This document shows positions 1 through 64,000 of a DNA stretch of 64,000 bases, piece by piece. The stretch is from Bacteroidales bacterium. GTDB lineage: Bacteria; Bacteroidota; Bacteroidia; Bacteroidales; Tenuifilaceae. Where the stretch lies: positions 304,545 through 368,544 of the forward strand of contig JABFRB010000019.1 of NCBI GenBank assembly GCA_013141385.1, in the 5' to 3' direction. Numbering within the stretch: position 1 is the first letter of the stretch; each line of letters starts with the position of its first letter. The notes below the pieces were generated by a model that saw only the letters and a list, made by a program, of their open reading frames with translations, ran no database searches and was not told the DNA's origin. A program made the position numbers and the translations under genes.

Positions 1-1
1 A

Positions 2-190
2 AAGAGGGTGAAGTTCAAACCAGGGTTGATTCCTCCATTTTATGTTGATAACCCCAAAACGCTTGAGGAAATTATGGCTTCAGAGATGAAGTATCTTGAA
101 GCGTATGAAAAAAGTCCATTTTGGACTGACTTTAAATACTTTTTTAGGGCTTTTTACAATATTGTTTTTAAGAGATATAGGAGTAAATAG
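2..190 (+). CDS. C-terminal end of a probable sugar transferase, cut by the window edge
   Basis: The frame is open from the first bases, so the gene begins upstream; the GTG at position 8 is probably internal. About 60 residues are visible. They run from a KPGLIPPFY motif through a DNPKTLEEIMASEMKYL helix to a basic end (FKRYRSK). I recall this ending from Bacteroidota sugar transferases of the undecaprenyl-phosphate glycosyl-1-phosphate transferase type, which start lipid-linked glycan synthesis at the inner membrane. No catalytic residue lies in the visible part, so the assignment rests on the tail alone. A strong hairpin follows the stop codon at once. Confidence 0.5.
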   Translation, partial: KRVKFKPGLIPPFYVDNPKTLEEIMASEMKYLEAYEKSPFWTDFKYFFRAFYNIVFKRYRSK

Positions 191-191
191 A

Positions 192-216
192 AAAAGGGGG
201 CGCTAACCCCCTTTTG
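192..216. terminator. Bidirectional Rho-independent terminator between convergent genes
   Basis: A perfect stem pairs AAAAGGGGG with CCCCCTTTT around a six-base loop. The stem has A-rich and T-rich flanks on both sides, so it can stop both the + strand gene ending at 190 and the - strand gene ending at 226. Confidence 0.85.
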
Positions 217-225
217 TATTCTGCA

Positions 226-1461
226 CTATTTTTCGCTAAGCAGAAGTTCAATCAGTTTTGTTGTTTCCTCTACAAACTTTGTGTAGTGTTCACCTGTACC
301 GGGGCCAGAAAAACCGGTCTCAATTTTTCTTATAGTACCTTTTTTGTCCAAAAATAATCCTGTAGGAAATGCCATTTGACCTTCAATTGGGTATAAAACA
401 GAGTCCCTCTTCTCGCGACCACGAGAAGATACATACAAAAAGGTATAATTTGCTCCAGTTTGATTTATAAATCGTTCCATCTTTTTCTTTGATATCTCAA
501 ACGTTTTATCCTCAAAGTTTAATGCAACAACCTCAAAACCTTGATTTTTATATTTACTATATAGATCGCGAAACAACCTTGCTTCGTCCAAACAGTTGGG
601 GCACCAACTACCTCCCGCAAGAACAGCGACAACTTTATTCTTGAATATTTCATCTTTTGAGGTAATCTTTTTTCCATTTATATCAGTACCCGCAAAATCA
701 AAGGTGGTGTAACCCTTCTTTACTTTTACAAGATCTTCGCTACCAGGAAGAACTATGTTTTCATCCCTAATTGCAATCCATTTGCTTGTCCATTTTGAAC
801 TTCCCATAAACCTGCCGTTCTCCATGGTATTCTGATCTTTTATATTGGCATTAAAGATTAAAGATTGAGCACCATCCATTTTAGAAAACAGGAATTTGTT
901 TCCAGATACTTTTCCCTCAAGATAACGATAATCGCCAGTAATATTGAGGAATGTACCTAAAACCTTATCGCCAGTTTGCCTGAATTCACCAACCATTATT
1001 GTTGAATCTGATGTTCCTGGGTTTTCAATTACTTTCCAACGACCAGTTACATCAAAAGCAGCTTTTTCAGTATGCCAAGGAAAACGATCAACAACACCAG
1101 AAACGGCATAAAACCTATAAGGATTCCCAACTTCAATCCCCTTTGGATAATATTTTCCAACAAGAGAATCGTTGCGAAGTACGGCAACCACTACACTTGT
1201 AAACACAGGGGTTTTTATAACCAAGGTGTCCCCATTTCTAGTAATCTCTGTGATGATAATCTTTTCATCGGCATTGGTTATCTCAAATTGAGCAACACCT
1301 TTTTCGTTTAAAGAGTAGGTCATATTAAATGGAACAACCATACTGTTATCCTGTGGGTCAATTTGGATTACTCCTAGCCATGGACCAGTTTTCATCTCAT
1401 TTTTTTTACCGCAACTTGTTAGGAATACAATAACAATTGCGAATACAAAAAATCGTTTCAT
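226..1461 (-). CDS. Thioredoxin-fold lipoprotein (TlpA/ResA-like disulfide reductase)
   Basis: Predicted periplasm-facing lipoprotein of 411 residues. A type II signal peptide ends in the lipobox LTSC at about residue 17. Residues 25-250 form a beta-rich region with no motif I recognise; paired repeats of a lipocalin-like kind are possible (GPWLGVIQ near 27, GRWKVIE near 140). The C-terminal 160 residues are a TlpA-like thioredoxin fold with the active site WCPNC at 286-290 and a cis-proline motif AFPT near 363-367. The family reduces or exchanges disulfides in exported proteins or cytochrome c. The substrate is unknown. It is a single-gene unit with its own upstream -7 box and a shared downstream terminator. 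Confidence 0.85.
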   Translation of the reverse strand: MKRFFVFAIVIVFLTSCGKKNEMKTGPWLGVIQIDPQDNSMVVPFNMTYSLNEKGVAQFEITNADEKIIITEITRNGDTLVIKTPVFTSVVVAVLRNDSLVGKYYPKGIEVGNPYRFYAVSGVVDRFPWHTEKAAFDVTGRWKVIENPGTSDSTIMVGEFRQTGDKVLGTFLNITGDYRYLEGKVSGNKFLFSKMDGAQSLIFNANIKDQNTMENGRFMGSSKWTSKWIAIRDENIVLPGSEDLVKVKKGYTTFDFAGTDINGKKITSKDEIFKNKVVAVLAGGSWCPNCLDEARLFRDLYSKYKNQGFEVVALNFEDKTFEISKKKMERFINQTGANYTFLYVSSRGREKRDSVLYPIEGQMAFPTGLFLDKKGTIRKIETGFSGPGTGEHYTKFVEETTKLIELLLSEK

Positions 1462-1492
1462 TTTTTATAGGTTTAATTATTTGACTTATTTT

Positions 1493-1500
1493 CAAACATA
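1493..1500 (-). promoter_or_regulatory. Candidate -7 box for the thioredoxin-like lipoprotein
   Basis: On the - strand this reads TATGTTTG, a full match to the Bacteroidota -7 consensus TAnnTTTG, 32 bases before the ATG. No clear TTTG -33 element is visible at the usual distance. Confidence 0.45.
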
Positions 1501-1538
1501 TAGTTCGTTGACTTTTACATGGAGTAATATTGATTAGA

Positions 1539-3737
1539 CTAACGGCGTTTTTTGAACTTTGATTTATCTTTTGATATAATTTTCTTTTCGCCCGTTTCAG
1601 CTAATCTAAAATCCAAATGTTTTTTCGCGAGATTTGTCCTCCACACCTCTACTTTTACCTCGTCACCAAGTTGAAATTTATTGCCTGTTTGCTTTCCAAT
1701 AAGGCAGTAGTTATCCTCATCAAACTCGTAGAAATCGTCATCCAGCTCGCGAATGGGAACTAAACCTTCGCATTTACTATCAATTAGTTCAACAAAAAGT
1801 CCAAAACCAGCAACGCCAGATATTACACCAGAGAATACCTGTCCAACTTTATCGGTCATGAACTCAACCTGTTTATACTTAATCGAAGCCCTTTCGGCCT
1901 CGGTTGCCTTAACCTCCATATCCGATGAATGCTTGCAGAGTTTTTCTAGTGCATGCTCATCCTTTGGAGTTCCTTGATTCAGATAGTGCGCCAACAGTCG
2001 ATGAACCATCATATCAGGATAGCGGCGAATTGGGGAGGTGAAATGGGTATAGTGCGTAAATGCAAGTCCATAGTGACCAATATTATTGGTCGAATATCTT
2101 GCCTTTGCCATCGAACGCAACGCAAGCGTTTCAACGAGGTTCTGCTCCTTTTTACCTCGAACATCATCCATAAGTTTATTCAACGATTTGCTTATCTGCT
2201 TCTCAGTTCCTCCCATAATGTTGTAACCAAAGCGTGTGATAAAATTACGGAACGATTCAAATTTTTCAGGGTTTGGCTTATCGTGAATACGATAAACGAA
2301 GGGTTTGGCTGTTTTATCCTTAACACGCCCAACCAATTCAGCAACTTTTTTATTGGCGAGCAGCATGAATTCCTCGATTAGCTGGTTGGATGCCTTATTC
2401 TCCTTGAAGAATACACCAAGCGGTTTTCCTTTATCATCAAGATTGAATTTAACTTCGGTGCGCTCAAAGCCAATTGCGCCGGATTTAAATCTATTTTTTC
2501 TTAGTTTTTGAGCAAGCTCATGTAACTTAAGAATCTCGATTTGCATATCACCATTGCCTGTTTCGATGACTTGTTGAGCCTCCTCGTATGAAAATCGGCG
2601 TTTAGAGAGGATAACAGTTCTGCCAATCCATTGGCTGATGATTTCAGCAGAGTCATTCATTTCAAAGACAGCTGCAAAGCAAAGTTTCTCCTCATTTGGA
2701 CGTAATGAACAAACAAAATTCGAAAGCCTTTCGGGCAGCATTGGAACACACCTATCTACGAGATAAACGGAAGTTGCGCGTTCTATGGCTTCGTTATCAA
2801 TTGGTGAACCCGACTCAACGTAATGGGTAACATCGGCGATGTGAACGCCAATTTCGTAGTTACTGTTTGGCAAAACACTGAACGAAAGAGCATCATCAAA
2901 ATCCTTTGCATCAACGGGGTCTATGGTAAAAGTTGGAATTTCCCTAAAATCTCTACGATCGCTGTAATCCTTTTGAGTAATTTTATCGCTAATCTTGTTG
3001 GCAATCTTATCAAGTTCTTCGGGGAATCTGTAAGGTAGTTCAAATTCAGCCAGAATAGCATGCATCTCAACCTCGTTTACGCCAGGATTACCAAGCACCT
3101 CAATCACCTCCCCATTAGGATTTTTCATATTTGAAGGCCAATCGGTAATTCGCGCGATTACTTTTTGACCATTCTTGGCCTTTTTAAGATCTTTTTGTGC
3201 GATAAAGATGTCATAAGGCATCTGCTTGTTATCAGGGACAAGAAATGCATAATTCCTTTCAAGGCTGATGGTTCCAACAAAATTACGTTTAGCTCGTTCA
3301 ATAACCTTTATAACCTCGCCTTCAGGCAGATTACGCCGCATTCGGTGGGTGATAAGAATCTGAACCTTATCGCCGTGTAAGGCGTGGTTAAGACGGAACT
3401 CTGGGATAAAAATTTCACGGTTATCCTCAGTAGTCACCTCTGCTGTACCGTCGTTATTCATCTCAATAACTCCAGTGGAATAACCTGCTAGTGCTTTAAG
3501 CTTAAACTTGCCTGCGTAAACCTCATCGAGCGTATTGCCGGCCAGAAGCTCATAGAGTATTTCGGTGATCATTTTCCGAGGCCCATCATCTTTTATATCA
3601 AGCAATTTAGCAAGTTGCTTATAATTATATGTATAAGTGGGGTTGTTGGCGAATATCTGTAGGATTTCTTTTGTAAGAGCCTTTTTACCAAGGCCATTCT
3701 TAGCTTTTTTATCCTGTTTCTTCTTTTTGCTTTTCAT
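1539..3737 (-). CDS. rnr: Ribonuclease R (RNB-family 3'-5' exoribonuclease)
   Basis: Cytoplasmic hydrolytic 3'-5' exoribonuclease that degrades structured RNA. The 732 residues fit the family. The N-terminus is Lys-rich. An RNase R winged-helix and cold-shock-type OB region (about 15-230) is followed by the RNB catalytic domain with the acidic metal-binding motif DPVDAKDFDDAL near 277-288. A C-terminal S1 domain covers about 635-715 (GQVFSGVISGVAGFGLFVEL), and the protein ends in a basic tail. It is a single gene, transcribed toward the thioredoxin lipoprotein with a 77-base gap. Confidence 0.96.
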   Translation of the reverse strand: MKSKKKKQDKKAKNGLGKKALTKEILQIFANNPTYTYNYKQLAKLLDIKDDGPRKMITEILYELLAGNTLDEVYAGKFKLKALAGYSTGVIEMNNDGTAEVTTEDNREIFIPEFRLNHALHGDKVQILITHRMRRNLPEGEVIKVIERAKRNFVGTISLERNYAFLVPDNKQMPYDIFIAQKDLKKAKNGQKVIARITDWPSNMKNPNGEVIEVLGNPGVNEVEMHAILAEFELPYRFPEELDKIANKISDKITQKDYSDRRDFREIPTFTIDPVDAKDFDDALSFSVLPNSNYEIGVHIADVTHYVESGSPIDNEAIERATSVYLVDRCVPMLPERLSNFVCSLRPNEEKLCFAAVFEMNDSAEIISQWIGRTVILSKRRFSYEEAQQVIETGNGDMQIEILKLHELAQKLRKNRFKSGAIGFERTEVKFNLDDKGKPLGVFFKENKASNQLIEEFMLLANKKVAELVGRVKDKTAKPFVYRIHDKPNPEKFESFRNFITRFGYNIMGGTEKQISKSLNKLMDDVRGKKEQNLVETLALRSMAKARYSTNNIGHYGLAFTHYTHFTSPIRRYPDMMVHRLLAHYLNQGTPKDEHALEKLCKHSSDMEVKATEAERASIKYKQVEFMTDKVGQVFSGVISGVAGFGLFVELIDSKCEGLVPIRELDDDFYEFDEDNYCLIGKQTGNKFQLGDEVKVEVWRTNLAKKHLDFRLAETGEKKIISKDKSKFKKRR

Positions 3738-3788
3738 AAATCTTAGTTTAATCCCATTTAGGATTGAATTATATTATTAACAACAATG

Positions 3789-3796
3789 CAAATGTA
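3789..3796 (-). promoter_or_regulatory. Candidate -7 box for rnr
   Basis: On the - strand this reads TACATTTG (consensus TAnnTTTG), 51 bases before the rnr ATG. The -33 element is not obvious. Confidence 0.4.
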
Positions 3797-3851
3797 ATTG
3801 TTTTGCAGGGTTTTAGGTTGTACATGGGGAAAAAGATATAAAACACGACCT

Positions 3852-3881
3852 TTTGTGGTTAAATAAATTGTGTTACTTTTA
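3852..3881 (+). promoter_or_regulatory. Candidate promoter for the exported protein at 3906
   Basis: A TTTG at 3852-3855 lies 18 bases before TACTTTTA at 3874-3881. This is the Bacteroidota -33/-7 arrangement with one mismatch in the last base of the -7 box. The ATG follows 24 bases later. Confidence 0.4.
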
Positions 3882-3905
3882 TAATAAGGAAAGGATTTAT
3901 AAAAA

Positions 3906-4493
3906 ATGAAAAGTTTAATTAGATCAATAATTCGGAAAGGTTTGTTGGTGCTTATATTTTACATGCATTCTTATTCAACAATTGTTGTGGCCCAGGACAG
4001 CACAAACACCCCATTTAATGGAAAAAAAATAGTTGCGATCGGAATAGGGGAAATAGGTTACAGTATTAATTATACCACTTTTTACAAAAAGAATAAAGCG
4101 TATGAGGTAAAGGTTGGGTACAGGCAAGGAGAGAACTTTACAAATTTCGTTGGTTTTTCCTTTAAAGATCCTTTCTGGTGTTATAATCAGTTTGTTTTAC
4201 AAGCAGGTTTGAGATTCTATAATTCCGAAGGGCTATATTTTTCACCAATGATAGTTGCAACTTATGGGTTTTATGACAATCTTCAATTTCCAGAATACGA
4301 AGGAAGAAAAAATTACTACCCATTAATTTCCAGAGAAAAAAAAGGAATAGGAGGTATTGCCAAATTTGGGTTTACACCCATAAAGAAAAGATTTGTAATG
4401 GATATTTATCTCGGCTTGGGGTTTAAGGTATCACAAACAAATGAAAAAATTGTTGATCCAGATAGACAGAATAACACAAACCGTTCTAACTAA
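3906..4493 (+). CDS. Small exported protein, possible outer-membrane beta-barrel
   Basis: I do not recognise the family. The 195 residues begin with a basic N-terminus and a hydrophobic stretch, with a likely signal peptidase I site after STIVVAQ near residue 30. The mature part alternates hydrophobic and polar residues with many Tyr, Phe and Gly, and strand-like segments ending in aromatics (VGYRQGENF, GLRFYNSEGLYF, YLGLGFKVS). This suggests a small outer-membrane barrel. The end after YLGLGFKVS is short and polar (DPDRQNNTNRSN) rather than the usual closing strand with terminal aromatic, so the gene may be truncated. It has its own promoter-like sequence and lies next to a decayed region. 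Confidence 0.55.
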   Translation: MKSLIRSIIRKGLLVLIFYMHSYSTIVVAQDSTNTPFNGKKIVAIGIGEIGYSINYTTFYKKNKAYEVKVGYRQGENFTNFVGFSFKDPFWCYNQFVLQAGLRFYNSEGLYFSPMIVATYGFYDNLQFPEYEGRKNYYPLISREKKGIGGIAKFGFTPIKKRFVMDIYLGLGFKVSQTNEKIVDPDRQNNTNRSN

Positions 4494-4833
4494 CGGAAAT
4501 ATGAGCCTACTAATAAGCTAACAGTATTACAGAGTTTGGATGGGACTTTGAATGGTTCAGTATATCAAACAGATAGCATAGTTTAGAACAAATTTAGAAC
4601 AAATTATTTGACGAATGTCTAATTGAACCGAGGTTCTTGTCCTGACCCAATTAAGCAATTTTTACTGATTCTCTTTCTCAAAAGTTCATTTTTTAGATAG
4701 TAGATTTAATTACTTGACAATGAGCTTGAAATAATAAACAGATTCTTTTTAAATGGTCGTTTATTTGGCACTACAAAAATAATTATCCTATTCTTCTTGC
4801 ATATGCTTAGAATGCTTAGCCTAGGTAAAATGA

Positions 4834-4862
4834 AAAGCCCCATCTTTTTTGGATGGGGCTTT
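4834..4862 (-). terminator. Terminator downstream of the 57-residue membrane protein gene
   Basis: An 11-bp stem (AAAGCCCCATC with GATGGGGCTTT) encloses a seven-base loop. Read on the - strand it ends in GGGGCTTTTCATTTT. It lies just past the stop of the small gene at 4885-5058. The weaker T-run on the + strand may also slow transcription from 3906. Confidence 0.75.
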
Positions 4863-4884
4863 AACTCTTTAACTAGACGAAGAT

Positions 4885-5058
4885 CTAATCTTCTTCGTAC
4901 TCGATAGATGCTCTAAACTTCCGTTTAGCGTTGCTGGTCTGTTTCTTCTTTAGTATAGGTTGTAATACTATTACGCCTATTAGAAACAATACCACCAAAA
5001 AAAGAGCCAAATTCATTCCTGCTGTTAATAGCAAGTGCCTAAAATAATCTAAAAGCAT
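4885..5058 (-). CDS. 57-residue single-pass membrane protein
   Basis: This small gene is easily missed. It starts MLLDYFRHLLLTAGMN and has one transmembrane segment at about residues 17-34. A basic stretch follows (KKKQTSNAKRKFRA), and the protein ends in an acidic tail (SIEYEED). The positive charges next to the membrane segment predict a cytoplasmic C-terminus. A good terminator lies 23 bases after the stop, and the codons look typical of the genome, so I think it is real. No motif identifies its function. Small membrane proteins of this shape often belong to larger membrane complexes, but nothing nearby indicates which one. Confidence 0.65.
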   Translation of the reverse strand: MLLDYFRHLLLTAGMNLALFLVVLFLIGVIVLQPILKKKQTSNAKRKFRASIEYEED

Positions 5059-5186
5059 TATGAATAAAAGGTTTTAGTAGTGAATAACTTGGCGGTGGTG
5101 TTCATTAAAAAATAGACCAACAGTTTGCATCTTGATTCAAAAATGTCTTAATTTGTTGTGTCAAAACTATCAAAACATATTTTGAG

Positions 5187-5220
5187 GGCTGATTAGAAAC
5201 TCTTCTATCGGCCTTCTTTT
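5187..5220 (+). terminator. Orphan Rho-independent terminator with no visible gene upstream
   Basis: The hairpin pairs GGCTGAT and AGAA with TTCT and ATCGGCC (11 pairs, one bulged T, loop ACTC), followed by a T-rich run. It acts on + strand transcripts. No + strand open frame is visible between 4500 and 5187, so it may end a small non-coding RNA or read-through from 3906. Confidence 0.65.
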
Positions 5221-5462
5221 TTTCTCACACACTCGCTGTTCAAAGAACTTCTGCAAAATTATTGAAACTAAGTTGTTTTAGAACCATTAACACAGCTTGA
5301 AAATATCAACATTAAATTATAGTTGTGAACATAGTAATGCTTTGTGTTACAAAAAAATACAAAAACAGCTTGGTATTCAGCCTGATGTTTAAGTGTATGA
5401 ATATCAGAATAGAACACGTTTTTTAATAAGTTTATTCTGATTTTTGTTATTAACATTAAACA

Positions 5463-5635
5463 TAATACCCACAGGGTATGATACCGCTCCATTCATGGAG
5501 TTGAATACCAATACCAGACATAGTACCACCTCGTGGTACATTTCAACCACAGCACTACGGCGTTTCATCAACTGAACCTGTTCTTAACCTTAATCGTACC
5601 ACAAAACGGTGTTTTGCCGAAACCTTTTCTTATGG
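5463..5635. repeat. Chain of short palindromes (REP-like repeat patch)
   Basis: Several perfect short inverted repeats stand side by side: ATACCC/GGGTAT at 5465-5479, GGTAT/ATACC at 5475-5485, CTCCAT/ATGGAG at 5487-5500 and GTACCAC/GTGGTAC at 5523-5539. A degenerate segment at 5585-5630 recurs at 6777-6824. The pattern resembles the clustered palindromes scattered between genes in many Bacteroidota genomes. No coding frame is convincing here. Confidence 0.6.
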
Positions 5636-5676
5636 GTAGAAAATCAAGTTGTATTTAGATAATTAATAAATTGCAT

Positions 5677-5684
5677 TAACTTTG
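5677..5684 (+). promoter_or_regulatory. Candidate -7 box for the protease gene
   Basis: TAACTTTG matches TAnnTTTG. A TTG 25 bases upstream (5649-5651) is a little far for the -33 element. The ATG at 5758 is 73 bases downstream. Confidence 0.35.
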
Positions 5685-5757
5685 ATGTAAAGAAGGGTAA
5701 TGCTAAACAAGAATATATAAACTATGGACGTATTGTTATATAACTAAAACCAATTCA

Positions 5758-6712
5758 ATGAAAAAATTATATGTCTTTATATCATTGATTACAATTGTAA
5801 TTCCACAAAATTCATTCTGTCAAACTAACCAGGAGATAGAAAGAAGTTTTTTAGGAATGAAAGAATTTATTGTTGCAATAGGAACAACAGTAAATGATAC
5901 AATCATTGCTGATAATGTGAAAAAAGAAGTTAAGAAGTTTGTAGCTATTGGAACAGGACTGGTAACATATTTCAAGATTGATACTAATTTAGTATATAAT
6001 GTTGTTACTGCTGGTCATGTAATTAAATTTTTTACAGAGAATAAGAAAAACATTTATATTAGAGCTTCATGGGCAGATACTATTAAAACGACTGATTATT
6101 GGGGGATAGAAATACCTCTAACAAACTCAGATAATACTCCAAATACTTTTTTATACCCTAATAAAGAAATTGATTTAGGGTGTATTTTGATGTTTCCTAT
6201 GTATTTTAATAAAGTTTTTATTGAAAAAGCAAATAAAAAAAAATGTTAAAATATTTCCAATTAATTATATGACTGTTCCTTATATTGGAAGTCAGGTATG
6301 GTTATTTGGTTATCCAGATCATGTTGAAAATAGATTTCAATATTCTTTTTTATATAATATTTCGACATTTAAACCGGGATATATTGTTTGGAAACCATCA
6401 TTAAATATGACAAATAAAGACTTATATCATATAGCATTAATGGAATCAAATGCAACACATGGTAATAGTGGTGGTCCTATTTTTTACGTAACTGACAAAA
6501 TAGAATTAGTCGGAATTCTAACGGGAGGATATGAAGACATTAACTCTGTTTATTTGAACAATAAACCTGTATTTGACCCTATTTCAAAAAATTTTTTAAT
6601 TACAAAAAGCAGATCTGGCGTTTCCATAATAGAGAAAGCAGAATATGTAAAGAAACTTGTTAAATATGTACAAGAAGAATTTTATTTATACATTAAAGGT
6701 AAGCACAAATAA
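5758..6712 (+). pseudogene. Trypsin-like serine protease, frame broken at a run of nine A
   Basis: Two overlapping frames together encode one exported protease of about 317 residues. The first frame (5758-6249) has a signal peptide ending near NSFCQ, a catalytic His in VVTAGHV and a likely catalytic Asp in EIDLGCIL. The second frame (open from 6221, ending at 6712) carries the Ser motif THGNSGGPI and a typical following strand, VGILTGG. The join falls at an A9 run at 6235-6243. With eight A the product would read EKANKKNVKIF and continue to the end. All three triad residues survive, so the break may be recent, an assembly error, or bypassed by transcriptional slippage. The target is unknown. 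It lies between two copies of a degenerate repeat. Confidence 0.7.
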
Positions 6713-6776
6713 ACATGATGCTTAACAACTATAAATTTCAGTTGTATCCATCGCTTCTTCTTCTGTTCGATTAATA

Positions 6777-6824
6777 GTTCCTTATTCCGTACCTTGAAAC
6801 GGCGGTTTGTCGAACCACGCCTTA
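6777..6824 (+). repeat. Second copy of the degenerate repeat at 5585-5630
   Basis: The shared core is CGTACC, then AAACGGYGKTTTGYCGAA, then a CC-rich end. The copies are in the same orientation, differ at several positions and lie about 1.2 kb apart on either side of the protease gene. Confidence 0.5.
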
Positions 6825-6839
6825 CTATTTTATGCAAAA

Positions 6840-7087
6840 ATTTACACCGTGGAGGACTTAAATGGTGTTTATGTTGTTGCGTCAATCGATTCAGGCAGCA
6901 AGAATATTTATATGAATTCATTTAATCTCGCTACGACCATTGATACCTTAAATGAATGGCAGGAGTTTAAATTCTTGTTTCCTGTATTGGTTCAAACCAC
7001 ACTCCCTGATTGTGAGTTAAAATTATATATTTGGAATAATGGGCGTAAAATCTCAACTTCGATGATTTTAAAGTTATGATATACTAA
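6840..7087 (+). pseudogene. Remnant of the C-terminus of a larger surface protein
   Basis: The open frame from 6807 begins inside a repeat and has no signal peptide or plausible start. From about 6850 its product (LNGVYVVASIDSGSKNIYM, then NEWQEFKF and LKLYIWNN) resembles the last beta-sandwich of long Bacteroidota proteins. That domain usually ends in a Trp-Asn motif and a DDF motif. Here the expected ending FDDFKVMIY occurs in the neighbouring frame, with its stop at 7085-7087. A further frameshift near 7050 is therefore likely. It is best read as the decayed 3' end of a lost gene. Confidence 0.55.
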
Positions 7088-7176
7088 ATGAATAATAGGT
7101 TGTTCTTATTAGCACGGATTGTTTGAAATCAATTACTATTTCAGAACTTGTTCGTTAATAATGTCCAAATGTTTAT

Positions 7177-8256
7177 ATGATGAATAAAAGAAAACTAAAA
7201 AAAGCCCTAAAACGAATTAAATACCTACCGCAGGGGAAGTATTTCTTTCTCTATTGTTTTAATAAAATTAAACATTTTTATTTCAAATATAGCCAGTCAA
7301 CAAAAGTTGCTTTCCCTTCTACTGTAATGCTTGAGTTAACCAACCACTGTAATCTTCATTGTATTACATGTCCAAGGGAGTATGATTATGGAAAGGAAAT
7401 GGATAAGGGGAGTATAGATATTAATCAAGCAAAAAAAATTGTTGATGAAGTTTGGCCATATCTCGATTCGATAGGCTTGACGGGTATGGGAGAAACATTC
7501 CTTTACAAGGAGATAGAACAAATTGTTGATTATATTAAATTGAAGAATAAGGGAATAATTATTTCTCTCTCAACCAATGCTATGACCCCAGATTTTACTG
7601 GAGGTGTGCAAAAAATAATAGGTAAGGTTGATACAATTCAGGTTTCAATTGATGGGTTAGATGGCGTGTATGAGCAGATTAGGAAGAATGCAAGTTTTGA
7701 AAAGGTAAAGAAAAATCTTACATATCTCACAAAACGTTGTATCGGAACGGAGACAACAATAATGCTTAATATGGTGGTTACTCAAGAAAATTACCATCAG
7801 ATGCATGAGTTAATATCATTTTCGGAAAATATAGGTATTCAATATATAAACTTTACGCTATTCAATCTTTGTGCTGTAACTGATATAGAACTAGACTATT
7901 ACCAATTCTTTAAAAGCAAATCATTTATTGATGAACTTAAAAGAGTTGAGGACATGAAGCAAAAGCACACTTCTGTGGAGGTAAGTAATTGGGATTTTCA
8001 GGCAAAGAATGAATTCAAGAAATGCCCCTTTCCATGGACACATTTTTATATTTGCTGGAATGGTTATGTTGCACCTTGTTGTTCGAAACCATTTCCCAAA
8101 GAGCAGCATTTTGGAAATGTCTTCGAAAAGGGTGTTATGGAATGCTTAAACAGTAAGGATTTTAAGATGTTTAGGGAGTTATGGTATAAAAACCAAAACC
8201 CCGAATTTTGCAATAAATGCCATTTTATTGGAATAGAACCGATAAAAATCAATTAA
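7177..8256 (+). CDS. Radical SAM protein with a SPASM-like C-terminal cluster domain
   Basis: The 359-residue protein has the radical SAM [4Fe-4S] motif CNLHCITC with Cys58, Cys62 and Cys65, followed by the GLTGMGETFL loop expected for SAM binding. The C-terminal part has further cysteines in a SPASM-like order (CPFPW, ICWNGYVAPCC, FCNKCH), which would hold auxiliary Fe-S clusters. Family members modify peptides, proteins or sugars and nucleotides. There is no precursor peptide gene or obvious partner beside it, so the substrate is open. A basic N-terminal 45 residues precede the core. It appears to be a single gene. Confidence 0.85.
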   Translation: MMNKRKLKKALKRIKYLPQGKYFFLYCFNKIKHFYFKYSQSTKVAFPSTVMLELTNHCNLHCITCPREYDYGKEMDKGSIDINQAKKIVDEVWPYLDSIGLTGMGETFLYKEIEQIVDYIKLKNKGIIISLSTNAMTPDFTGGVQKIIGKVDTIQVSIDGLDGVYEQIRKNASFEKVKKNLTYLTKRCIGTETTIMLNMVVTQENYHQMHELISFSENIGIQYINFTLFNLCAVTDIELDYYQFFKSKSFIDELKRVEDMKQKHTSVEVSNWDFQAKNEFKKCPFPWTHFYICWNGYVAPCCSKPFPKEQHFGNVFEKGVMECLNSKDFKMFRELWYKNQNPEFCNKCHFIGIEPIKIN

Positions 8257-8339
8257 AACGTTTCTTTGGAAAGGGCAACTACTCTTATTATCATCACCTT
8301 AACATTCGTCATTAACTAGAAATTACCAACATGAATTAT

Positions 8340-9473
8340 CTACTTAATCCAATCTTCAAAATTATTTGTAGTAATTACTTCGAAACTTGAATCGGGGTAG
8401 GCGTTTTTCCATTGCGAAGGTGTTTTTACCTTGGTTTTTCCCCATTTAAATTCATAGCCAAATAAAGCACCATCACGCTCCTCCACCCAATCTATTTCCT
8501 GTTGTTCGTATGTTCGCCAAAAGTAGTTATTCGAGGAAATTTTTTTATACTCTTGGTATTTAATCCTTTCGCTTATCATATAGTTCTCCCAGAGTTGTCC
8601 GGCATCATTTCTTGAGGCAACGGGATTGAAGTTAGCTATAACGACGTTTCTAATGCCATTATCGAAGAAATACCATCTGGAACTTTTTGAAATCTCTTTG
8701 CGTAGATTCCTGCTAAACCCTTCTACTTTATGCAGAATAAATACTTTACTTAGCAGATCGAGATATTTTTCCACGGTATTTTTGCTAATTGAAAGTTGAC
8801 TTCCTAGTTCTTGAAGTGATACTTCGCCGCCAATTTGAAAGGCAATTAGCCGTAACAGGTTAAAAATCTTTTGAGAATTTTTAATATTTTCATAAGCAAG
8901 AATATCTTTTAACAGATAGGAGCTTACCATTTCATTCAGGTAATCAATTTTGTCTTCTTGGTTGGGCAAATGAAGAAGTTCTGGATAGTTGCCAAAGATC
9001 AGTCGTTCCCTTACCTTATCTATTTTTGATATACTGTTTTCAACCTGATTGTACTCCCTTTCCGATATTGCAAACAGGTTAAATGTGTATTTCCGTCCCG
9101 TAAGAGGTTCTCCGGCATCTTTATGAATGTTAAAAGATGATGAACCCGAAATAATAATTTTTAGCCCGTCAATCTCGTCGATCATAAGTTTTAGCTTCAA
9201 ACCAATATCTAGTATCTTTTGGGCTTCATCGATATAAAGTAGCTTATTTGTACCAAGAATCTGTTTATAATTCTCCACGGTTCTAGTGGCAAGTTTGTCA
9301 TGAACATTAATATCATCTCCATTTAAATAGAGGTAAGGTTCGTTCACTTTCCCTAAGATATCTTTAATAAGTACCGTTTTTCCTACCCGTCTGGCTCCGC
9401 AAACAATTACAACCTTATTGGGTTGAAGCTTCTTAATAATATTATCCGAAAGCTCTCTGACTAAATAATCCAT
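8340..9473 (-). CDS. AAA-type ATPase with DUF4143 domain
   Basis: Counted from the ATG at 9473 the protein has 377 residues. The longer frame to 9524 adds 17 residues without family character. The Walker A motif is GARRVGKT at 26-33 and Walker B is LLYIDEAQ near 77-84. A winged-helix-like region (about 180-230) precedes the DUF4143 nuclease-like end with YEFKWGKTK. These ATPases are common in Bacteroidota and archaea, often as lone genes, and their role is not established. It stands alone here between two radical SAM genes. Confidence 0.88.
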   Translation of the reverse strand: MDYLVRELSDNIIKKLQPNKVVIVCGARRVGKTVLIKDILGKVNEPYLYLNGDDINVHDKLATRTVENYKQILGTNKLLYIDEAQKILDIGLKLKLMIDEIDGLKIIISGSSSFNIHKDAGEPLTGRKYTFNLFAISEREYNQVENSISKIDKVRERLIFGNYPELLHLPNQEDKIDYLNEMVSSYLLKDILAYENIKNSQKIFNLLRLIAFQIGGEVSLQELGSQLSISKNTVEKYLDLLSKVFILHKVEGFSRNLRKEISKSSRWYFFDNGIRNVVIANFNPVASRNDAGQLWENYMISERIKYQEYKKISSNNYFWRTYEQQEIDWVEERDGALFGYEFKWGKTKVKTPSQWKNAYPDSSFEVITTNNFEDWIK

Positions 9474-9588
9474 AATTGAGTCATTGTGGTGACGCAATTT
9501 AGCATAATTCTGTCGGAGCAGCAAATTTTACGCAATAATATTTTAAAACTCAGAAACATGTATTATTTAATTTTAGACTTTATATAAA

Positions 9589-11031
9589 TCAATTCCAACG
9601 ATTAAAAGCAGCCAACAATCTGATTAAGCCAATCTTAGCATTCGCCATAAGATTATGCCCAAGAAACTTCTGCATAAAGTATATGGCTAGTTTTACAATA
9701 CTCCTCCCCTTCGCTTTTTTATAAACATCGTAGTGGAACGAATCGAACGATTTTTGGATTTGACGTTTCGAAAAACCCGGTAAATCTAATATAGCCCTTT
9801 GGCGCTCGTTGTTAAAATCAATATTTTTAGGGATGATGCCCATCGCAAGGGCTTTTTCGTATAGTGCCGTTCCCTCGTAAGGGAAAAAGATAGAGGTTGC
9901 GTGCCAGTCGGGCTGCAGTTCCTGATTCATCGCTAGTGTATATAGGAATTGAATATAAGTTTCACCCGGTATGCCTATTATATTGTAGATACCAACCCGT
10001 ATCCCATATTTACGGGCAGTAGCGACCACCCTGCGGATATCATCGTTGGAGTAATTGCGGTTAAGGATATTCCTACGTACCTCTTCATTGCCCGATTCTA
10101 AACCAATTGAAACAGCGGTGAAGTTTGCTTTTTTTAGGGATTGAAAGATAGGTTCGTCCTTAATACCGGGAAATACCCGAAGGTTGGTGGCAAAGGATTT
10201 TGGTGTTGTAAACTGCTCATTAAACTTATAAAGTGCATCGCAAATTGCGATAAGCCAATCGGGATTTACCCCGCACGTCTCTATCTCAAGGAAAAACGCA
10301 TTAACTGTGGGAAAGTGTTTTGTAACTTCATCCATCTCATTTATAATATTCTGAATCTCCCTTAACCTAACGTACTTCCCGCTTGTAATCGATCTAATCT
10401 TATGGTTACAGCAGTAGGTGCAATTAAACGGGCATCCTCTACCCAAAAGCACTGTAATCCTTGAGTTTGGTTCTAGCATCCACTCCTGCCAAATCTCCCT
10501 ATCAGGGAATGGTAACTCGCTTAAATGTTCAGTGAATGGGCGTGGAGGGTTTTTAATAACCCGTCCATCCTTTTTAAACCAGAGATTAGAGATATTGTAG
10601 TAGGATTCACCATTCTGAATCTTTTCGGCAAGTTCCAAAACAGGGTACTCTCCTTCGCCAATGCACATTGCATCGTAAAGGTTAAGGTACTCCTCCTTGG
10701 GATTAAGGGAAACATGAACCCCTCCTATTATTGTAAATATGCTTGGGTATTTATCCCGAATATATTTTGCGATACCGCTAATAAACTCAAACTCGCTGAA
10801 TACTGATGTATAGCAGATAATATCAGGGTTGAAACCTGCTATTTTATCATCTACCGTTTTACGGTTTTTAGTGCCATACCTTCTATCAAGAACAACCAAA
10901 GCCGTTTGATGGTTATATTGCTTTAGCATCACGGAGATGTAGGAGATACCAAAATATATATCCTCCTGCCCTCGCAGAGGTTTTCTTCTGTTTACTGTTT
11001 TAGTGGTAGAGTATATAAATAGGATTCTCAT
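9589..11031 (-). CDS. B12-binding-domain radical SAM protein
   Basis: The N-terminal 140 residues form a Rossmann-like cobalamin-binding domain (MRILFIYSTT start, DIICYTSVFSEFEF, GGVHVSLNP, IGEGEYPVLEL). The radical SAM core follows with Cys200, Cys204 and Cys207 (CPFNCTYC) and the SIGLESGNEEV motif. The total of 480 residues is typical. Class B enzymes of this type perform methylations and ring rearrangements on lipids, antibiotics and cofactors. The DxHxxG motif of base-on cobalamin binding is absent, as in many relatives. It is a lone gene, so the substrate is unknown. Confidence 0.88.
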   Translation of the reverse strand: MRILFIYSTTKTVNRRKPLRGQEDIYFGISYISVMLKQYNHQTALVVLDRRYGTKNRKTVDDKIAGFNPDIICYTSVFSEFEFISGIAKYIRDKYPSIFTIIGGVHVSLNPKEEYLNLYDAMCIGEGEYPVLELAEKIQNGESYYNISNLWFKKDGRVIKNPPRPFTEHLSELPFPDREIWQEWMLEPNSRITVLLGRGCPFNCTYCCNHKIRSITSGKYVRLREIQNIINEMDEVTKHFPTVNAFFLEIETCGVNPDWLIAICDALYKFNEQFTTPKSFATNLRVFPGIKDEPIFQSLKKANFTAVSIGLESGNEEVRRNILNRNYSNDDIRRVVATARKYGIRVGIYNIIGIPGETYIQFLYTLAMNQELQPDWHATSIFFPYEGTALYEKALAMGIIPKNIDFNNERQRAILDLPGFSKRQIQKSFDSFHYDVYKKAKGRSIVKLAIYFMQKFLGHNLMANAKIGLIRLLAAFNRWN

Positions 11032-11229
11032 TGGCGTTGATAAAAAAATATCAGTAAAAATACTTTTTAAGAAAATACCACGGACTTAATAGTTATAAAT
11101 TCTTATATCCTAAGTAATAAAAGATAACATTTTAGATGACAACACACTACTATATAGCAATTAAAGTGTTTACTTTGTTTTTTAAATGTACTCTCCCGTT
11201 AATCTTGAAAAGAATAAATAAACAGTGAA

Positions 11230-12741
11230 ATGAAATTAAACAAATCAAATACTACAATTATTATCGTAACAATAATATTCTTAATTATTTATATTGTTTT
11301 CCCAACAATTAATAGTTCTGTTGATGCTTGGGGATATGCAGCATACGTGAAATTGGGCGAAAATCTATTCCTTTCGCACCACTTATTCTATAACGCCTTA
11401 GGTTTCGTTTGGGTAAAACTAATTGGGCTGGCTTATAGTTTTGATACCCTTAAACTACTTATCACGCTGAATGCTTTATTTGCTGTTGCAACACTTTACG
11501 TATTTGGAAAAACGATAAGATTGTTGGGGGTTGAGGGGAAACGGCTAATTATATGGGTTGTTTTTATTGGAAGTTCATGGGCAATTATGCGATTTGCCAC
11601 GGAGAATGAGACCTACATAATACCTCTCTTTTTTTCAATGCTCGGCAGCTATTTTTTTATAAAAAGTTTAAAAAAGAATTCAACAACTAGTTTTTTTCTT
11701 TCGGGCTTTTTTGTAGCACTTGCTTGTCTTGTTCATCAGGTAATGTTTTTCTGGTGGTTATCACTTTTAATTGGTGTAGCGTACAAGAAAAAAATTAAAC
11801 CCTTTGTTTGGTTTGCTCTTCCTGCTCTTCTTGTTCCGCTTTCATACATATTGGTTTTGGTTTTTTACAATAATCAATCATTAACCCTTGACTCGTTAAT
11901 GCGATTTGTTTTTAGGGATTATTATTCTGGTGCGGCAGGAGTATCAATGGGTATTAGTAGTTTGATATTTAGTGCTATCAGCATGGTTCGTTCTTTCTTT
12001 CAGGTTCACGGATATTTTGCTATTCTGCCCCGAATCAGCAGTTTATTTGTTCTGGGAGGCGTTATTGCTATCGGTTTTTTAATTGTTGGTTTGATTAGTT
12101 TAAAACAGACCCAATGGAATTTTAAGCGACTAAAGGATTTGCCAATTTGGGTTCATTTACTAGCAATGCTGTTTCAAATTGTTTTTGCATTTTTATCAAG
12201 CGGGAATGCAGAATTTATGGTGATGATACCTATTCTGTTTGCAATAGTATTGTCACAAATAGTTAAAAATGAAACTCGTTTCATTGGTTTTATTGCAACA
12301 GGGATGCTGATATGGAATGTAACACTTGGATTGATCCCATTAAATAGATATAGTTTAGATAGCAACACAATAATGTTTAAAAAAGTTCTCGAAAGTCAGG
12401 TAAATCAAGAGAAACAACTATTTGTTTTATTCAATAGACCGGGGGTAGAGAATCGAGTTAAGTACTTTACAAAGGAGTATCCAAAGAATCTTATTACAGG
12501 AACTCAGTATGATAGTATTAATCATGTTATAAGGAGGATTAACAATGCGTTAGCAAACGACTCAGCTGTGTATACCGATTGTATTAATCGCCCCAAGACC
12601 CTTTCACGCGAAGCACTTGTTGTTTCTACAGATAACAGCAAACTGTTTAGCGGTTTTAATCTAATAAAGATTGATTCTGCCCAAACCCTAACGGGGGAAT
12701 ATTACATTAATGCAATAGCAAAAACCAAAGGGGAACAGTAA
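11230..12741 (+). CDS. Polytopic membrane protein, GT-C glycosyltransferase-like
   Basis: The 503-residue inner-membrane protein has about 10-11 hydrophobic segments in residues 8-375 and a soluble C-terminal domain of about 125 residues. After the first transmembrane segment an external loop carries an acidic residue followed by aromatics (SVDAWGYAAYV). GT-C enzymes place a catalytic Asp at this point and use polyprenyl-phosphate sugar donors. The overall shape fits that class but specific motifs are not decisive, so the donor and acceptor are unknown. It lies divergently from the B12 radical SAM gene, with a 198-base shared upstream region. Confidence 0.6.
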   Translation: MKLNKSNTTIIIVTIIFLIIYIVFPTINSSVDAWGYAAYVKLGENLFLSHHLFYNALGFVWVKLIGLAYSFDTLKLLITLNALFAVATLYVFGKTIRLLGVEGKRLIIWVVFIGSSWAIMRFATENETYIIPLFFSMLGSYFFIKSLKKNSTTSFFLSGFFVALACLVHQVMFFWWLSLLIGVAYKKKIKPFVWFALPALLVPLSYILVLVFYNNQSLTLDSLMRFVFRDYYSGAAGVSMGISSLIFSAISMVRSFFQVHGYFAILPRISSLFVLGGVIAIGFLIVGLISLKQTQWNFKRLKDLPIWVHLLAMLFQIVFAFLSSGNAEFMVMIPILFAIVLSQIVKNETRFIGFIATGMLIWNVTLGLIPLNRYSLDSNTIMFKKVLESQVNQEKQLFVLFNRPGVENRVKYFTKEYPKNLITGTQYDSINHVIRRINNALANDSAVYTDCINRPKTLSREALVVSTDNSKLFSGFNLIKIDSAQTLTGEYYINAIAKTKGEQ

Positions 12742-12757
12742 CATTCCCCTTCATTTT
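12728..12757. terminator. Terminator overlapping the stop codon at 12741, convergent with the stress protein gene
   Basis: A perfect 8-bp stem, AAGGGGAA with TTCCCCTT, has an eight-base loop containing the TAA stop codon. It is followed by CATTTT. The symmetry lets it serve the opposite gene ending at 12781 as well. Confidence 0.75.
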
Positions 12758-12780
12758 ACAATATTCATTTACCAATTTTC

Positions 12781-13644
12781 CTAGTAAGGTTTTCCTTGGG
12801 TGATGAAACTACCAAGTATAAATATCTCCTGTGGAGTTACGCTAAGAACAGGAATTGGCGATTTGTTTAGCATTTGCTGCGCATAAGTACCAAGAACAAA
12901 ATTGGCAATTGAGAGCGATTGTTCTGTCATAATGCTTATTAAATCGGCATTAACATCCAATGCGTACTCAATAGTGATATCGGTTAAATTATCGCCATTC
13001 ATTTTTACCGTTTTGAAGGGTACTTCATAATCCTTAAGGTAATCGCAAACCTGTTTTGTAAAGGCATTAAGTTTGGTTACAATCTCATCCGATTCATTTG
13101 TCGAAACGGCAACCACGTGTACTTCTGCACCAAAAGCCTTAGCGATCTCCGCCGTAATGGGAACTTTCTGACGCGTATCGGAAGTAATATCAATAGGCAT
13201 TACAATTTTTTTAATCTCATGGGGAACAGATCCTTGACGTATTGTAATTACGGGCTTTTCAGTAGCTGATATTATTTTAAATGCATTGCTTCCAATAAAA
13301 AACTCCTCAAAACCCGATGCTCCATGTGTTGAACATATAATAACAGTATTCTCAAATGCTTCAGCCTGATTAACCACTTCACGATAAACTTTCCCTTTTT
13401 TGATGATATAGCTTAGTTCTAAACCTTCGTGTAGTTTTGGTGAATACTCCCCAATCAGCTTTGCAAAATCTTGGGTTGCCATTCGATGCTCCTCCTCCAA
13501 ACCAATACGCCCCATCTCCGATACGGCCTTTTGAACATAAACCATCTGTATATTACTCTTAAACTGATTCGCAAAAATTATGGCCAAACGAAGACCGTTT
13601 AACGATTCCTTAGAGAAATCAATAGGTACAATAATATGTTTCAT
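12781..13644 (-). CDS. Tandem universal stress protein (two UspA domains)
   Basis: The 287 residues hold two Usp domains, about 1-142 and 145-275. The first begins MKHIIVPIDFS and has a nucleotide-binding loop of the G-x2-G-x9-GSN kind (STHGASGFEEFFIGSN near 104-119). The second begins IKKIVMPIDI and has a degenerate loop, so only the first is likely to bind ATP. Tandem Usp proteins act in the cytoplasm under stress or growth arrest. The gene stands alone, with a clear Bacteroidota promoter and a short leader. Confidence 0.92.
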   Translation of the reverse strand: MKHIIVPIDFSKESLNGLRLAIIFANQFKSNIQMVYVQKAVSEMGRIGLEEEHRMATQDFAKLIGEYSPKLHEGLELSYIIKKGKVYREVVNQAEAFENTVIICSTHGASGFEEFFIGSNAFKIISATEKPVITIRQGSVPHEIKKIVMPIDITSDTRQKVPITAEIAKAFGAEVHVVAVSTNESDEIVTKLNAFTKQVCDYLKDYEVPFKTVKMNGDNLTDITIEYALDVNADLISIMTEQSLSIANFVLGTYAQQMLNKSPIPVLSVTPQEIFILGSFITQGKPY

Positions 13645-13676
13645 GATTTATAAAGTTTTGTATTAGGGCTCGATAG

Positions 13677-13707
13677 CAAAAGTAATTAGTTTGCGTGAAG
13701 TTAACAA
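13677..13707 (-). promoter_or_regulatory. Promoter of the universal stress protein gene
   Basis: On the - strand a TTG (13705-13707) stands 20 bases before TACTTTTG (13677-13684), close to the ideal Bacteroidota -33/-7 arrangement. It predicts a leader of about 27 bases before the ATG at 13644. Confidence 0.6.
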
Positions 13708-13847
13708 GGAATAATTGATAATGTATTGTTGATAATCAAAAATGAAAAAAAGAATTGTAACTACTCTGTTACATAATTTAGTAGATATTTCTTTTGAAAA
13801 AAACAGAAAATGTCAAATATAGATGCTATGCTTGCACTAACAACTCT

Positions 13848-14057
13848 CGCAAAGCCGCCAAGTTCACGAAGAAGAAAAAACTTTTAGTTTTTTCCCTTTG
13901 CGTCGATTAATTATCGTTATTACTAGATTCTCAAATTTTCGATAAAACTATATTAATATATTTTTGCTTTTCTTATAATTTTCCCCAATTCATTGCCTTT
14001 ACATAAACCCAACAAAGTAAAATCTTAATTTCTTTGCGGCTTTGCGACTTAGCGTGC
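13848..14057. repeat. CGCAAAG-type intergenic repeats, inverted pair plus a third fragment
   Basis: At 13848-13875 the DNA reads CGCAAAGCCGCCAAGTTCACG. At 14032-14057 the inverse orientation appears (CTTTGCGGCTTTGCGACTTA). A third piece, CCCTTTGCGTCGATTAA, lies near 13893-13909. These belong to the CTTTGCG-rich dispersed repeats that occur between many Bacteroidota genes; related copies are at 3849-3863 and 62780-62822. The second copy creates an artificial 5' extension of the ispG frame. Confidence 0.55.
13959..13966 (+). promoter_or_regulatory. Candidate -7 box for ispG
   Basis: TATTTTTG matches TAnnTTTG, with a TTTC 18 bases upstream as a weak -33. The transcript would start near 13973 and include the inverted CTTTGCG repeat in its leader. 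Confidence 0.4.
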
Positions 14058-14129
14058 AAATTTTTTAGAATGGAAAATAGTTACAAAGAATTTAATACAA
14101 AATCCCTTACTTTGCAAAAAGGATTGACC

Positions 14130-16007
14130 ATGTCAAATAGGAGATACTGCGAAAGCTTGACACAGTTTGTACGATTAAAGACGCCGGCTGTATCAATTGG
14201 CGGAATTATGCTTGGAGGAGACAACCCAATACGTGTTCAAACCATGGCAACCACCAGCACAAACGATACTTATGCAACAGTAAATCAATGTATCCGAGCA
14301 GCAGACGCAGGAGCGGAGTTATTTAGAATTACTGCTCCAAGCCTAAAAGAGGCTAAAAATTTTGCAAACATCAAAAAAAATTTGATAAGTAAAGGGTATA
14401 AAACGCCTTTAGTTGCTGATATTCATTTTAATCCAGAAGTTGCCATCGAGGCAGCACTCCATGTTGAAAAGGTGCGGATCAATCCCGGGAATTATGTTGA
14501 TCCCCGTGCTAAATTCGACACATTTAAGTATACCGATGTTGAATATAAGGATGAATTAAAAAAGGTTGAGGAGCGATTTCTTCCTCTCTTGAATCTTTGT
14601 GTTAAAAAAGGGGTTGCTATACGGATTGGTGTAAATCATGGTTCCCTGTCCGATAGGATAATGAGCCGCTATGGTGATACTCCTGCAGGTATGGTAGAAT
14701 CGGCAATGGAATTCCTCCGAATTTGCCATAAGCAAAATTTCAAAAATATAGTTATATCGATGAAAGCTAGCAATACAAGGGTTATGGTTCAGTCCAATAG
14801 ATTGCTGGTTAGTTCAATGATGATGGAGGGAATGATTTACCCGCTTCACCTTGGTGTTACCGAAGCTGGCGAAGGTGAGGATGGACGCATAAAATCTGCC
14901 GTTGGCATTGGTACCCTTTTAGCCGATGGTATTGGAGATACAATTAGAGTTTCGTTAACAGAAGAACCTGAGTATGAAATTCCTGTAGCAAAGAAATTGG
15001 TTGCCTATTTTGAGAATCGAAAAACACAACCTGTTATACCTGAAATAGTTGATTTACCCTACGATCCATTTTCATACAATCGAAGGAAAACTTTCGCCAT
15101 TGAAAAAATTGGCGGTAATAACCTCCCGGTGGTATTTGCAGATCTATCTAATAAACAACAAATCAATAATAATGATTTATTAGAGTGGGGATGGATATTT
15201 GACACGAAAGTTCAATCTTGGGCGAACACAGAATTATCTGCTGATTATTTGTTCTTTGGAAATGCTGATGTATCGGAGTTAACGAATTTAAAGGGCTTAC
15301 CAATTATTACAATTGCGGAAAAAATTGAAGAGTCGTACAATTCAGAAAGTCCAATATTCCTTATTATCACTCTTCAACAACTCTCTAAATCTATAATTGA
15401 GACGATAAATAAGAACAAAAACACTATATTAATTCTCAAAACAAGCAATAAAAATGGGTATGCAGATCAACGAGTTACTTTTATCCAATTAATGAATGCA
15501 GGTATCGAAAACCCAGTGATTGTTCATCGCGAATATGATGACTCTGATATTGAATCATTTCAGCTTAAGAGCGCAGCCGATTTTGGAGCATTACTGATTG
15601 ATGGACTTGGCGATGGAATTATGATTTCCTCTAAAAATCAATCCTCTAAAATCGTTTGCTCAACCGCATTTTCAGTTCTACAGGCAGCAAGAACACGCAC
15701 AACAAAAACCGAGTACATATCATGCCCCGGTTGTGGACGCACCCTCTATAACCTTCAGGCAACTCTTGCCAAAATAAAAGAAGCAACTAGTCATCTTAAG
15801 GGGCTTAAAATTGGAGTGATGGGTTGTATTGTGAATGGTCCGGGCGAAATGGCCGATGCCGATTATGGGTATGTTGGTTCAGGGAGCGGCAAGGTATCCT
15901 TGTATAAAGGTAGGGAGATTCAAAAGAAAAATATATCGGAAGATGTTGCTGTTGAAGAACTTATTTGGTTGATCAAGGAAAATGGGGATTGGAAAGAGAA
16001 AGAGTAG
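14130..16007 (+). CDS. ispG: 4-hydroxy-3-methylbut-2-en-1-yl diphosphate synthase, three-domain type
   Basis: Penultimate enzyme of the MEP isoprenoid pathway: it reductively opens the cyclic diphosphate MEcPP to HMBPP. I place the start at 14130 because AAGGA lies six bases upstream. Earlier ATGs at 14034 and 14070 are in frame, but the first arises in a repeat. With this start the protein has about 625 residues. The TIM-barrel half has PIRVQTM and VRINPGN; an inserted middle domain marks the Bacteroidota and plant-like form; the C-terminal half has cluster ligands Cys532, Cys535, Cys566 and Glu573 (CPGC, GCIVNGPGE). ispD, in the same pathway, lies at 29.4 kb. Confidence 0.95.
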   Translation: MSNRRYCESLTQFVRLKTPAVSIGGIMLGGDNPIRVQTMATTSTNDTYATVNQCIRAADAGAELFRITAPSLKEAKNFANIKKNLISKGYKTPLVADIHFNPEVAIEAALHVEKVRINPGNYVDPRAKFDTFKYTDVEYKDELKKVEERFLPLLNLCVKKGVAIRIGVNHGSLSDRIMSRYGDTPAGMVESAMEFLRICHKQNFKNIVISMKASNTRVMVQSNRLLVSSMMMEGMIYPLHLGVTEAGEGEDGRIKSAVGIGTLLADGIGDTIRVSLTEEPEYEIPVAKKLVAYFENRKTQPVIPEIVDLPYDPFSYNRRKTFAIEKIGGNNLPVVFADLSNKQQINNNDLLEWGWIFDTKVQSWANTELSADYLFFGNADVSELTNLKGLPIITIAEKIEESYNSESPIFLIITLQQLSKSIIETINKNKNTILILKTSNKNGYADQRVTFIQLMNAGIENPVIVHREYDDSDIESFQLKSAADFGALLIDGLGDGIMISSKNQSSKIVCSTAFSVLQAARTRTTKTEYISCPGCGRTLYNLQATLAKIKEATSHLKGLKIGVMGCIVNGPGEMADADYGYVGSGSGKVSLYKGREIQKKNISEDVAVEELIWLIKENGDWKEKE

Positions 16008-16146
16008 AAGATTTTTTCTCTTGATCTGTTTGCCAGTCAAATAATATGTTACAGATAACAAACAATGACCAATAACTGTTAACCAACAACTTTATATTAA
16101 AAAAACTCTCTAACTTAGCACCTGTCGATTTTCAATACAGAAACAC

Positions 16147-17508
16147 ATGGCAAAGATTTTAGTAGTTGATGATGATTCCACCTTCTGTATTATGCTTAAA
16201 ACCTTCCTTTCAAAAAAGGGACATGAGGTCAAGGAGGCTTTTTCGTTTGACGAGGCGATTAGAATAATCAAGGCAGAAGAGGTTGATGTACTCCTTTCCG
16301 ACTTCAGATTACCAGACCATAGTGGGATGGATCTTCTCGTTGAGGCGAAAAGAAAATCATCCGATACTATTGTTATACTGATGACCGGGTATGCCGATAT
16401 TCGTATTGCCGTTAGCGCAATTAAAAAGGGAGCCTATGAGTATGTTACTAAACCCATTAACCCCGATGAGATTCTGCTTACAATAACAAATGCTCTAACA
16501 GCCCGAAGAGGTTCATCAATAAACGATTCCGACAAAAATGTTTCAAGAACAGTCACCAAATTTATTAAGGGCATAAGTATTCAAGCACAACAGGTGAATG
16601 ATTATATTAGTATTGTTGCACCAACAAACCTTTCGGTAATTATTCAGGGAGATAGCGGTACTGGGAAAGAGTATATTGCCCGCGAAATCCACAATGAAAG
16701 CAAACGCAGTCGCAAACCATTTATAGCCATTGATTGTGGTGCCCTATCGAAGGAATTGGCGAGCAGTGAATTTTTCGGTCACCTAAAAGGATCATTCACA
16801 GGTGCAATTTCAGATAAAATTGGACAGTTTGAGGCAGCTGATGGCGGTTCTTTATTTCTCGATGAAATTGGAAACCTTCCCTACGAGGTACAGGTTAATC
16901 TTCTCCGAGCCATTCAGGAGCGTAAGGTTAAAAAAATTGGAAGTAGTCGCGAGGTTGAGGTTGATGTTCGGTTGATCACCGCCTCGAATGATGATTTGAT
17001 AGAAGCCGTTAAACGTGGCGATTTTCGTGAAGATCTATATCATCGCCTTAATGAATTCACAATAAACGTTGCTCCACTCAGGGAGCGGAAAAGCGATTTA
17101 ACAATATTTGCCAACCATTTTCTCGATTTAGCAAATCGGGAGATGGGAAAACACATCCTTGGCTTTGAGCAATCGGTAGTTGATATATTTATGAGGTACA
17201 CCTGGCCTGGGAATATTCGTGAGTTAAGGAATGTTATCCGAAGATCTGTACTTCTTGAAACTGGAGAGCAGATCACAATTCGGTGTCTCCCTGTTGAGTT
17301 ATACACGCAGAGCGAGAATGTAGACATTGTGTCTGCCCCAGTTAAAAAAATTGAAAACCTTCGTGACTCAAAGGAGAATGCCGAACATGAGTTGATAGTC
17401 TCTACTCTCGAAAAGGTCAGATACAATAAAAGTAAAGCAGCACAGCTACTTAGCATTGATCGCAAAACGCTTTATAACAAGATGAAACAGTATGGAATAC
17501 CCTATTAA
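16147..17508 (+). CDS. Sigma-54-dependent response regulator (NtrC family)
   Basis: The 453 residues have three domains. The receiver domain (1-120) has an acidic pocket VDDD and phospho-acceptor Asp52 in LLSDFRLP. The AAA+ domain (about 140-375) has Walker A GDSGTGKE, the sigma-54 contact loop GSFTGA (a Ser variant of GAFTGA) and Walker B GGSLFLDEIG. The Fis-type helix-turn-helix end (410-453) contains NKSKAAQLLSIDRKTLYNKM. It would activate sigma-54 promoters after phosphorylation. No histidine kinase gene is adjacent, so the signal is unknown. The exported-protein gene at 17.6 kb follows and could be in the same transcript. Confidence 0.93.
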   Translation: MAKILVVDDDSTFCIMLKTFLSKKGHEVKEAFSFDEAIRIIKAEEVDVLLSDFRLPDHSGMDLLVEAKRKSSDTIVILMTGYADIRIAVSAIKKGAYEYVTKPINPDEILLTITNALTARRGSSINDSDKNVSRTVTKFIKGISIQAQQVNDYISIVAPTNLSVIIQGDSGTGKEYIAREIHNESKRSRKPFIAIDCGALSKELASSEFFGHLKGSFTGAISDKIGQFEAADGGSLFLDEIGNLPYEVQVNLLRAIQERKVKKIGSSREVEVDVRLITASNDDLIEAVKRGDFREDLYHRLNEFTINVAPLRERKSDLTIFANHFLDLANREMGKHILGFEQSVVDIFMRYTWPGNIRELRNVIRRSVLLETGEQITIRCLPVELYTQSENVDIVSAPVKKIENLRDSKENAEHELIVSTLEKVRYNKSKAAQLLSIDRKTLYNKMKQYGIPY

Positions 17509-17613
17509 TATTTTGTATTTGTAACATTCAACATCAACTATTCGTTTAATTAACTTATGTTTACAAGAGATAGGTATATATTCTTAACAATGATATCACT
17601 AAAGAATTTTGAT

Positions 17614-18525
17614 ATGAATACAGCAACCCAAATCAAACAACGATTCGACTCATTAAAAACCATCTTTTTTCTATTCGGGTTTATTTTAACATTATCTTTC
17701 CAAATATCAGCCCAAACACGACCAGTACAAGATGTACGAAGAGTAATTGTAACTACAAGCTATGTTGTAGAAAATGGGCAACAGCAAGATTTAAATTATG
17801 CGGTTGAACAGGAAATTTACGATTCCTTAAATCGAATGCATACCGAAATAGAGTTTGATTTAAAAGATCATTATCCACATAACTACAAGTGGCACGCCTA
17901 TAATAAAATGGAAAGAGTTAGAACACTAGTATTTAGAAACGAAAAAATGGTTCAAGTGCTAGAATTTAGCTATAGGAATAATTTGGTAAACCAAGAGGTT
18001 GTTAAAACCGTACAACCAAACGACACATCAATTCTTTATATTCTAAATTTCACATATAAATCAGGCAATCCTGTTAAGATAATAGCTCAAAATTCACAAG
18101 GGAAAAAAGTTTACACCGTTGATTCAAAATTTGACGATAAGGGCCTTGAACTTGCTCGCAAAGTCAAAATTAAGGGGAGCATTTATCCCTCCGATTCCGT
18201 TTTAAGTATAACTGTAAAACCCACATATGACTCTAAAGGATTGCTTATTGGTAAAAAGGTTCGAACCTCGTATGTTTATAAACAAAACCAGAACGTTGAA
18301 TTTCGTTACACCTACGATGCTAAGAAAAATTTAACAGGCATTACCAAACTCGATGAAAAGGGAAAACAGCTAAGCCGAGAGGAGAGGGTATACCACAGTA
18401 AAATTGAAGGAAGAGTCATGCAAGTTAAGTATTTTGATGCTAATGATGTTCTTATTAAATCAATTACAAAACGGTATGAAGTTTATCCAGCCCACGATTT
18501 AATAACAAGAATAATAGAGGATTAG
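17614..18525 (+). CDS. Exported protein with repeated strand units, function unknown
   Basis: The start at 17614 gives 303 residues with a clean signal peptide (MNTATQIKQRF, a hydrophobic core, cleavage after QISAQ). The frame also allows 17557, which would put 19 extra residues before it. The mature part has repeated units of the kind KSGNPVKII and YDAKKNLTGITKLDEKGKQL, like YD/MORN-type text repeats in exported Bacteroidota proteins. I do not recognise the family, and no catalytic motif is visible. It follows the sigma-54 regulator by about 100 bases. Confidence 0.65.
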   Translation: MNTATQIKQRFDSLKTIFFLFGFILTLSFQISAQTRPVQDVRRVIVTTSYVVENGQQQDLNYAVEQEIYDSLNRMHTEIEFDLKDHYPHNYKWHAYNKMERVRTLVFRNEKMVQVLEFSYRNNLVNQEVVKTVQPNDTSILYILNFTYKSGNPVKIIAQNSQGKKVYTVDSKFDDKGLELARKVKIKGSIYPSDSVLSITVKPTYDSKGLLIGKKVRTSYVYKQNQNVEFRYTYDAKKNLTGITKLDEKGKQLSREERVYHSKIEGRVMQVKYFDANDVLIKSITKRYEVYPAHDLITRIIED

Positions 18526-19217
18526 ACAACTAAATCTATGCTTTTTTTAAATGAAACTTCTCCTGTTCGCTTTGGCAAGCATTCATTATTCAAGCGAAAA
18601 CCAAGTTTAAGAGTTTAGAAATTTAGCAGATCAACAACTTTCATATTAATCGTTTCTATATGAAAGGATTCTGAAAAATGAATAAAACCCTCAATTGCTG
18701 AGGAATTAACTTTATGGCAACGCTTATAGCAATTTAGATATTATTGATAGGCCAAACAACATACTCCCCCATTTTCGTACATGTAAATTCAGCAAATATT
18801 TTCTTTTGTCTGATTCTCTTCTAATTATATCTAATGGCAGGATTGTTGGTTGGATTTTATCTCACGTTCTTTAAATGCCGAAAATGGAGTTTTTTAACAT
18901 TTTTTTGGAAAACTGAAAAAAAATTAGTTCCGTTTATCAGGTTTAACCGTACGTTCATCAAGTAAATGAGTAAAATTACGTATTAATATGTAAACTTTAA
19001 CAGCTAAGTCAACGTATTACCTGTTAATAACGTGTTAAAAATTAATAATCGACATGCCTTCCAAAAGTAACAATTGGAAAATGAACGACCGAAAGATTCC
19101 TATACGAGATGGCCCTCCACCTTAACGAGGCTATAAGTATAGCAACGTGATTTATTGCAAACAAGCAAATCAGTAAAAAAACTAAATAAACAAAAACTTA
19201 ACTTAATTTACAAAACA
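18526..19217. other. Long non-coding region before the T9SS-linked cluster
   Basis: About 690 bases contain no credible gene. Visible structure includes a 9-bp hairpin (CTTTCATAT with ATATGAAAG at 18638-18666) without a T-run, and an imperfect 18-bp palindrome at 18976-18993 (TTACGTATTAATATGTAA). A further structured segment at 19100-19142 is listed separately. No clear TAnnTTTG box was found. Confidence 0.5.
19100..19142 (+). promoter_or_regulatory. Candidate structured leader of the surface-protein cluster
   Basis: An outer stem pairs CTATAC (19100-19105) with GTATAG (19137-19142), and an inner stem pairs GCCCTC (one bulged C) with GAGGC (19127-19131). It is locally GC-richer than its AT-rich surroundings and ends about 75 bases before the ATG at 19218. 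No known riboswitch class was recognised, so a regulatory role is a guess. Confidence 0.3.
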
Positions 19218-20540
19218 ATGAAAAAATCAACTTTTTTAAGAATTGCGATGGCCTTCTCTTTGATACTTCTGGTATCAGGTGCTTTCGCACAGGTTAATAT
19301 TACTGTCAAAAAATCTGATGGTACTGCGGCAAATGGATCTCAAATCTATACAAAGCATAGTTCTACTGGCGCAGAAACAGTTATTGCTACTGATGGTGGT
19401 GCTGGTGACCTTGATGCTATTGTAAACGGTGTTATTAGAATTTCACCCGTTGCTGGCACAAATTACCTTTTGCGCGATGCAGCAGTTGGTACCCAGTGGA
19501 ATGCTTACACAGGAGTTGCTGCTGCAACAATTACTTTGAGTGCAAGCTTTAACCCTACAATTCAGGAGTATACAGCGAACCGAAATGTAAACAAGGTTAC
19601 TACAGGTAAAGCGATACCATTCTGGGCTTACCCAAGTCCAGTTCAAAACCCTGCATGGATAGCTCCTGCTGCTCTGAAAGCAACACCAGCATCTATAGCC
19701 ACAAATATTCTCTCATCATTTGCTTGGTCAACAGTTCCTGTAGCAAATGCTGCCAACTCTCATGCCCCTGCAACTGACAACTATTCTGAGTGGACTTTTA
19801 CACCAAACCTCACAGCTGCAATTACTACAACATCCACATATGAGGTTGATGTGGTAGAAACCCCAACTGCTGCTTATGGTGGTTGTGTAGGTTCAACGAT
19901 TAGACATTCAGTATCAGTTATTAATGCACCTTATGTTAGAATAACAACTGCAATTGGACCAGCAACCTATCAGGTTGGTGGAACTCCTGTTAGTCATATC
20001 GTTGCTGGTTGTTCTGGTTCAATAGCTGCAACTAATATTGCATTGGCTGCGGAAAATACAAACGAGGAGTTTCCTTACTATGTTAAGATTGACTATAAGG
20101 TTTACAACGCTACAATGGGTGCATTAAACAATCTTACTTTAGGTGCAGATGTTACAGCAGCCACTATGCTTACTTATCCCGCTCTTGAAGTACAAGGTTT
20201 TTTTGCTGCATCACATGTTAATAATACAACTAATCCATACAGGATTACAGCAACACCACAAAATCTTTATGGTGCAGTTCAAACATTCGGAATAATGAAT
20301 AATTTGATCACTGTTTATCAATTCGATGTTCAGTCATGGAATGCTAAAATATCACGTAAATGCGATTATACTGCAATAAGAAATGCCGCAGGTGATGAGA
20401 CACAAATAACAGATGCTAACTATACATGGTATAACTCTAAGTGGACACCAGCAACGGATGTAACTAGAGCATATATTATTGTATTCCCACAACCAGTTAC
20501 AGGTCCTATCTATCATATACCTAATAGTTGGGCACTATAA
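19218..20540 (+). CDS. Secreted surface protein of a T9SS-linked cluster
   Basis: The frame opens at 19155, but the signal peptide begins at the ATG at 19218 (MKKSTFLRIAMAFSLILL, cleavage after SGAFA), giving 440 residues. The mature protein is rich in Ala, Thr and Asn with beta-strand character and few charges, as expected of an Ig-like or adhesin-like surface protein. A Cys pair lies in GGCVGST and VAGCSGS. No T9SS sorting domain is obvious at its C-terminus; that signal is on the next gene. It is probably the first gene of a three-gene transcript with the next two. Confidence 0.65.
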   Translation: MKKSTFLRIAMAFSLILLVSGAFAQVNITVKKSDGTAANGSQIYTKHSSTGAETVIATDGGAGDLDAIVNGVIRISPVAGTNYLLRDAAVGTQWNAYTGVAAATITLSASFNPTIQEYTANRNVNKVTTGKAIPFWAYPSPVQNPAWIAPAALKATPASIATNILSSFAWSTVPVANAANSHAPATDNYSEWTFTPNLTAAITTTSTYEVDVVETPTAAYGGCVGSTIRHSVSVINAPYVRITTAIGPATYQVGGTPVSHIVAGCSGSIAATNIALAAENTNEEFPYYVKIDYKVYNATMGALNNLTLGADVTAATMLTYPALEVQGFFAASHVNNTTNPYRITATPQNLYGAVQTFGIMNNLITVYQFDVQSWNAKISRKCDYTAIRNAAGDETQITDANYTWYNSKWTPATDVTRAYIIVFPQPVTGPIYHIPNSWAL

Positions 20541-20593
20541 TAGTTGTTTAAAAGTAATCTACATTATGTGCTTACCAAAAACGTAACTAGGCA

Positions 20594-21688
20594 TTGAAAC
20601 TGAAGCTTAACATAGCGTTAGCACTTACTCTAACTATAGCTGCTGTAATGCAGAGCCATGGGCAAGATTTGCCCATGGCCTGCGTTGGTAGCGTTGAGCG
20701 TTACTGGGTGAAAGGTCTTAATGGCCATAGTAACTTTACATGGAAAATTACAGATCCCGATGGTAACGTTGTTCCTTCTTCTTTTTATACCCCAATTGAC
20801 AGGGGAGATACTATTCAAATTAATTGGAATGAAACTTTAAAAGGAGGCATTTACACTTTTGAAGTTGTTGAACACCCTGATTATATTGGTTGTGGGGATG
20901 GTGATCCTTATCGCCAAAACATTGTGTTAAATTCTCCAACTATTAATATTCCTTTTGAGGGCGTTCCTACTAGCGTTGCTGTTTGTTATGGAAACCAAGT
21001 AGCATTGGATCCTGGTTTATTTACAAGTTATTTATGGCAGGACAATTCAACAAATAGAATTTATTTCACAGGAGTGGCAGGAACCTATCAGGTTCGGCTT
21101 ATCGATGAAAAGTATAGTTGTTCGTACAACGAAATTGAAGCAAAAATTAATCCATTACCACTGATTAAACTAGGTAATGATACTGTTTTATTTGGAAACC
21201 AAACATTAACACTTGATGTTAGTGATCCCCAGTTCCAACTTTATGATTGGAGTACCGGAGATATAGTTCCATCAATTACTGTAGATGCTCAACCAGGAAA
21301 TCAAACTTTTTGGGTTAAGATCACGGATGTTAATGGTTGTAAAAACTCTGATACAATTCTTATAAGTGGAATTAATTATGAGGAATTAAGAATTCCCCAT
21401 GCTTTTACACCCAATGGCGATGGAATAAATGATAAATGGTATTTTCCTGCTCCACCTTTAGGCACACAGATTGAGCAGGATCTATACCCTTACTTTGATA
21501 ATATTCAGGTTCGTATCTTTAACAGATGGGGCAGATTGGTGTGGGAGTCCGATAGTGATTTTATTGCCTGGGATGGCAAAGATTTAAAAGGCGAACCCCT
21601 TCCAATGGATTCATACCATTATATGATAAGATTGATAGTTAAAGGTAAGACCTATTCATATAAAGGGTCTATTACTATAGTTAGATAA
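20594..21688 (+). CDS. Surface protein with gliding-motility-type C-terminal (T9SS type B) sorting domain
   Basis: The protein has 364 residues. The start is TTG at 20594: the frame is stopped at 20588, and the next ATG would lose the signal peptide (MKLKLNIALALTLTIAAVMQSHGQ split at SHGQ). The middle is Ig-like (GSVERYWVKG, VCYGNQVALDPGLFTSYLWQDN). The last 95 residues are the CHU_C/gliding motility-associated domain with FTPNGDGINDKW, VRIFNRWGRLVWES, WDGKD and the end YKGSITIVR. This directs export by the type IX system and surface attachment. Such genes usually sit beside a PorP/SprF gene, as here. Confidence 0.9.
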   Translation: MKLKLNIALALTLTIAAVMQSHGQDLPMACVGSVERYWVKGLNGHSNFTWKITDPDGNVVPSSFYTPIDRGDTIQINWNETLKGGIYTFEVVEHPDYIGCGDGDPYRQNIVLNSPTINIPFEGVPTSVAVCYGNQVALDPGLFTSYLWQDNSTNRIYFTGVAGTYQVRLIDEKYSCSYNEIEAKINPLPLIKLGNDTVLFGNQTLTLDVSDPQFQLYDWSTGDIVPSITVDAQPGNQTFWVKITDVNGCKNSDTILISGINYEELRIPHAFTPNGDGINDKWYFPAPPLGTQIEQDLYPYFDNIQVRIFNRWGRLVWESDSDFIAWDGKDLKGEPLPMDSYHYMIRLIVKGKTYSYKGSITIVR

Positions 21689-21723
21689 AATTTTAAAATG
21701 CCTTCTGAAGAAAACCAGAAGAA

Positions 21724-22719
21724 ATGCTAAAGAGAGTATTCATATTAACTGTTTTGTTTGTAAGTGGAATCACCGCTGGGTATGCTCAGCAGCAACCACT
21801 CTACAGCCAATATATGCTCAACACTTTTTTGGTAAATCCAGCTGTTGCTGGTGCCGAAGGGCTAACCGCTTTTCACCTAACCGCCCGAGAACAATGGGTT
21901 GGTTACAATGAAGGTCCAAGCACGTATGCTTTGAGTGCACAAACAAGAATATTAAAAACATCCTTTAGGAATCGTTCCCGATTGATTAAATCCAGAGCAC
22001 GAAAACGCCGACCCAGTGGACGCATTGGAATGGGAGCTTTTGTTTATAATGATGTAAATGCTCGGATCCGGCGAACAGGTTTTCAGGGAACATACGCTTA
22101 TCATATTTATATGAGAGATGTTCAATTAAGTTTTGGTGGTTCTTTAGCAGCATACCAATTTCGTGTTACTGTTACACCAAATGACACTTATGACCCACTT
22201 GTTGTAGATCCTCTTATTTTAGCCGGTAAGATAAATCAAAAGGTATCTACCGATGTAAACTTCGGAATGCTTGTTAGTACCGAAAAGTATTATGCGGGTT
22301 TTTCTGCCACAAATATTTTCCAGACCGCATTTCAATTTGGGAATGGAAGTTCTAATGAAGCATACAAAATACTTCGTCAGTATTATTTAATCGGGGGTTA
22401 TCGATTTGAACCATACAAAAGCGATTTTGCATTTGAACCTTCAATTTTATTGACGTTCACAGAAAGAAAATCTACATCAACAGACTTGAATGTAAAAGCA
22501 TACTATAAACAAGATTATTGGGCAGGCATCTCTTTTCGTACCGTTGGAGCTATGATTATGATGTTTGGCACTAGGTATCAACAGTTCACATTTGGATACG
22601 CATTTGATTATAATTTCAACGATTTGTCTAATATCAGTAAGGCCGGATCGCATGAGTTAATGATTGGTTATAAGTTAGGTGATACCGCTAGAAGATATAG
22701 ATGGCTAAACAGATTTTAG
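21724..22719 (+). CDS. PorP/SprF family type IX secretion-associated outer membrane protein
   Basis: The 331 residues include a signal peptide (cleavage after AGYAQ) and the family signature just behind it: QQPLYSQYMLNTFLVNPAVAG. The remainder is a predicted 14-strand-type barrel with aromatic-rich strands and a short basic insert near residue 80-100 (SRARKRRPSGR). PorP/SprF proteins pair with type B sorting-domain proteins and anchor or translocate them at the outer membrane. The gene starts 35 bases after the type B protein gene and ends in a strong terminator, so the two are surely co-transcribed. Confidence 0.92.
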   Translation: MLKRVFILTVLFVSGITAGYAQQQPLYSQYMLNTFLVNPAVAGAEGLTAFHLTAREQWVGYNEGPSTYALSAQTRILKTSFRNRSRLIKSRARKRRPSGRIGMGAFVYNDVNARIRRTGFQGTYAYHIYMRDVQLSFGGSLAAYQFRVTVTPNDTYDPLVVDPLILAGKINQKVSTDVNFGMLVSTEKYYAGFSATNIFQTAFQFGNGSSNEAYKILRQYYLIGGYRFEPYKSDFAFEPSILLTFTERKSTSTDLNVKAYYKQDYWAGISFRTVGAMIMMFGTRYQQFTFGYAFDYNFNDLSNISKAGSHELMIGYKLGDTARRYRWLNRF

Positions 22720-22757
22720 CCTTTAAAATTATTTGTTTTTTATGATTATCAATTACT

Positions 22758-22782
22758 CACCGTCAACTTAGACGGTGTTTTT
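22758..22782 (+). terminator. Terminator of the T9SS-linked cluster
   Basis: A perfect 7-bp stem, CACCGTC with GACGGTG, has a six-base loop followed by TTTTT. It lies 39 bases after the porP-like stop codon. Confidence 0.88.
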
Positions 22783-22952
22783 ATATTGAGTAATAGACTC
22801 TACAGAATTTCAACACAATATATTATCTTTACGGAATTAATGCAATGACTGCTAGGAGGGGTTTTAAGAGATACCCACAAAGGATAGTATCCTTGAGATA
22901 ACAAACACTCCTAAAATAATTGACATATTCTCAAATCTTAAAAGAATAATAT

Positions 22953-23750
22953 ATGATACTTGCTTCGATTCATTGGAATATAGATCCTGAAATATTTCGT
23001 ATAGGAAGATTTGCAATTCGTTATTATGGCGTTTTATGGGCTCTCTCATTTTATTTTGGATATCTTATTTTTAACCGATTTGTAAAAAAGGAGGGTTTAC
23101 CAGAAGGATTTCTCGATTCCTTAACTATTTATATGGTTGTTGGAACAATTCTTGGAGCAAGAATCGGACATTGCCTTTTTTATGAGCCAGAATACTACTT
23201 GAGCCATCCAATTGACATATTAAAAATATGGCAAGGCGGACTTGCAAGCCACGGTGCTGCTTTGGGTATTATAATTTCCCTTATTTTTTTCAGTATAAAA
23301 CATAAGGTATCAACCATATATGTCCTTGATAGAATTGTTATTACAGTTGCTCTTGCTGGTTTTTTAATTCGTTTAGGAAATCTAATGAATTCAGAAATCT
23401 ATGGAGTTGAAACAAATCTTCCTTGGGGCTTTATTTTTGTGAGAAACGGCGAGCAATTCCCCAAGCATCCCACTCAACTTTATGAGGCCTTCGCTTATCT
23501 GTTCATTTTTTTATTGCTTTATAGCATTTACTACAAATCGAACAATAAACCACAGAAAGGATTGTTGTTTGGATTATTTCTTTCGTTAGTATTCTCAGCA
23601 CGCTTTGTTATTGAATTTATAAAAGAACCCCAGGTAGATTTTGAAAAGACCATGAGTTTAAATATGGGACAGCTGCTTAGTATACCGCTAGTTATTGCTG
23701 GGATTGGTTTTATAATTTACTCATACACCCAAAAGAACAAGGAGGTTTAA
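22953..23750 (+). CDS. lgt: Prolipoprotein diacylglyceryl transferase
   Basis: Inner-membrane enzyme that moves diacylglyceryl from phosphatidylglycerol to the lipobox Cys of prolipoproteins, the first step of lipoprotein maturation. The 265 residues have about seven transmembrane segments. Family motifs seen are GARIGHCLFYEPEYY, GGLASHGAALG (conserved His), the signature RLGNLMNSEIYG and HPTQLYEA. Substrates in this window include the lipoproteins at 226-1461 and 33938-34720. It overlaps the convergent SDR gene by four bases. A TATCTTTA sequence near 22824 is a weak promoter candidate. Confidence 0.95.
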   Translation: MILASIHWNIDPEIFRIGRFAIRYYGVLWALSFYFGYLIFNRFVKKEGLPEGFLDSLTIYMVVGTILGARIGHCLFYEPEYYLSHPIDILKIWQGGLASHGAALGIIISLIFFSIKHKVSTIYVLDRIVITVALAGFLIRLGNLMNSEIYGVETNLPWGFIFVRNGEQFPKHPTQLYEAFAYLFIFLLLYSIYYKSNNKPQKGLLFGLFLSLVFSARFVIEFIKEPQVDFEKTMSLNMGQLLSIPLVIAGIGFIIYSYTQKNKEV

Positions 23751-24760
23751 AGAGTACCTTTTCGAAAGATTTCTCCAATAAATTGGACTGATTCTGAAAC
23801 TGGTAAAAGTTGAAGATCGACACTTTTTTTTATTTTTTCAGAAGAGTAGTAGGATTTGCTAAAGGCTGAATTTAAGTTTTCTCTTGAGATTGTAGGTTCT
23901 TTTCCGCTAAGCGTTCCAAATAGTTTGATTATTGGGAAACAAAAAGAAACCATTTTTGGCGTAATTTGGTATCGAGGAGGATTTTTCTCAAGACTTTTTG
24001 CAATTAACAAGAAAATATCTTTGTAACTCAAATTCTCAGAGTTTAAAATAAACCTTTCGTTCTTGATATTTGGATTTTCGTTTAAAAGAATCATGGCTTT
24101 AACAACATCTCGAACATCAATATAGCCACAGATACCATTGGTATAAAAAAGCAAACCCTTAGAAATTTTACAAAAAAACTGCCCACTTCCTGTACTCCAC
24201 CGTCCGGGGCCAAGAATAATAGACGGGTTAACAATAATTATACGTAAACCCATTTCAGCACCACGCCAGACCTCCATTTCGCCAAAAAACTTACTCTTTG
24301 CATATGCACTTTTTCCCTTATTCTTTGTCCAAATGCATGATTCATCAATAAAACCTTGTTCGTTTGCTTCTCCTAGCGAAGCAATAGAACTCATATGGCA
24401 CAAATTCTTGACATGGTTGTGAACGCAAGCATCTACAATATTTGCAGTTCCCCTAATATTTGTTTCGCTTATAGCTTCGGCATCTTTGGGGTTGAATGAA
24501 ACTAAAGCACCGGCGTGATATACCGTTTCAATGCCAATGGTTGCGTTAAGCAATGATGAATAATCTAGTAGATCGGCATCGACCCATTCAATTCGGTCTA
24601 AAAGCTCTTTGGGATTTAAGGCGTAAAGAGAAAAGACTTTTGTGACAAATTCAATTGAAGAATTATTCCGCTTGATAGCCCTTACGGAATGTCCTTTTCG
24701 GGTTAATTCAAAGAGAAGATGCGAACCCGTTAGCCCGGTTCCTCCGGTTACAAGAATCAT
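23747..24760 (-). CDS. NAD-dependent epimerase/dehydratase (extended SDR family)
   Basis: The 337 residues begin with a Rossmann dinucleotide motif, GGTGLTGSHL (GxxGxxG, residues 6-15). The catalytic YxxxK is in SAYAKSKFFGE near 152-156, with the upstream Ser in MSSIASLG. The overall look is of the NAD(P)-dependent epimerase/dehydratase or 3-beta-hydroxysteroid-dehydrogenase-like group. The substrate could be a nucleotide sugar, a dihydroflavonol-like ketone or an aldehyde; nothing decides. It starts 10 bases after the FMN-split-barrel gene, so the two form an operon. Confidence 0.85.
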   Translation of the reverse strand: MILVTGGTGLTGSHLLFELTRKGHSVRAIKRNNSSIEFVTKVFSLYALNPKELLDRIEWVDADLLDYSSLLNATIGIETVYHAGALVSFNPKDAEAISETNIRGTANIVDACVHNHVKNLCHMSSIASLGEANEQGFIDESCIWTKNKGKSAYAKSKFFGEMEVWRGAEMGLRIIIVNPSIILGPGRWSTGSGQFFCKISKGLLFYTNGICGYIDVRDVVKAMILLNENPNIKNERFILNSENLSYKDIFLLIAKSLEKNPPRYQITPKMVSFCFPIIKLFGTLSGKEPTISRENLNSAFSKSYYSSEKIKKSVDLQLLPVSESVQFIGEIFRKGTL

Positions 24761-24770
24761 TTTTTGGATT

Positions 24771-25229
24771 TTAGTCTTTTAGGTTGATTTTCTGAAACAC
24801 AAGATCTTTTTTCCAGATCAACTTTTTCCCGAATCCAAGCAGATTATCGGTCATTTTAATTAATGTTAAATCAACAACCCAAAGATGAGTCTCCATTAGC
24901 ATTGCAACGGGAAATCTTTTCAGGTATGCTTTTTTAACCATATCAAGGAATTCACCTTTGGGTTCACTGATAATTCCTTGAAATTGAATCCCTTTAATTT
25001 TACCAATAATCTTAGTTTCAAGAACAATACTGCCAGCTACATAAATATTGTGACTTGCTTGCTGAATGTGTTTAGTCTCAAAATCAGAAGTAAAGACAAG
25101 GCTATTCTCTTCAGGAAGGTAAACATAGAAACAATTTGCACACCACGGTTCCTCTTCGAAACTGGTTGCTAAGGTTAGAACATGATGTTCCTCAATAAAA
25201 TCAACAATTCTTTTTTCAGGTGTATTCAT
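24771..25229 (-). CDS. Pyridoxamine 5'-phosphate oxidase-like FMN-binding split-barrel protein (UPF0306/YhbP-like)
   Basis: I place the start at 25229 (MNTPEKRIVDFIEEHHV, 152 residues). The longer frame to 25307 crosses a good promoter at 25249-25280 and adds an odd Cys-rich leader. The fold is suggested by VLTLATSFEEEPWCANCFYVY, the strand LVFTSDFETKHIQQ and GIQFQGIIS. Family members bind FMN or F420 or have lost the cofactor; the biological role of YhbP-type proteins is not settled. It is the first gene of a two-gene operon with the SDR enzyme. Confidence 0.75.
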   Translation of the reverse strand: MNTPEKRIVDFIEEHHVLTLATSFEEEPWCANCFYVYLPEENSLVFTSDFETKHIQQASHNIYVAGSIVLETKIIGKIKGIQFQGIISEPKGEFLDMVKKAYLKRFPVAMLMETHLWVVDLTLIKMTDNLLGFGKKLIWKKDLVFQKINLKD

Positions 25230-25248
25230 TGTATCTTTTAAAGCCTTA

Positions 25249-25280
25249 CAAAGGTAACAAATGGCATGAAAAAAAATCAA
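25249..25280 (-). promoter_or_regulatory. Promoter of the split-barrel protein/SDR operon
   Basis: On the - strand a TTG (25278-25280) stands 21 bases before TACCTTTG (25249-25256). Both spacing and sequence fit the Bacteroidota consensus. Its position inside the longer open frame is the main reason for choosing the start at 25229. Confidence 0.65.
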
Positions 25281-25390
25281 TGAAATTAAAAAACTCGTAT
25301 TTGGCAATAAAAATGCTAATCGTTTGTAATGATTTTTTACTTTTACGTTTCAATGGATTACATTGCAACGGATAATTATTACATATAAAG

Positions 25391-25786
25391 ATGCCTGAAT
25401 TTTTTAAAAATCATTGGAAATCTATTACGTGGGCAGTGTTTATTTTTATCCTATGTGGCATTCCCGGAAATCAAATTAGCAAAGTAAAGATTATTGATAT
25501 CCCACATTTTGATAAAATTGTACACTTTTCTTTTTATTTTACTTTTACTTTGCTTCTGATATCTGAAAACAATTCACAAAAATTGCAACAAAAAGCCACA
25601 ATAAAAGCCATTCTGATCGCAGGGGTAATTTCAATAAGTTATGGTATTTTAATCGAAATTCTTCAAAAATTAGTTTTTATAAATCGAGGAGCAGAAATCT
25701 GGGATGTAGTAGCCAATGCATTTGGTTTTATACTAGCAACACTTTCATATCGATTGGTTAATCGGATAACCAGAGGGTACATCTAA
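25391..25786 (+). CDS. VanZ-like membrane protein
   Basis: The 131-residue protein has four hydrophobic segments (about 12-28, 42-60, 72-95, 106-122). It shows the VanZ-family pattern: HFDKIVHFSFYFTFTLLL between helices 1 and 2, and ILIEILQKLVFINRGAEIWDVVANAFG before helix 4. VanZ itself affects teicoplanin resistance in enterococci, but the molecular role of the family is unknown. It is monocistronic. Confidence 0.8.
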   Translation: MPEFFKNHWKSITWAVFIFILCGIPGNQISKVKIIDIPHFDKIVHFSFYFTFTLLLISENNSQKLQQKATIKAILIAGVISISYGILIEILQKLVFINRGAEIWDVVANAFGFILATLSYRLVNRITRGYI

Positions 25787-25903
25787 TATGCGAATAGTTG
25801 TTTGTATATAGTACACACGGAGAAAAAAATAGAAAAAACACCGCAATTATTAAAAATTATTAAAACCAATCAAGAATAATGAGCAAACGTATATTTATTT
25901 CAT

Positions 25904-25911
25904 TACATTTG
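25904..25911 (+). promoter_or_regulatory. Candidate -7 box for the metK leader
   Basis: TACATTTG matches TAnnTTTG. It predicts a transcript start near 25917-25920, directly before the riboswitch-like element. Confidence 0.5.
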
Positions 25912-25924
25912 TAACCTTAATAAT

Positions 25925-25985
25925 GTATGTGGAAAGATTTGGCTGATTGCAACCACAGTAAAAAAATGCTAAAAAAGGGCAGAAT
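25925..25985 (+). promoter_or_regulatory. SAM-II-like riboswitch upstream of metK
   Basis: P1 pairs TGTGG (25928-25932) with CCACA (25953-25957). The enclosed loop begins GATTTGGC and ends GATTGCAA, matching the conserved GATTT and TTGCA blocks of SAM-II. The A-rich linker and GCTAAAAAAGGG (25968-25979) match the conserved GCTAAAAA block at the 3' side. A CTG in the loop and CAG at 25980-25982 could form a short pseudoknot, although this pairing is weaker than in known examples. SAM-II controls methionine/SAM genes, and the next gene makes SAM. The blocks were compared from memory, not by covariance search. Confidence 0.72.
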
Positions 25986-26037
25986 GCCTGGCAATCCCGA
26001 AACCTTTCCTATTTAGTAAACCTATAAAACATAAAAA

Positions 26038-27297
26038 ATGGGATATTTATTTACATCCGAAAGTGTTTCGGAAGGGCATCCTGATAAAGTTGCCGACCAA
26101 ATTTCTGATGCTTTACTTGATGAGTTTCTTCGCCAAGATCCTAACTCAAAAGTTGCATGTGAAACATTAGTAACAACAGGTTTAGCTGTGTTAAGTGGCG
26201 AGGTCAAAACCAAAGCCTATATTGATGTTCAAGAAGTAGCTCGTAGAGTGATAAGACGTATCGGTTATACCAAACACGAGTATCGTTTTGACTCTGAGTC
26301 TTGTGCCGTTATTTCTAGCATTCATGAACAATCGCCCGATATCAACATGGGTGTTGTAAGAGAAAAGGAAGAGGATCAAGGCGCTGGAGATCAGGGTATG
26401 ATGTTCGGTTATGCTTGTCGCGAAACAGATGAGTACATGCCATTAACGCTAATGCTTTCACATCTTCTTTTGGTCGAACTTGCTAAAATCAGACGTGAGG
26501 GTAAGCAAATGACCTACCTACGTCCAGATGCAAAGAGTCAAGTTACCCTCGAATACGATGATAAAAATAATCCTTATCGTATTCACACAATAGTAGTTTC
26601 TACTCAGCATGATGATTTTGATGAGGAGAAGAAGATGCTTGAAAAAATAAAGAATGATGTAAAGACTATTCTTATTCCAAGAACAAAAGCACTATTTCCT
26701 GAGAGGGTTCAAAAACTTTTTAAAGACGATTTTATTCTTCATGTTAACCCAACAGGAAAATTTGTTATTGGCGGTCCACATGGAGATACTGGCTTAACAG
26801 GGAGAAAAATAATTGTTGATACTTTTGGAGGAAAAGGGGCTCATGGTGGTGGTGCTTTTTCTGGTAAAGATTCATCAAAAGTAGACCGTTCTGCTGCTTA
26901 TGCCGCTCGTCATATTGCAAAAAACCTTGTTGCAGCAGGTGTTGCGGATGAGATTCTTGTTCAAGTTGCCTATGCAATTGGTGTTGCACAGCCAGTTGGA
27001 CTATTCGTAAATACTTATGGCACAGCAAAGGTTAAACTATCCGATGGGGAAATAGCAAAGAAAATCGAAGGCCTTTTCGATATGCGCCCAGCGGCAATTG
27101 TAAAACGCTTCGGTTTAAAAAATCCTATTTTCGAAGAAACAGCATCTTATGGTCACTTTGGCCGTATTCCTTATAAGAGGATGGTCAAATTTATAGAACC
27201 AGGCAATGGAGGTAAAGAATATGAGAAAGAAGTCGAATTTTTTACTTGGGAAAAATTAGATTATGTAGATAAAATCAAAACAACTTTTGGAATTTAA
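26038..27297 (+). CDS. metK: S-adenosylmethionine synthetase
   Basis: Cytoplasmic enzyme making S-adenosylmethionine from methionine and ATP. The 419 residues fit the family. Signature segments are [17 protein letters not shown] near the start, [12 protein letters not shown] (residues ~118-129, the ATP-binding hexapeptide region) and the glycine-rich loop [15 protein letters not shown] near 273-287. The product serves the radical SAM enzymes and methyltransferases found elsewhere in the window. It is preceded by a SAM-II-like element and followed by a terminator, so it is a single riboswitch-controlled unit. Confidence 0.97.
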
Positions 27298-27318
27298 TAT
27301 AAATGTTGTTTAATATTC

Positions 27319-27353
27319 AAAGAGGCATCTTTAACAGGATGCCTCTTTTGTTA
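27319..27353 (+). terminator. Terminator of metK
   Basis: The stem AAAGAGGCATC with GATGCCTCTTT has an eight-base loop, then TTGTT. It stands 21 bases after the metK stop. Confidence 0.88.
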
Positions 27354-27387
27354 AACATAGGAGTGCAAAAGTAAACGTTATTTTTCT

Positions 27388-27395
27388 TAGGTTTG
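27388..27395 (+). promoter_or_regulatory. Candidate -7 box for gldA
   Basis: TAGGTTTG matches TAnnTTTG, 20 bases before the ATG, giving a very short leader. No clear -33 element is visible. Confidence 0.4.
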
Positions 27396-27414
27396 CATGT
27401 ACTAATATAATAGC

Positions 27415-28326
27415 ATGTCAATTAAGGTTTCTAATGTAGTAAAAGACTATAGTAGGCAGAGAGCGCTTGATGGTGTGTCGTTCGAGGTACAATCTGGAAA
27501 TGTAGTTGGTTTTTTAGGCCCGAATGGCGCTGGAAAATCGACCATGATGAAAATTATTACAGGATTCATTCCTCAAACCTCTGGAATTGTTGAGGTTAAT
27601 GGTGTTAATATTGAAAACCAAGAGATTGATATAAGAAAAGAGATTGGTTATTTACCAGAGAACAATCCGCTTTACACTGATATGTATGTGAAGGAGTATC
27701 TCCGTTTTGTTGCAAATATCTATAACCTTGGTAAAAGCAAAGATAAACATATAGGCGAACTTATTTCGATAACAGGAATTGGACATGAACAGAATAAGAA
27801 AATAGGCTCCTTATCAAAAGGATATCGTCAACGAGTTGGTTTGGCTCAAGCGCTTATTCATAATCCAAAAGTCTTAATCCTCGATGAACCCACAAGTGGC
27901 TTAGATCCCAATCAAATATTAGAAATCCGTAAGCTTATTAAAGATATTGGTAGGGAAAAAACGGTTTTATTATCTACACATATAATGCAGGAAGTTCAGG
28001 CCATTTGTCAAAAAATAATCATAATAAATAATGGAAAAGTTGTTGCCGATGGCTCCACAGAGGATATTATGACACAATCGAAGGGAAACGGATCTAACAT
28101 TCTAGTTGAATTTGTTGAGGCATTAGAAGAACATGTTTTTTATAAAATCAAAGAAGTTTCTGCAGTTGCGAACATGGGTAACAACACATGGCTTCTTTCA
28201 ATCAATAGTAGTGATGACATACGACCACTGATATTCAGGTTTGCAGTAGAAAATGGCTTAACTTTAATAGCAATGCAACAAAAGGGAAAACTACTAGAGG
28301 AGATTTTTCAGTCATTAACAAAATAA
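27415..28326 (+). CDS. gldA: ABC transporter ATP-binding subunit, GldA type
   Basis: The 303 residues carry Walker A GPNGAGKST (35-43), the signature LSKGYRQR (133-140), Walker B LILDEPT (154-160) and a switch His in LLSTHIMQEV. Family features of GldA include the opening MSIKVSNVVKDYS-type text, GYLPENNPLYTDMYVKEYL and a C-terminal extension of about 80 residues ending LLEEIFQSLTK. GldA works with GldF and GldG membrane subunits in gliding Bacteroidota, but homologues occur in non-gliders. No permease gene is adjacent here. A related ABC-2-type exporter ATPase cannot be excluded. Confidence 0.82.
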   Translation: MSIKVSNVVKDYSRQRALDGVSFEVQSGNVVGFLGPNGAGKSTMMKIITGFIPQTSGIVEVNGVNIENQEIDIRKEIGYLPENNPLYTDMYVKEYLRFVANIYNLGKSKDKHIGELISITGIGHEQNKKIGSLSKGYRQRVGLAQALIHNPKVLILDEPTSGLDPNQILEIRKLIKDIGREKTVLLSTHIMQEVQAICQKIIIINNGKVVADGSTEDIMTQSKGNGSNILVEFVEALEEHVFYKIKEVSAVANMGNNTWLLSINSSDDIRPLIFRFAVENGLTLIAMQQKGKLLEEIFQSLTK

Positions 28327-28381
28327 GGATTATCTTTAAAGAAGTATAAGAACATTAAAACAAAACACAAAAAGAGAACAT

Positions 28382-29296
28382 ATGGAAAACTCAGGTAACA
28401 ACCTACCAGAAAGCAACAACCATGAAAAATCAAAAGCAGTTGTATTTCTTTCTATATTAATTGTTGTTTTAGCAATTGTCCTCCTTGTAGTTGGATGGAT
28501 GTATTATCAAAAAAATAGAGATTCGGAGAATATGCAGGTTCAACTTACCGCAGAAAAAGACTCCATCGCCAGAAATCTTAAGGGATTAATGGCAGACTAT
28601 AAAACGCTAGAAACAACAAATGACACAATTAATCAGAAGCTTCAAACAGAACAAGATCGCGTAAAAAGACTTTATTCACAGATTCAATCCGAAAGAAATA
28701 TTAGTTATTCAAAAATTAAAGAGTATCAACGAGAATTGGGAACTCTTCGGACAATTATGAAGGATTTACTCCATGATGTTGATTCGTTAAATGCAGTTAA
28801 TCAGAAACTTATTGTTGAAAATATTAAAATTAAGGAAGAGGCAACAACTGCAAAAAAAACAGTTAAAGAGTTGGAGCAAAAAACCGAAGAGTTGAATAGT
28901 CAGGTTGAAAAGGGATCCGTAATAAAAGCACGCAGCGTAGTTGCAATGGCGGTAAGTAGAAAAGGAAACGAGGTTACACGAGCCAGAAGAGTTGAAAAAC
29001 TTCGAGTTTGTTTTACTCTTTCTGAAAATGTTATTGCAAAAGCAGGTGTTCGTGATGCTTATATTAGAATAATTGGACCGGATCAATTTGTCCTTGCAAA
29101 AGCAGAAACAGATCTTTTCGATTTTCAGGGTGAAAAAATTGTTTATTCAGCTAAACGCGAGGTTGATTACCAGAATAAGGATATAGATTTATGTATATTC
29201 TATGACAATAAGGGCGAATTAGTTGCTGGCAAATATCAGGCAACGGTGTATGTTGATGGTAATCTAGTTGGATCAGGAGAGTTTATGCTTAAATAG
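28382..29296 (+). CDS. Membrane-anchored coiled-coil protein, function unknown
   Basis: The 304 residues have a short cytoplasmic N-terminus, one transmembrane helix (about 20-42) and a long coiled coil (50-175) made of heptads rich in Glu, Lys, Gln and Leu. A compact beta-rich C-terminal domain (about 180-304) starts ARSVVAMAVSRKGNEVTRARR and ends YVDGNLVGSGEFMLK. I recognise the arrangement from conserved Bacteroidota proteins but know of no assigned function. The topology places the coiled coil in the periplasm. It follows gldA by 55 bases and probably shares its transcript. Confidence 0.7.
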   Translation: MENSGNNLPESNNHEKSKAVVFLSILIVVLAIVLLVVGWMYYQKNRDSENMQVQLTAEKDSIARNLKGLMADYKTLETTNDTINQKLQTEQDRVKRLYSQIQSERNISYSKIKEYQRELGTLRTIMKDLLHDVDSLNAVNQKLIVENIKIKEEATTAKKTVKELEQKTEELNSQVEKGSVIKARSVVAMAVSRKGNEVTRARRVEKLRVCFTLSENVIAKAGVRDAYIRIIGPDQFVLAKAETDLFDFQGEKIVYSAKREVDYQNKDIDLCIFYDNKGELVAGKYQATVYVDGNLVGSGEFMLK

Positions 29297-29314
29297 AATG
29301 CATTAATAAAAAGG

Positions 29315-29343
29315 AAAAGGGAGCAGTGGTGCTCCCTTTTTTA
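29315..29343. terminator. Terminator between the coiled-coil gene and ispD
   Basis: An 11-bp stem, AAAAGGGAGCA with TGCTCCCTTTT, has a four-base loop and then TT. The matched A and T flanks make it usable from both sides; ispD ends at 29358 on the other strand. Confidence 0.88.
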
Positions 29344-29357
29344 GTATCAAAACTCAT

Positions 29358-30044
29358 TCAACAGGGATTGTTTTTCTTAAGTATAACTTCTGCAAACAAC
29401 AAATCTTGAGGGGTTGTGATTTTAATATTCTCTTGATTCCCCTCAACTATATGGACTTGATTCCCAGCATACTCAACAACCGATGCATCATCAGTAAACG
29501 AGGACTGCCACTGTGTTTGGTAGCTTTGCTTAATAATCGAAGATTTGAAAACCTGAGGGGTTTGAATAAGTAATACTTTTTCCCTATCAACTGGGATTGT
29601 GCCCGATTCTTCACAAAACCTTACTGTTTCTAATGGCTTAATAGCGGGTATTGCATTTCCATATTTTTCTGCTTCTCGAAAGCATCTCTCAATAACCTCT
29701 CTTGAAACTAAGGGTCTTACCCCATCATGAATTGCAACAAGCGCATCTGAATCAATTACTTTCATCAAGCCGTTGGTAACGGACTGGAAACGAGTCTCTC
29801 CTCCTTCAGCTATGGTGTATTTAATGTCAAAATGGTGCTTTTTGCAAAGATCAAACCAGACAGGTATCTGAGACGCTGGCAAAACAAGGATGATTTCGAT
29901 AATTGAGGGTAAAGCAAGAAAAGTCTCAATAGTATGAATTAGGATGGGCTTACCGAGAAGAGGTAAAAACTGTTTTGGAATATCTGCACCCATTCTTGTA
30001 CCAGAACCGCCGGCAACAATTATTACAATTCTTCTAGAATTCAT
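29358..30044 (-). CDS. ispD: 2-C-methyl-D-erythritol 4-phosphate cytidylyltransferase
   Basis: MEP pathway enzyme joining CTP and MEP to give CDP-ME. The 228 residues are the usual size. The nucleotidyltransferase signature is at the N-terminus (VAGGSGTRMGADIPKQF), followed by IHTIETF, the family motif VAIHDGVRPLVS near 102-113 and TDDASVVE near 188-195. It is a single gene here. ispG of the same pathway lies 14 kb away. Confidence 0.95.
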   Translation of the reverse strand: MNSRRIVIIVAGGSGTRMGADIPKQFLPLLGKPILIHTIETFLALPSIIEIILVLPASQIPVWFDLCKKHHFDIKYTIAEGGETRFQSVTNGLMKVIDSDALVAIHDGVRPLVSREVIERCFREAEKYGNAIPAIKPLETVRFCEESGTIPVDREKVLLIQTPQVFKSSIIKQSYQTQWQSSFTDDASVVEYAGNQVHIVEGNQENIKITTPQDLLFAEVILKKNNPC

Positions 30045-30465
30045 ATTTTAAGGTTGTGGGAGAGGTTATAAAATGAAGTTTTTTTACAAAAAAGTTCGGT
30101 GATTTGCTATAAATAATTAATTATTAGTAATTATTGTTTATCAAATTAAGTCTTTTTGTTGAAAAATTTTACATTTGCAAGTGGATTCGATGACAAATTA
30201 ATAAAGAATTTTAACATTACAGTGCAATCTTCTGACGTTTATTCGTCTGAAATTAGTAATTGTATTTAATAACCAATCACAGCAAACGAAAAAGGTTATT
30301 CGTAATGTATTTTTTTGATCTCCATAAAAGCAAAACATGAAACATAAATGTTACTTTCTAAAACAAAAGAGGAGAAATAAAAGTACAACACCTTATTTAT
30401 ACTTAGAACAAGTTTTCAGAGATTATATATTTAGATAAACAAATGTTTAACTTGATTATATTTTA
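30045..30465. other. Non-coding region between divergent ispD and the AMP-ligase pair
   Basis: About 420 bases have no credible frame. A full -7 match, TACATTTG, at 30170-30177 points toward the AMP-ligases and would give a leader of nearly 290 bases. A seven-pair hairpin with one mismatch (TCTGACG with CGTCTGA) lies at 30231-30250. Nothing else stands out. Confidence 0.4.
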
Positions 30466-32127
30466 ATGGACAAATGTTTTATTTCACTTATAGAAAAAAG
30501 TGTTAAGCAGAACTGGGATTTACCTGCATTTACAGATTATCAAGGAGTTACACTGAAATACTCAGATGTGGCGAAGAAAGTAGAAAAAATCCATATCATT
30601 TTCGAAAAAACCGGAATTCAAAAAGGGGATAAAATTTCCATTATTGGAAAAAACTCATCAATGTGGGCTGTTGCTTTTATAGCGTCGGTAAGTTTTGGGG
30701 CGGTGCTTGTACCCATACTACATGATTTTAAACCCGATAATGTTCACCATATTATCAATCATTCCGATGCAAGAATTTTGTTTGCAGGCGATAGTATTTG
30801 GGAAAACCTGAACGAAGCTCAAATGCGAGGAGTAAAATGTATTATTTCTCTTACCGATTTTTCAATTCTACATGAAAATACTCCGTTTTCAGTTAAAGAG
30901 ATCAGAAGCCGTGTTCGAGAATTTTTTGATGAAAAATATCCACAAGGATTTTCTTCTAATCAAGTATCTTATCATCAGGATCAACCAGAGGAGTTAGCGG
31001 TTATAAACTATACATCAGGAACATCGGGATTTTCTAAAGGAGTAATGCTGCCCTATAGAAGTTTATGGAGCAACATGGTATTTGCCAAAGAGGTTATGCC
31101 TCTTAAATCGGGTGACAATATGGTATCCATTCTCCCCCTTGCGCATGCTTATGGTGCTGCCTTCGAATTTTTGTTTCCTTTTACTGTCGGATGCCATATT
31201 CATTTCCTTACAAGAACGCCCTCTCCAAAAATTATCCTCGAAGCCTTTGCCGAGTTAAGACCCAGGGTAGTGCTTTCCGTACCGTTGATAATCGAAAAAA
31301 TTTACCGAAAGAATATTTTGGATTCCCTTAAACGCCCGTCTCTAAGGATATTACTAAAATTGCCCATTATAGATCGTAGGGTTCTTGGTAAAATCAGACA
31401 AAAACTCACAAAAATATTTGGCGATAATTTTATAGAAGTAATAATTGGTGGAGCAGCATTAAATCCTGAAGTTGAAAATTTTCTAAGAAATATTGGGTTT
31501 CGCTATACCGTTGGATATGGAATGACAGAATGTGGACCCATAATTGCCTATGATTCATGGAAAACAAATCGGCTATTTTCATCAGGAAAGGCGGTTGTTA
31601 ATATGCAGATTAGGATTGATTCTCCGGATCCTCAAAGGATAATCGGGGAAATCCTTGTTAAGGGAGAAAATGTAATGCTTGGTTACTATAAAAACGAAGA
31701 AGCTTCAAGGCATGCAATTGATGAAGATGGTTGGCTTCATACAGGTGATCTTGGTATTATTGATGTAGATGGTTATCTCTATATAAAGGGAAGAAGTAAA
31801 AATATGATTCTTGGCTCAAGCGGACAAAACATATACCCCGAAGAGATAGAGGCGCGAATCAATAATATGCCATTCGTACAAGAATCGCTGGTTGTTGAGC
31901 ATAATCAAAGACTTGTTGCGTTAATTTTTCCCGATTTTGATTTGGCCGATAAATCAGGCTATTCAAACGAAGATCTTGAAAAGGTAATTGAGTCTAATCG
32001 TGTGGAAATAAACAAGTTACTTCCCCAATATTGTCAGATAACAAAAGTTAAACTTTATCCAGAAGAATTCGAAAAAACACCCAAGAAAAGTATTAAAAGA
32101 TTCCTATATCAACTTTCTCAAAACTAA
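30466..32127 (+). CDS. AMP-dependent acyl-CoA synthetase-like enzyme, copy 1
   Basis: Member of the ANL adenylating superfamily, closest in look to long-chain fatty acid-CoA ligases. The 553 residues show the P-loop YTSGTSGFSKG (182-192), YGMTECGP for the A5 motif, HTGDLGIID for the A7 region, KGRSKNMILGSSGQNIYPEEIE for the hinge, and the C-terminal Lys in EKTPKKSIKRF. It would activate a carboxylic acid with ATP, then transfer it to CoA or another thiol. The following gene is a close paralogue, 25 bases downstream. The genes lie just before the polysaccharide export gene, but no link to it is shown. Confidence 0.87.
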   Translation: MDKCFISLIEKSVKQNWDLPAFTDYQGVTLKYSDVAKKVEKIHIIFEKTGIQKGDKISIIGKNSSMWAVAFIASVSFGAVLVPILHDFKPDNVHHIINHSDARILFAGDSIWENLNEAQMRGVKCIISLTDFSILHENTPFSVKEIRSRVREFFDEKYPQGFSSNQVSYHQDQPEELAVINYTSGTSGFSKGVMLPYRSLWSNMVFAKEVMPLKSGDNMVSILPLAHAYGAAFEFLFPFTVGCHIHFLTRTPSPKIILEAFAELRPRVVLSVPLIIEKIYRKNILDSLKRPSLRILLKLPIIDRRVLGKIRQKLTKIFGDNFIEVIIGGAALNPEVENFLRNIGFRYTVGYGMTECGPIIAYDSWKTNRLFSSGKAVVNMQIRIDSPDPQRIIGEILVKGENVMLGYYKNEEASRHAIDEDGWLHTGDLGIIDVDGYLYIKGRSKNMILGSSGQNIYPEEIEARINNMPFVQESLVVEHNQRLVALIFPDFDLADKSGYSNEDLEKVIESNRVEINKLLPQYCQITKVKLYPEEFEKTPKKSIKRFLYQLSQN

Positions 32128-32152
32128 TTACGAACTTAAATCCCCCAATACC

Positions 32153-33811
32153 ATGATGAATATCAATTACGTAAAAGAGTATATTGAAAAGAGCATTAAG
32201 GAAAACTGGGATCAGCCAGCATTTACCGACTATCAGGGTAAAACACTTTTATATCAGGATGTTGCTCAACAGATCCATAAGTTTCATAAAATCTTTGAGA
32301 TGTGGGGAATTAAAAAAGGGGATAAGATATCACTGATTGGAAGAAATAACTCTAATTGGGCGGTTATCTATCTTGCAACCATTTCGTATGGAGCGGTTAT
32401 TGTTCCCATTCTTGCCGATTTTGCAAATAATGATATTCACCATATTGTGAATCATTCTGATTCTGTAATGCTTTTTGTTGGTGATTCTGTATGGGATAAT
32501 CTCGAAGAGAATTCAATGCCACACGTTAAGGCTATTTTTTCCATTGATAGTTCATCTCTTTTAGTAAATAGAGTAAGTAAAGCAGAACATAAACATCAGG
32601 ATTTCCTTAAAACAATCGATGACGAAACCAAGAAGTTATCACCCAGTATGATTTCCTATCCTGAAATTCCTAATTCTAAACTTGGAGTTATCAGCTATAC
32701 TTCAGGAACAACGGGTTTTTCAAAAGGAGTTATGCTTTCACTTAATAGTTTGGTGGCAAATGTTGATTTTGGAAGAAAAAACATTGGCCTAAAACCAAAA
32801 GACAAACTTGTTTCATTTCTACCATTAGCACATGCTTATGGTTGTGCTTTCGAATTTTTAATGCCTTTTTCAATTGGATGCCATATAACCTTCTTAACCA
32901 AAATACCATCGCCTAAGATTATCCTTCAGGCTTTTCAGGAGATTAAACCTAAATTAGTATTAGCGGTACCCTTGATTATTGAAAAAATTTACAAGAAGCA
33001 AATTTTGCCCATTATAAATAAGCCTTCAATGAAGTTACTAATCAATGTACCGATACTTAACAAAGCAATTTACCAGAAAATAAACGCAAAACTTACAAAT
33101 GCGTTTGGAGGGAATTTTCTTGAAATTGTTATTGGGGGTGCTCCCATTAATAAGGAGGTTGAGGAGTTTTTACGCAAAATACGCTTTAGATATACCGTAG
33201 GCTATGGAATGACGGAGTGTGGCCCGTTAATATCTTACATCGGATGGGAGAAAATTAAAGCTGGTTCTTGTGGTGTTCTTTTACCAACCCTCCAAATAAA
33301 AATTGATTCGAAGAATCCGGAAAGCGAAGCAGGGGAGATTTTAATTAAAGGGGAAAACGTAATGGAAGGGTATTATAAAAACGAGGAGGCAACAAGGAAG
33401 ACTCTCGTTGATGGATGGCTTCATACTGGTGATTTGGGTATTATAGATAATGATGGTTTTATTTTTATTAAAGGAAGAAGTAAAAGTATGATACTGGGCC
33501 CAAGCGGTCAGAATATTTACCCGGAAGAACTTGAGGCTAGGTTTAATAATTTACCATTTGTTACAGAGTCTCTGGTTATTGAAAAAAATAATAGATTGAT
33601 TGCATTGGTATATCCCGATTTAGATGCTGCTGACGAAGCAAAATTGAAATCGGCTGATATTGAGAGAATAATGGAGCAGCACAGGGTTGATGTTAATAAA
33701 AATCTTCCACAGTATAGTCAAATCGTCAAGATCAAGCTATACCCAGAAGAATTTGAAAAAACTCCCAAGAAGAGTATAAAACGGTTCTTATATCAGATAT
33801 CAGAAAACTAG
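32153..33811 (+). CDS. AMP-dependent acyl-CoA synthetase-like enzyme, copy 2
   Basis: The 552-residue paralogue of the preceding gene is nearly identical in length and collinear in motifs: YTSGTTGFSKG, YGMTECGP, HTGDLGIIDNDG, KGRSKSMILGPSGQNIYPEELE and EKTPKKSIKRF. Its TTG motif is the more usual form of the P-loop than the TSG in copy 1. The shared opening KENWDQPAFTDYQGKTL and the same C-terminal text show an old tandem duplication. The copies differ at many positions, so they may have different acid substrates. A promoter box for the next gene lies just after its end. Confidence 0.87.
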   Translation: MMNINYVKEYIEKSIKENWDQPAFTDYQGKTLLYQDVAQQIHKFHKIFEMWGIKKGDKISLIGRNNSNWAVIYLATISYGAVIVPILADFANNDIHHIVNHSDSVMLFVGDSVWDNLEENSMPHVKAIFSIDSSSLLVNRVSKAEHKHQDFLKTIDDETKKLSPSMISYPEIPNSKLGVISYTSGTTGFSKGVMLSLNSLVANVDFGRKNIGLKPKDKLVSFLPLAHAYGCAFEFLMPFSIGCHITFLTKIPSPKIILQAFQEIKPKLVLAVPLIIEKIYKKQILPIINKPSMKLLINVPILNKAIYQKINAKLTNAFGGNFLEIVIGGAPINKEVEEFLRKIRFRYTVGYGMTECGPLISYIGWEKIKAGSCGVLLPTLQIKIDSKNPESEAGEILIKGENVMEGYYKNEEATRKTLVDGWLHTGDLGIIDNDGFIFIKGRSKSMILGPSGQNIYPEELEARFNNLPFVTESLVIEKNNRLIALVYPDLDAADEAKLKSADIERIMEQHRVDVNKNLPQYSQIVKIKLYPEEFEKTPKKSIKRFLYQISEN

Positions 33812-33909
33812 AACATATTAATATTGTTGGATGTTGGTTTGGGACTTAGATTCAAATTTAGTTCAGCCCCTCATTCCAAAACCAACGAGCAACTATCAAT
33901 TTTTTTCCT

Positions 33910-33917
33910 TACTTTTG
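33910..33917 (+). promoter_or_regulatory. Candidate -7 box for the polysaccharide export gene
   Basis: TACTTTTG matches TAnnTTTG, 20 bases before the ATG at 33938. It is inside the longer open frame from 33824 and supports the later start. Confidence 0.45.
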
Positions 33918-33937
33918 CTTTAATTGAAAATAAAGCC

Positions 33938-34720
33938 ATGAGGAAGCAGTTATTTGTTGAAATTTTCCTACTAAGTGTACTTATATTGTTTGCATTTACA
34001 TCATGTAATAGAAGGGCGCAATTGCTTTATTTCAACAATATAAGTAATGAAAACCTCAAAACGATAAAAATTCCTGACTATACTCTTCGAACCGGAGATG
34101 TTTTATATATTCAAATAATTACCCAAGATCCTATTGTTTCCAATCTTTTTAATAATAGGGGAATGGGTAATGCCATTCAATCCTCGTTGTTTACAAACGA
34201 ATCTGCAAATTACTTATATGGTTATTCAATTTCAGACTCAGGTTTTGTTCAATTACCCGTTCTGGGAAAGCTTAAAATTATTGATCTTACCATAAACCAG
34301 TGTCGAGAGTTAATTCAAAAACAGACAGAAAAATATTTGAATGATGGAATTGCAGTAGTAAAAATGCTTAGCTTCAAAGTCACAATTTTAGGGGAAGTCA
34401 AAAGCCCCGGGGTTAAGATAAACCTTAAAGACAACCTAACCATTTTTGAGGGGCTGGGCTTAGCCGGGGATGTTACCGATTATGCTGATAGAACAAATGT
34501 AATGTTGATTAGACAAACACCAGATGGAGTTAAAACATTAAGAATAAATCTTCAGGATAAAAGCCTCCTATTCTCAGAAGCATATTATTTAACACCAAAC
34601 GATATGCTTGTTGTAGAACCTCGCAAAGGTAAACTATTCACTATGAATTCACCCAATATATCAATTTACCTTTCCATTGTAAGTACAACCCTATTGCTTA
34701 TAAACTATATTCTCAAATAG
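33938..34720 (+). CDS. Polysaccharide export lipoprotein (Wza-like)
   Basis: The start at 33938 gives 260 residues with a lipoprotein signal ending in the lipobox FTSC. The frame to 33824 adds 38 residues that hide it. The polysaccharide export domain begins at TLRTGDVLYIQI, and an SLBB-like segment follows (FKVTILGEVKSPGVKINL). A hydrophobic end (ISIYLSIVSTTLLLINYIL) is usual in Bacteroidota members. The protein should form the outer-membrane exit with the Wzc-like kinase encoded next. It opens the long polysaccharide locus. Confidence 0.88.
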   Translation: MRKQLFVEIFLLSVLILFAFTSCNRRAQLLYFNNISNENLKTIKIPDYTLRTGDVLYIQIITQDPIVSNLFNNRGMGNAIQSSLFTNESANYLYGYSISDSGFVQLPVLGKLKIIDLTINQCRELIQKQTEKYLNDGIAVVKMLSFKVTILGEVKSPGVKINLKDNLTIFEGLGLAGDVTDYADRTNVMLIRQTPDGVKTLRINLQDKSLLFSEAYYLTPNDMLVVEPRKGKLFTMNSPNISIYLSIVSTTLLLINYILK

Positions 34721-35058
34721 TTGTTTAAGATTGATAAGAATCATTCATTTTCACCCTTGATTTAATTGATTCTTGAGGGATAATCAAACACCAATTACTA
34801 TATTTGTATACATGATTTAAAGTTATTTTTATTTATATGTTTTTATGGATAAAACCATTGAAAACATTTGTTTTTTTAAGGGTAGGATAATTGATAATTC
34901 TTGATTTTGTCGTACAGTGTAGCTGTAACTGACCAAGCGAAGCTGTGTATTGAGGAACAGAAATATGTAGGTTAAAGAATTAGTTTGCTATTTTTTATTT
35001 TAACCAACCCAATATTATCCTCAACCAATGTAAAAATTCAACGAATAGCCGTAAGCAA
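34721..35058. other. Non-coding gap between export and kinase genes, with a promoter candidate
   Basis: TATATTTG at 34799-34806 with a TTG 23 bases upstream (34773-34775) is a good Bacteroidota promoter match. It would produce a leader of about 245 bases for the kinase gene. A small hairpin TACAG/CTGTA lies near 34914-34928. No open frame is credible. Confidence 0.4.
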
Positions 35059-37485
35059 ATGGACAATCAACCAAACAGGAGAGAGGATCCTCCACATGAA
35101 GAAGATTCATTAGACATAAAAAAACATCTATTTTTGATATTATCAAATTGGTATTGGTTTGCACTTTCAATTTTTACCGGGCTATTTATTGGATATCTTG
35201 TGAGTCGATACTCCGTTAATGTTTATAGTATCCAATCTTCTCTAATCATTAGAGATGATGAGAGTCCCAATAGTTTTACAGGTGCTGAAAATCTTATTCA
35301 AGGGCTAAAATTGGTCAGAAATACAAAAAGCGTTCAGAATGAAATTGGTGTGCTAAAATCATATTCGTTAGCCTACAAGGCCTTATCAGAACTCGATGAA
35401 TTTAATATTACCTATATTGGGGTTGGTCGAAGAGGGGTAGTAAAAAACGAACTTTATAAACGATCCCCATTTAAAGTTTTTCCCGATTCATCAAAAAGTA
35501 ACCTCACGGATTACCCCGTAAATATCACAATTCTTTCTAATGAGAAGTATCTGCTTGAAATAGATAATAATTATAATATTAAAAAAGAAATAAAATGGGG
35601 AGAACCCTTCAAGAGCGAGATTTTCAATTTCACATTAAAGATTAGAAATCGTGAATTATTTTCCAATTACAATGCGGGAAGCAAGTTTTACTTTGTACTT
35701 AACTCTCTTAACTCCCTTGCAAATGCTTATAAAAGCAAAGTATCAATAGATCTTAATGATAAAAAAGGTTCAATTCTAGTTTTAAATACCACGGGGTTTG
35801 TTCCAGAAAAAGAGGCAGATTATCTTAATAATCTTATGCAAACGTATATTCAAAAAGGTCTTGATGAGAAGAATAGGATAGCAGAAAACACCATTAGATT
35901 TATTGATTCACAGTTAACCGATATGACAGATTCATTAAATGGTGCTGAAAAAAGGCTTCAGAATTTTAGATCGAGTAATAAGGTTATTAATATTGATAAA
36001 GAGGGCGTTATTATATATGAAAGTATTCAGAGACTTCAAGATGATAAGGGAAAGATAGATCTAAAGAGCAGATACTATAATTATTTAAAAAAATATTTAG
36101 AGGACAAACAGGAGTTAAAAGATATTGTTGCGCCTTCCGCTATGGGTGTGGAAGATGCTCAACTTGCCGATATTCTTACAGAACTTAATAAAGCATACAT
36201 TGAACAAGAAATATTAATGCTTTCGGTAAACCCACAAACACCAGGATTAACGACTTACACTTTTACGCTTGAGACGTTAAAGAAAACTCTAGGGGAAAAA
36301 ATTAAGAGCTTAATTGATGTTAATAAGGTTGCCCTTGGGGAGATAAATCGCAGGATGGTTGATTTGGAGCGAGAGATGAGCAAAATTCCTTACAATGAAA
36401 GATTACTAATTAGATTTGAGCGCGAATTTAACATGATCAATAAGATGTATACATATCTTAACGAGAAGCGCGCAGAGGCAGCAATAGCCAAAGCCTCTAA
36501 TATTGCGGACAATAAAATCCTTGATTTTGCAATACCTCAGAACGCAACTATCATAAAGCCAAATAGGAGGATGATTTATATTAATGGTTTTTTTGTGGGG
36601 GCAATAATTCCTGTTTTAATAATATTTGGACTTAACTTTTTAAACACTAAGGTTACAGATTTAAAAGAGATTCATCGACTTACCTCCGCAATAGTTCTAG
36701 GGACTATCGGGCACAATAAATATGATAAAGATTTACCCTTGGTATCAAATCTGCGATCTACCTTGGCAGAATCGTTTCGTGGACTACGAACAAATCTGAA
36801 ATATATTCTGCGAGAGCCGGACAAAAAAGTAATTACAATAACATCAACGGTAAGCGGTGAGGGAAAAACCTTTATTGCCTCAAATTTAGCATTAATAATT
36901 GCTTTAACGGGAAAAAAAGTGCTACTGGTTGGTCTGGATCTTCGCAAACCAAAGTTGAATGGCATTTTTGGAATAAGCCAACAAAATGGTATGAGTACGT
37001 ACCTAATCGGGAAAGATGAGTTTGATTCAATCGTTTTTCAGACTAAATTCGATAATCTATTTATCTCCCCATCGGGTCCCATACCTCCAAATCCAGCGGA
37101 ACTTATTGGTATTTCAAGAATGGATGAGTATATAAATGAAGCTAAAAAACGATTTGATTATATTGTAATTGACACACCTCCTCTGGCGGTTGTTACTGAT
37201 ACTCTTGTGATTTCGCGTTTTACCGATGCTTTATTGCTAGTTATAAGATTTAACTACTCAGACAAAGAGGTGCTAAATCTGGTAGAAAACCTAAGAACAA
37301 GTGAGGCGACTAAAAACATTGCATTAGTAATAAATGATGTTATTGCCAAGAAACATTATGGTTATAGCTATGGTTATGGTTTTAAGTATGGCTACCAATA
37401 TCCCTACGAATATTCAAATGGCTATTATGATAGTGATGAAGCACCTTTAAACCTTAAAAGCCAAATACTCAAGTTTTTTAAATAA
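35059..37485 (+). CDS. Wzc-like polysaccharide co-polymerase with tyrosine autokinase domain
   Basis: The 808-residue inner-membrane protein has a Wzz-type chain-length domain between two transmembrane helices (about 30-52 and 505-525). A long periplasmic coiled-coil part lies between them. The cytoplasmic BY-kinase has Walker A STVSGEGKT near 597-604, Walker A' LLVGLDLRKPKL near 621 and Walker B YIVIDTPP near 700. The end is a cluster of Tyr residues with a YGY pattern (about 767-793), the expected autophosphorylation site. It controls polymer length and export together with the Wza-like lipoprotein. No separate Wzb-type phosphatase gene was seen. Confidence 0.93.
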   Translation: MDNQPNRREDPPHEEDSLDIKKHLFLILSNWYWFALSIFTGLFIGYLVSRYSVNVYSIQSSLIIRDDESPNSFTGAENLIQGLKLVRNTKSVQNEIGVLKSYSLAYKALSELDEFNITYIGVGRRGVVKNELYKRSPFKVFPDSSKSNLTDYPVNITILSNEKYLLEIDNNYNIKKEIKWGEPFKSEIFNFTLKIRNRELFSNYNAGSKFYFVLNSLNSLANAYKSKVSIDLNDKKGSILVLNTTGFVPEKEADYLNNLMQTYIQKGLDEKNRIAENTIRFIDSQLTDMTDSLNGAEKRLQNFRSSNKVINIDKEGVIIYESIQRLQDDKGKIDLKSRYYNYLKKYLEDKQELKDIVAPSAMGVEDAQLADILTELNKAYIEQEILMLSVNPQTPGLTTYTFTLETLKKTLGEKIKSLIDVNKVALGEINRRMVDLEREMSKIPYNERLLIRFEREFNMINKMYTYLNEKRAEAAIAKASNIADNKILDFAIPQNATIIKPNRRMIYINGFFVGAIIPVLIIFGLNFLNTKVTDLKEIHRLTSAIVLGTIGHNKYDKDLPLVSNLRSTLAESFRGLRTNLKYILREPDKKVITITSTVSGEGKTFIASNLALIIALTGKKVLLVGLDLRKPKLNGIFGISQQNGMSTYLIGKDEFDSIVFQTKFDNLFISPSGPIPPNPAELIGISRMDEYINEAKKRFDYIVIDTPPLAVVTDTLVISRFTDALLLVIRFNYSDKEVLNLVENLRTSEATKNIALVINDVIAKKHYGYSYGYGFKYGYQYPYEYSNGYYDSDEAPLNLKSQILKFFK

Positions 37486-37534
37486 AAAACCCAATAAAGA
37501 ATAACACTTTCGCCCAAAGCAATCGATAAGTAGA

Positions 37535-37936
37535 ATGCTATTCAAATCAACGTCAAAAAAATATTATCGGAAATTTACGTTATTACTATTCCTTATTTTG
37601 ATTGGAATATTGACAAAGTTTTACAAGGGATTCGGGTTTGAATTCATACAGAACCATTTAGGTGGAGTTATCTATGTTGTATTCTGGATACTGTTTTTTT
37701 CAATTATTTTCCCAAAGTTCTCAATCCTAAAGTTGAGTATTGGAGTCTTTTTAGTTACAAGCGCTATAGAGTTTACCCAATTAATTCATACACCATTCTT
37801 AGATAGCCTGCGCGAGCATTTCGTAATCCGAGCATTAATGGGTAGCACTTTTAATCCTTTCGATTTTATTTGGTATTTGGTGGGTGCATTATTAGGTTAT
37901 TTGACTATTAGTCTATTTTTTAAAAAAGCTGATTAG
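37535..37936 (+). CDS. DUF2809-type small membrane protein
   Basis: The 133 residues have four transmembrane segments. It resembles the DUF2809/VanZ-like group: KFYKGFGFEFIQNHLGGVIYVVFW, TSAIEFTQLI and GSTFNPFDFIWYLVGALLG match what I know of the family. Its function is unknown. It lies 49 bases after the kinase gene and 27 before the asparagine synthase gene, in the same direction, so it is likely part of the polysaccharide transcript. Confidence 0.7.
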   Translation: MLFKSTSKKYYRKFTLLLFLILIGILTKFYKGFGFEFIQNHLGGVIYVVFWILFFSIIFPKFSILKLSIGVFLVTSAIEFTQLIHTPFLDSLREHFVIRALMGSTFNPFDFIWYLVGALLGYLTISLFFKKAD

Positions 37937-37963
37937 ATTGTATTTAATTACTCATTAAGAGGT

Positions 37964-39745
37964 ATGTGTGGAATCGCTGGTCGTTTAAGTTCTGAAATTT
38001 GTTTAGAAAGCGAGAAAATCGTTTTGGATATATGCAATAAAATGATCCATAGAGGACCAGACTTTGGTTCTGTTAAATCATTTGGTGCAATGGTTATGGG
38101 TCATAGACGTCTTTCGATTATAGATTTATCTCTTGAGGCAAATCAACCAATGACTCTTACTACCGGGCGTTATTCCATAGTTTTCAATGGGGAAATCTAT
38201 AACTATCAAGATATTCGAAACGAACTAATTAAAATCGGATATAAATTTCATACAAATTCCGATACCGAAGTTTTGTTATATTCATATCAACAGTGGGGAG
38301 AAAAATGCCTTACAAAGTTCAATGGAATGTTTGCATTTGCAATTTGGGATGAGATAGACCAATCACTGTTCTTGGCGAGAGATCGTTTTGGTAAAAAACC
38401 TCTTTTTTATTCAATTGGAAATAGCACTTTCACATTTGCATCAGAGACAATAGCTCTTTTAGAAGATCCGTCAATAAGCAACATATTTTCACACGAGGCA
38501 ATTAATTGTTATCTATCGCTGGGTTATATTTTAAACCCAATGACAATGTATTCTTCAATAAAACTTCTTGAACCAGGTTCTTTCATGGTTATTTCTAGAG
38601 ATTGTAAAATTGTTCGGAAAGGTTTTTATTGGAATTACGCAGGTAGCTTTAGAACCAAAATTAAAGCAAGCGAAGAAGAAATTGCAAAAAACATACTTGA
38701 ATTGCTGAATGAATCAGTAAAAAGACGCATGATTAGCGATGTTCCTGTGGGTGCGTTTCTTAGTGGTGGCATTGATTCCAGCAGTATTGTTAGTTTAATG
38801 AAAAATTTTCACAAAGGAGATTTGCATACGTTCAGTGTTGGTTTTAATCAAAAAAGTTATAACGAACTACCTGATGCAGATCGTGTCGGTAAATGGGCAG
38901 ATACAATTCATCACGGAATAATAGTAGATGCAAGACAAAACGATCAAATTCTTGAGGAATCAATTTGGGCAAGCGATCAATTGTTTTCTGACAACTCAAT
39001 CATTCCTATGATAGAGGTCTCTAAGTTGGCTGCAAAGCAAGTTACGGTTGTTCTCTCCGGTGATGGTGCTGATGAATTATTTGGCGGCTACATTACCTAC
39101 ACAGCAGATAATTATTATAAAAAAGCACAAATAGTACCTAAAGTAATAAGGCAATTACTTGGTTCGCAAAAATTTAGTATTAATCCTTTTTCAACAAAAA
39201 AAATAAATTTCGATTACAGGAGACAACAATTCTTTAGTGGAACATTATTCAACTATCAAAAAGCACATTACTCTTGGCGAAATATATTTAATGAAGAGGA
39301 ACGTATTAAAATCCTAGGAGAGTCATCAAGAGAATTGGTTTATGACACAGACCCTTTTAGAGTATTTAAGAAATATTATGATAATGTATTGGATTTAGAA
39401 TCGCTCGATCAACATTTATATGTAGATGCTATGACATGGTTGACTGATGATATTCTAGTTAAAGTTGATCGTTCAACAATGCACAGCAGTATAGAAGCGC
39501 GAGCACCATACCTCGATATTGACCTTGTTAACTATGCCGCGTCAATTCCTTCAGCAATAAAGATGAAAAATGGGATTAAGAAATACATACTAAAAAAAGC
39601 ATTAAAAAACACAGTACCAGAATTTGTTTTAAACAAGAAGAAAAATGGTTTCAACGCACCGGTGAATATGTGGATTGAAAACACAGAGAATAATGAGTTT
39701 AAGGTTTTTAATAAATATGTATATGAAAAGAGAATCTCAAAATAA
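37964..39745 (+). CDS. asnB: Asparagine synthase (glutamine-hydrolysing) homologue
   Basis: The 593 residues carry a full Ntn glutaminase domain with catalytic Cys2 (MCGIAG) and the conserved RGPD, NGEIYN and SDTEVLL motifs. The synthase domain has an intact PP-loop, LSGGIDSSS, near 265-273. Both catalytic halves therefore look functional. In polysaccharide loci such proteins often amidate uronic acids or other sugar carboxylates; the general function is Asp to Asn. The length is a little below that of E. coli AsnB paralogues in capsule clusters. The next gene overlaps it by 23 bases. Confidence 0.85.
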   Translation: MCGIAGRLSSEICLESEKIVLDICNKMIHRGPDFGSVKSFGAMVMGHRRLSIIDLSLEANQPMTLTTGRYSIVFNGEIYNYQDIRNELIKIGYKFHTNSDTEVLLYSYQQWGEKCLTKFNGMFAFAIWDEIDQSLFLARDRFGKKPLFYSIGNSTFTFASETIALLEDPSISNIFSHEAINCYLSLGYILNPMTMYSSIKLLEPGSFMVISRDCKIVRKGFYWNYAGSFRTKIKASEEEIAKNILELLNESVKRRMISDVPVGAFLSGGIDSSSIVSLMKNFHKGDLHTFSVGFNQKSYNELPDADRVGKWADTIHHGIIVDARQNDQILEESIWASDQLFSDNSIIPMIEVSKLAAKQVTVVLSGDGADELFGGYITYTADNYYKKAQIVPKVIRQLLGSQKFSINPFSTKKINFDYRRQQFFSGTLFNYQKAHYSWRNIFNEEERIKILGESSRELVYDTDPFRVFKKYYDNVLDLESLDQHLYVDAMTWLTDDILVKVDRSTMHSSIEARAPYLDIDLVNYAASIPSAIKMKNGIKKYILKKALKNTVPEFVLNKKKNGFNAPVNMWIENTENNEFKVFNKYVYEKRISK

Positions 39746-40463
39746 TCAAGGTACTATACCAACGGGATTCTCTACAATGACCTCATCTGTAGAGTATGCA
39801 GATAATTATAATTCTTGGATTTTAAAGGAATATAAGCCTTTTATCGGAAAAAACATTTTAGAGATTGGTACAGGTCAAGGAAATTTTAAGAAATACTTAA
39901 AAAGTTCTTGTTCAAATTATGTTTCTATAGATATTGATGGCGATGTAATTAATAGAGCGATTCAAAGAGACCCTGAAGGGATATATTTAAATATATCTAT
40001 AACAGATCCAGAATGCGTAAATGTTTTAAAGCAATATAAATTTGACACCATTATTTGCTTTAACGTGATAGAGCACATAAGTGAAGCAGAGGTTGCCATT
40101 TCTAATATGATTGAAATACTCGCATCAAAAGGAAATTTATTGCTTTTTGTACCTGCCTTTCCTTCGCTTTACAATAGTATGGATCAATTAGCAGGGCATT
40201 TTAGACGATACACAAAGGAGAGTTTAGTAAAATCCATTAATTCCAATAAATCTATAATAAGCAAAATGGAATACTTTAACTTTATTGGTGGGATAGGTTG
40301 GTATTTTAATAAATTAATTAAACACAAAGACTTAGATAGTAAATCATTAAATACACAAATGAAATTTTTCGACAAATTTATTGTCCCTTTTTCAAAATTA
40401 ATAAATCCAATAACAAAAAATATTTTTGGTCAGTCCCTATTATTAGTGTTAAATAAAAAATAA
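39723..40463 (+). CDS. Class I SAM-dependent methyltransferase
   Basis: Starting at 39723 (MKRESQNNQ), inside the end of asnB, gives 246 residues; the longer frame from 39675 overlaps asnB by 71 bases and has no family text. The SAM-binding motif I is ILEIGTGQGNF, followed by an acidic turn YVSIDIDGDV and the post-motif IICFNVIEHISEAE. It looks like a Methyltransf_11/23-type enzyme. The target is probably a sugar or lipid-linked intermediate given the locus. The GT2 gene follows after seven bases, so they are co-transcribed. Confidence 0.85.
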   Translation: MKRESQNNQGTIPTGFSTMTSSVEYADNYNSWILKEYKPFIGKNILEIGTGQGNFKKYLKSSCSNYVSIDIDGDVINRAIQRDPEGIYLNISITDPECVNVLKQYKFDTIICFNVIEHISEAEVAISNMIEILASKGNLLLFVPAFPSLYNSMDQLAGHFRRYTKESLVKSINSNKSIISKMEYFNFIGGIGWYFNKLIKHKDLDSKSLNTQMKFFDKFIVPFSKLINPITKNIFGQSLLLVLNKK

Positions 40464-40470
40464 TAAAACT

Positions 40471-41337
40471 ATGTTTTCAATCATAATACCAGCTTTTAAT
40501 GAGGAGGATGCTATTGATAGCACGATCAAACAATGTAAAGCAATCATTGAAAAATGTGGTGATACACAATCGGAGGTAATTATTGTTGATGATGGTTCAA
40601 ACGATAACACTATAGAAAATGCTAAAATAGCAGGAGCTCAAGTTATAAGGCATCCACATAATATTGGTTATGGTCGTTCATTAAAGGATGGAATAATGGC
40701 TGCAAAGAACGATATAATTATTATTACCGATGCCGATGGAACTTATCCAATTGAGAGTATCCCAGAGTTGCTTTCAGAATATAGTAAAGGTTTTGATATG
40801 GTGGTTGGAACAAGAAGTGGCAAGCATTATCGTGAATCATTATTTAAAACCATTCATCGGAGAATATTAAAATTTCTTGTTGAATTTACAGCCGGACGAA
40901 AGATTCCTGATATAAATTCAGGACTTCGAATATTCTCCAAAAAAACAGTTACCTCTTATTTTAATACCCTTTGTGATACTTTTAGTTTCACAACATCTCT
41001 TACACTAGCCTATATGATGACAGGTAAATTTGTGAAGTATATACCAATTCAGTATAATAAAAGAATAGGAAAAACGAAGGTTCGTCTGTTTGCAGACTCA
41101 ATGCGTACTTTGCAATTTATTGTTGAAGCTATTTTATATTATAATCCAATAAAAATATTTCTGGTTTTCAGCATGTTGTTAATTTTCTTTGCTATTATAA
41201 GTTTAACAATTGCCTATTTTACATTTATTAAAATAACCTATATTTTTGGAATAGCGTGTTTAATTGCTTCAATATTTATGTTTGGAATGGGCTTATTATC
41301 AGTTCAATTAAAACAAATTATCAATAGAGATAAATAG
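40471..41337 (+). CDS. GT2 glycosyltransferase with C-terminal membrane segments (DPM synthase/GtrB-like)
   Basis: The 288 residues start with the GT-A fold: FSIIIPAFNEEDAI, VDDGSNDNT and the metal-binding DADGTYP near 92-98. Two transmembrane helices (about 230-250 and 258-280) follow. Enzymes of this shape make polyprenyl-phosphate sugars for GT-C transferases. The GT-C-like protein encoded next (41348) is the natural user, so I infer the pair adds a side-chain sugar in the periplasm. Confidence 0.87.
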   Translation: MFSIIIPAFNEEDAIDSTIKQCKAIIEKCGDTQSEVIIVDDGSNDNTIENAKIAGAQVIRHPHNIGYGRSLKDGIMAAKNDIIIITDADGTYPIESIPELLSEYSKGFDMVVGTRSGKHYRESLFKTIHRRILKFLVEFTAGRKIPDINSGLRIFSKKTVTSYFNTLCDTFSFTTSLTLAYMMTGKFVKYIPIQYNKRIGKTKVRLFADSMRTLQFIVEAILYYNPIKIFLVFSMLLIFFAIISLTIAYFTFIKITYIFGIACLIASIFMFGMGLLSVQLKQIINRDK

Positions 41338-41347
41338 AAAAATTATT

Positions 41348-42655
41348 ATGAATTTATTGAAATTTCAAAAAAAAGATTATCCCTTTCTGGTTCTTTCTTT
41401 TTTAATCTATTCAATATTATGTTTTGTAATCTTTAGACGAGGCTTAATTTTAGCTCCGGATAGTGATGGCTATATCAATCCGACTATTATTAGATCGCCT
41501 GTTTATCCCTTAATTATTCAGTTTTGTAAATTATTGGTTGGTATATATTATGATAAATTATTGCTTTTACTTCAAATAGTAATCGGGTTAATTGGAGTAG
41601 GCGTTTTTTCAAAACTTCTTTTTAAGCAGTTTTCTCTAAATAAGTGGTTGGTATTAGTTATATCATTTATGCTATTTTCGCCATATATTTTTTCAATACA
41701 GGTGGGTAATATGCTGTTAACAGAATCTTTAGCATATCCATTATTTCTAATAACTATTAAGTACATACTTGAAGGTATGTCTGGCAGCAACCACAGAAAA
41801 TTCATTCTTTCCTTTTTCTTTTTAACTCTTCTAATTCTTACTCGCAGTCAATTCCTTTTTTTATACCCTTTAATAGCTATAATCTTTTTTTATTTATTTA
41901 TTTTCACGACAACAAATAAACTTAAACTTTTAAAGCTTTCAATAATCTTTATTGGAATGGTTATTAGTTGTTTTCTCTTAGAAATGACCTATCATTATGT
42001 TGTTAGTGGAAAATTTATAAGGACACCATTTACAGGAATTCAGTTAGCTACAAATGCGATTTATGTATCTTCTTCAAAAGATTCAACTATATTTTATGAT
42101 AAAGCAGAAAGACAAACTTTCGTAAAAATTGTTAAAGAAGCGGAAAACAAACAATTGACCTTATCTACCTTTTCGAGTAAAGAAAACACGAGTTTTATAC
42201 ATCATTATGGAGTTGCATATAATGAAATATGTTGGAGAACGATATATCCAATTTTACAGAAGCAGATAATGTCAAAAAACATTTCAGATATGTACATGGA
42301 AATTGATAAGATAACCATTTCTATTTCAAAAAAATTGATGTTATACAATTGGAAACCATTTCTAACCTTGTATTTTAAAAACATGTACAATGGAATGGGA
42401 GGATTTATTGGTTTTACTTGGACCCTTTTGTCATTACTTTGTTTGTTAGCATTGTTTTTTATAGGCAAACGAAGCATTGAGATTATAATCCTTGCAACCT
42501 TATTTATTAGTCACCTGCTTAATTTAAGCCTTGTTTCTTTGGTGGAACCCATTATTATACGATATTCTTTTTATACAGAAATACTATTATTGGTAGTACT
42601 TACAAGCATTCTCTTATCTATATTTCAACAGAAAAAACACTTTGCAACAACTTAA
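41348..42655 (+). CDS. Polytopic membrane protein, probable GT-C-like glycosyltransferase
   Basis: The 435 residues have about 10 transmembrane helices. The first external loop has an acidic motif, LAPDSDGYI (residues ~36-44), then a second loop IIRSPVYPLIIQ typical of GT-C enzymes near the active site. A periplasmic loop of about 90 residues (215-305) lies before the last helices. It follows the GT2 gene by 10 bases. Its sugar donor would be the polyprenyl-linked product of that enzyme. A polymerase role is also possible. Confidence 0.6.
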   Translation: MNLLKFQKKDYPFLVLSFLIYSILCFVIFRRGLILAPDSDGYINPTIIRSPVYPLIIQFCKLLVGIYYDKLLLLLQIVIGLIGVGVFSKLLFKQFSLNKWLVLVISFMLFSPYIFSIQVGNMLLTESLAYPLFLITIKYILEGMSGSNHRKFILSFFFLTLLILTRSQFLFLYPLIAIIFFYLFIFTTTNKLKLLKLSIIFIGMVISCFLLEMTYHYVVSGKFIRTPFTGIQLATNAIYVSSSKDSTIFYDKAERQTFVKIVKEAENKQLTLSTFSSKENTSFIHHYGVAYNEICWRTIYPILQKQIMSKNISDMYMEIDKITISISKKLMLYNWKPFLTLYFKNMYNGMGGFIGFTWTLLSLLCLLALFFIGKRSIEIIILATLFISHLLNLSLVSLVEPIIIRYSFYTEILLLVVLTSILLSIFQQKKHFATT

Positions 42656-42724
42656 AATGTTGTCTAGTAATTCTTGAATGTTTGTTAGATAAAAACTCAA
42701 AATAAATAAGCGGGAATAAACAGA

Positions 42725-44197
42725 TTGACATTTAAACAAAAAACAATTCACGGGCTCTTCTGGAGTCTCTTTGAGACAGTCGGTAACCAAGGTGTACAAT
42801 TTATTATTGGAATAATCTTGGCAAGATTACTTCTTCCGGAAGATTATGGAATAACTGGTGTTTTGGCTATTTTTATAGGTATTGCTGGCGTTTTGGTAGA
42901 CAGTGGTTTTAAAACATCCATTATCAGAAGCAAAGATTTATCAGGGGTTGATTGTTCCACCATTTTTTATGTAAATTTTTTAATAAGTATTCTTATTGGA
43001 TTGTTAATTTTTTTATCGGGAGAGAGTATTGCGAGGTTTTTTAATAAACCAGAACTTGTTAATGTAACTAGGGTATTTGCAATAATTCCTGTAATTAATG
43101 GTCTTGGTTTAGTGCAATCAGCATTACTGTTTAAGAATTTACAATTTAAGTTAAATGCAAAAATTTCGATTGCTTCAAATGTAGTTTCTGGTTTAATTGC
43201 CTTGTTTTTGGCCTTTAACGGTTTTTCATATTGGGCATTGGTTTGGAGAGCGCTAATTGGGGCGGGCATATATACAATATTATTGTGGCTTACTAGCAAT
43301 TGGAGACCGAGCATAGTTTTTTCTATGATAATATTGAAAAAGCACTTTAAATTCAGTTCAAGATTACTTGTAGGAGAAATCCTCGCTACACTATTTAACA
43401 ATATATATTCTTTAATTTTTGGTAAATTTTTTTCTTTTAAAGAACTAGGGTTTTATACTAGAGGGAAGGGATTTGTAGATACGGTTACTAAGACACTTTC
43501 TGTTGCCATTCAAAAGGTTAATACTCCGTTACTATCGGCATCAGGTGATGATGATAACTACAAGATTGCAGTATATGTTAAATTGCTTAGAGCGACCACA
43601 TTACTTATATTTCCTGCTTCGGTACTTTTGGTTGCAGTTTCCGAACCAATGATTATTTTTCTTATTGGTGAAAAGTGGAGGATGGCCATTCCTTATGTAC
43701 AAATATTAGCAATTTCAGGCATGATTTATCCGGTACTTAATGCAAATTATGCACTTTATGAAGTATTAGGAAGGTCGGATATAATCATCAAACAAACAAT
43801 AATTGCTAGGCCAATGGAAATTATTATTTTACTCATAACAGTACAGTTCAGTGCAATGACTGTTGCTTGGGGTATTTTATTCTTTGGAGTATTTGGACTC
43901 TTTCTCTCTTTTTATTTCGTTGAGAAAGTAATAGACAGAAATGTTTCTATTATTATGAAGGCATTATTGCCCGCATTGACAATTTCCATTGTAATGGGAA
44001 TATCAGTTTATTTTATTGGACTCATTTTAAAAAATTGCTTAAGTAGCGGTATTCTGTTTGGGCTTCAATCAATTTTAGGTATTATTATTACAATTTTAAT
44101 TTTTATGTTATTAAAAGTTAGAGAATTCGAGTTAATTAAAACCGTTATTTTATTAAGACTTGATTTGTTTTGGAAGAAATCTGGTGTTGTCAAGTAA
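42725..44197 (+). CDS. Wzx-type oligosaccharide flippase (MviN/MATE-like)
   Basis: The 490-residue inner-membrane protein has about 12-14 helices and the family opening TFKQKTIHGLFWSLFETVGNQ. The next text, GIILARLLLPEDYGITGVLAIF, and the loop YTRGKGFVDTVTK near 240-253 are also typical of Wzx/WzxC. It would flip undecaprenyl-linked repeat units across the membrane. The start codon is TTG at 42725; no ATG lies at a suitable place. It is the only flippase of the locus. Confidence 0.9.
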   Translation: MTFKQKTIHGLFWSLFETVGNQGVQFIIGIILARLLLPEDYGITGVLAIFIGIAGVLVDSGFKTSIIRSKDLSGVDCSTIFYVNFLISILIGLLIFLSGESIARFFNKPELVNVTRVFAIIPVINGLGLVQSALLFKNLQFKLNAKISIASNVVSGLIALFLAFNGFSYWALVWRALIGAGIYTILLWLTSNWRPSIVFSMIILKKHFKFSSRLLVGEILATLFNNIYSLIFGKFFSFKELGFYTRGKGFVDTVTKTLSVAIQKVNTPLLSASGDDDNYKIAVYVKLLRATTLLIFPASVLLVAVSEPMIIFLIGEKWRMAIPYVQILAISGMIYPVLNANYALYEVLGRSDIIIKQTIIARPMEIIILLITVQFSAMTVAWGILFFGVFGLFLSFYFVEKVIDRNVSIIMKALLPALTISIVMGISVYFIGLILKNCLSSGILFGLQSILGIIITILIFMLLKVREFELIKTVILLRLDLFWKKSGVVK

Positions 44198-44295
44198 AAC
44201 AAAGATGTTACTAGTAATAAAAAACAAAGTAAAAAACCCAACTCAAAATTGCATTGTTATAAAATAAATTAGAAAACAAATCATAATTTGATAGT

Positions 44296-45423
44296 ATGAG
44301 TAAAGATTTAGACCATCCTGTTTTTGTAACCCAACCCTTTTTACCACCAATAGAAGAATTTATTCCATATCTTCAAAAAATATGGGGAAGCCATATCTTG
44401 ACTAATAACGGCCCATTTCATCAGCAACTTGAGCAGGAACTTTGTGAGTATCTAGGTATAAAATATATATCTCTTTTTTCCAATGGTACACTCGCTCTTG
44501 TAACGGCACTTCAAGCACTACGTATTACTGGTGAAGTCATTACAACACCATATAGTTTTGTAGCCACAACACATGCCCTATGGTGGAATAATATAAAACC
44601 TGTTTTTGTAGATATTGAACCGAACACGTTTAACCTTGATGTTGATAAAATTGAATCAGCCATTACTCCAAAAACAACGGCAATCCTTCCCGTACATGTA
44701 TACGGGAATCCTTGCAATGTTGAGAAAATTAAAAAAATTGCTGATACTTATGGGCTAAAAATTATTTATGATGCATGTCACACCTTTGGTGTTACAATTA
44801 ATGGAATTCCTATTCTGAAATTTGGAGATTTATCAGTTATGAGTTTCCATGCTACAAAAGTTTACAACACTTTTGAAGGAGGTGCAATTATTTGTCATGA
44901 TGAGGTTACTAAAAAACGGATAGATAATCTGAAAAATTTTGGTTTTGTGAACGAAACTACCGTTGTAACGCCTGGAATTAATGGCAAAATGAATGAAGTT
45001 CAAGCTGCAATGGGTATACTTCAATTAAAATATCTTGATAGGATGATTGAAAAACGAAAAAAAATTGCAGAACGATATCGAAGAGGTTTAAATAAAATAG
45101 ATGGCATAAATTTTATAAATGATATAATAGATGTAAAGCATTGTTACTCCTATTTCCCAATATTTATTAACAATGAAGGGTTTGGCAAAAATCGAGATGA
45201 AGTATATGAAGAACTAAAAAAAAAGAATATTTTTGGAAGACGATATTTTTATCCATTAATCAGTCAATTCCCCACATATAAAGGATTAGAATCAGCGAAA
45301 ACAGGTAAAATGCCAATTGCTGAAAACATAACTCAGCAGGTACTTTGTTTGCCTATGTTTTCGGACTTAAGTGAGGATAACGTTGATTTTATTTGCAATG
45401 TAATTAAAAAAATGAAAAAATGA
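44296..45423 (+). CDS. DegT/DnrJ/EryC1-type sugar aminotransferase
   Basis: PLP enzyme of 375 residues that aminates keto-sugars bound to UDP or dTDP. Seen motifs are NNGPFHQQLEQEL, FSNGTLALVTAL, IYDACHTFGV (Asp that pairs with PLP nitrogen) and the catalytic Lys in SFHATKVYNTFEGGA (about residue 188), with the conserved KMNEVQAAMG. The next gene encodes a PglD-like acyltransferase with a four-base overlap. I infer that the two together make an N-acyl-amino sugar. Confidence 0.93.
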   Translation: MSKDLDHPVFVTQPFLPPIEEFIPYLQKIWGSHILTNNGPFHQQLEQELCEYLGIKYISLFSNGTLALVTALQALRITGEVITTPYSFVATTHALWWNNIKPVFVDIEPNTFNLDVDKIESAITPKTTAILPVHVYGNPCNVEKIKKIADTYGLKIIYDACHTFGVTINGIPILKFGDLSVMSFHATKVYNTFEGGAIICHDEVTKKRIDNLKNFGFVNETTVVTPGINGKMNEVQAAMGILQLKYLDRMIEKRKKIAERYRRGLNKIDGINFINDIIDVKHCYSYFPIFINNEGFGKNRDEVYEELKKKNIFGRRYFYPLISQFPTYKGLESAKTGKMPIAENITQQVLCLPMFSDLSEDNVDFICNVIKKMKK

Positions 45424-46088
45424 AAAACATTGTTCTATTTGGAGGGGGCACTCATGTTCGTTATTGTATTGATATTATTGAAAAAGAAAATAAATATAAT
45501 ATCGTAGGAATAACTGATCCCTATTTAGAAGTAGGTACAAAAATTATGGGATATTACATCATAGGCAAACAGGAAGAATTAAAGTCGTTAATAAAGAAGC
45601 ATAATATTGAGGCTGGAATAATTACAATAGGTGATAATTGGACTCGTAAAATCGTATTAGATGAAATATTAAACATTGACCCCGATTTTGAGTTTGTTTC
45701 TACTATTCATCCTTCAGTAATTCTAGGAAAAAATGTTAATATAGGAAAAGGAACTATAATGATGGCTGGATGTATTGTAAATCCCAATACAACAATTGGA
45801 AATTTCTGTTTTTTTGCAACGGGTGCAATTTTGGAACACGATTGTTATATGGGAAATTTTGCTAGTATTTCGGCCGGTTCTCTAACAGGAGGTAAGGTTA
45901 AAATAGGTGAATTTGTAGCTATTGCGTTGGGGGTTGTTTTGTTAGATAGAATTGAAATCGGAGATCATACTGTAATTGGCAGCGGATCGCTGGTAACTAA
46001 AAGTATTGCTGGTTATGTTGTAGCCTATGGAAGTCCGGCTAAAATAATTAGATCAAGAAAAAAAGATGAAAAATTTTTGAAATCTTAG
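45420..46088 (+). CDS. PglD/NeuD-like sugar N- or O-acyltransferase
   Basis: The 222 residues have a Rossmann-like N-terminal domain (NIVLFGGGTHVRYCIDII) and a left-handed beta-helix of hexapeptide repeats from about 95. The catalytic His of PglD-type enzymes is in the motif LEHDC near 138-142. The helix ends with the usual YGSPAKIIR. The start codon overlaps the stop of the aminotransferase (ATGA). It likely acetylates the new amino group, although NeuD-type O-acetylation cannot be ruled out. Confidence 0.88.
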   Translation: MKNIVLFGGGTHVRYCIDIIEKENKYNIVGITDPYLEVGTKIMGYYIIGKQEELKSLIKKHNIEAGIITIGDNWTRKIVLDEILNIDPDFEFVSTIHPSVILGKNVNIGKGTIMMAGCIVNPNTTIGNFCFFATGAILEHDCYMGNFASISAGSLTGGKVKIGEFVAIALGVVLLDRIEIGDHTVIGSGSLVTKSIAGYVVAYGSPAKIIRSRKKDEKFLKS

Positions 46089-46102
46089 AGTTCAACTTTT
46101 AA

Positions 46103-47050
46103 ATGCTAGTGAGCGTTTGTATAATTTCCTACAATCATGAGTCTTATATAGGTAAGGCTATTGAAGGTGTAATTATGCAAAATGCGACTTTTAATATAGA
46201 AATAATTATCGGTGAAGATTTTTCCACGGATAAGACCAGGCAAGTTTGTCAAGAATATTCCCAAAGATATCCAGATAAGATAAAATTATTAAATTCTGAA
46301 AAAAACTTAGGAGCAATACAGAATTTTATTAGAACGCTTATGGCGTGTTCTGGCCAATATATTGCTCTGTGCGAAGGAGACGATTATTGGATTGACCCAA
46401 ATAAACTACAAAAACAAGTTAATTTTCTAGAATCTAATCCCGACTTCATAGTCCATCATCATAACGTGATGATTGTTAATAAAGAGGGAAATGAACAACA
46501 TCCTTTTTTTGATTCTAAACAAAACATAAAGTTCGAATCCGAATTAAGTGATTATTTATTGGGAGGAGTTGCATGTAAAATCTGTTCTATGGTTTTTAGA
46601 TGGAATCAAAAAACACAAAAAGGCCTAACAGTGCTTAAATATTTGGACGACAATGTTTTATATGCATATCTCTTGAGCTTTGGATACAGATCAAAATATT
46701 CAAACGAGTTGATGGCATGTTACAGGATTCATCAGGGGGGAATTTGGTCTTTAAGGGATGAAAAAACCAGAGGATTACAGGCAATAAACACTTACAAGGG
46801 ATTACTGCAGGTTTGTAAAGGGAAAAGATTTTTGGATAATCAATTGTTTACCTTTGTCGGTTTATTCATTACTTTATCAAAATTAAGTAGTAGTTACAAG
46901 GAAAGAATGAGGTATAACTTTTTTGCAATAAAATATTTACTTGCATTCAGATATCTAAATTATCGGGATATTTTCAGCCTTAAATTTTTGAAAAATTTTG
47001 CTAAAAGCATATTATTTATTTTCGTTTCAGTTTTAGACGTTAGATATTGA
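46103..47050 (+). CDS. GT2 family glycosyltransferase
   Basis: The 315 residues open with VSVCIISYNHESYIGKAIEGV and have the acidic motif IIGEDFSTDKT and the DxD-type CEGDDYWID near 91-99. The text resembles GT2 enzymes of Bacteroidota capsule loci that add a sugar to lipid-linked oligosaccharides on the cytoplasmic side. There are no clear membrane helices except a hydrophobic end (SILFIFVSVL). The donor is unknown. It starts 15 bases after the acyltransferase gene. Confidence 0.88.
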   Translation: MLVSVCIISYNHESYIGKAIEGVIMQNATFNIEIIIGEDFSTDKTRQVCQEYSQRYPDKIKLLNSEKNLGAIQNFIRTLMACSGQYIALCEGDDYWIDPNKLQKQVNFLESNPDFIVHHHNVMIVNKEGNEQHPFFDSKQNIKFESELSDYLLGGVACKICSMVFRWNQKTQKGLTVLKYLDDNVLYAYLLSFGYRSKYSNELMACYRIHQGGIWSLRDEKTRGLQAINTYKGLLQVCKGKRFLDNQLFTFVGLFITLSKLSSSYKERMRYNFFAIKYLLAFRYLNYRDIFSLKFLKNFAKSILFIFVSVLDVRY

Positions 47051-47098
47051 ATTTAATTTACGTACCATCGTATGTTAATAAAGATTATTTCATAAAAA

Positions 47099-47710
47099 AT
47101 GATAACTATCATAAATTACGGTATGGGCAACCTTGGTTCCATTACTAATATGATAAAACGGGTTGGGTTTAGTAGCGAGATTACATCTGATTTATTAAAA
47201 ATCGAATCTGCCTCAAAAATCATCTTGCCAGGGGTTGGACATTTTGATAAAGCCATGCAGAATATTATTAGTCTTGGTTTATTGGATATTATTAAGAAGA
47301 AAGCATTAGTAGATAAAACACCTATTCTTGGTATTTGTCTTGGAATGCAACTAATGTGTAAAAATAGTGAAGAAGGTAATGAAAAAGGAATTGGTCTAAT
47401 AAATGCAGAGGTTAAAAAGTTTAAATTTTCCAATAATATCTTATATAAAGTACCACACATGGGTTGGAATTTAATCAATATTTCCAAAGAATCGCCACTG
47501 TTATTTGGAATGAATGAAACCCCTCGATTTTATTTTGTTCATTCATACTATGTAATGTGTAATGATATAAACGATGTTTTATCAACAACTTCATACGGAT
47601 TTGATTTTCATTCTTCGTTTGCACATAATAATATAATGGGTGTACAGTTTCATCCAGAAAAGAGCCATAAATTTGGAATGCAACTTTTAAAAAACTTCAT
47701 CAATCTTTAA
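47099..47710 (+). CDS. hisH: HisH-like glutamine amidotransferase subunit (sugar amidino pathway)
   Basis: Class I glutaminase of 203 residues. Motifs include IINYGMGNLGSI at the start, the nucleophile Cys in GICLGMQLM (about residue 79) and the His-Glu pair in GVQFHPEKS near 180-188, so the triad is intact. It would release ammonia for its HisF-like partner at 48634. The pair lies among sugar genes next to an N-acetyl sugar amidotransferase, with no other his gene present, so a role in histidine synthesis is unlikely. Paralogues of this kind serve in acetamidino-sugar synthesis (WbpG system). Confidence 0.9.
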   Translation: MITIINYGMGNLGSITNMIKRVGFSSEITSDLLKIESASKIILPGVGHFDKAMQNIISLGLLDIIKKKALVDKTPILGICLGMQLMCKNSEEGNEKGIGLINAEVKKFKFSNNILYKVPHMGWNLINISKESPLLFGMNETPRFYFVHSYYVMCNDINDVLSTTSYGFDFHSSFAHNNIMGVQFHPEKSHKFGMQLLKNFINL

Positions 47711-47757
47711 GATCGTATCTTCAAATAATCAACGATATTAAGAAAAGGCATTATTCT

Positions 47758-48609
47758 ATGAGCATAAAGACACTATTAAAAAGATTGTTGGGGGAAAATC
47801 TTTTTAGTTTTAGCAAAAATCTTTACTGGTTTATTAAAACACACACTATTAGTAAATATACCTTAAGAATTAATGGACTAGGTAAAACCCACAAATGCTA
47901 TATTTGTGGAGAAACCTTTTTCCATTTCTCAAAATATCAAAACGGATTATTAGGGCTTTCTGATTTAATATTAAAATTAAACCTTGTTGGAAGTGATGTA
48001 GAAAATTTCGGCTGTGATTTTTGTGGTGTTGATGACCGGCAAAGACATTTATTTATGTTTTTTGACAAGTTAAATATCTGGGAAAAATTCAGGAATAATA
48101 AAATTCTACATTTTGCACCTCAAGAATTTAAACTTTCAGAGAAGATTGAAAAACTTAATCCAAGGGAATATATAAAAGCCGATCTTTTTTCCAATGACCC
48201 AAAAATAAAAAAAATTGACGCCACAAGAATACCTTTCGATAATAATACATTCGATGTCATTATTTGTTGTCATGTTCTGGAGCATATCAACAATTATAAA
48301 GATGCAATAAGTGAAATACATAGAGTTTTAAATATTAATGGAATTGCAATCTTACAAACACCTTACAGCAAATTGCTTAGTAATAATTTTGAAGATCCCA
48401 ATATAAATTCAGATGATTTAAGGTTGTTTTTTTATGGCAATAATGATCATTGTAGAGTTCTTAGTGAAAATGTTTTTTTTAAAGACCTACAAGATGCCGG
48501 ATTTTTATTACAAATAGCAAGAAATTCAGATTATTTCAGTGATGATGATTCAAATTATTTTGGAGTAAATAAAAATGAAGATTTGATTCGGGTAACAAAA
48601 ATTAATTGA
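47758..48609 (+). CDS. SAM-dependent methyltransferase with N-terminal zinc-ribbon-like Cys pairs
   Basis: The 283 residues begin with two Cys pairs, KCYICGETF near 42 and GCDFCGVDDRQRHL near 83, which look like a metal-binding domain. The class I methyltransferase domain follows with ILHFAPQEF instead of the standard glycine-rich loop, an acidic YIKADLF and VIICCHVLEHI. This form is common in polysaccharide loci, and the target is likely a sugar. It lies between the hisH-like and hisF-like genes, which splits the usual trio. Confidence 0.8.
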   Translation: MSIKTLLKRLLGENLFSFSKNLYWFIKTHTISKYTLRINGLGKTHKCYICGETFFHFSKYQNGLLGLSDLILKLNLVGSDVENFGCDFCGVDDRQRHLFMFFDKLNIWEKFRNNKILHFAPQEFKLSEKIEKLNPREYIKADLFSNDPKIKKIDATRIPFDNNTFDVIICCHVLEHINNYKDAISEIHRVLNINGIAILQTPYSKLLSNNFEDPNINSDDLRLFFYGNNDHCRVLSENVFFKDLQDAGFLLQIARNSDYFSDDDSNYFGVNKNEDLIRVTKIN

Positions 48610-48633
48610 AATAAACGAACTAGGTCGTTTAGT

Positions 48634-49392
48634 ATGTTAAGAAATCGCGTAATTCCTGTATTATTAATAAGCAATGGGGGTCTAGTTAAAACCACCAAGT
48701 TTAAGAAACCTGTTTATATTGGCGACCCCATTAATGCAGTTAAAATATTTAATGAAAAAGAGGTCGATGAGTTAATCCTTTTAGATATAACTGCAACTAA
48801 CGAAAAAAAGGAACCGAACTACAGTAAAATTAAAGAGATTGTTTCCGAAGCATTTATGCCAATAGGCTACGGAGGAGGGATAAATAAACTAGAACAGATT
48901 GAAAACCTATTTATGCTAGGCGTTGAAAAAGTGATTCTTAACACATCTGCACACACCAATCCTGATTTATTAAGACAGGCCTCGATAACATTCGGGAATC
49001 AAAGCATTGTTGTTGCCATTGATGTTAATAAAGACTTTTGGGGTAAACAATATATGTATACCAATGGTGGCAAGGTTAAGCAAAAAACAGAGTTGATTAC
49101 ATTTCTTAAAAAAACAGTTGCGATTGGTGCAGGGGAAATTTTAATAAATTCTATTGAAAATGATGGTATGATGAAAGGCTATGATCTTGGACTTATTAAA
49201 TATGTAAGTGAAAACGTATCGATCCCTGTTGTGGCATGTGGCGGAGCAGGAAATGTTCAAGACTTTTATAGTGCAATAAAGGCAGGTGCTTCTGCTGTTT
49301 CGGCTGGGAGTATGTTTGTTTTTCAGGGAGTGAATCGGGCAGTGCTGATAAGTTACCCGAAATATGAGGAATTAGAAAAGTTGTTAAAATGA
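48634..49392 (+). CDS. hisF: HisF-like cyclase-family subunit of the sugar amidino pathway
   Basis: The 252-residue TIM barrel resembles HisF. It keeps LLDITAT (Asp51 equivalent), the phosphate loop GYGGGI and VVAIDV (Asp130 equivalent). The first catalytic Asp of true HisF (position 11, CLDVKDG in Thermotoga) is replaced: here the text is PVLLISNGG, giving Leu. I infer it cannot carry out the imidazole-glycerol-phosphate cyclase step and instead passes ammonia from HisH to the next enzyme. The downstream amidotransferase gene overlaps it by four bases. Confidence 0.88.
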   Translation: MLRNRVIPVLLISNGGLVKTTKFKKPVYIGDPINAVKIFNEKEVDELILLDITATNEKKEPNYSKIKEIVSEAFMPIGYGGGINKLEQIENLFMLGVEKVILNTSAHTNPDLLRQASITFGNQSIVVAIDVNKDFWGKQYMYTNGGKVKQKTELITFLKKTVAIGAGEILINSIENDGMMKGYDLGLIKYVSENVSIPVVACGGAGNVQDFYSAIKAGASAVSAGSMFVFQGVNRAVLISYPKYEELEKLLK

Positions 49393-50510
49393 GAGAATAT
49401 AAGATATGTTCCAGATGTGTTATGGATACAAGTGATCCTGACATTGTTTTTGATGAGAATGGTTGTTGTAATCATTGTACCAACGTATTGCAACATCTAA
49501 AAGAAAACTATAGCGAGAAGACTAAAAATCAAGAAAAGCTTAATGAAATAATTAGAACAGTTAAGAAGGAGGGTTTTAACAGAAAATACGATTGTATAAT
49601 TGGATTAAGCGGAGGGGTAGATAGTTCTTATCTAGCATACAAACTTGTTAGGGATTATGGTATTCGGCCTCTGGCTGTGCATGTTGATAATGGATGGAAT
49701 TCAGAGTTGGCAGTATCTAACATACACAACTTGGTTAACAAGCTTAATATTGATCTTTATACCCATGTGATTAACTGGGAGGAATTTAAAGATTTGCAGA
49801 AATCATTTCTTTTTGCTTCTGTCGTTGATCTTGAGATGTTATCTGACCATGCGATTGTTGTCGCAATAAAAAAAATTGCAAAAAGGGAAAGAATAGAATA
49901 TTTTTTAATAGGCTCAAATTATCAAACGGAATCAATTTTACCAGTAAGTTGGTTTTATCCCAATAAAATTGATAGTGGGAATATTATTGATATTTACAGA
50001 AAATATGGTTCTGGTAGAAAAATAAAAACATTCCCATTTCTTTCATTCTGGAACTATTTTTTCTATGGTAAGGGGCATGGTAAATACCTAATGCCACTTT
50101 CTCTTATGGAGTATGATAAGGATGCGGCAAAAACAATCTTAATTAAAGAGATGGATTGGCAGGACTATGGGGCTAAGCACCACGAATCGTTTATTACAAA
50201 ATTCTACCAAACATATATATTGCCCAATAAATTTGGTATTGATAAGAGAAGAGCACACTTAGCTAGTTTGATTTGCGCTAATCAAATAACTCGCGAAAAA
50301 GCACTTGAGGAATTGAATAAACCAATTCTTGAAGATTCAAAAAAAGGAGAGGCAATTGAATATTTCTGCAAAAAGATGGAATTGTCAAGAGAGGAGTTTA
50401 ACAAAATAATGATGGAACCCAGAAGAGAGCATGATGAATTTAAAACCTATAAAAAAACCAAGGAATCTATTTGGAAGATTATCCGCATAATGAGGCACAG
50501 CCAAAAGTAG
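49389..50510 (+). CDS. N-acetyl sugar amidotransferase (WbpG/PseA-like)
   Basis: ATP-dependent PP-loop enzyme of 373 residues that turns an acetamido group of a sugar into an acetamidino group. The PP-loop is GLSGGVDSSY near 71-80. The N-terminal Cys motifs CSRCVMDTSDPDI and CCNHC look like a metal site and are a family mark. Ammonia would come from the HisH/HisF pair encoded just upstream; the start codon overlaps the hisF-like stop (ATGA). In Pseudomonas the equivalent genes serve O-antigen sugars and in Campylobacter pseudaminic acid derivatives. The exact sugar here is unknown. Confidence 0.92.
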   Translation: MREYKICSRCVMDTSDPDIVFDENGCCNHCTNVLQHLKENYSEKTKNQEKLNEIIRTVKKEGFNRKYDCIIGLSGGVDSSYLAYKLVRDYGIRPLAVHVDNGWNSELAVSNIHNLVNKLNIDLYTHVINWEEFKDLQKSFLFASVVDLEMLSDHAIVVAIKKIAKRERIEYFLIGSNYQTESILPVSWFYPNKIDSGNIIDIYRKYGSGRKIKTFPFLSFWNYFFYGKGHGKYLMPLSLMEYDKDAAKTILIKEMDWQDYGAKHHESFITKFYQTYILPNKFGIDKRRAHLASLICANQITREKALEELNKPILEDSKKGEAIEYFCKKMELSREEFNKIMMEPRREHDEFKTYKKTKESIWKIIRIMRHSQK

Positions 50511-50511
50511 T

Positions 50512-51771
50512 ATGAATAATAGTTTTCAAAGAAAAGTAAAGATTGCGTTTTTAGGTAACCAAATAGCATACGGTGGGGGAGCTAAAAGTCTCTTGTTGCT
50601 TATAAAGTCTTTGCAGGGTCAAAATATAGAGAGTTATCTTTTTGTAACTCAAATCTCTTCAGAAGAGATGAAAGCGGAGTTTGAAGAATATGTTGAGTTT
50701 GTAAAAATTGTTAACCTCCCAGAAGCTGTTAGCGCACAAACTCAAACAATAAAAGAGAATGTACAAAAACGCAAAGAAAACAATCAGGATCTCTTAAACA
50801 TTAAGATTTTTGCTGAAGAACTAAATAAATTAGAGATTGATATTTTACACATTAATAATTCTGTTTTTGCTCCAATATATAAAATACTCAGAAGTACTAC
50901 TAACATTAAAATCGTTACCCATATTCGGGAGTGGGTCGATTGGAATGGAATACACCAAAAACAGAGGTACATAATTGATTCAATCGAGAATAATTCAGAT
51001 GCATTAATTTGTATAAGCGACACAGAAGCGAGAGTTTTTAAAGCACATACAAATTTACATGTAATACCTAACACTTTTGATTTTAATGAACTTACTCATA
51101 TTGGTAACAATGGAAAGAAGATAAGAAAAAAACTTGGAATTAACGAAAACACCTTTGTCGTTGGCATGATGGGCAGTTTTCAGAGGAACAAAGGGGTTCT
51201 CGATTTCCTTAAAGCACTTGCATATTTAAAGCAAAATAAAAACAATTTTGAGGATATCAAATTTGTTGTTTTGGGAGGAAGTGTTAATGTGAAACCCAAT
51301 ATAATCAAACACATTTTAAGAAAAATATTACTTAGGAATACCTTTAATTATCAAGTTTATAAACTATTAAAAAGGGAAAAAATTTTAAATGAGGTGATTT
51401 TCTTAAGTAACAGAAAAAATGTACTTGAAGTTGTTAATTCTTTTGATGTGGCTGTAAGACCCTCCTATACTGGAGATCCATGGGGTAGGGATGTAATTGA
51501 ATTTATGGCAATGAAAAAACCAATTGTTGCAACAGGAACATCGGAGTTCTTTATTAAAAATGAAAAAACTGGTTTTATTGTCCCGCCAAGAGATTATGTT
51601 GGGTTAGCAGAGAAAATATATTGGTTGTATCAGCACAACAAAGAAAGAAATGAAATGGGGCAAAGAGCTTATAAAAACATATTTGAACTGAGTAATACGA
51701 ATGTTTTTAGAGCAAACTTAATAGATGTGTATTTTAATTTGATTCGCCACAAATTATATCCGAGGATTTAA
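50512..51771 (+). CDS. GT4 family glycosyltransferase
   Basis: GT-B fold enzyme of 419 residues. The N-terminal domain starts VKIAFLGNQIAYGGGAKSLLLL, with the glycine-rich loop for the acceptor side. The C-terminal domain has the donor-binding text VGMMGSFQRNKGVLDFLKAL and the acidic motif RPSYTGDPWGRDVIEFMAMKKPIVAT near 322-347. It probably adds one sugar to the lipid-linked unit in the cytoplasm. It starts one base after the sugar amidotransferase stop, so the two are co-transcribed. Confidence 0.9.
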   Translation: MNNSFQRKVKIAFLGNQIAYGGGAKSLLLLIKSLQGQNIESYLFVTQISSEEMKAEFEEYVEFVKIVNLPEAVSAQTQTIKENVQKRKENNQDLLNIKIFAEELNKLEIDILHINNSVFAPIYKILRSTTNIKIVTHIREWVDWNGIHQKQRYIIDSIENNSDALICISDTEARVFKAHTNLHVIPNTFDFNELTHIGNNGKKIRKKLGINENTFVVGMMGSFQRNKGVLDFLKALAYLKQNKNNFEDIKFVVLGGSVNVKPNIIKHILRKILLRNTFNYQVYKLLKREKILNEVIFLSNRKNVLEVVNSFDVAVRPSYTGDPWGRDVIEFMAMKKPIVATGTSEFFIKNEKTGFIVPPRDYVGLAEKIYWLYQHNKERNEMGQRAYKNIFELSNTNVFRANLIDVYFNLIRHKLYPRI

Positions 51772-51828
51772 CAGATCTATTAATTATAATGGTCAATTAA
51801 TCTTTTTATTAAAACGCTTTTTTCCAAG

Positions 51829-53076
51829 ATGCCTCAATTATTGATTAATGAAAAAATTAAATTTATTGATTACGTTTTAGTTCTTACCCTTTTGACTATT
51901 ACTGCAAATCCTTTCTTTTCTTTGATAAACGTGTATGTACCCTTTATTTTTATGTTGTTTGTATGGGCATACGCTATTTATAAAGGAAAATTGAAAAACA
52001 GCAAAAGATTTTTTCAGATCTTAATTGCTGTTTATTTTTTGATAATAATTCAATTTGCTTTATTTGGTGGAATAACTCCAGCAGGATTATATAAACCTTT
52101 ACTGTTATTCCTTACGCCGTATATTTTATACCGCCTTCTGGGATTAAGATATTTTAAATGTTTATTTGATATTATATACTATTCCTCCATAATTACATTC
52201 CCGATCTATCTTTTGCAATCACTTATTCCATCTGTTAATACATTGATCACAGGAGCCATGGAATTTATGTTTCAATATGGCATTACAGATTGGCCACGGT
52301 CAATTTTGTTTTACTCAATGCCTCGGGAATCAGGTTTTATTCTATTAAGAAATTCAGGTATATTTCATGAACCCGGTGCCTATTCAATTTACTTAATGTT
52401 GGCAATTATTATTAATACATTCTTTACAAGAAATACTCTTGACAGAAAAAATATAGTACTAACAATAATTTTATTAACCACTTTTTCAACAACGGGTTAT
52501 GTTTTACTAGCAATCTTTTTTGCTTATGCCATTCCAAAATCTAGATTGCATCCGCTTCTGAAATACTTCATTTTTATATTAATGATTACACTAACAATAA
52601 AGACATATCGTTCAGCTAATTTTCTTCAAGAAAAGATAGATAATCAATTTTTAACACAAGTTGATGCAATTCAGACAAAAGAAAAAGGTCAGGGTCGATT
52701 TTATTCATTCCTAATGGCTTTAGATGTGATTAAACAAAATCATTTTATTGGCAAAGGAATTATTGAAGCAAACAGACCTGTTGGTGAAGGCGTGTATTTT
52801 GAATTTGGTGCTATGGGAATATTTGCCCAGTATGGTATTATTTTCGGAGTTTTTTATTTATTTGTTTACTATAAAGGAATTAGAAAATTAACTTTATTAT
52901 ATGGTTTACCCCGAAGTTTATCCTTAATCTTTTTTATTATCATACAACTAGGTTTATCTAGCCAGGCATTTAATTTTCATGCATCATTTATAATGTTTTT
53001 TATAATTGGTTTAGATGCTAAAGTGAATCTTACGGCTTCTGCTTTGAGTACCGTGAGGGTGCCAATTAACACATAA
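51829..53076 (+). CDS. O-antigen polymerase/ligase-like membrane protein (Wzy-like)
   Basis: The 415 residues have about 10-12 transmembrane helices with two larger periplasmic loops. The loop after the middle helices carries the motif FHEPGAYSIYLMLA near 184-197, characteristic of Wzy-like proteins, and a second loop IGKGIIEANRPVGEG near 306-320. With a Wzx flippase and a Wzc-like co-polymerase present, it is the expected polymerase. An O-antigen ligase cannot be told apart by sequence alone. Confidence 0.83.
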   Translation: MPQLLINEKIKFIDYVLVLTLLTITANPFFSLINVYVPFIFMLFVWAYAIYKGKLKNSKRFFQILIAVYFLIIIQFALFGGITPAGLYKPLLLFLTPYILYRLLGLRYFKCLFDIIYYSSIITFPIYLLQSLIPSVNTLITGAMEFMFQYGITDWPRSILFYSMPRESGFILLRNSGIFHEPGAYSIYLMLAIIINTFFTRNTLDRKNIVLTIILLTTFSTTGYVLLAIFFAYAIPKSRLHPLLKYFIFILMITLTIKTYRSANFLQEKIDNQFLTQVDAIQTKEKGQGRFYSFLMALDVIKQNHFIGKGIIEANRPVGEGVYFEFGAMGIFAQYGIIFGVFYLFVYYKGIRKLTLLYGLPRSLSLIFFIIIQLGLSSQAFNFHASFIMFFIIGLDAKVNLTASALSTVRVPINT

Positions 53077-53177
53077 GTTTAATACAATGTAAATGTTATT
53101 TAACAAAGAAATAGTTTTTATATATAACTTAATATAATGGTTCTTTCGGGATTTTCAAAACCAGATAACTCATAACG

Positions 53178-54383
53178 TTGATTAATCCAAATAAAATTAT
53201 TATCATAACAACCTGCCCATTTCCAAATGGATTAGCCGGAACGAATAGAATATTATCCTATTGTAAAGGTTTTTTATATCATGGTTATCAACCAGAGGTT
53301 TTCTGTATTAGACCGACTGAGCCATATTATAATTCTACAAATTTATTTGTGAAAGGCACATTTAATGGTATAAAATACACTTATCCGGGAGGAACAACAA
53401 AAAGGGTTGCTTCTTTTTTGGGGAGAAGGAAGAACGATTTTTATGCTAAATGGGCCTCCCTTAGGTTGCTTTATAAGACCTTGAAGAAAGGAGAGATTTT
53501 TTTTATAATCTTTTATGGAAATAGCGTTGTTGTGGAGTTGTCTTCAATACTAATCTCTAGACGTTTTAATATAAAAATCTATAAAGAAGAAAGCGAAAAC
53601 CCAGAAATCTATTTTAGGGGTGTCAATATTTTCAATTCTTTTAAGAAATGGTTTGTTATCAATAAACTTTATGGATACTATACAGGTATTTTGGTAATGA
53701 CACACCCATTAAAAAAATTATTTCTAGGGAAAGGTATTCCCAATAGAAATATTTTAATTATTCCTCAAACGGTAGACCAAGAAAGATTCGAAAAAGATAA
53801 CTACAACACCTCTGTGCCGCGATCATATGATTATATTGCTTATGTGGGTTCGCTCAATCAGCTAAAGGACGGTGTTTTAACGTTAGTTGAATCATTTGAA
53901 GAATTATCTGCTATATATTCTGAAATTCACTTGGTAATTGCCGGAGATGGAACACCTAAAGAAAAAGAGGAGTTAATATTACTTATTAAGAAATTGAAGT
54001 TGCCAGAGAGGGTTCATTATATAGGTTGTATTCAATCAAGCGATATTCCGGCTTTTCTTAAAGGGGCGAAATTATTAGTGTCCTGTCGTCCAAAATCCCT
54101 GCAAAGTGATTTTGGTTTTCCCACGAAAATTACTGAGTATTTAGCAACAGGAAGACCAATAGTAACAACATTAACCGGAGAACTTGATCTTTATTTGAAG
54201 GACAGGGTAAATGTTTTTGCTACAACAACGGATGATCGAAATAGTTTTGCCTCAAAGATAATAGAAGTGCTAGAAGATTATGATTTTGCCATGAAAGTAG
54301 CACGAAGAGGACAAATGTTGATAAGCGATAACTTTAACCCAATAATACAAACAAAAAGAATAATAGATTTTTGTACGGATTAA
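53178..54383 (+). CDS. GT4 family glycosyltransferase
   Basis: The 401-residue GT-B enzyme has the N-terminal text IIIITTCPFPNGLAGTNRI and donor-side motifs YVGSLNQLKDGVLTLVESF and the acidic end LVSCRPKSLQSDFGFPTKITEYLATGRPIVTT, split here at about 300-331. The start is TTG at 53178, since no ATG stands close. It is separated from the polymerase gene by 101 bases with no visible structure. Its sugar is unknown. Confidence 0.88.
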   Translation: MINPNKIIIITTCPFPNGLAGTNRILSYCKGFLYHGYQPEVFCIRPTEPYYNSTNLFVKGTFNGIKYTYPGGTTKRVASFLGRRKNDFYAKWASLRLLYKTLKKGEIFFIIFYGNSVVVELSSILISRRFNIKIYKEESENPEIYFRGVNIFNSFKKWFVINKLYGYYTGILVMTHPLKKLFLGKGIPNRNILIIPQTVDQERFEKDNYNTSVPRSYDYIAYVGSLNQLKDGVLTLVESFEELSAIYSEIHLVIAGDGTPKEKEELILLIKKLKLPERVHYIGCIQSSDIPAFLKGAKLLVSCRPKSLQSDFGFPTKITEYLATGRPIVTTLTGELDLYLKDRVNVFATTTDDRNSFASKIIEVLEDYDFAMKVARRGQMLISDNFNPIIQTKRIIDFCTD

Positions 54384-54388
54384 AATAC

Positions 54389-55738
54389 ATGTCAGAAATA
54401 CCAATTGTAAATAGTTTTGTAAATATTGAAACACTTTTTGAAAGAGAACAAGAAAGAAGTATTTCTTTATTGTCGGAATTATATCTACAACCCAACTTAT
54501 TAAAAGAGAAGATTCGAAAAATTTCAAAGGGAGTTTTGGATAATCATAAAATCCTCGAAGGGAAAAAGATTTTACTGAAACCTAATTGGGTAACGCATAA
54601 TAGAAAAGAAAATGACGAAATCTGCTTAAGGACTCATAATAGCATATTGCTTTCGCTGGTTGAAATAATTCTTGAGTGTAAACCGTTAAAAATCACTATT
54701 GGGGATGCTCCAATACAAGGTTGTAATTGGGAAAAAATGATAAGTCAGGATTTTTATAAAAGCATAGAAAGATTAAGTATAACCCATTCTATTCCTATTA
54801 TTATTAAAGATTTCAGGAGAGTAACTTTTATTCCTCTCGAAAACAATCTTACAAAAGAAAGGAACGCAATAACTAACTATACAATATTTGATCTTGGAAA
54901 AGAAAGTTGCTTAGAACCAATTAGTTCAACGAAAAATATTTTTAGAGTAACCGATTACGATCCAGATAGACTATCAGAGTCTCATACTGTTGGAAAGCAC
55001 AAATATTGCATTACAAACGAATTGTTTGATGCAGATACAGTAATATCTTTACCAAAAATAAAAACGCATCAAAAAACAGGTATTACAGGAGCACTAAAAA
55101 ATTTGGTTGGATTAAACGGAGACAAAGACTTCTTACCTCATCACAGGGTTGGAGGTTCGGGAGTTGGAGGAGACTGCTATCCCGGGAAAAACATTTTAAG
55201 ACGTATTTCAGAATTCTTTTTAGATTATGCTAATAGGCATCAAGGAGAAAATAAGTATTGGGTAGGAGTTTATTTATCTAAAATTGCATGGAAGTTATCT
55301 TTGCCGAAGAATGTTCATCATTTAGCTGCTGGGTGGTTTGGAAATGATACTACATGGAGGATGGTAATGGACTTGAACAAAATAGCAATATTTGGGAAAA
55401 AAGATGGTACAATCTCCGGTTTGCCACAAAGAGAACTTTATTCACTTTGTGATGGTATAATTGGAGGACAGGGAGATGGACCACTTAATCCACAACCATT
55501 AGCAATGGGGGTAATTTGTTTTACAAACAACAGTTCAATGACGGATATTTGTATGGCAACTCTTATGGGTTTTGATATTCAGAAAATACCACTTCTTAAA
55601 ATAGCCGAACAAAATATAAAAAGGGAAACGATTTCACTTATTTTAAATGGACGATTAACAACAATAAAAGAAATTTCAAAATTATCAATACCAACCTTAC
55701 CTCCTCCAGGGTGGGTTGATTATCTTAGTAAACCATGA
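54389..55738 (+). CDS. DUF362 domain protein
   Basis: Starting at ATG 54389 gives about 449 residues; the earlier TTG at 54371 overlaps the previous gene. It matches DUF362 in the segments ILLKPNWVTHNR, ITIGDAPIQGCNW, DTVISLPKIKTHQKTGITGALKNLVGLNGD (split near 225-250) and CDGIIGGQGDGPLNP. Some DUF362 proteins carry a ferredoxin domain; none is present here. The function is unknown. Homologues do occur in polysaccharide loci, often near ATP-grasp genes, as here. Confidence 0.8.
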   Translation: MSEIPIVNSFVNIETLFEREQERSISLLSELYLQPNLLKEKIRKISKGVLDNHKILEGKKILLKPNWVTHNRKENDEICLRTHNSILLSLVEIILECKPLKITIGDAPIQGCNWEKMISQDFYKSIERLSITHSIPIIIKDFRRVTFIPLENNLTKERNAITNYTIFDLGKESCLEPISSTKNIFRVTDYDPDRLSESHTVGKHKYCITNELFDADTVISLPKIKTHQKTGITGALKNLVGLNGDKDFLPHHRVGGSGVGGDCYPGKNILRRISEFFLDYANRHQGENKYWVGVYLSKIAWKLSLPKNVHHLAAGWFGNDTTWRMVMDLNKIAIFGKKDGTISGLPQRELYSLCDGIIGGQGDGPLNPQPLAMGVICFTNNSSMTDICMATLMGFDIQKIPLLKIAEQNIKRETISLILNGRLTTIKEISKLSIPTLPPPGWVDYLSKP

Positions 55739-55821
55739 AATGGTTATTCTTAATCAAACTGTCTATTTCAGATGGTTTATTCTTTTTCACATAAGAATTT
55801 TAAAATTTACTAAACATTGAA

Positions 55822-56844
55822 ATGAAACCTATTGCAATTCATGATAATAAAATTGGTTTTACCAACAGGTGGATAGAGTACTGTTCAAGGAACTCTATTC
55901 CTTTTATTAAAGTGAACTGTTATGATACCAATATCATTGAAAAGTTAAAGGAATGCTCTGCCCTTATGTGGCATTGGAATTATGAGTATTATCAGGATTA
56001 TCTTTTTGCACGGCAATTTCTGCTTGCGGTAAAGGCAACAAATATTAAAGTCTTCCCTGAGTTTTGGACAACCTTTCTTTTTGATGACAAGTTGGGGCAA
56101 AAATATTTGTTTGAATCTCTTGATATACCAATGCCAAAAACATACGCATTTTACGAAAAAAGGGAGGCAACTAATTGGGCAAAAGAGATTCAGTATCCAA
56201 TTGTTTTTAAGTTAAGGTGTGGGGCTGGTTCACAGAATGTGCAATTGGTTAAATCCTTTACTAATGCAAAGAGACTTATAGATAAATCTTATTCAACAGG
56301 TTTTAAGAGTACGAATAAGCCTCAAGTTTTAAGAGATCGTTTAATTAAACTATTTAGGTATAAAAACAAAAGATCTTTTATTAATGTTATCAAAAGCACT
56401 TACCGACTCTTTATTCCAAAATTTGATGAAAAAATCATTCATCGGGAGATTGGTTATGTTATGTTTCAAGAATTTCTTCCGAATAATGATTTTGACACCC
56501 GAATAATTGTTCTCGGAAATCGATGTTTCGGAATTAGGCGATATAATCGCAAAAATGATTTTAGAGCGTCTGGTAGTGGCTTTTTAGATTATGATCCAGA
56601 ACAGATTGATACTAGGGCTATTAAGTTGTCTTTTGATATTGCAAGTAAATTAGAAACAAGATTACTTGCTCTAGATTTTCTTTTTGATAAACAGAATAAT
56701 CCTGTTGTTACGGAAATGAGTTACGGTTTTGCAGTTGAGGCATACGATGATTGCATGGGTTATTGGGATAATAAATTGATCTGGCATGAGGGTAAACAAA
56801 ACCTTCAATATCTTATGGTGGAAGATTTAATTACTGAAATTTAA
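55822..56844 (+). CDS. ATP-grasp domain protein (RimK-like ligase fold)
   Basis: The 340 residues show an N-terminal pre-ATP-grasp part and then the ATP-binding region: FDDKLGQKYLFESLDIPMPKT, VFKLRCGAGSQNVQLV (the flexible loop with Lys and Gly), VMFQEFLPNNDFDTRIIVLG and the metal site LLALDFLFDKQNNPVVTEMSYGF. ATP-grasp enzymes form an amide or thioester from a carboxylate through an acyl phosphate. In a glycan locus the likely role is to attach an amino acid or similar group. The next gene starts within its stop codon. Confidence 0.85.
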   Translation: MKPIAIHDNKIGFTNRWIEYCSRNSIPFIKVNCYDTNIIEKLKECSALMWHWNYEYYQDYLFARQFLLAVKATNIKVFPEFWTTFLFDDKLGQKYLFESLDIPMPKTYAFYEKREATNWAKEIQYPIVFKLRCGAGSQNVQLVKSFTNAKRLIDKSYSTGFKSTNKPQVLRDRLIKLFRYKNKRSFINVIKSTYRLFIPKFDEKIIHREIGYVMFQEFLPNNDFDTRIIVLGNRCFGIRRYNRKNDFRASGSGFLDYDPEQIDTRAIKLSFDIASKLETRLLALDFLFDKQNNPVVTEMSYGFAVEAYDDCMGYWDNKLIWHEGKQNLQYLMVEDLITEI

Positions 56845-57371
56845 TGACTAGTTTGTTTATGTTAACTCTTGTAAAAAAACACAACCATTTACAAATAGTG
56901 ATTTTTGATTTTATTTCAATTATCGTTATACTATTTGTCCCAACTGTTTCACATTTAACAGGATTTCCTTTTTATATATTTGAACCCATGAGATTGTTGG
57001 TAATTTCTTATTTGATATTTAGTAAAAATAAAAATTCTTATTTTCTAGCAATTTTGCTGCCTCTGTTTTCTTTTATTTTTGCAGGTCACCCCTCTCTCTT
57101 TAAATTACCATTAGTTACAATCGATTTGCTTTTGAATGTTGCTTTTTTAAATATCTTGTTAACAAAACGATTTAATATTTATTTTTCTATTATTCTGTCG
57201 GTTATTATAAGTAAAGTAGTGTATTATTCTTTAAAAGCAATTTTCATTTATGTTGGATTATTAGTAAATGGATTAGTAGAGACAAATATTATTTATCAGA
57301 TTGCTAATTTGTTAATTTTATTAGGGATATCGTTTATCTATGTAAAGAAGAGTAACCGTAATTATCTATAA
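56844..57371 (+). CDS. Small polytopic membrane protein, function unknown
   Basis: The 175 residues are almost all hydrophobic with five to six transmembrane helices. The start codon shares a base with the stop of the ATP-grasp gene (TAATG), a sign of translational coupling. The general shape recalls ECF-type substrate-binding or MreD-like small membrane proteins, but no motif supports either. I do not recognise it. Coupling to the ATP-grasp gene suggests a joint function. Confidence 0.6.
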   Translation: MTSLFMLTLVKKHNHLQIVIFDFISIIVILFVPTVSHLTGFPFYIFEPMRLLVISYLIFSKNKNSYFLAILLPLFSFIFAGHPSLFKLPLVTIDLLLNVAFLNILLTKRFNIYFSIILSVIISKVVYYSLKAIFIYVGLLVNGLVETNIIYQIANLLILLGISFIYVKKSNRNYL

Positions 57372-57470
57372 AAGATGTGTTTTACAGATAATTGGTTAAA
57401 TATATAGATGATATACCTCAAAAATTGACACGCTAAGACATGTTAAATTTTATAAGACGCAATAACGTAT

Positions 57471-58550
57471 ATTAAAACAAGAGTAATACATATTGTTTCA
57501 TCATTAACCAGAGGCGGTCGTGAGCGTCAGCTAGCAACAATCCATAAATACTCCGATAAGAGTAAGTTTTCAACCAAAATAATTTGCTTTAATCGTACCC
57601 AAAACTCTTATGTTGATGAGTATGGAATGTCTGAAGATGTTATATACCTTTCTTCGAAGAATTTTATTAAAAGGGTTAAGGAAATTAGGGGAATTGTTAA
57701 AGAGAATAAGGCGGATATAATTTGGTCATGGGGTGGAGTTGAAGCAACTTTTGGTGTTTTTTTATCCCTTACATCTAGCGTTAATCATATCAATGGAAGC
57801 ATTAGGCATGGTATTGTTCGTTTCAAACTGCATCAAATTTGGCGTCTGTTAGTATTGCATCTCTCCAAAAATATTGTAGCAAATTCTTTCGCTGGTTTAA
57901 AGGCAAATGGTATCTATCGGGGTGCGGTGCTTTATAACGGTATAGATGACAGTTTTTTTTGCGAACCCCAAACGCAATCTGCCCTTATTCGAGGAGTATT
58001 CGAAATTGAAGAAGATGTTGTTCTGCTGGCAAGTGTTGCAAATCTAGTTCCTTATAAGGATTATGACACAGTATTAAAAGCATTAAGCATTATCAAGTCA
58101 AAGGGAATACCGTTTCATTATATTGCTATTGGTGAAGGTCCTGAGAGGAGACATATTGAGGGATTAGTACAAATCCATAATTTATCTCAAAATGTTACTT
58201 TTCCTGGAAATCGATCGGATATAAAAGACATTCTTTACGCATCAGATATCTTTATTCATTCATCACGTGGGGAGGGTTGTAGTAATGCTATTCTGGAGGC
58301 GATGGCTGTTGGTTTGCCAATTATAGCATCCGATACTGGAGGGACAAGAGAGATAGTAGATAATAATGTCGGAAGGTTATTTGAATTTCAAAATGCGAAA
58401 CAGCTTGCTAGTCTGATTATGAATCAGATTTGCAATAACCTTGAAAGAGAACTATTGGCCGAAAACTCAAAGCATAAAGCGGCAAGTAATTTTTCGATTG
58501 AGAGGATGATGTCCAATTATTACAAGATTATTGAGGGAGTTATTAAATGA
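57471..58550 (+). CDS. GT4 glycosyltransferase with probable ATT start
   Basis: An ATG-based reading would start at 57627 and give 307 residues, lacking the N-terminal Rossmann part of the fold. The frame stays open upstream to a stop at 57453. The missing part is clearly encoded there: KTRVIHIVSSLTRGGRERQL at about 57474-57533, a textbook GT4 beginning. The only plausible initiator is ATT at 57471 (ATA at 57462 is another rare option). This gives 359 residues. Donor-site motifs are ASVANLVPYKDYDTVLKAL and HSSRGEGCSNAILEAMAVGLP. The stop overlaps the deacetylase start (ATGA). Confidence 0.85.
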   Translation: MKTRVIHIVSSLTRGGRERQLATIHKYSDKSKFSTKIICFNRTQNSYVDEYGMSEDVIYLSSKNFIKRVKEIRGIVKENKADIIWSWGGVEATFGVFLSLTSSVNHINGSIRHGIVRFKLHQIWRLLVLHLSKNIVANSFAGLKANGIYRGAVLYNGIDDSFFCEPQTQSALIRGVFEIEEDVVLLASVANLVPYKDYDTVLKALSIIKSKGIPFHYIAIGEGPERRHIEGLVQIHNLSQNVTFPGNRSDIKDILYASDIFIHSSRGEGCSNAILEAMAVGLPIIASDTGGTREIVDNNVGRLFEFQNAKQLASLIMNQICNNLERELLAENSKHKAASNFSIERMMSNYYKIIEGVIK

Positions 58551-59566
58551 GGAAACTCTATACTTTTATTCGCAAGATATTTCCAACCCAATGGCATGGC
58601 ATACTCACAGTTTTGCTCTATTACTTGAAAATTAAACCCACTGTAAATCGAAGGGTTAAATCACCATTTAGCAAAGGGATAATTGTTATATCTGCTGATT
58701 TTGAGATGGCTTGGGCTTTTAGGTATTCCAAAACCAAAGGAAGTATTGCTGAGCAATTGGGTTTAAGGGAGAGGGAGAATGTTCCTAAATTGTTAACTCT
58801 TTTCGAGAAATATCAAATTCCAATTACTTGGGCTACGGTTGGACATCTATTTCTCGATTCATGCAGCAAAGAGCAAGGTTCAAATGCACATCCTATGATG
58901 CCTCGTCATTCGTTTTTTGAAAACAGTAACTGGAGTTTTTGCTGTGGAGATTGGTATGAGCACGATCCTTGTACAAATTATATCGAATCACCAGCATGGT
59001 ATGCTCCAGATCTAATAGATCAAATCATGCAATCATCAGTTGGTCATGAAATAGGATGTCACACCTTTTCTCACATTGACTGTACGGATAAAAACTGCCC
59101 GCCCGATCTATTTGATGCGGAGTTAAAGGCGTGTATTGAGCATGCAAATAAAAAAGGTATTCAACTTAAAAGCATGGTTTTTCCTGGGGGAACGAATGGA
59201 AACTATTCAACATTAAAAGAACTTGGGTTTACCAGCTATCGAAAGGCAACAAATTACCATATAGACATTCCTTTTATTAATAATGATGGTTTGGTTCAAA
59301 TACCCAGCAGCTATAACCTTGACAGATCAAATCTGAATTGGTCGGCAGAAAGATATATTCGAATGGCCAATTCATTTGTTTCAAAAGCCTCAAAACACAA
59401 AATGGTTGCCCATTTATGGTTTCATCCTTCGATGGATAGTTGGTATATCGAAAATGTATTTCCTTTTGTACTTGAATATATAAAAAAGCATGTGGATGAA
59501 AACAGGGTTGTGGTTTTAACTATGGCTCAGCTTTCTGAAAAAATGAAGGGTCATGAGTTAGATTAA
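58547..59566 (+). CDS. Polysaccharide deacetylase family protein
   Basis: The 339 residues have the NodB-homology fold: the first Asp in VISADFEMAWAF near 46-57, the metal-binding HxxxH-type motif GCHTFSHIDC near 165-174, and a later FPGGTNGNYSTLKELGF. The Cys-rich middle (FCCGDWYEHDPC, TDKNCPPD) is unusual and might hold another metal site. The family removes acetyl groups from N-acetyl sugars or acts on related amides. There is no signal peptide in the classical form, so it may act in the cytoplasm on lipid- or nucleotide-linked sugars. Confidence 0.85.
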   Translation: MRKLYTFIRKIFPTQWHGILTVLLYYLKIKPTVNRRVKSPFSKGIIVISADFEMAWAFRYSKTKGSIAEQLGLRERENVPKLLTLFEKYQIPITWATVGHLFLDSCSKEQGSNAHPMMPRHSFFENSNWSFCCGDWYEHDPCTNYIESPAWYAPDLIDQIMQSSVGHEIGCHTFSHIDCTDKNCPPDLFDAELKACIEHANKKGIQLKSMVFPGGTNGNYSTLKELGFTSYRKATNYHIDIPFINNDGLVQIPSSYNLDRSNLNWSAERYIRMANSFVSKASKHKMVAHLWFHPSMDSWYIENVFPFVLEYIKKHVDENRVVVLTMAQLSEKMKGHELD

Positions 59567-59595
59567 ACAGGCGTTAATTTTCATCAATCAAAATT

Positions 59596-60900
59596 ATGTT
59601 TAAACTAAAGCTGATAGATTTAGCAAAAGGCTCTAACATATCTGATCAATACAAATTCTATTGTTCTACATTAAATTGGAGCAGAGATCAGGTTGTTAGC
59701 TATCAAAATAAAAGGCTAAAAAGTCTTATTAATCATTCCTGCTTAAATGTTCCATACTATAGGAATTGGATGGTTAATCATAATATTATTCCTCAAGAGA
59801 TAAATAGCACAGAAGAGTTAAAAAAACTTCCCATTTTAGACAGGGTAATAATACGCCAAAAAAATAAAGACCTAATAGCCCAAAATTATAAAACAAAAGA
59901 TCTGCACGGGGGGAGTTCAAGCGGGACAACTGGAATACCAATAAATTATTATCACGATACCCAATCGATAAGTGCTGGTGGGGCTGCAAATTATGCGCTA
60001 TGGTTAATGTCCGGTTGGAAACCAGGACAGAAAAATATTCATATCTGGGGAAATGCATCTTCAATTGAACGTTGGAATAGTATCGTTTCGAAGTTGAAAA
60101 CAAGACTAATGAATCAGCTAAATATTCCCTCTACTCACCTCAACGAAAATAACATTTCAGAAATTGCCGAAAAAATCATTCGATTTAAACCGAAATCAAT
60201 TGAAGGTTACCCAAGTGCAATATATACTTTAGCGAATCATTTCAAACAAAATAACCTTTCAATAAAAGGCTTAAAGCAAGTACTTACTACAGCAGAAAAC
60301 CTTGAAGATTATCAACGAGATATTATTGAAGCGACTTTTGCTCCTACAGGCGACTTTTATGGATCTGGAGAGGTAATGGGCATTGCTTCTCGCCCAATTG
60401 GTGATAATCGGTATTATATTTTTGAACCACACGTAATTGTTGAAGCGGTTGATTCGGGCTTGGAGGGTATGAAGGATATTCTGGTTACTGATTTAGATAA
60501 CTATGCAATGCCTATGATTAGATATAAAGTAGGAGATTTAATCGATAACATTTATATTCCAGAAACAAACTCAAAGTATCAGTTTTCATATTTCAAAAAA
60601 CTTATAGGTAGAAGTGCAGATATAATAACATTAACCAATGGTATGCGATTTCATCCGATTAACATTTTTGGGGGGACTCTATTTCGGGAGTTTCCTTTTA
60701 TTTCAAAGCATAGAGTGGTATGGGATGGAAAATTACTAAGAATTATTTTTGAGGTAAATGGAAGTGTTGATGATTCATTATTGAAACAAAAAATTGATGA
60801 ATTATTAAAGAGATATGATGTTTCTTATAGTATTGAGTACACAACAAAACTTTTACCATCATCTAACGGTAAATATAAATATGTTGAAATAATTAAATAG
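59596..60900 (+). CDS. PaaK/CapK-like adenylate-forming enzyme
   Basis: The 434-residue ANL-superfamily protein resembles phenylacetate-CoA ligase and the CapK proteins of capsule loci. The P-loop is GGSSSGTTGIPINYY near 101-115, followed by KSIEGYPSAIYTLA and the adenylate site DFYGSGEVMGIASRP near 253-267. The hinge text LVTDLDNYAMPMIRYKVGDL and IGRSADIITL are typical. It should activate a carboxylic acid as an acyl adenylate. CapK family members are found in many polysaccharide loci, but their substrates are mostly unknown. The AsnB-like gene follows after 10 bases. Confidence 0.87.
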   Translation: MFKLKLIDLAKGSNISDQYKFYCSTLNWSRDQVVSYQNKRLKSLINHSCLNVPYYRNWMVNHNIIPQEINSTEELKKLPILDRVIIRQKNKDLIAQNYKTKDLHGGSSSGTTGIPINYYHDTQSISAGGAANYALWLMSGWKPGQKNIHIWGNASSIERWNSIVSKLKTRLMNQLNIPSTHLNENNISEIAEKIIRFKPKSIEGYPSAIYTLANHFKQNNLSIKGLKQVLTTAENLEDYQRDIIEATFAPTGDFYGSGEVMGIASRPIGDNRYYIFEPHVIVEAVDSGLEGMKDILVTDLDNYAMPMIRYKVGDLIDNIYIPETNSKYQFSYFKKLIGRSADIITLTNGMRFHPINIFGGTLFREFPFISKHRVVWDGKLLRIIFEVNGSVDDSLLKQKIDELLKRYDVSYSIEYTTKLLPSSNGKYKYVEIIK

Positions 60901-60910
60901 TTCTCATTTT

Positions 60911-62776
60911 ATGGCCGGCATTTGTGGAATAATTCAAAAGAAAAGTAAGGTCGAAGAGGGTCGGCTCAATGCTGCTTTTGAACGAATGTTATCCAGGTTG
61001 CCTGCTAATTCAAACCAATCCTCGGATCGATTGGTACAGGACTCATTTTGGATTGGGAAAAGTTTTCCGATAACCCATGGGAATGAACCAGGGATTATTC
61101 ATAATCCAGAGTTATCAGTTTACGGGGTTATTGAGGGGTTGGTTTATGTAAACGACTCAGCAAAAACATTAGTTCAAGGCGAAAATAGAGAAGTTGAATT
61201 TTCTTCGCAAAATCAGTATATTCCATACCTATACGCTAAATACTCCATTGATTTTGTAAAGCATTTAACCGGGTGGTTTAATATTTTTCTTTTTGATCAA
61301 AAGCAAGGTCTTGCAATTCTGGTAAACGATAGAATAGGATTTCTTCCAATGTTTATCTATGATTCGGGCGAGGAATTCATTTTTGCTTCAAAAATTGAGA
61401 GCATCCTTGCATCTGGATTAATGGCTAGCATTGGTTTTGATGCTGTTTCGTGTGCCGAACAATTTCTATTTAACTATCAACTTTCGAATCATTCGCTTAT
61501 TAAGAATATTAATACGTTATCTGCAGCGACTGTCCATCAGTTAAAACCAGATGGTGAAAATAAAACTATTTACTGGAGCCCCAGAGAGTTGATTGTTGAG
61601 AAGCCGTTACCAAGGAAAGAGGGTTTTGAGATTATTAACCAAGCGCTTGAAGTCGCAATCAGCAAAGCGTTCGCTAATCACCAAGGCGATGTAGCGATTA
61701 CCCTTACAGGAGGTTGGGATGGTAGGCTTGTACTTTCGTACGCGTTAGGAAAATTTAGCGAACGAACTCATACGTTTTCCTATGGTACAACAAACTCTCC
61801 CGATATTGTAATCCCTCAAACCATTGCGCAATCAGAAGGTTTTAGGTATAAACCATTTCTGCTTGATCAAACTTACATCGGTAACTATTTCCCCGATTCA
61901 GCAAGTAGTACAATAATACTTTCAAATGGTGTTAGGGGCTATCGTCGAGCCCCTTATCTTTATGTAATGCCAAAATTATTGGGTATTTCGAACCTTATTC
62001 TTTCGGGAAATTTCGGAGACGAAATGCTTAAGTTCGCAGCGCTAAAACCCAGTGAGGTTCAATCAGAGGCATTGATTAACTATATTCAATCCGATTTTAA
62101 GGAAAGACCTCATTTCCCCCATCAACTATTTCAAGATCAGTTTTTGACTAATACGAATAGTTTCGATCTAATTGATGAGTGGAATTGCCGCTTACAGGGT
62201 TTAGAGGATGAGATGTCGTGCTATAACAATAGGAGTAAAAAGTATAATCACCTGAAATTGACTCGGATTGCTAACCGTTTTTTTGGTTACGAGGTGAATA
62301 GCTACAACGATTACACCAATAGCTTTTCCCCGTTTCTTGATTTCGATTTTATTACTGCGTTCTCTAAAACCATTTATTGCGGTATATATCATCCATTTAA
62401 CGAGAATAGGATAAAGGACAAAGAGTTGATTGCAATGCTTTACGCAAGCCTTGTTAAAAAAAATCATAAAACACTTGCTAAATATAATACCGATAGGGGT
62501 TATTCAATGGATGATGTAACAAATCCCTTTGGAAAGATTTTGGCTTACACTAAAAAACGTTTTTCAAAAGGTGCTCTTGAGAAGGAATCCGGTTTTTCAG
62601 AGCATACCTCAAAGCTATTCGATCAATTACACCAATCAGCCTATCCAGATTCTTTTGAAAAGTATCTTCAGTACCCTTATGATAAAGTTGAAAATGGGGT
62701 TAATAAGAACCTAATGAGCAGAGTTCAATCGCTAGAATTTTGGATTGGATATATAACAAATCAGTATTTAAAATAA
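60911..62776 (+). CDS. Asparagine synthase-like protein lacking the glutaminase Cys2
   Basis: The 621 residues have the two-domain AsnB layout, but key residues differ. The start reads MAGICGII where active enzymes have MCGICGII-like text, so the N-terminal nucleophile Cys2 is Ala. The PP-loop, normally SGGLDSS, is TGGWDGR (about 269-275). The rest aligns with the family, for example FLFDQKQGLAILVNDRIGF and NFGDEMLK. I infer that glutamine hydrolysis is lost and the acceptor chemistry may be changed, as in beta-lactam-synthetase-like relatives. It follows the PaaK-like gene and may use its activated product. Confidence 0.82.
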   Translation: MAGICGIIQKKSKVEEGRLNAAFERMLSRLPANSNQSSDRLVQDSFWIGKSFPITHGNEPGIIHNPELSVYGVIEGLVYVNDSAKTLVQGENREVEFSSQNQYIPYLYAKYSIDFVKHLTGWFNIFLFDQKQGLAILVNDRIGFLPMFIYDSGEEFIFASKIESILASGLMASIGFDAVSCAEQFLFNYQLSNHSLIKNINTLSAATVHQLKPDGENKTIYWSPRELIVEKPLPRKEGFEIINQALEVAISKAFANHQGDVAITLTGGWDGRLVLSYALGKFSERTHTFSYGTTNSPDIVIPQTIAQSEGFRYKPFLLDQTYIGNYFPDSASSTIILSNGVRGYRRAPYLYVMPKLLGISNLILSGNFGDEMLKFAALKPSEVQSEALINYIQSDFKERPHFPHQLFQDQFLTNTNSFDLIDEWNCRLQGLEDEMSCYNNRSKKYNHLKLTRIANRFFGYEVNSYNDYTNSFSPFLDFDFITAFSKTIYCGIYHPFNENRIKDKELIAMLYASLVKKNHKTLAKYNTDRGYSMDDVTNPFGKILAYTKKRFSKGALEKESGFSEHTSKLFDQLHQSAYPDSFEKYLQYPYDKVENGVNKNLMSRVQSLEFWIGYITNQYLK

Positions 62777-62779
62777 ATT

Positions 62780-62822
62780 CTTTGCGCTCTTTGAGCATCC
62801 GTTTTGCCCTTTGTGGTTAAAA
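62780..62822 (+). repeat. CTTTGCG-type dispersed repeat
   Basis: The segment CTTTGCGCTCTTTGAGC, then TTTTGCCCTTTGTGGTTAAA, is a fuller copy of the repeat seen as fragments at 3849-3863 and 13848-14057. It lies between the AsnB-like gene and the last GT4 gene, ending 14 bases before the ATG of the latter. Confidence 0.55.
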
Positions 62823-62835
62823 TCACACGAATAAA

Positions 62836-63897
62836 ATGGAAAAAAAGTTCACCGTATTTGTATTTGCCCGGCTAAAACCTAGCCAAATAAATTATAAAAT
62901 TATACCATTAAGCAATTCTCCTTTAGTTGAGCGGGTTTATGTTCTGCGAAAAACACCCCTTGAGGTGAATAACGAAAAGGTAGAGTGCATTGCACTACCT
63001 AAGATTCTTCGTATTCGATTGTTTTATTGGCTATTCACAGCGCTTTATGGTGCGTGGTTAATCAGAAAAAAAGGGGCAAATGTAATAGTCAGCTATAATA
63101 TATTTCCACATGGTTTTAATGGCTACGTTGCATCATTAATAACAGGTAAACCCTTTATTTTTGCTGAGATTAATGAAGAAACTCTGAATTATTTTAGTAA
63201 TTCATTATTTAATTTCTTTATAAAGAAAATATTAAACAGAGCAACTTATATAACAGTCCCTGGCGCAAATACAGCGAAAAGATGGAGAATTAATGGGTAT
63301 AATAATCTTGTACCGCTACATAGCACAATAAATACAGAAGTATTTCTACCATTTGCTCAAGAAAAGTGGTTTGATTTTCTTTTTATTGGAGAGTTTGATG
63401 ATAACAAAAGACCAAACCTAATACTTGAAGCATTCACCGAAATTCGAAAAATGGGTATTGATGCTTCTTTATGTTTTATAGGCTTTGGTCAATTGGAAAA
63501 GAATCTTAAAGAGTTAATCAAGAAGAATAATTTAACCCAATACGTGTCCGTAATAAAAACGAACAATGTGTTGGAATACCTGTTGAATTCTAAAGTGTTA
63601 GTAATGTCTTCATTATCCGAAGGCATCCCTTGTGCAATGCTCGAATCAATGGCCTGTGAGCTTATTGTTGTTGTTCCTCCTGTTGGTGATATTGCCGATG
63701 TGGTTGAACATGGAGTTAACGGATTTCTGCACAATAACACCAAGGAGGATATAGTAAAATGGATGGTAGAAGCCTATAAAAATTATGACTCGCTAGGACT
63801 TATGAGAGAAAAAGCAAGGGACACAATTATCAAAGGACATTCCTATCAATTTGCAGTTGCCGGATGGAATAAATTGTTAATGCGAATTAAGGGTTGA
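62836..63897 (+). CDS. GT4 family glycosyltransferase
   Basis: The 353-residue GT-B enzyme has a shorter N-terminal domain (VFVFARLKPSQINYKIIPL) and clear donor-site text: FLFIGEFDDNKRPNLILEAF near 180-199, and MSSLSEGIPCAMLESMACELIVV near 257-279 with the two acidic residues. The sugar is unknown. It is the last gene in view. The remaining 103 bases (63898-64000) are AT-rich and show no gene or clear terminator, so the locus may go on. Confidence 0.9.
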   Translation: MEKKFTVFVFARLKPSQINYKIIPLSNSPLVERVYVLRKTPLEVNNEKVECIALPKILRIRLFYWLFTALYGAWLIRKKGANVIVSYNIFPHGFNGYVASLITGKPFIFAEINEETLNYFSNSLFNFFIKKILNRATYITVPGANTAKRWRINGYNNLVPLHSTINTEVFLPFAQEKWFDFLFIGEFDDNKRPNLILEAFTEIRKMGIDASLCFIGFGQLEKNLKELIKKNNLTQYVSVIKTNNVLEYLLNSKVLVMSSLSEGIPCAMLESMACELIVVVPPVGDIADVVEHGVNGFLHNNTKEDIVKWMVEAYKNYDSLGLMREKARDTIIKGHSYQFAVAGWNKLLMRIKG

Positions 63898-64000
63898 AAC
63901 TACTTTACTAATAATTTAGTTAAATATTTGAAAATCAATAAAATAACATCAGAAATATTTGTTTAAAACCCTGGAAATCATTATCTTAAGCGATTAATCT

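Follow-up and report, generated by a model that had tools for sequence, protein, structure and literature searches.

A conserved DUF362/ATP-grasp gene pair in a Bacteroidales polysaccharide locus as a candidate for acylation of a sugar amine

Gene neighborhoods in related genomes indicate that a two- or three-gene core, built on a DUF362 protein and a RimK-type ATP-grasp ligase, is conserved in bacterial polysaccharide loci, and that the seven-gene combination in which this core was noticed is not a conserved pathway. In our tentative reading, to which we assign a chance of roughly 40%, a sugar amine exposed by a deacetylase would be acylated by the DUF362/ATP-grasp pair, DUF362 providing the carboxylic acid, probably of the 2-hydroxy type, and the ATP-grasp ligase coupling it. 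The seven genes occupy 54389..62776 of the window, i.e., the entire 64,000-nucleotide stretch analyzed, and had been proposed in an earlier note to form one glycan-tailoring module. We abandoned this view because, across 29 other DUF362 loci, the deacetylase family of the window and its AsnB subfamily never occur (0 and 0 of 29) and its PaaK-like family occurs once.

All seven genes lie on the + strand at the positions given earlier, and their family names hold: PF04015, PF08443, PF00534, PF01522 and GATase_7 score above the Pfam cut-offs where these are given. The DUF362 gene at 54389..55738 (449 aa; PF04015, 78 bits, cut-off 24) precedes genes for a predicted RimK-like ATP-grasp ligase at 55822..56844 (340 aa; PF08443, 29.8 bits, cut-off 21), a small membrane protein at 56844..57371 (175 aa), a GT4 glycosyltransferase at 57471..58550 (PF00534 [Glycos_transf_1], 114.8 bits), a CE4-type polysaccharide deacetylase at 58547..59566 (339 aa; PF01522 [Polysacc_deac_1], 32.6 bits, cut-off 23.1), a predicted PaaK/CapK-like adenylate-forming enzyme at 59596..60900 (434 aa) and an AsnB-like protein without the glutaminase cysteine at 60911..62776 (621 aa; GATase_7, 51 bits, cut-off 25). 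Overlaps, said to couple several of these genes, are found at two of the six junctions (1 base between the ATP-grasp and membrane protein genes, 4 bases between GT4 and deacetylase); the other four are gaps of 83, 99, 29 and 10 bases, the second being measured to an ATT codon at 57471. Read from its first ATG (57627), the GT4 ORF is N-terminally short; the frame is open back to that ATT, which would yield 359 aa, and we take the stretch so added to resemble the N terminus of a GT4 enzyme. Another GT4 gene, beyond the range first described (62836..63897, + strand, 353 aa; PF00534, 95.5 bits), is the last before the contig end. The surrounding polysaccharide cluster extends over ~29 kb to this end and, since every picked ORF of at least 80 aa from 35059 to 63897 runs in the same direction and the contig stops where the window does, no natural boundary sets off the seven genes. 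The locus also carries an AsnB that is complete, nucleophile Cys included (37964-39745), and, on the + strand, an acetamidino-forming set of HisH (47099-47710; TIGR01855, 241.2 bits), HisF2/AglZ (48634-49392; NF038364, 355.3 bits, cut-off 310) and WbuX (49389-50510; TIGR03573, 283.8 bits, cut-off 203.2).

Conservation of the core was read from the 29 DUF362 loci, taken with up to 10 kb per side and in several cases cut by contig ends; one (L018) has nothing downstream. Families were counted at bit thresholds of our own choice (60 for PaaK-like and deacetylase, 150 for the deacetylase-like family c1, 100 for ATP-grasp and DUF362, 50 for the membrane protein and 150 for the AsnB profile). Half of the supposed module is scattered in homologous loci, but the ATP-grasp gene stays: it lies at most three genes downstream of DUF362 in 26 of the 29 loci and directly after it in 23 of the 28 having a downstream ORF, an adjacency that recurs in several bacterial phyla. 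The small membrane protein is present in 8/29, each time directly upstream of DUF362. Seven DUF362 loci are without the usual ATP-grasp gene, and in five of them a different carboxylate-activating enzyme is encoded next to DUF362 or close by; distant DUF362 genes adjoin PaaK-like genes in three of seven loci. Locus L046 has an adjoining ATP-grasp-like ORF under the Pfam cut-off, L041 and L042 have the ATP-grasp gene five ORFs off, and L043 has no adjoining ligase and a weak ATP-grasp-like ORF ~7 kb away. L022 has a PaaK-like fragment of 149 aa that, at 22 bits, fell under the count threshold. In the closest relative, L002 (DUF362 76% identical, the best among the homologs listed), ATP-grasp, GT4 and the acetamidino set follow downstream, and the window's deacetylase, PaaK-like and AsnB-like families are missing.

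The c1 family, distinct from the window's deacetylase, accompanies the core in 18/29 DUF362 loci (the other 11 have no c1 gene in the stretch examined) and occurs in 8 of the 13 loci that have ATP-grasp but no DUF362. The latter came from a search of 277 Bacteroidota genomes with matches in 20, from which 13 contexts without a close DUF362 gene were examined, three genomes with weak matches (G062, G066, G184) and a second, weak match in G211 being excluded. The match of c1 to the CE4 Pfam model is weak (2 of 16 members, best 0.014), and its profile retrieves from the PDB only repeat proteins, probably spuriously. The deacetylase of L145, found in a separate search, had been missed by ORF picking. 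At the level of whole genomes, one of the 29 further distinct DUF362 carriers (G293) encodes the window's deacetylase family, and two (G293 and G299) have AsnB matches above 200 bits; linkage in G293 cannot be judged, as its DUF362 gene lies on a 3.6-kb contig. G091 and G295 share the same 616,885-base contig and are one genome, so that the L039 DUF362 entry repeats the L020 protein and is not a distant one.

The window's DUF362 protein has at least 2,275 relatives at E ≤ 0.001, and its model adopts the fold of the nickel-pincer 2-hydroxy-acid racemase LarA. In a statistically weak alignment, K237 and H227 fall on LarA Lys184 (cofactor) and His174 (second catalytic), 10 positions apart in both proteins. 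Both residues are invariant in 36/36 sequences, comprising 8 from loci (L039 duplicating L020) and 28 of alignment A1, whose 27 homologs were taken from 120 listed of the at least 2,275 and which omits the 684-aa P0003 for an internal duplication resembling an assembly artefact. Pairwise hhalign comparison with eight LarA-type sequences is likewise weak (E 0.0011, 20.9% probability, 57 columns), with E 0.014 for four such sequences and 0.09 for the first sets. It leaves the N-terminal part unaligned, where by eye A107 stands opposite LarA H108 and no Arg is found at R75. H252 lies opposite LarA H200 in the weak hhalign alignment; the invariant residue is H251, and position 252 is His in four of seven distant sequences. 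The protein has no match to Lar_N (PF09861), with PF04015 as its sole Pfam family at E ≤ 0.01, and a PDB sequence search returned one match, at E 0.87. DUF362 and DUF2088 (LarA) are placed in one Pfam clan, CL0471 (PMC11770544). No function is assigned to DUF362 in the portions available of the literature that mentions it; PMC12423673 was a false match that concerns DUF3623.

Members of the LarA superfamily are described as nickel-pincer 2-hydroxy-acid racemases (PMC11770544; PMC12611868). LarC is required for the nickel cofactor of LarA. LarC (TIGR00299) is absent from the window's genome (G000, 99% complete) and from G091 (100%), and is present in 10 of the 30 DUF362 genomes (31 handles), completeness being given for those two only. 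LarE (TIGR00268) yields matches under the cut-off in both G000 and G091, and LarA has no match in the window's genome. The fold, the His174/Lys184 equivalents and the common clan liken DUF362 to the superfamily, whereas the missing Lar_N match, an apparent loss of His108 in the by-eye alignment and a genome without LarC or an above-cut-off LarE set it apart. DUF362 is unlikely to run a nickel-cofactor reaction of the LarA type as such in this genome, and an NPN enzyme of known type was rejected on these absences, although the site residues would be compatible with one if the cofactor were imported or made by other genes. A shared fold does not mean a shared reaction.

The ATP-grasp protein falls short of the NCBIfam rimK_fam model (41.5 bits, cut-off 143.4), and its family profile matches the structures of RimK and LysX, both of which ligate amino acids. 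The model of the small membrane protein has the fold of an ECF-transporter S-component. EcfT (PF02361) is encoded in G000 on another contig and was not matched in the 8 others of the 9 membrane-protein genomes, whose completeness is not given. The deacetylase finds weak PDB similarity, to the peptidoglycan deacetylase 3qbu (0.0079). The PaaK-like protein has no Pfam match, and the assignment relies on NCBIfam PaaK-type models, all under their cut-offs (NF045666, 79.3 bits, cut-off 300), and on residues 28-368, which match the phenylacetate-CoA ligase 4r1l (9.1e-13).

The AsnB-like protein had been called crippled. Its N terminus (MAGICG) does carry Ala2 in place of the nucleophile Cys2, but the replacement runs through a whole subfamily: in alignment A2 (35 sequences), 32 have Ala2 and one Ser2, two missing the N terminus, and the ATP loop L-x-G-G-x-D-x-R (LTGGWDGR in the window) is kept in 35/35, with L265, G267, G268, D270 and R272 invariant. 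Decay was rejected on this conservation: the subfamily is without the glutaminase cysteine and retains its ATP loop. It comprises at least ~71 database proteins, the boundary being read from a drop in score; in the 277 Bacteroidota genomes its search gave matches in 19 which, apart from the window's own gene, reached 107-125 bits, like ordinary AsnB. The protein is related in sequence to the carbapenam synthetase CarA (1q15, 5.9e-08), which also lacks the glutaminase cysteine, keeps the ATP loop and forms an amide without glutamine; the window's separate subfamily differs in having L-x-G-G-x-D-x-R instead of SGGLDSS.

In the preferred reading, DUF362 might make or interconvert the acid, the ATP-grasp ligase would form an acyl-phosphate and then an amide, and the deacetylase would expose a sugar amine as the acceptor. 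The PaaK-like and cysteine-less AsnB-like proteins could contribute a second substituent, acyl or amide, peculiar to this strain; the AsnB-like one would act as an ATP-dependent amide synthetase taking an amine directly rather than from glutamine. The idea that a deacetylase frees an amine for a ligase to acylate gains indirect support from the two c1 counts and from L158, a locus of another genome where three genes in direct succession encode a CE4 deacetylase, an AsnB-like protein lacking the cysteine, and an ATP-grasp ligase. Deacetylases and ligases nonetheless abound in polysaccharide loci, so the co-occurrence could be loose.

Such a route is best read as resembling the Wbp/Vim linking-sugar pathway of Porphyromonas gingivalis and Tannerella forsythia, also Bacteroidota, but with other enzymes. 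In that pathway, serine or glycine is placed on an amine that the putative CE4 deacetylase VimE is proposed to release, the N-acetyltransferase-like VimA is proposed to place the acyl group, and in P. gingivalis the AsnB-like WbpS makes a uronamide (PMC7468200). The two share a deacetylase proposed to free the amine, a proposed acid-placing enzyme and an AsnB-type enzyme. They differ in that Pfam gave no VimA-type acyltransferase, GNAT or FemAB match for the eight genes at 54389-63897, nor did NCBIfam for the first seven of them, leaving the ATP-grasp, PaaK-like and cysteine-less AsnB proteins as candidates. The term ATP-grasp is not in the main text of PMC7468200, and DUF362 is not mentioned in the portion available. 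AsnB-type amidotransferases, polysaccharide deacetylases and glycosyltransferases, all represented in the window, are also held by XrtA/PEP-CTERM exopolysaccharide clusters (PMC7468200; NCBIfam names). The window's amidotransferase scores 44.4 against a cut-off of 816.9 bits and its deacetylase 18.3 against 276.2 on the corresponding models, and XrtA membership was rejected.

Several other readings of the locus compete with this acylation route. The deacetylase, PaaK-like and AsnB-like proteins and the last GT4 may quite possibly be unrelated to the DUF362/ATP-grasp pair that they adjoin, the cluster being a mosaic without a joint pathway. Besides the near absence of the first three families from DUF362 loci, including L002, this is favored by the reciprocal contexts: DUF362 and ATP-grasp appear in 0/9 other PaaK-like contexts, and ATP-grasp in 1/7 other deacetylase contexts (six plus L102). 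The exception, L102, where the window's deacetylase family adjoins ATP-grasp, speaks against this reading, as do the three distant DUF362 genes beside PaaK-like genes, the consecutive genes of L158, the joint presence of the deacetylase family and an AsnB-subfamily relative in G293, and the tight, co-directional spacing of the window genes.

Two further readings keep a joint pathway and change its chemistry. An unlikely one has the ATP-grasp, AsnB-like and PaaK-like enzymes activating a uronic acid and joining it to an amine, such as an amino acid, deacetylation being a separate step. The WbpS precedent, the complete AsnB of the same locus and the standard Cys-containing AsnB genes directly before ATP-grasp in L094, L097 and L099 agree with it, but it would leave unexplained both the association of c1 with ATP-grasp and the predicted LarA fold of DUF362. 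That the acid put on the sugar is an amino acid instead of a hydroxy acid, in line with Wbp/Vim, with DUF362 altering, for example, the amino acid or the sugar, is rather improbable in our estimate. The serine or glycine of Wbp/Vim, the match of the ATP-grasp family to the solved structures of RimK and LysX, and a GNAT/FemAB-like gene two genes past ATP-grasp in L158 point toward it; the lack of GNAT/FemAB matches in the window genes and the LarA fold, which suggests hydroxy rather than amino acids, point away.

A bolder reading, which we consider rather improbable, is that glycan-locus DUF362 proteins form a separate arm of the LarA superfamily that does not depend on the known nickel-pincer cofactor. 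Keeping the His-Lys site but employing a different metal or cofactor, they would make or epimerize an acid; the partner ligase, be it ATP-grasp, PaaK-like or cysteine-less AsnB, would fix this acid to a surface sugar, and the membrane protein with its transporter-like S-component fold would have been recruited as a helper independent of the ECF motor. DUF362 is widespread, and its frequent pairing with a carboxylate ligase, together with the predicted LarA fold, provides a short list of testable reactions. It also raises the question of a LarA-type site working in a cell without sign of LarC or LarE. If true, the proposed acylation would constitute a second route, beside Wbp/Vim, by which acids are attached to the amines of sugars, in Bacteroidota as well as in other phyla.

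Across a DUF362 scan of one genome per species (84,980 species), the gene that most often keeps company with the close DUF362 subfamily is the ATP-grasp gene, which encodes a RimK-like predicted ligase. The 29 loci recovered come from genomes labelled Bacteroidota, Ignavibacteria, deltaproteobacterial, Aminicenantes and Cloacimonadota; the alignment joins the window protein to 27 of at least 2,275 scored homologs, at 56-77% identity. By family profiles, ATP-grasp is present in 26/29 loci, and it lies immediately 3' of DUF362 in 23 of the 28 having a downstream ORF; among the exceptions, L018 stops at DUF362, and in L026 a TupA-like ATP-grasp adjoins it. L021, another exception, lacks ATP-grasp and carries, two genes upstream of DUF362, an AsnB-like protein without the N-terminal Cys (LTGGIDSR); a DDE transposase gene intervenes (L021:6603-11356). 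A deacetylase-like family, c1, occurs in 18/29 loci, and in 16 of these it precedes DUF362 by one or two genes. The small membrane protein occurs in 8/29, always immediately 5' of DUF362 (8/8), whereas in the window it follows ATP-grasp. Profiles placed the PaaK-like family in 1/29 loci, and the window's deacetylase family and AsnB subfamily in 0/29 each. The remaining regular gene pairs reached 7/10 or 12/25. One DUF362 homolog (P0003, 684 aa) contains an internal repeat of ~240 residues, probably an assembly artefact.

DUF362 matched at 1e-30 in 9/277 Bacteroidota genomes, two of which (the source genome and G091) hold the close subfamily; the other seven loci (L040-L046) show 29-35% identity. 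The distant DUF362 directly adjoins a PaaK-like gene in L040, L044 and L045; in L041 and L042, c1 is immediately upstream and ATP-grasp five ORFs downstream; in L046 the neighbor is weakly ATP-grasp-like (32 bits against the window's ATP-grasp; PF13535 E 0.0077, under cut-off). L043 has no ligase adjoining DUF362; its weak ATP-grasp-like ORF (38 bits) lies ~7 kb off. DUF362 therefore mostly retains a carboxylate-activating enzyme close by, even where an unrelated enzyme has replaced the usual one, and this persistence is the strongest functional clue.

ATP-grasp itself was detected at 1e-15 in 20/277 genomes, the source genome included. Among 13 fetched ATP-grasp contexts without close DUF362, eight contain c1 and one (L102) the window's deacetylase family; in L094, L097 and L099 the gene immediately 5' of ATP-grasp encodes a standard, Cys2-containing AsnB. 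ATP-grasp, DUF362 and c1 were all absent from nine PaaK-like and six deacetylase contexts, small contrast sets drawn by other queries; adding L102 brings ATP-grasp to 1/7 deacetylase contexts. The first c1 member examined (the family is 375 aa long) had no Pfam match at 0.01. With E up to 1, Glyco_hydro_57 matched 8/16 members (best 0.00016), DUF2334 6/16 (0.00082) and Polysacc_deac_1 2/16 (0.014); the three families belong to one superfamily. The invariant motifs SDDWG, HxREH and HR look CE4-like. On these sequence features c1 is deacetylase-like, short of being called a deacetylase.

All seven genes (54389..62776) that the earlier note joined in one candidate glycan-tailoring module are borne out by the sequence, with some corrections to details. 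The GT4 start is probably an ATT codon at 57471, or else the true start was lost through sequence error (57471-57629). The genes end a co-directional cluster (35059-63897) without a natural boundary, and the window (bases 304545-368544 of contig C19; genome 5.5 Mb, 53 contigs, 98.96% complete) stops at the contig end. The cluster opens with a GNVR/AAA_31 protein (35059), which we take to be Wzc-like, just after a polysaccharide export protein (33824). It encodes a Wzx-type flippase (42725), a DegT aminotransferase (44296), a PglD-like acetyltransferase (45420), several glycosyltransferases and the acetamidino set HisH, HisF2/AglZ and WbuX (47099-50510); WbuX and HisF homologs also lie near DUF362 in 3/29 loci (L002, L017, L022). 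A second, complete AsnB with its nucleophile cysteine (MCGIAG; 37964-39745) is probably a uronamide- or amide-forming enzyme. A DUF2809 protein (133 aa, 37535-37936) is flanked by the GNVR/AAA_31 protein and this AsnB, and a tandem AMP-binding (acyl-CoA ligase-type) pair (553 and 552 aa, 30466-33811) is immediately 5' of the export gene.

The subfamily of the window's AsnB-like protein, a protein which the earlier note called crippled, makes up about 71 of the 87 matches listed, after which scores fall sharply. Most of 35 aligned sequences begin with MAGI and all 35 retain L-x-G-G-x-D-x-R, a combination suggesting that the window protein may adenylate a carboxylate but would not use glutamine as an ammonia source. 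A possible further acylation locus is seen in genome G299 (L158:11592-17537), where consecutive genes encode a Polysacc_deac_1 protein (2.5e-21), an AsnB-like relative (558 aa, N-terminal Cys absent, profile score 238 bits) and an ATP-grasp protein (69 bits against the ATP-grasp family profile; Pfam ATP-grasp matches below cut-off); next come an ORF with weak likeness to GT4 (31 bits) and a GNAT/FemAB-like gene. G299 also holds L024, and its DUF362 pair is therefore elsewhere in the same genome. In G293, AsnB-like and deacetylase (47% identity) relatives lie ~13 kb apart, and a different contig, 3.6 kb long, carries DUF362.

The contribution of the PaaK-like and AsnB-like proteins is particular to the window locus and could be unrelated. 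The open-access literature covered, which takes in few subscription papers and no bioRxiv preprint, yielded no description of the DUF362/ATP-grasp pair; the nearest known chemistry is the Wbp/Vim linking-sugar pathway of Porphyromonas gingivalis and Tannerella forsythia (PMC7468200). The simplest reading of the locus is a tailoring step in which a deacetylase would uncover an amine, DUF362 would supply or epimerise an acid, and the ATP-grasp enzyme would form the amide.
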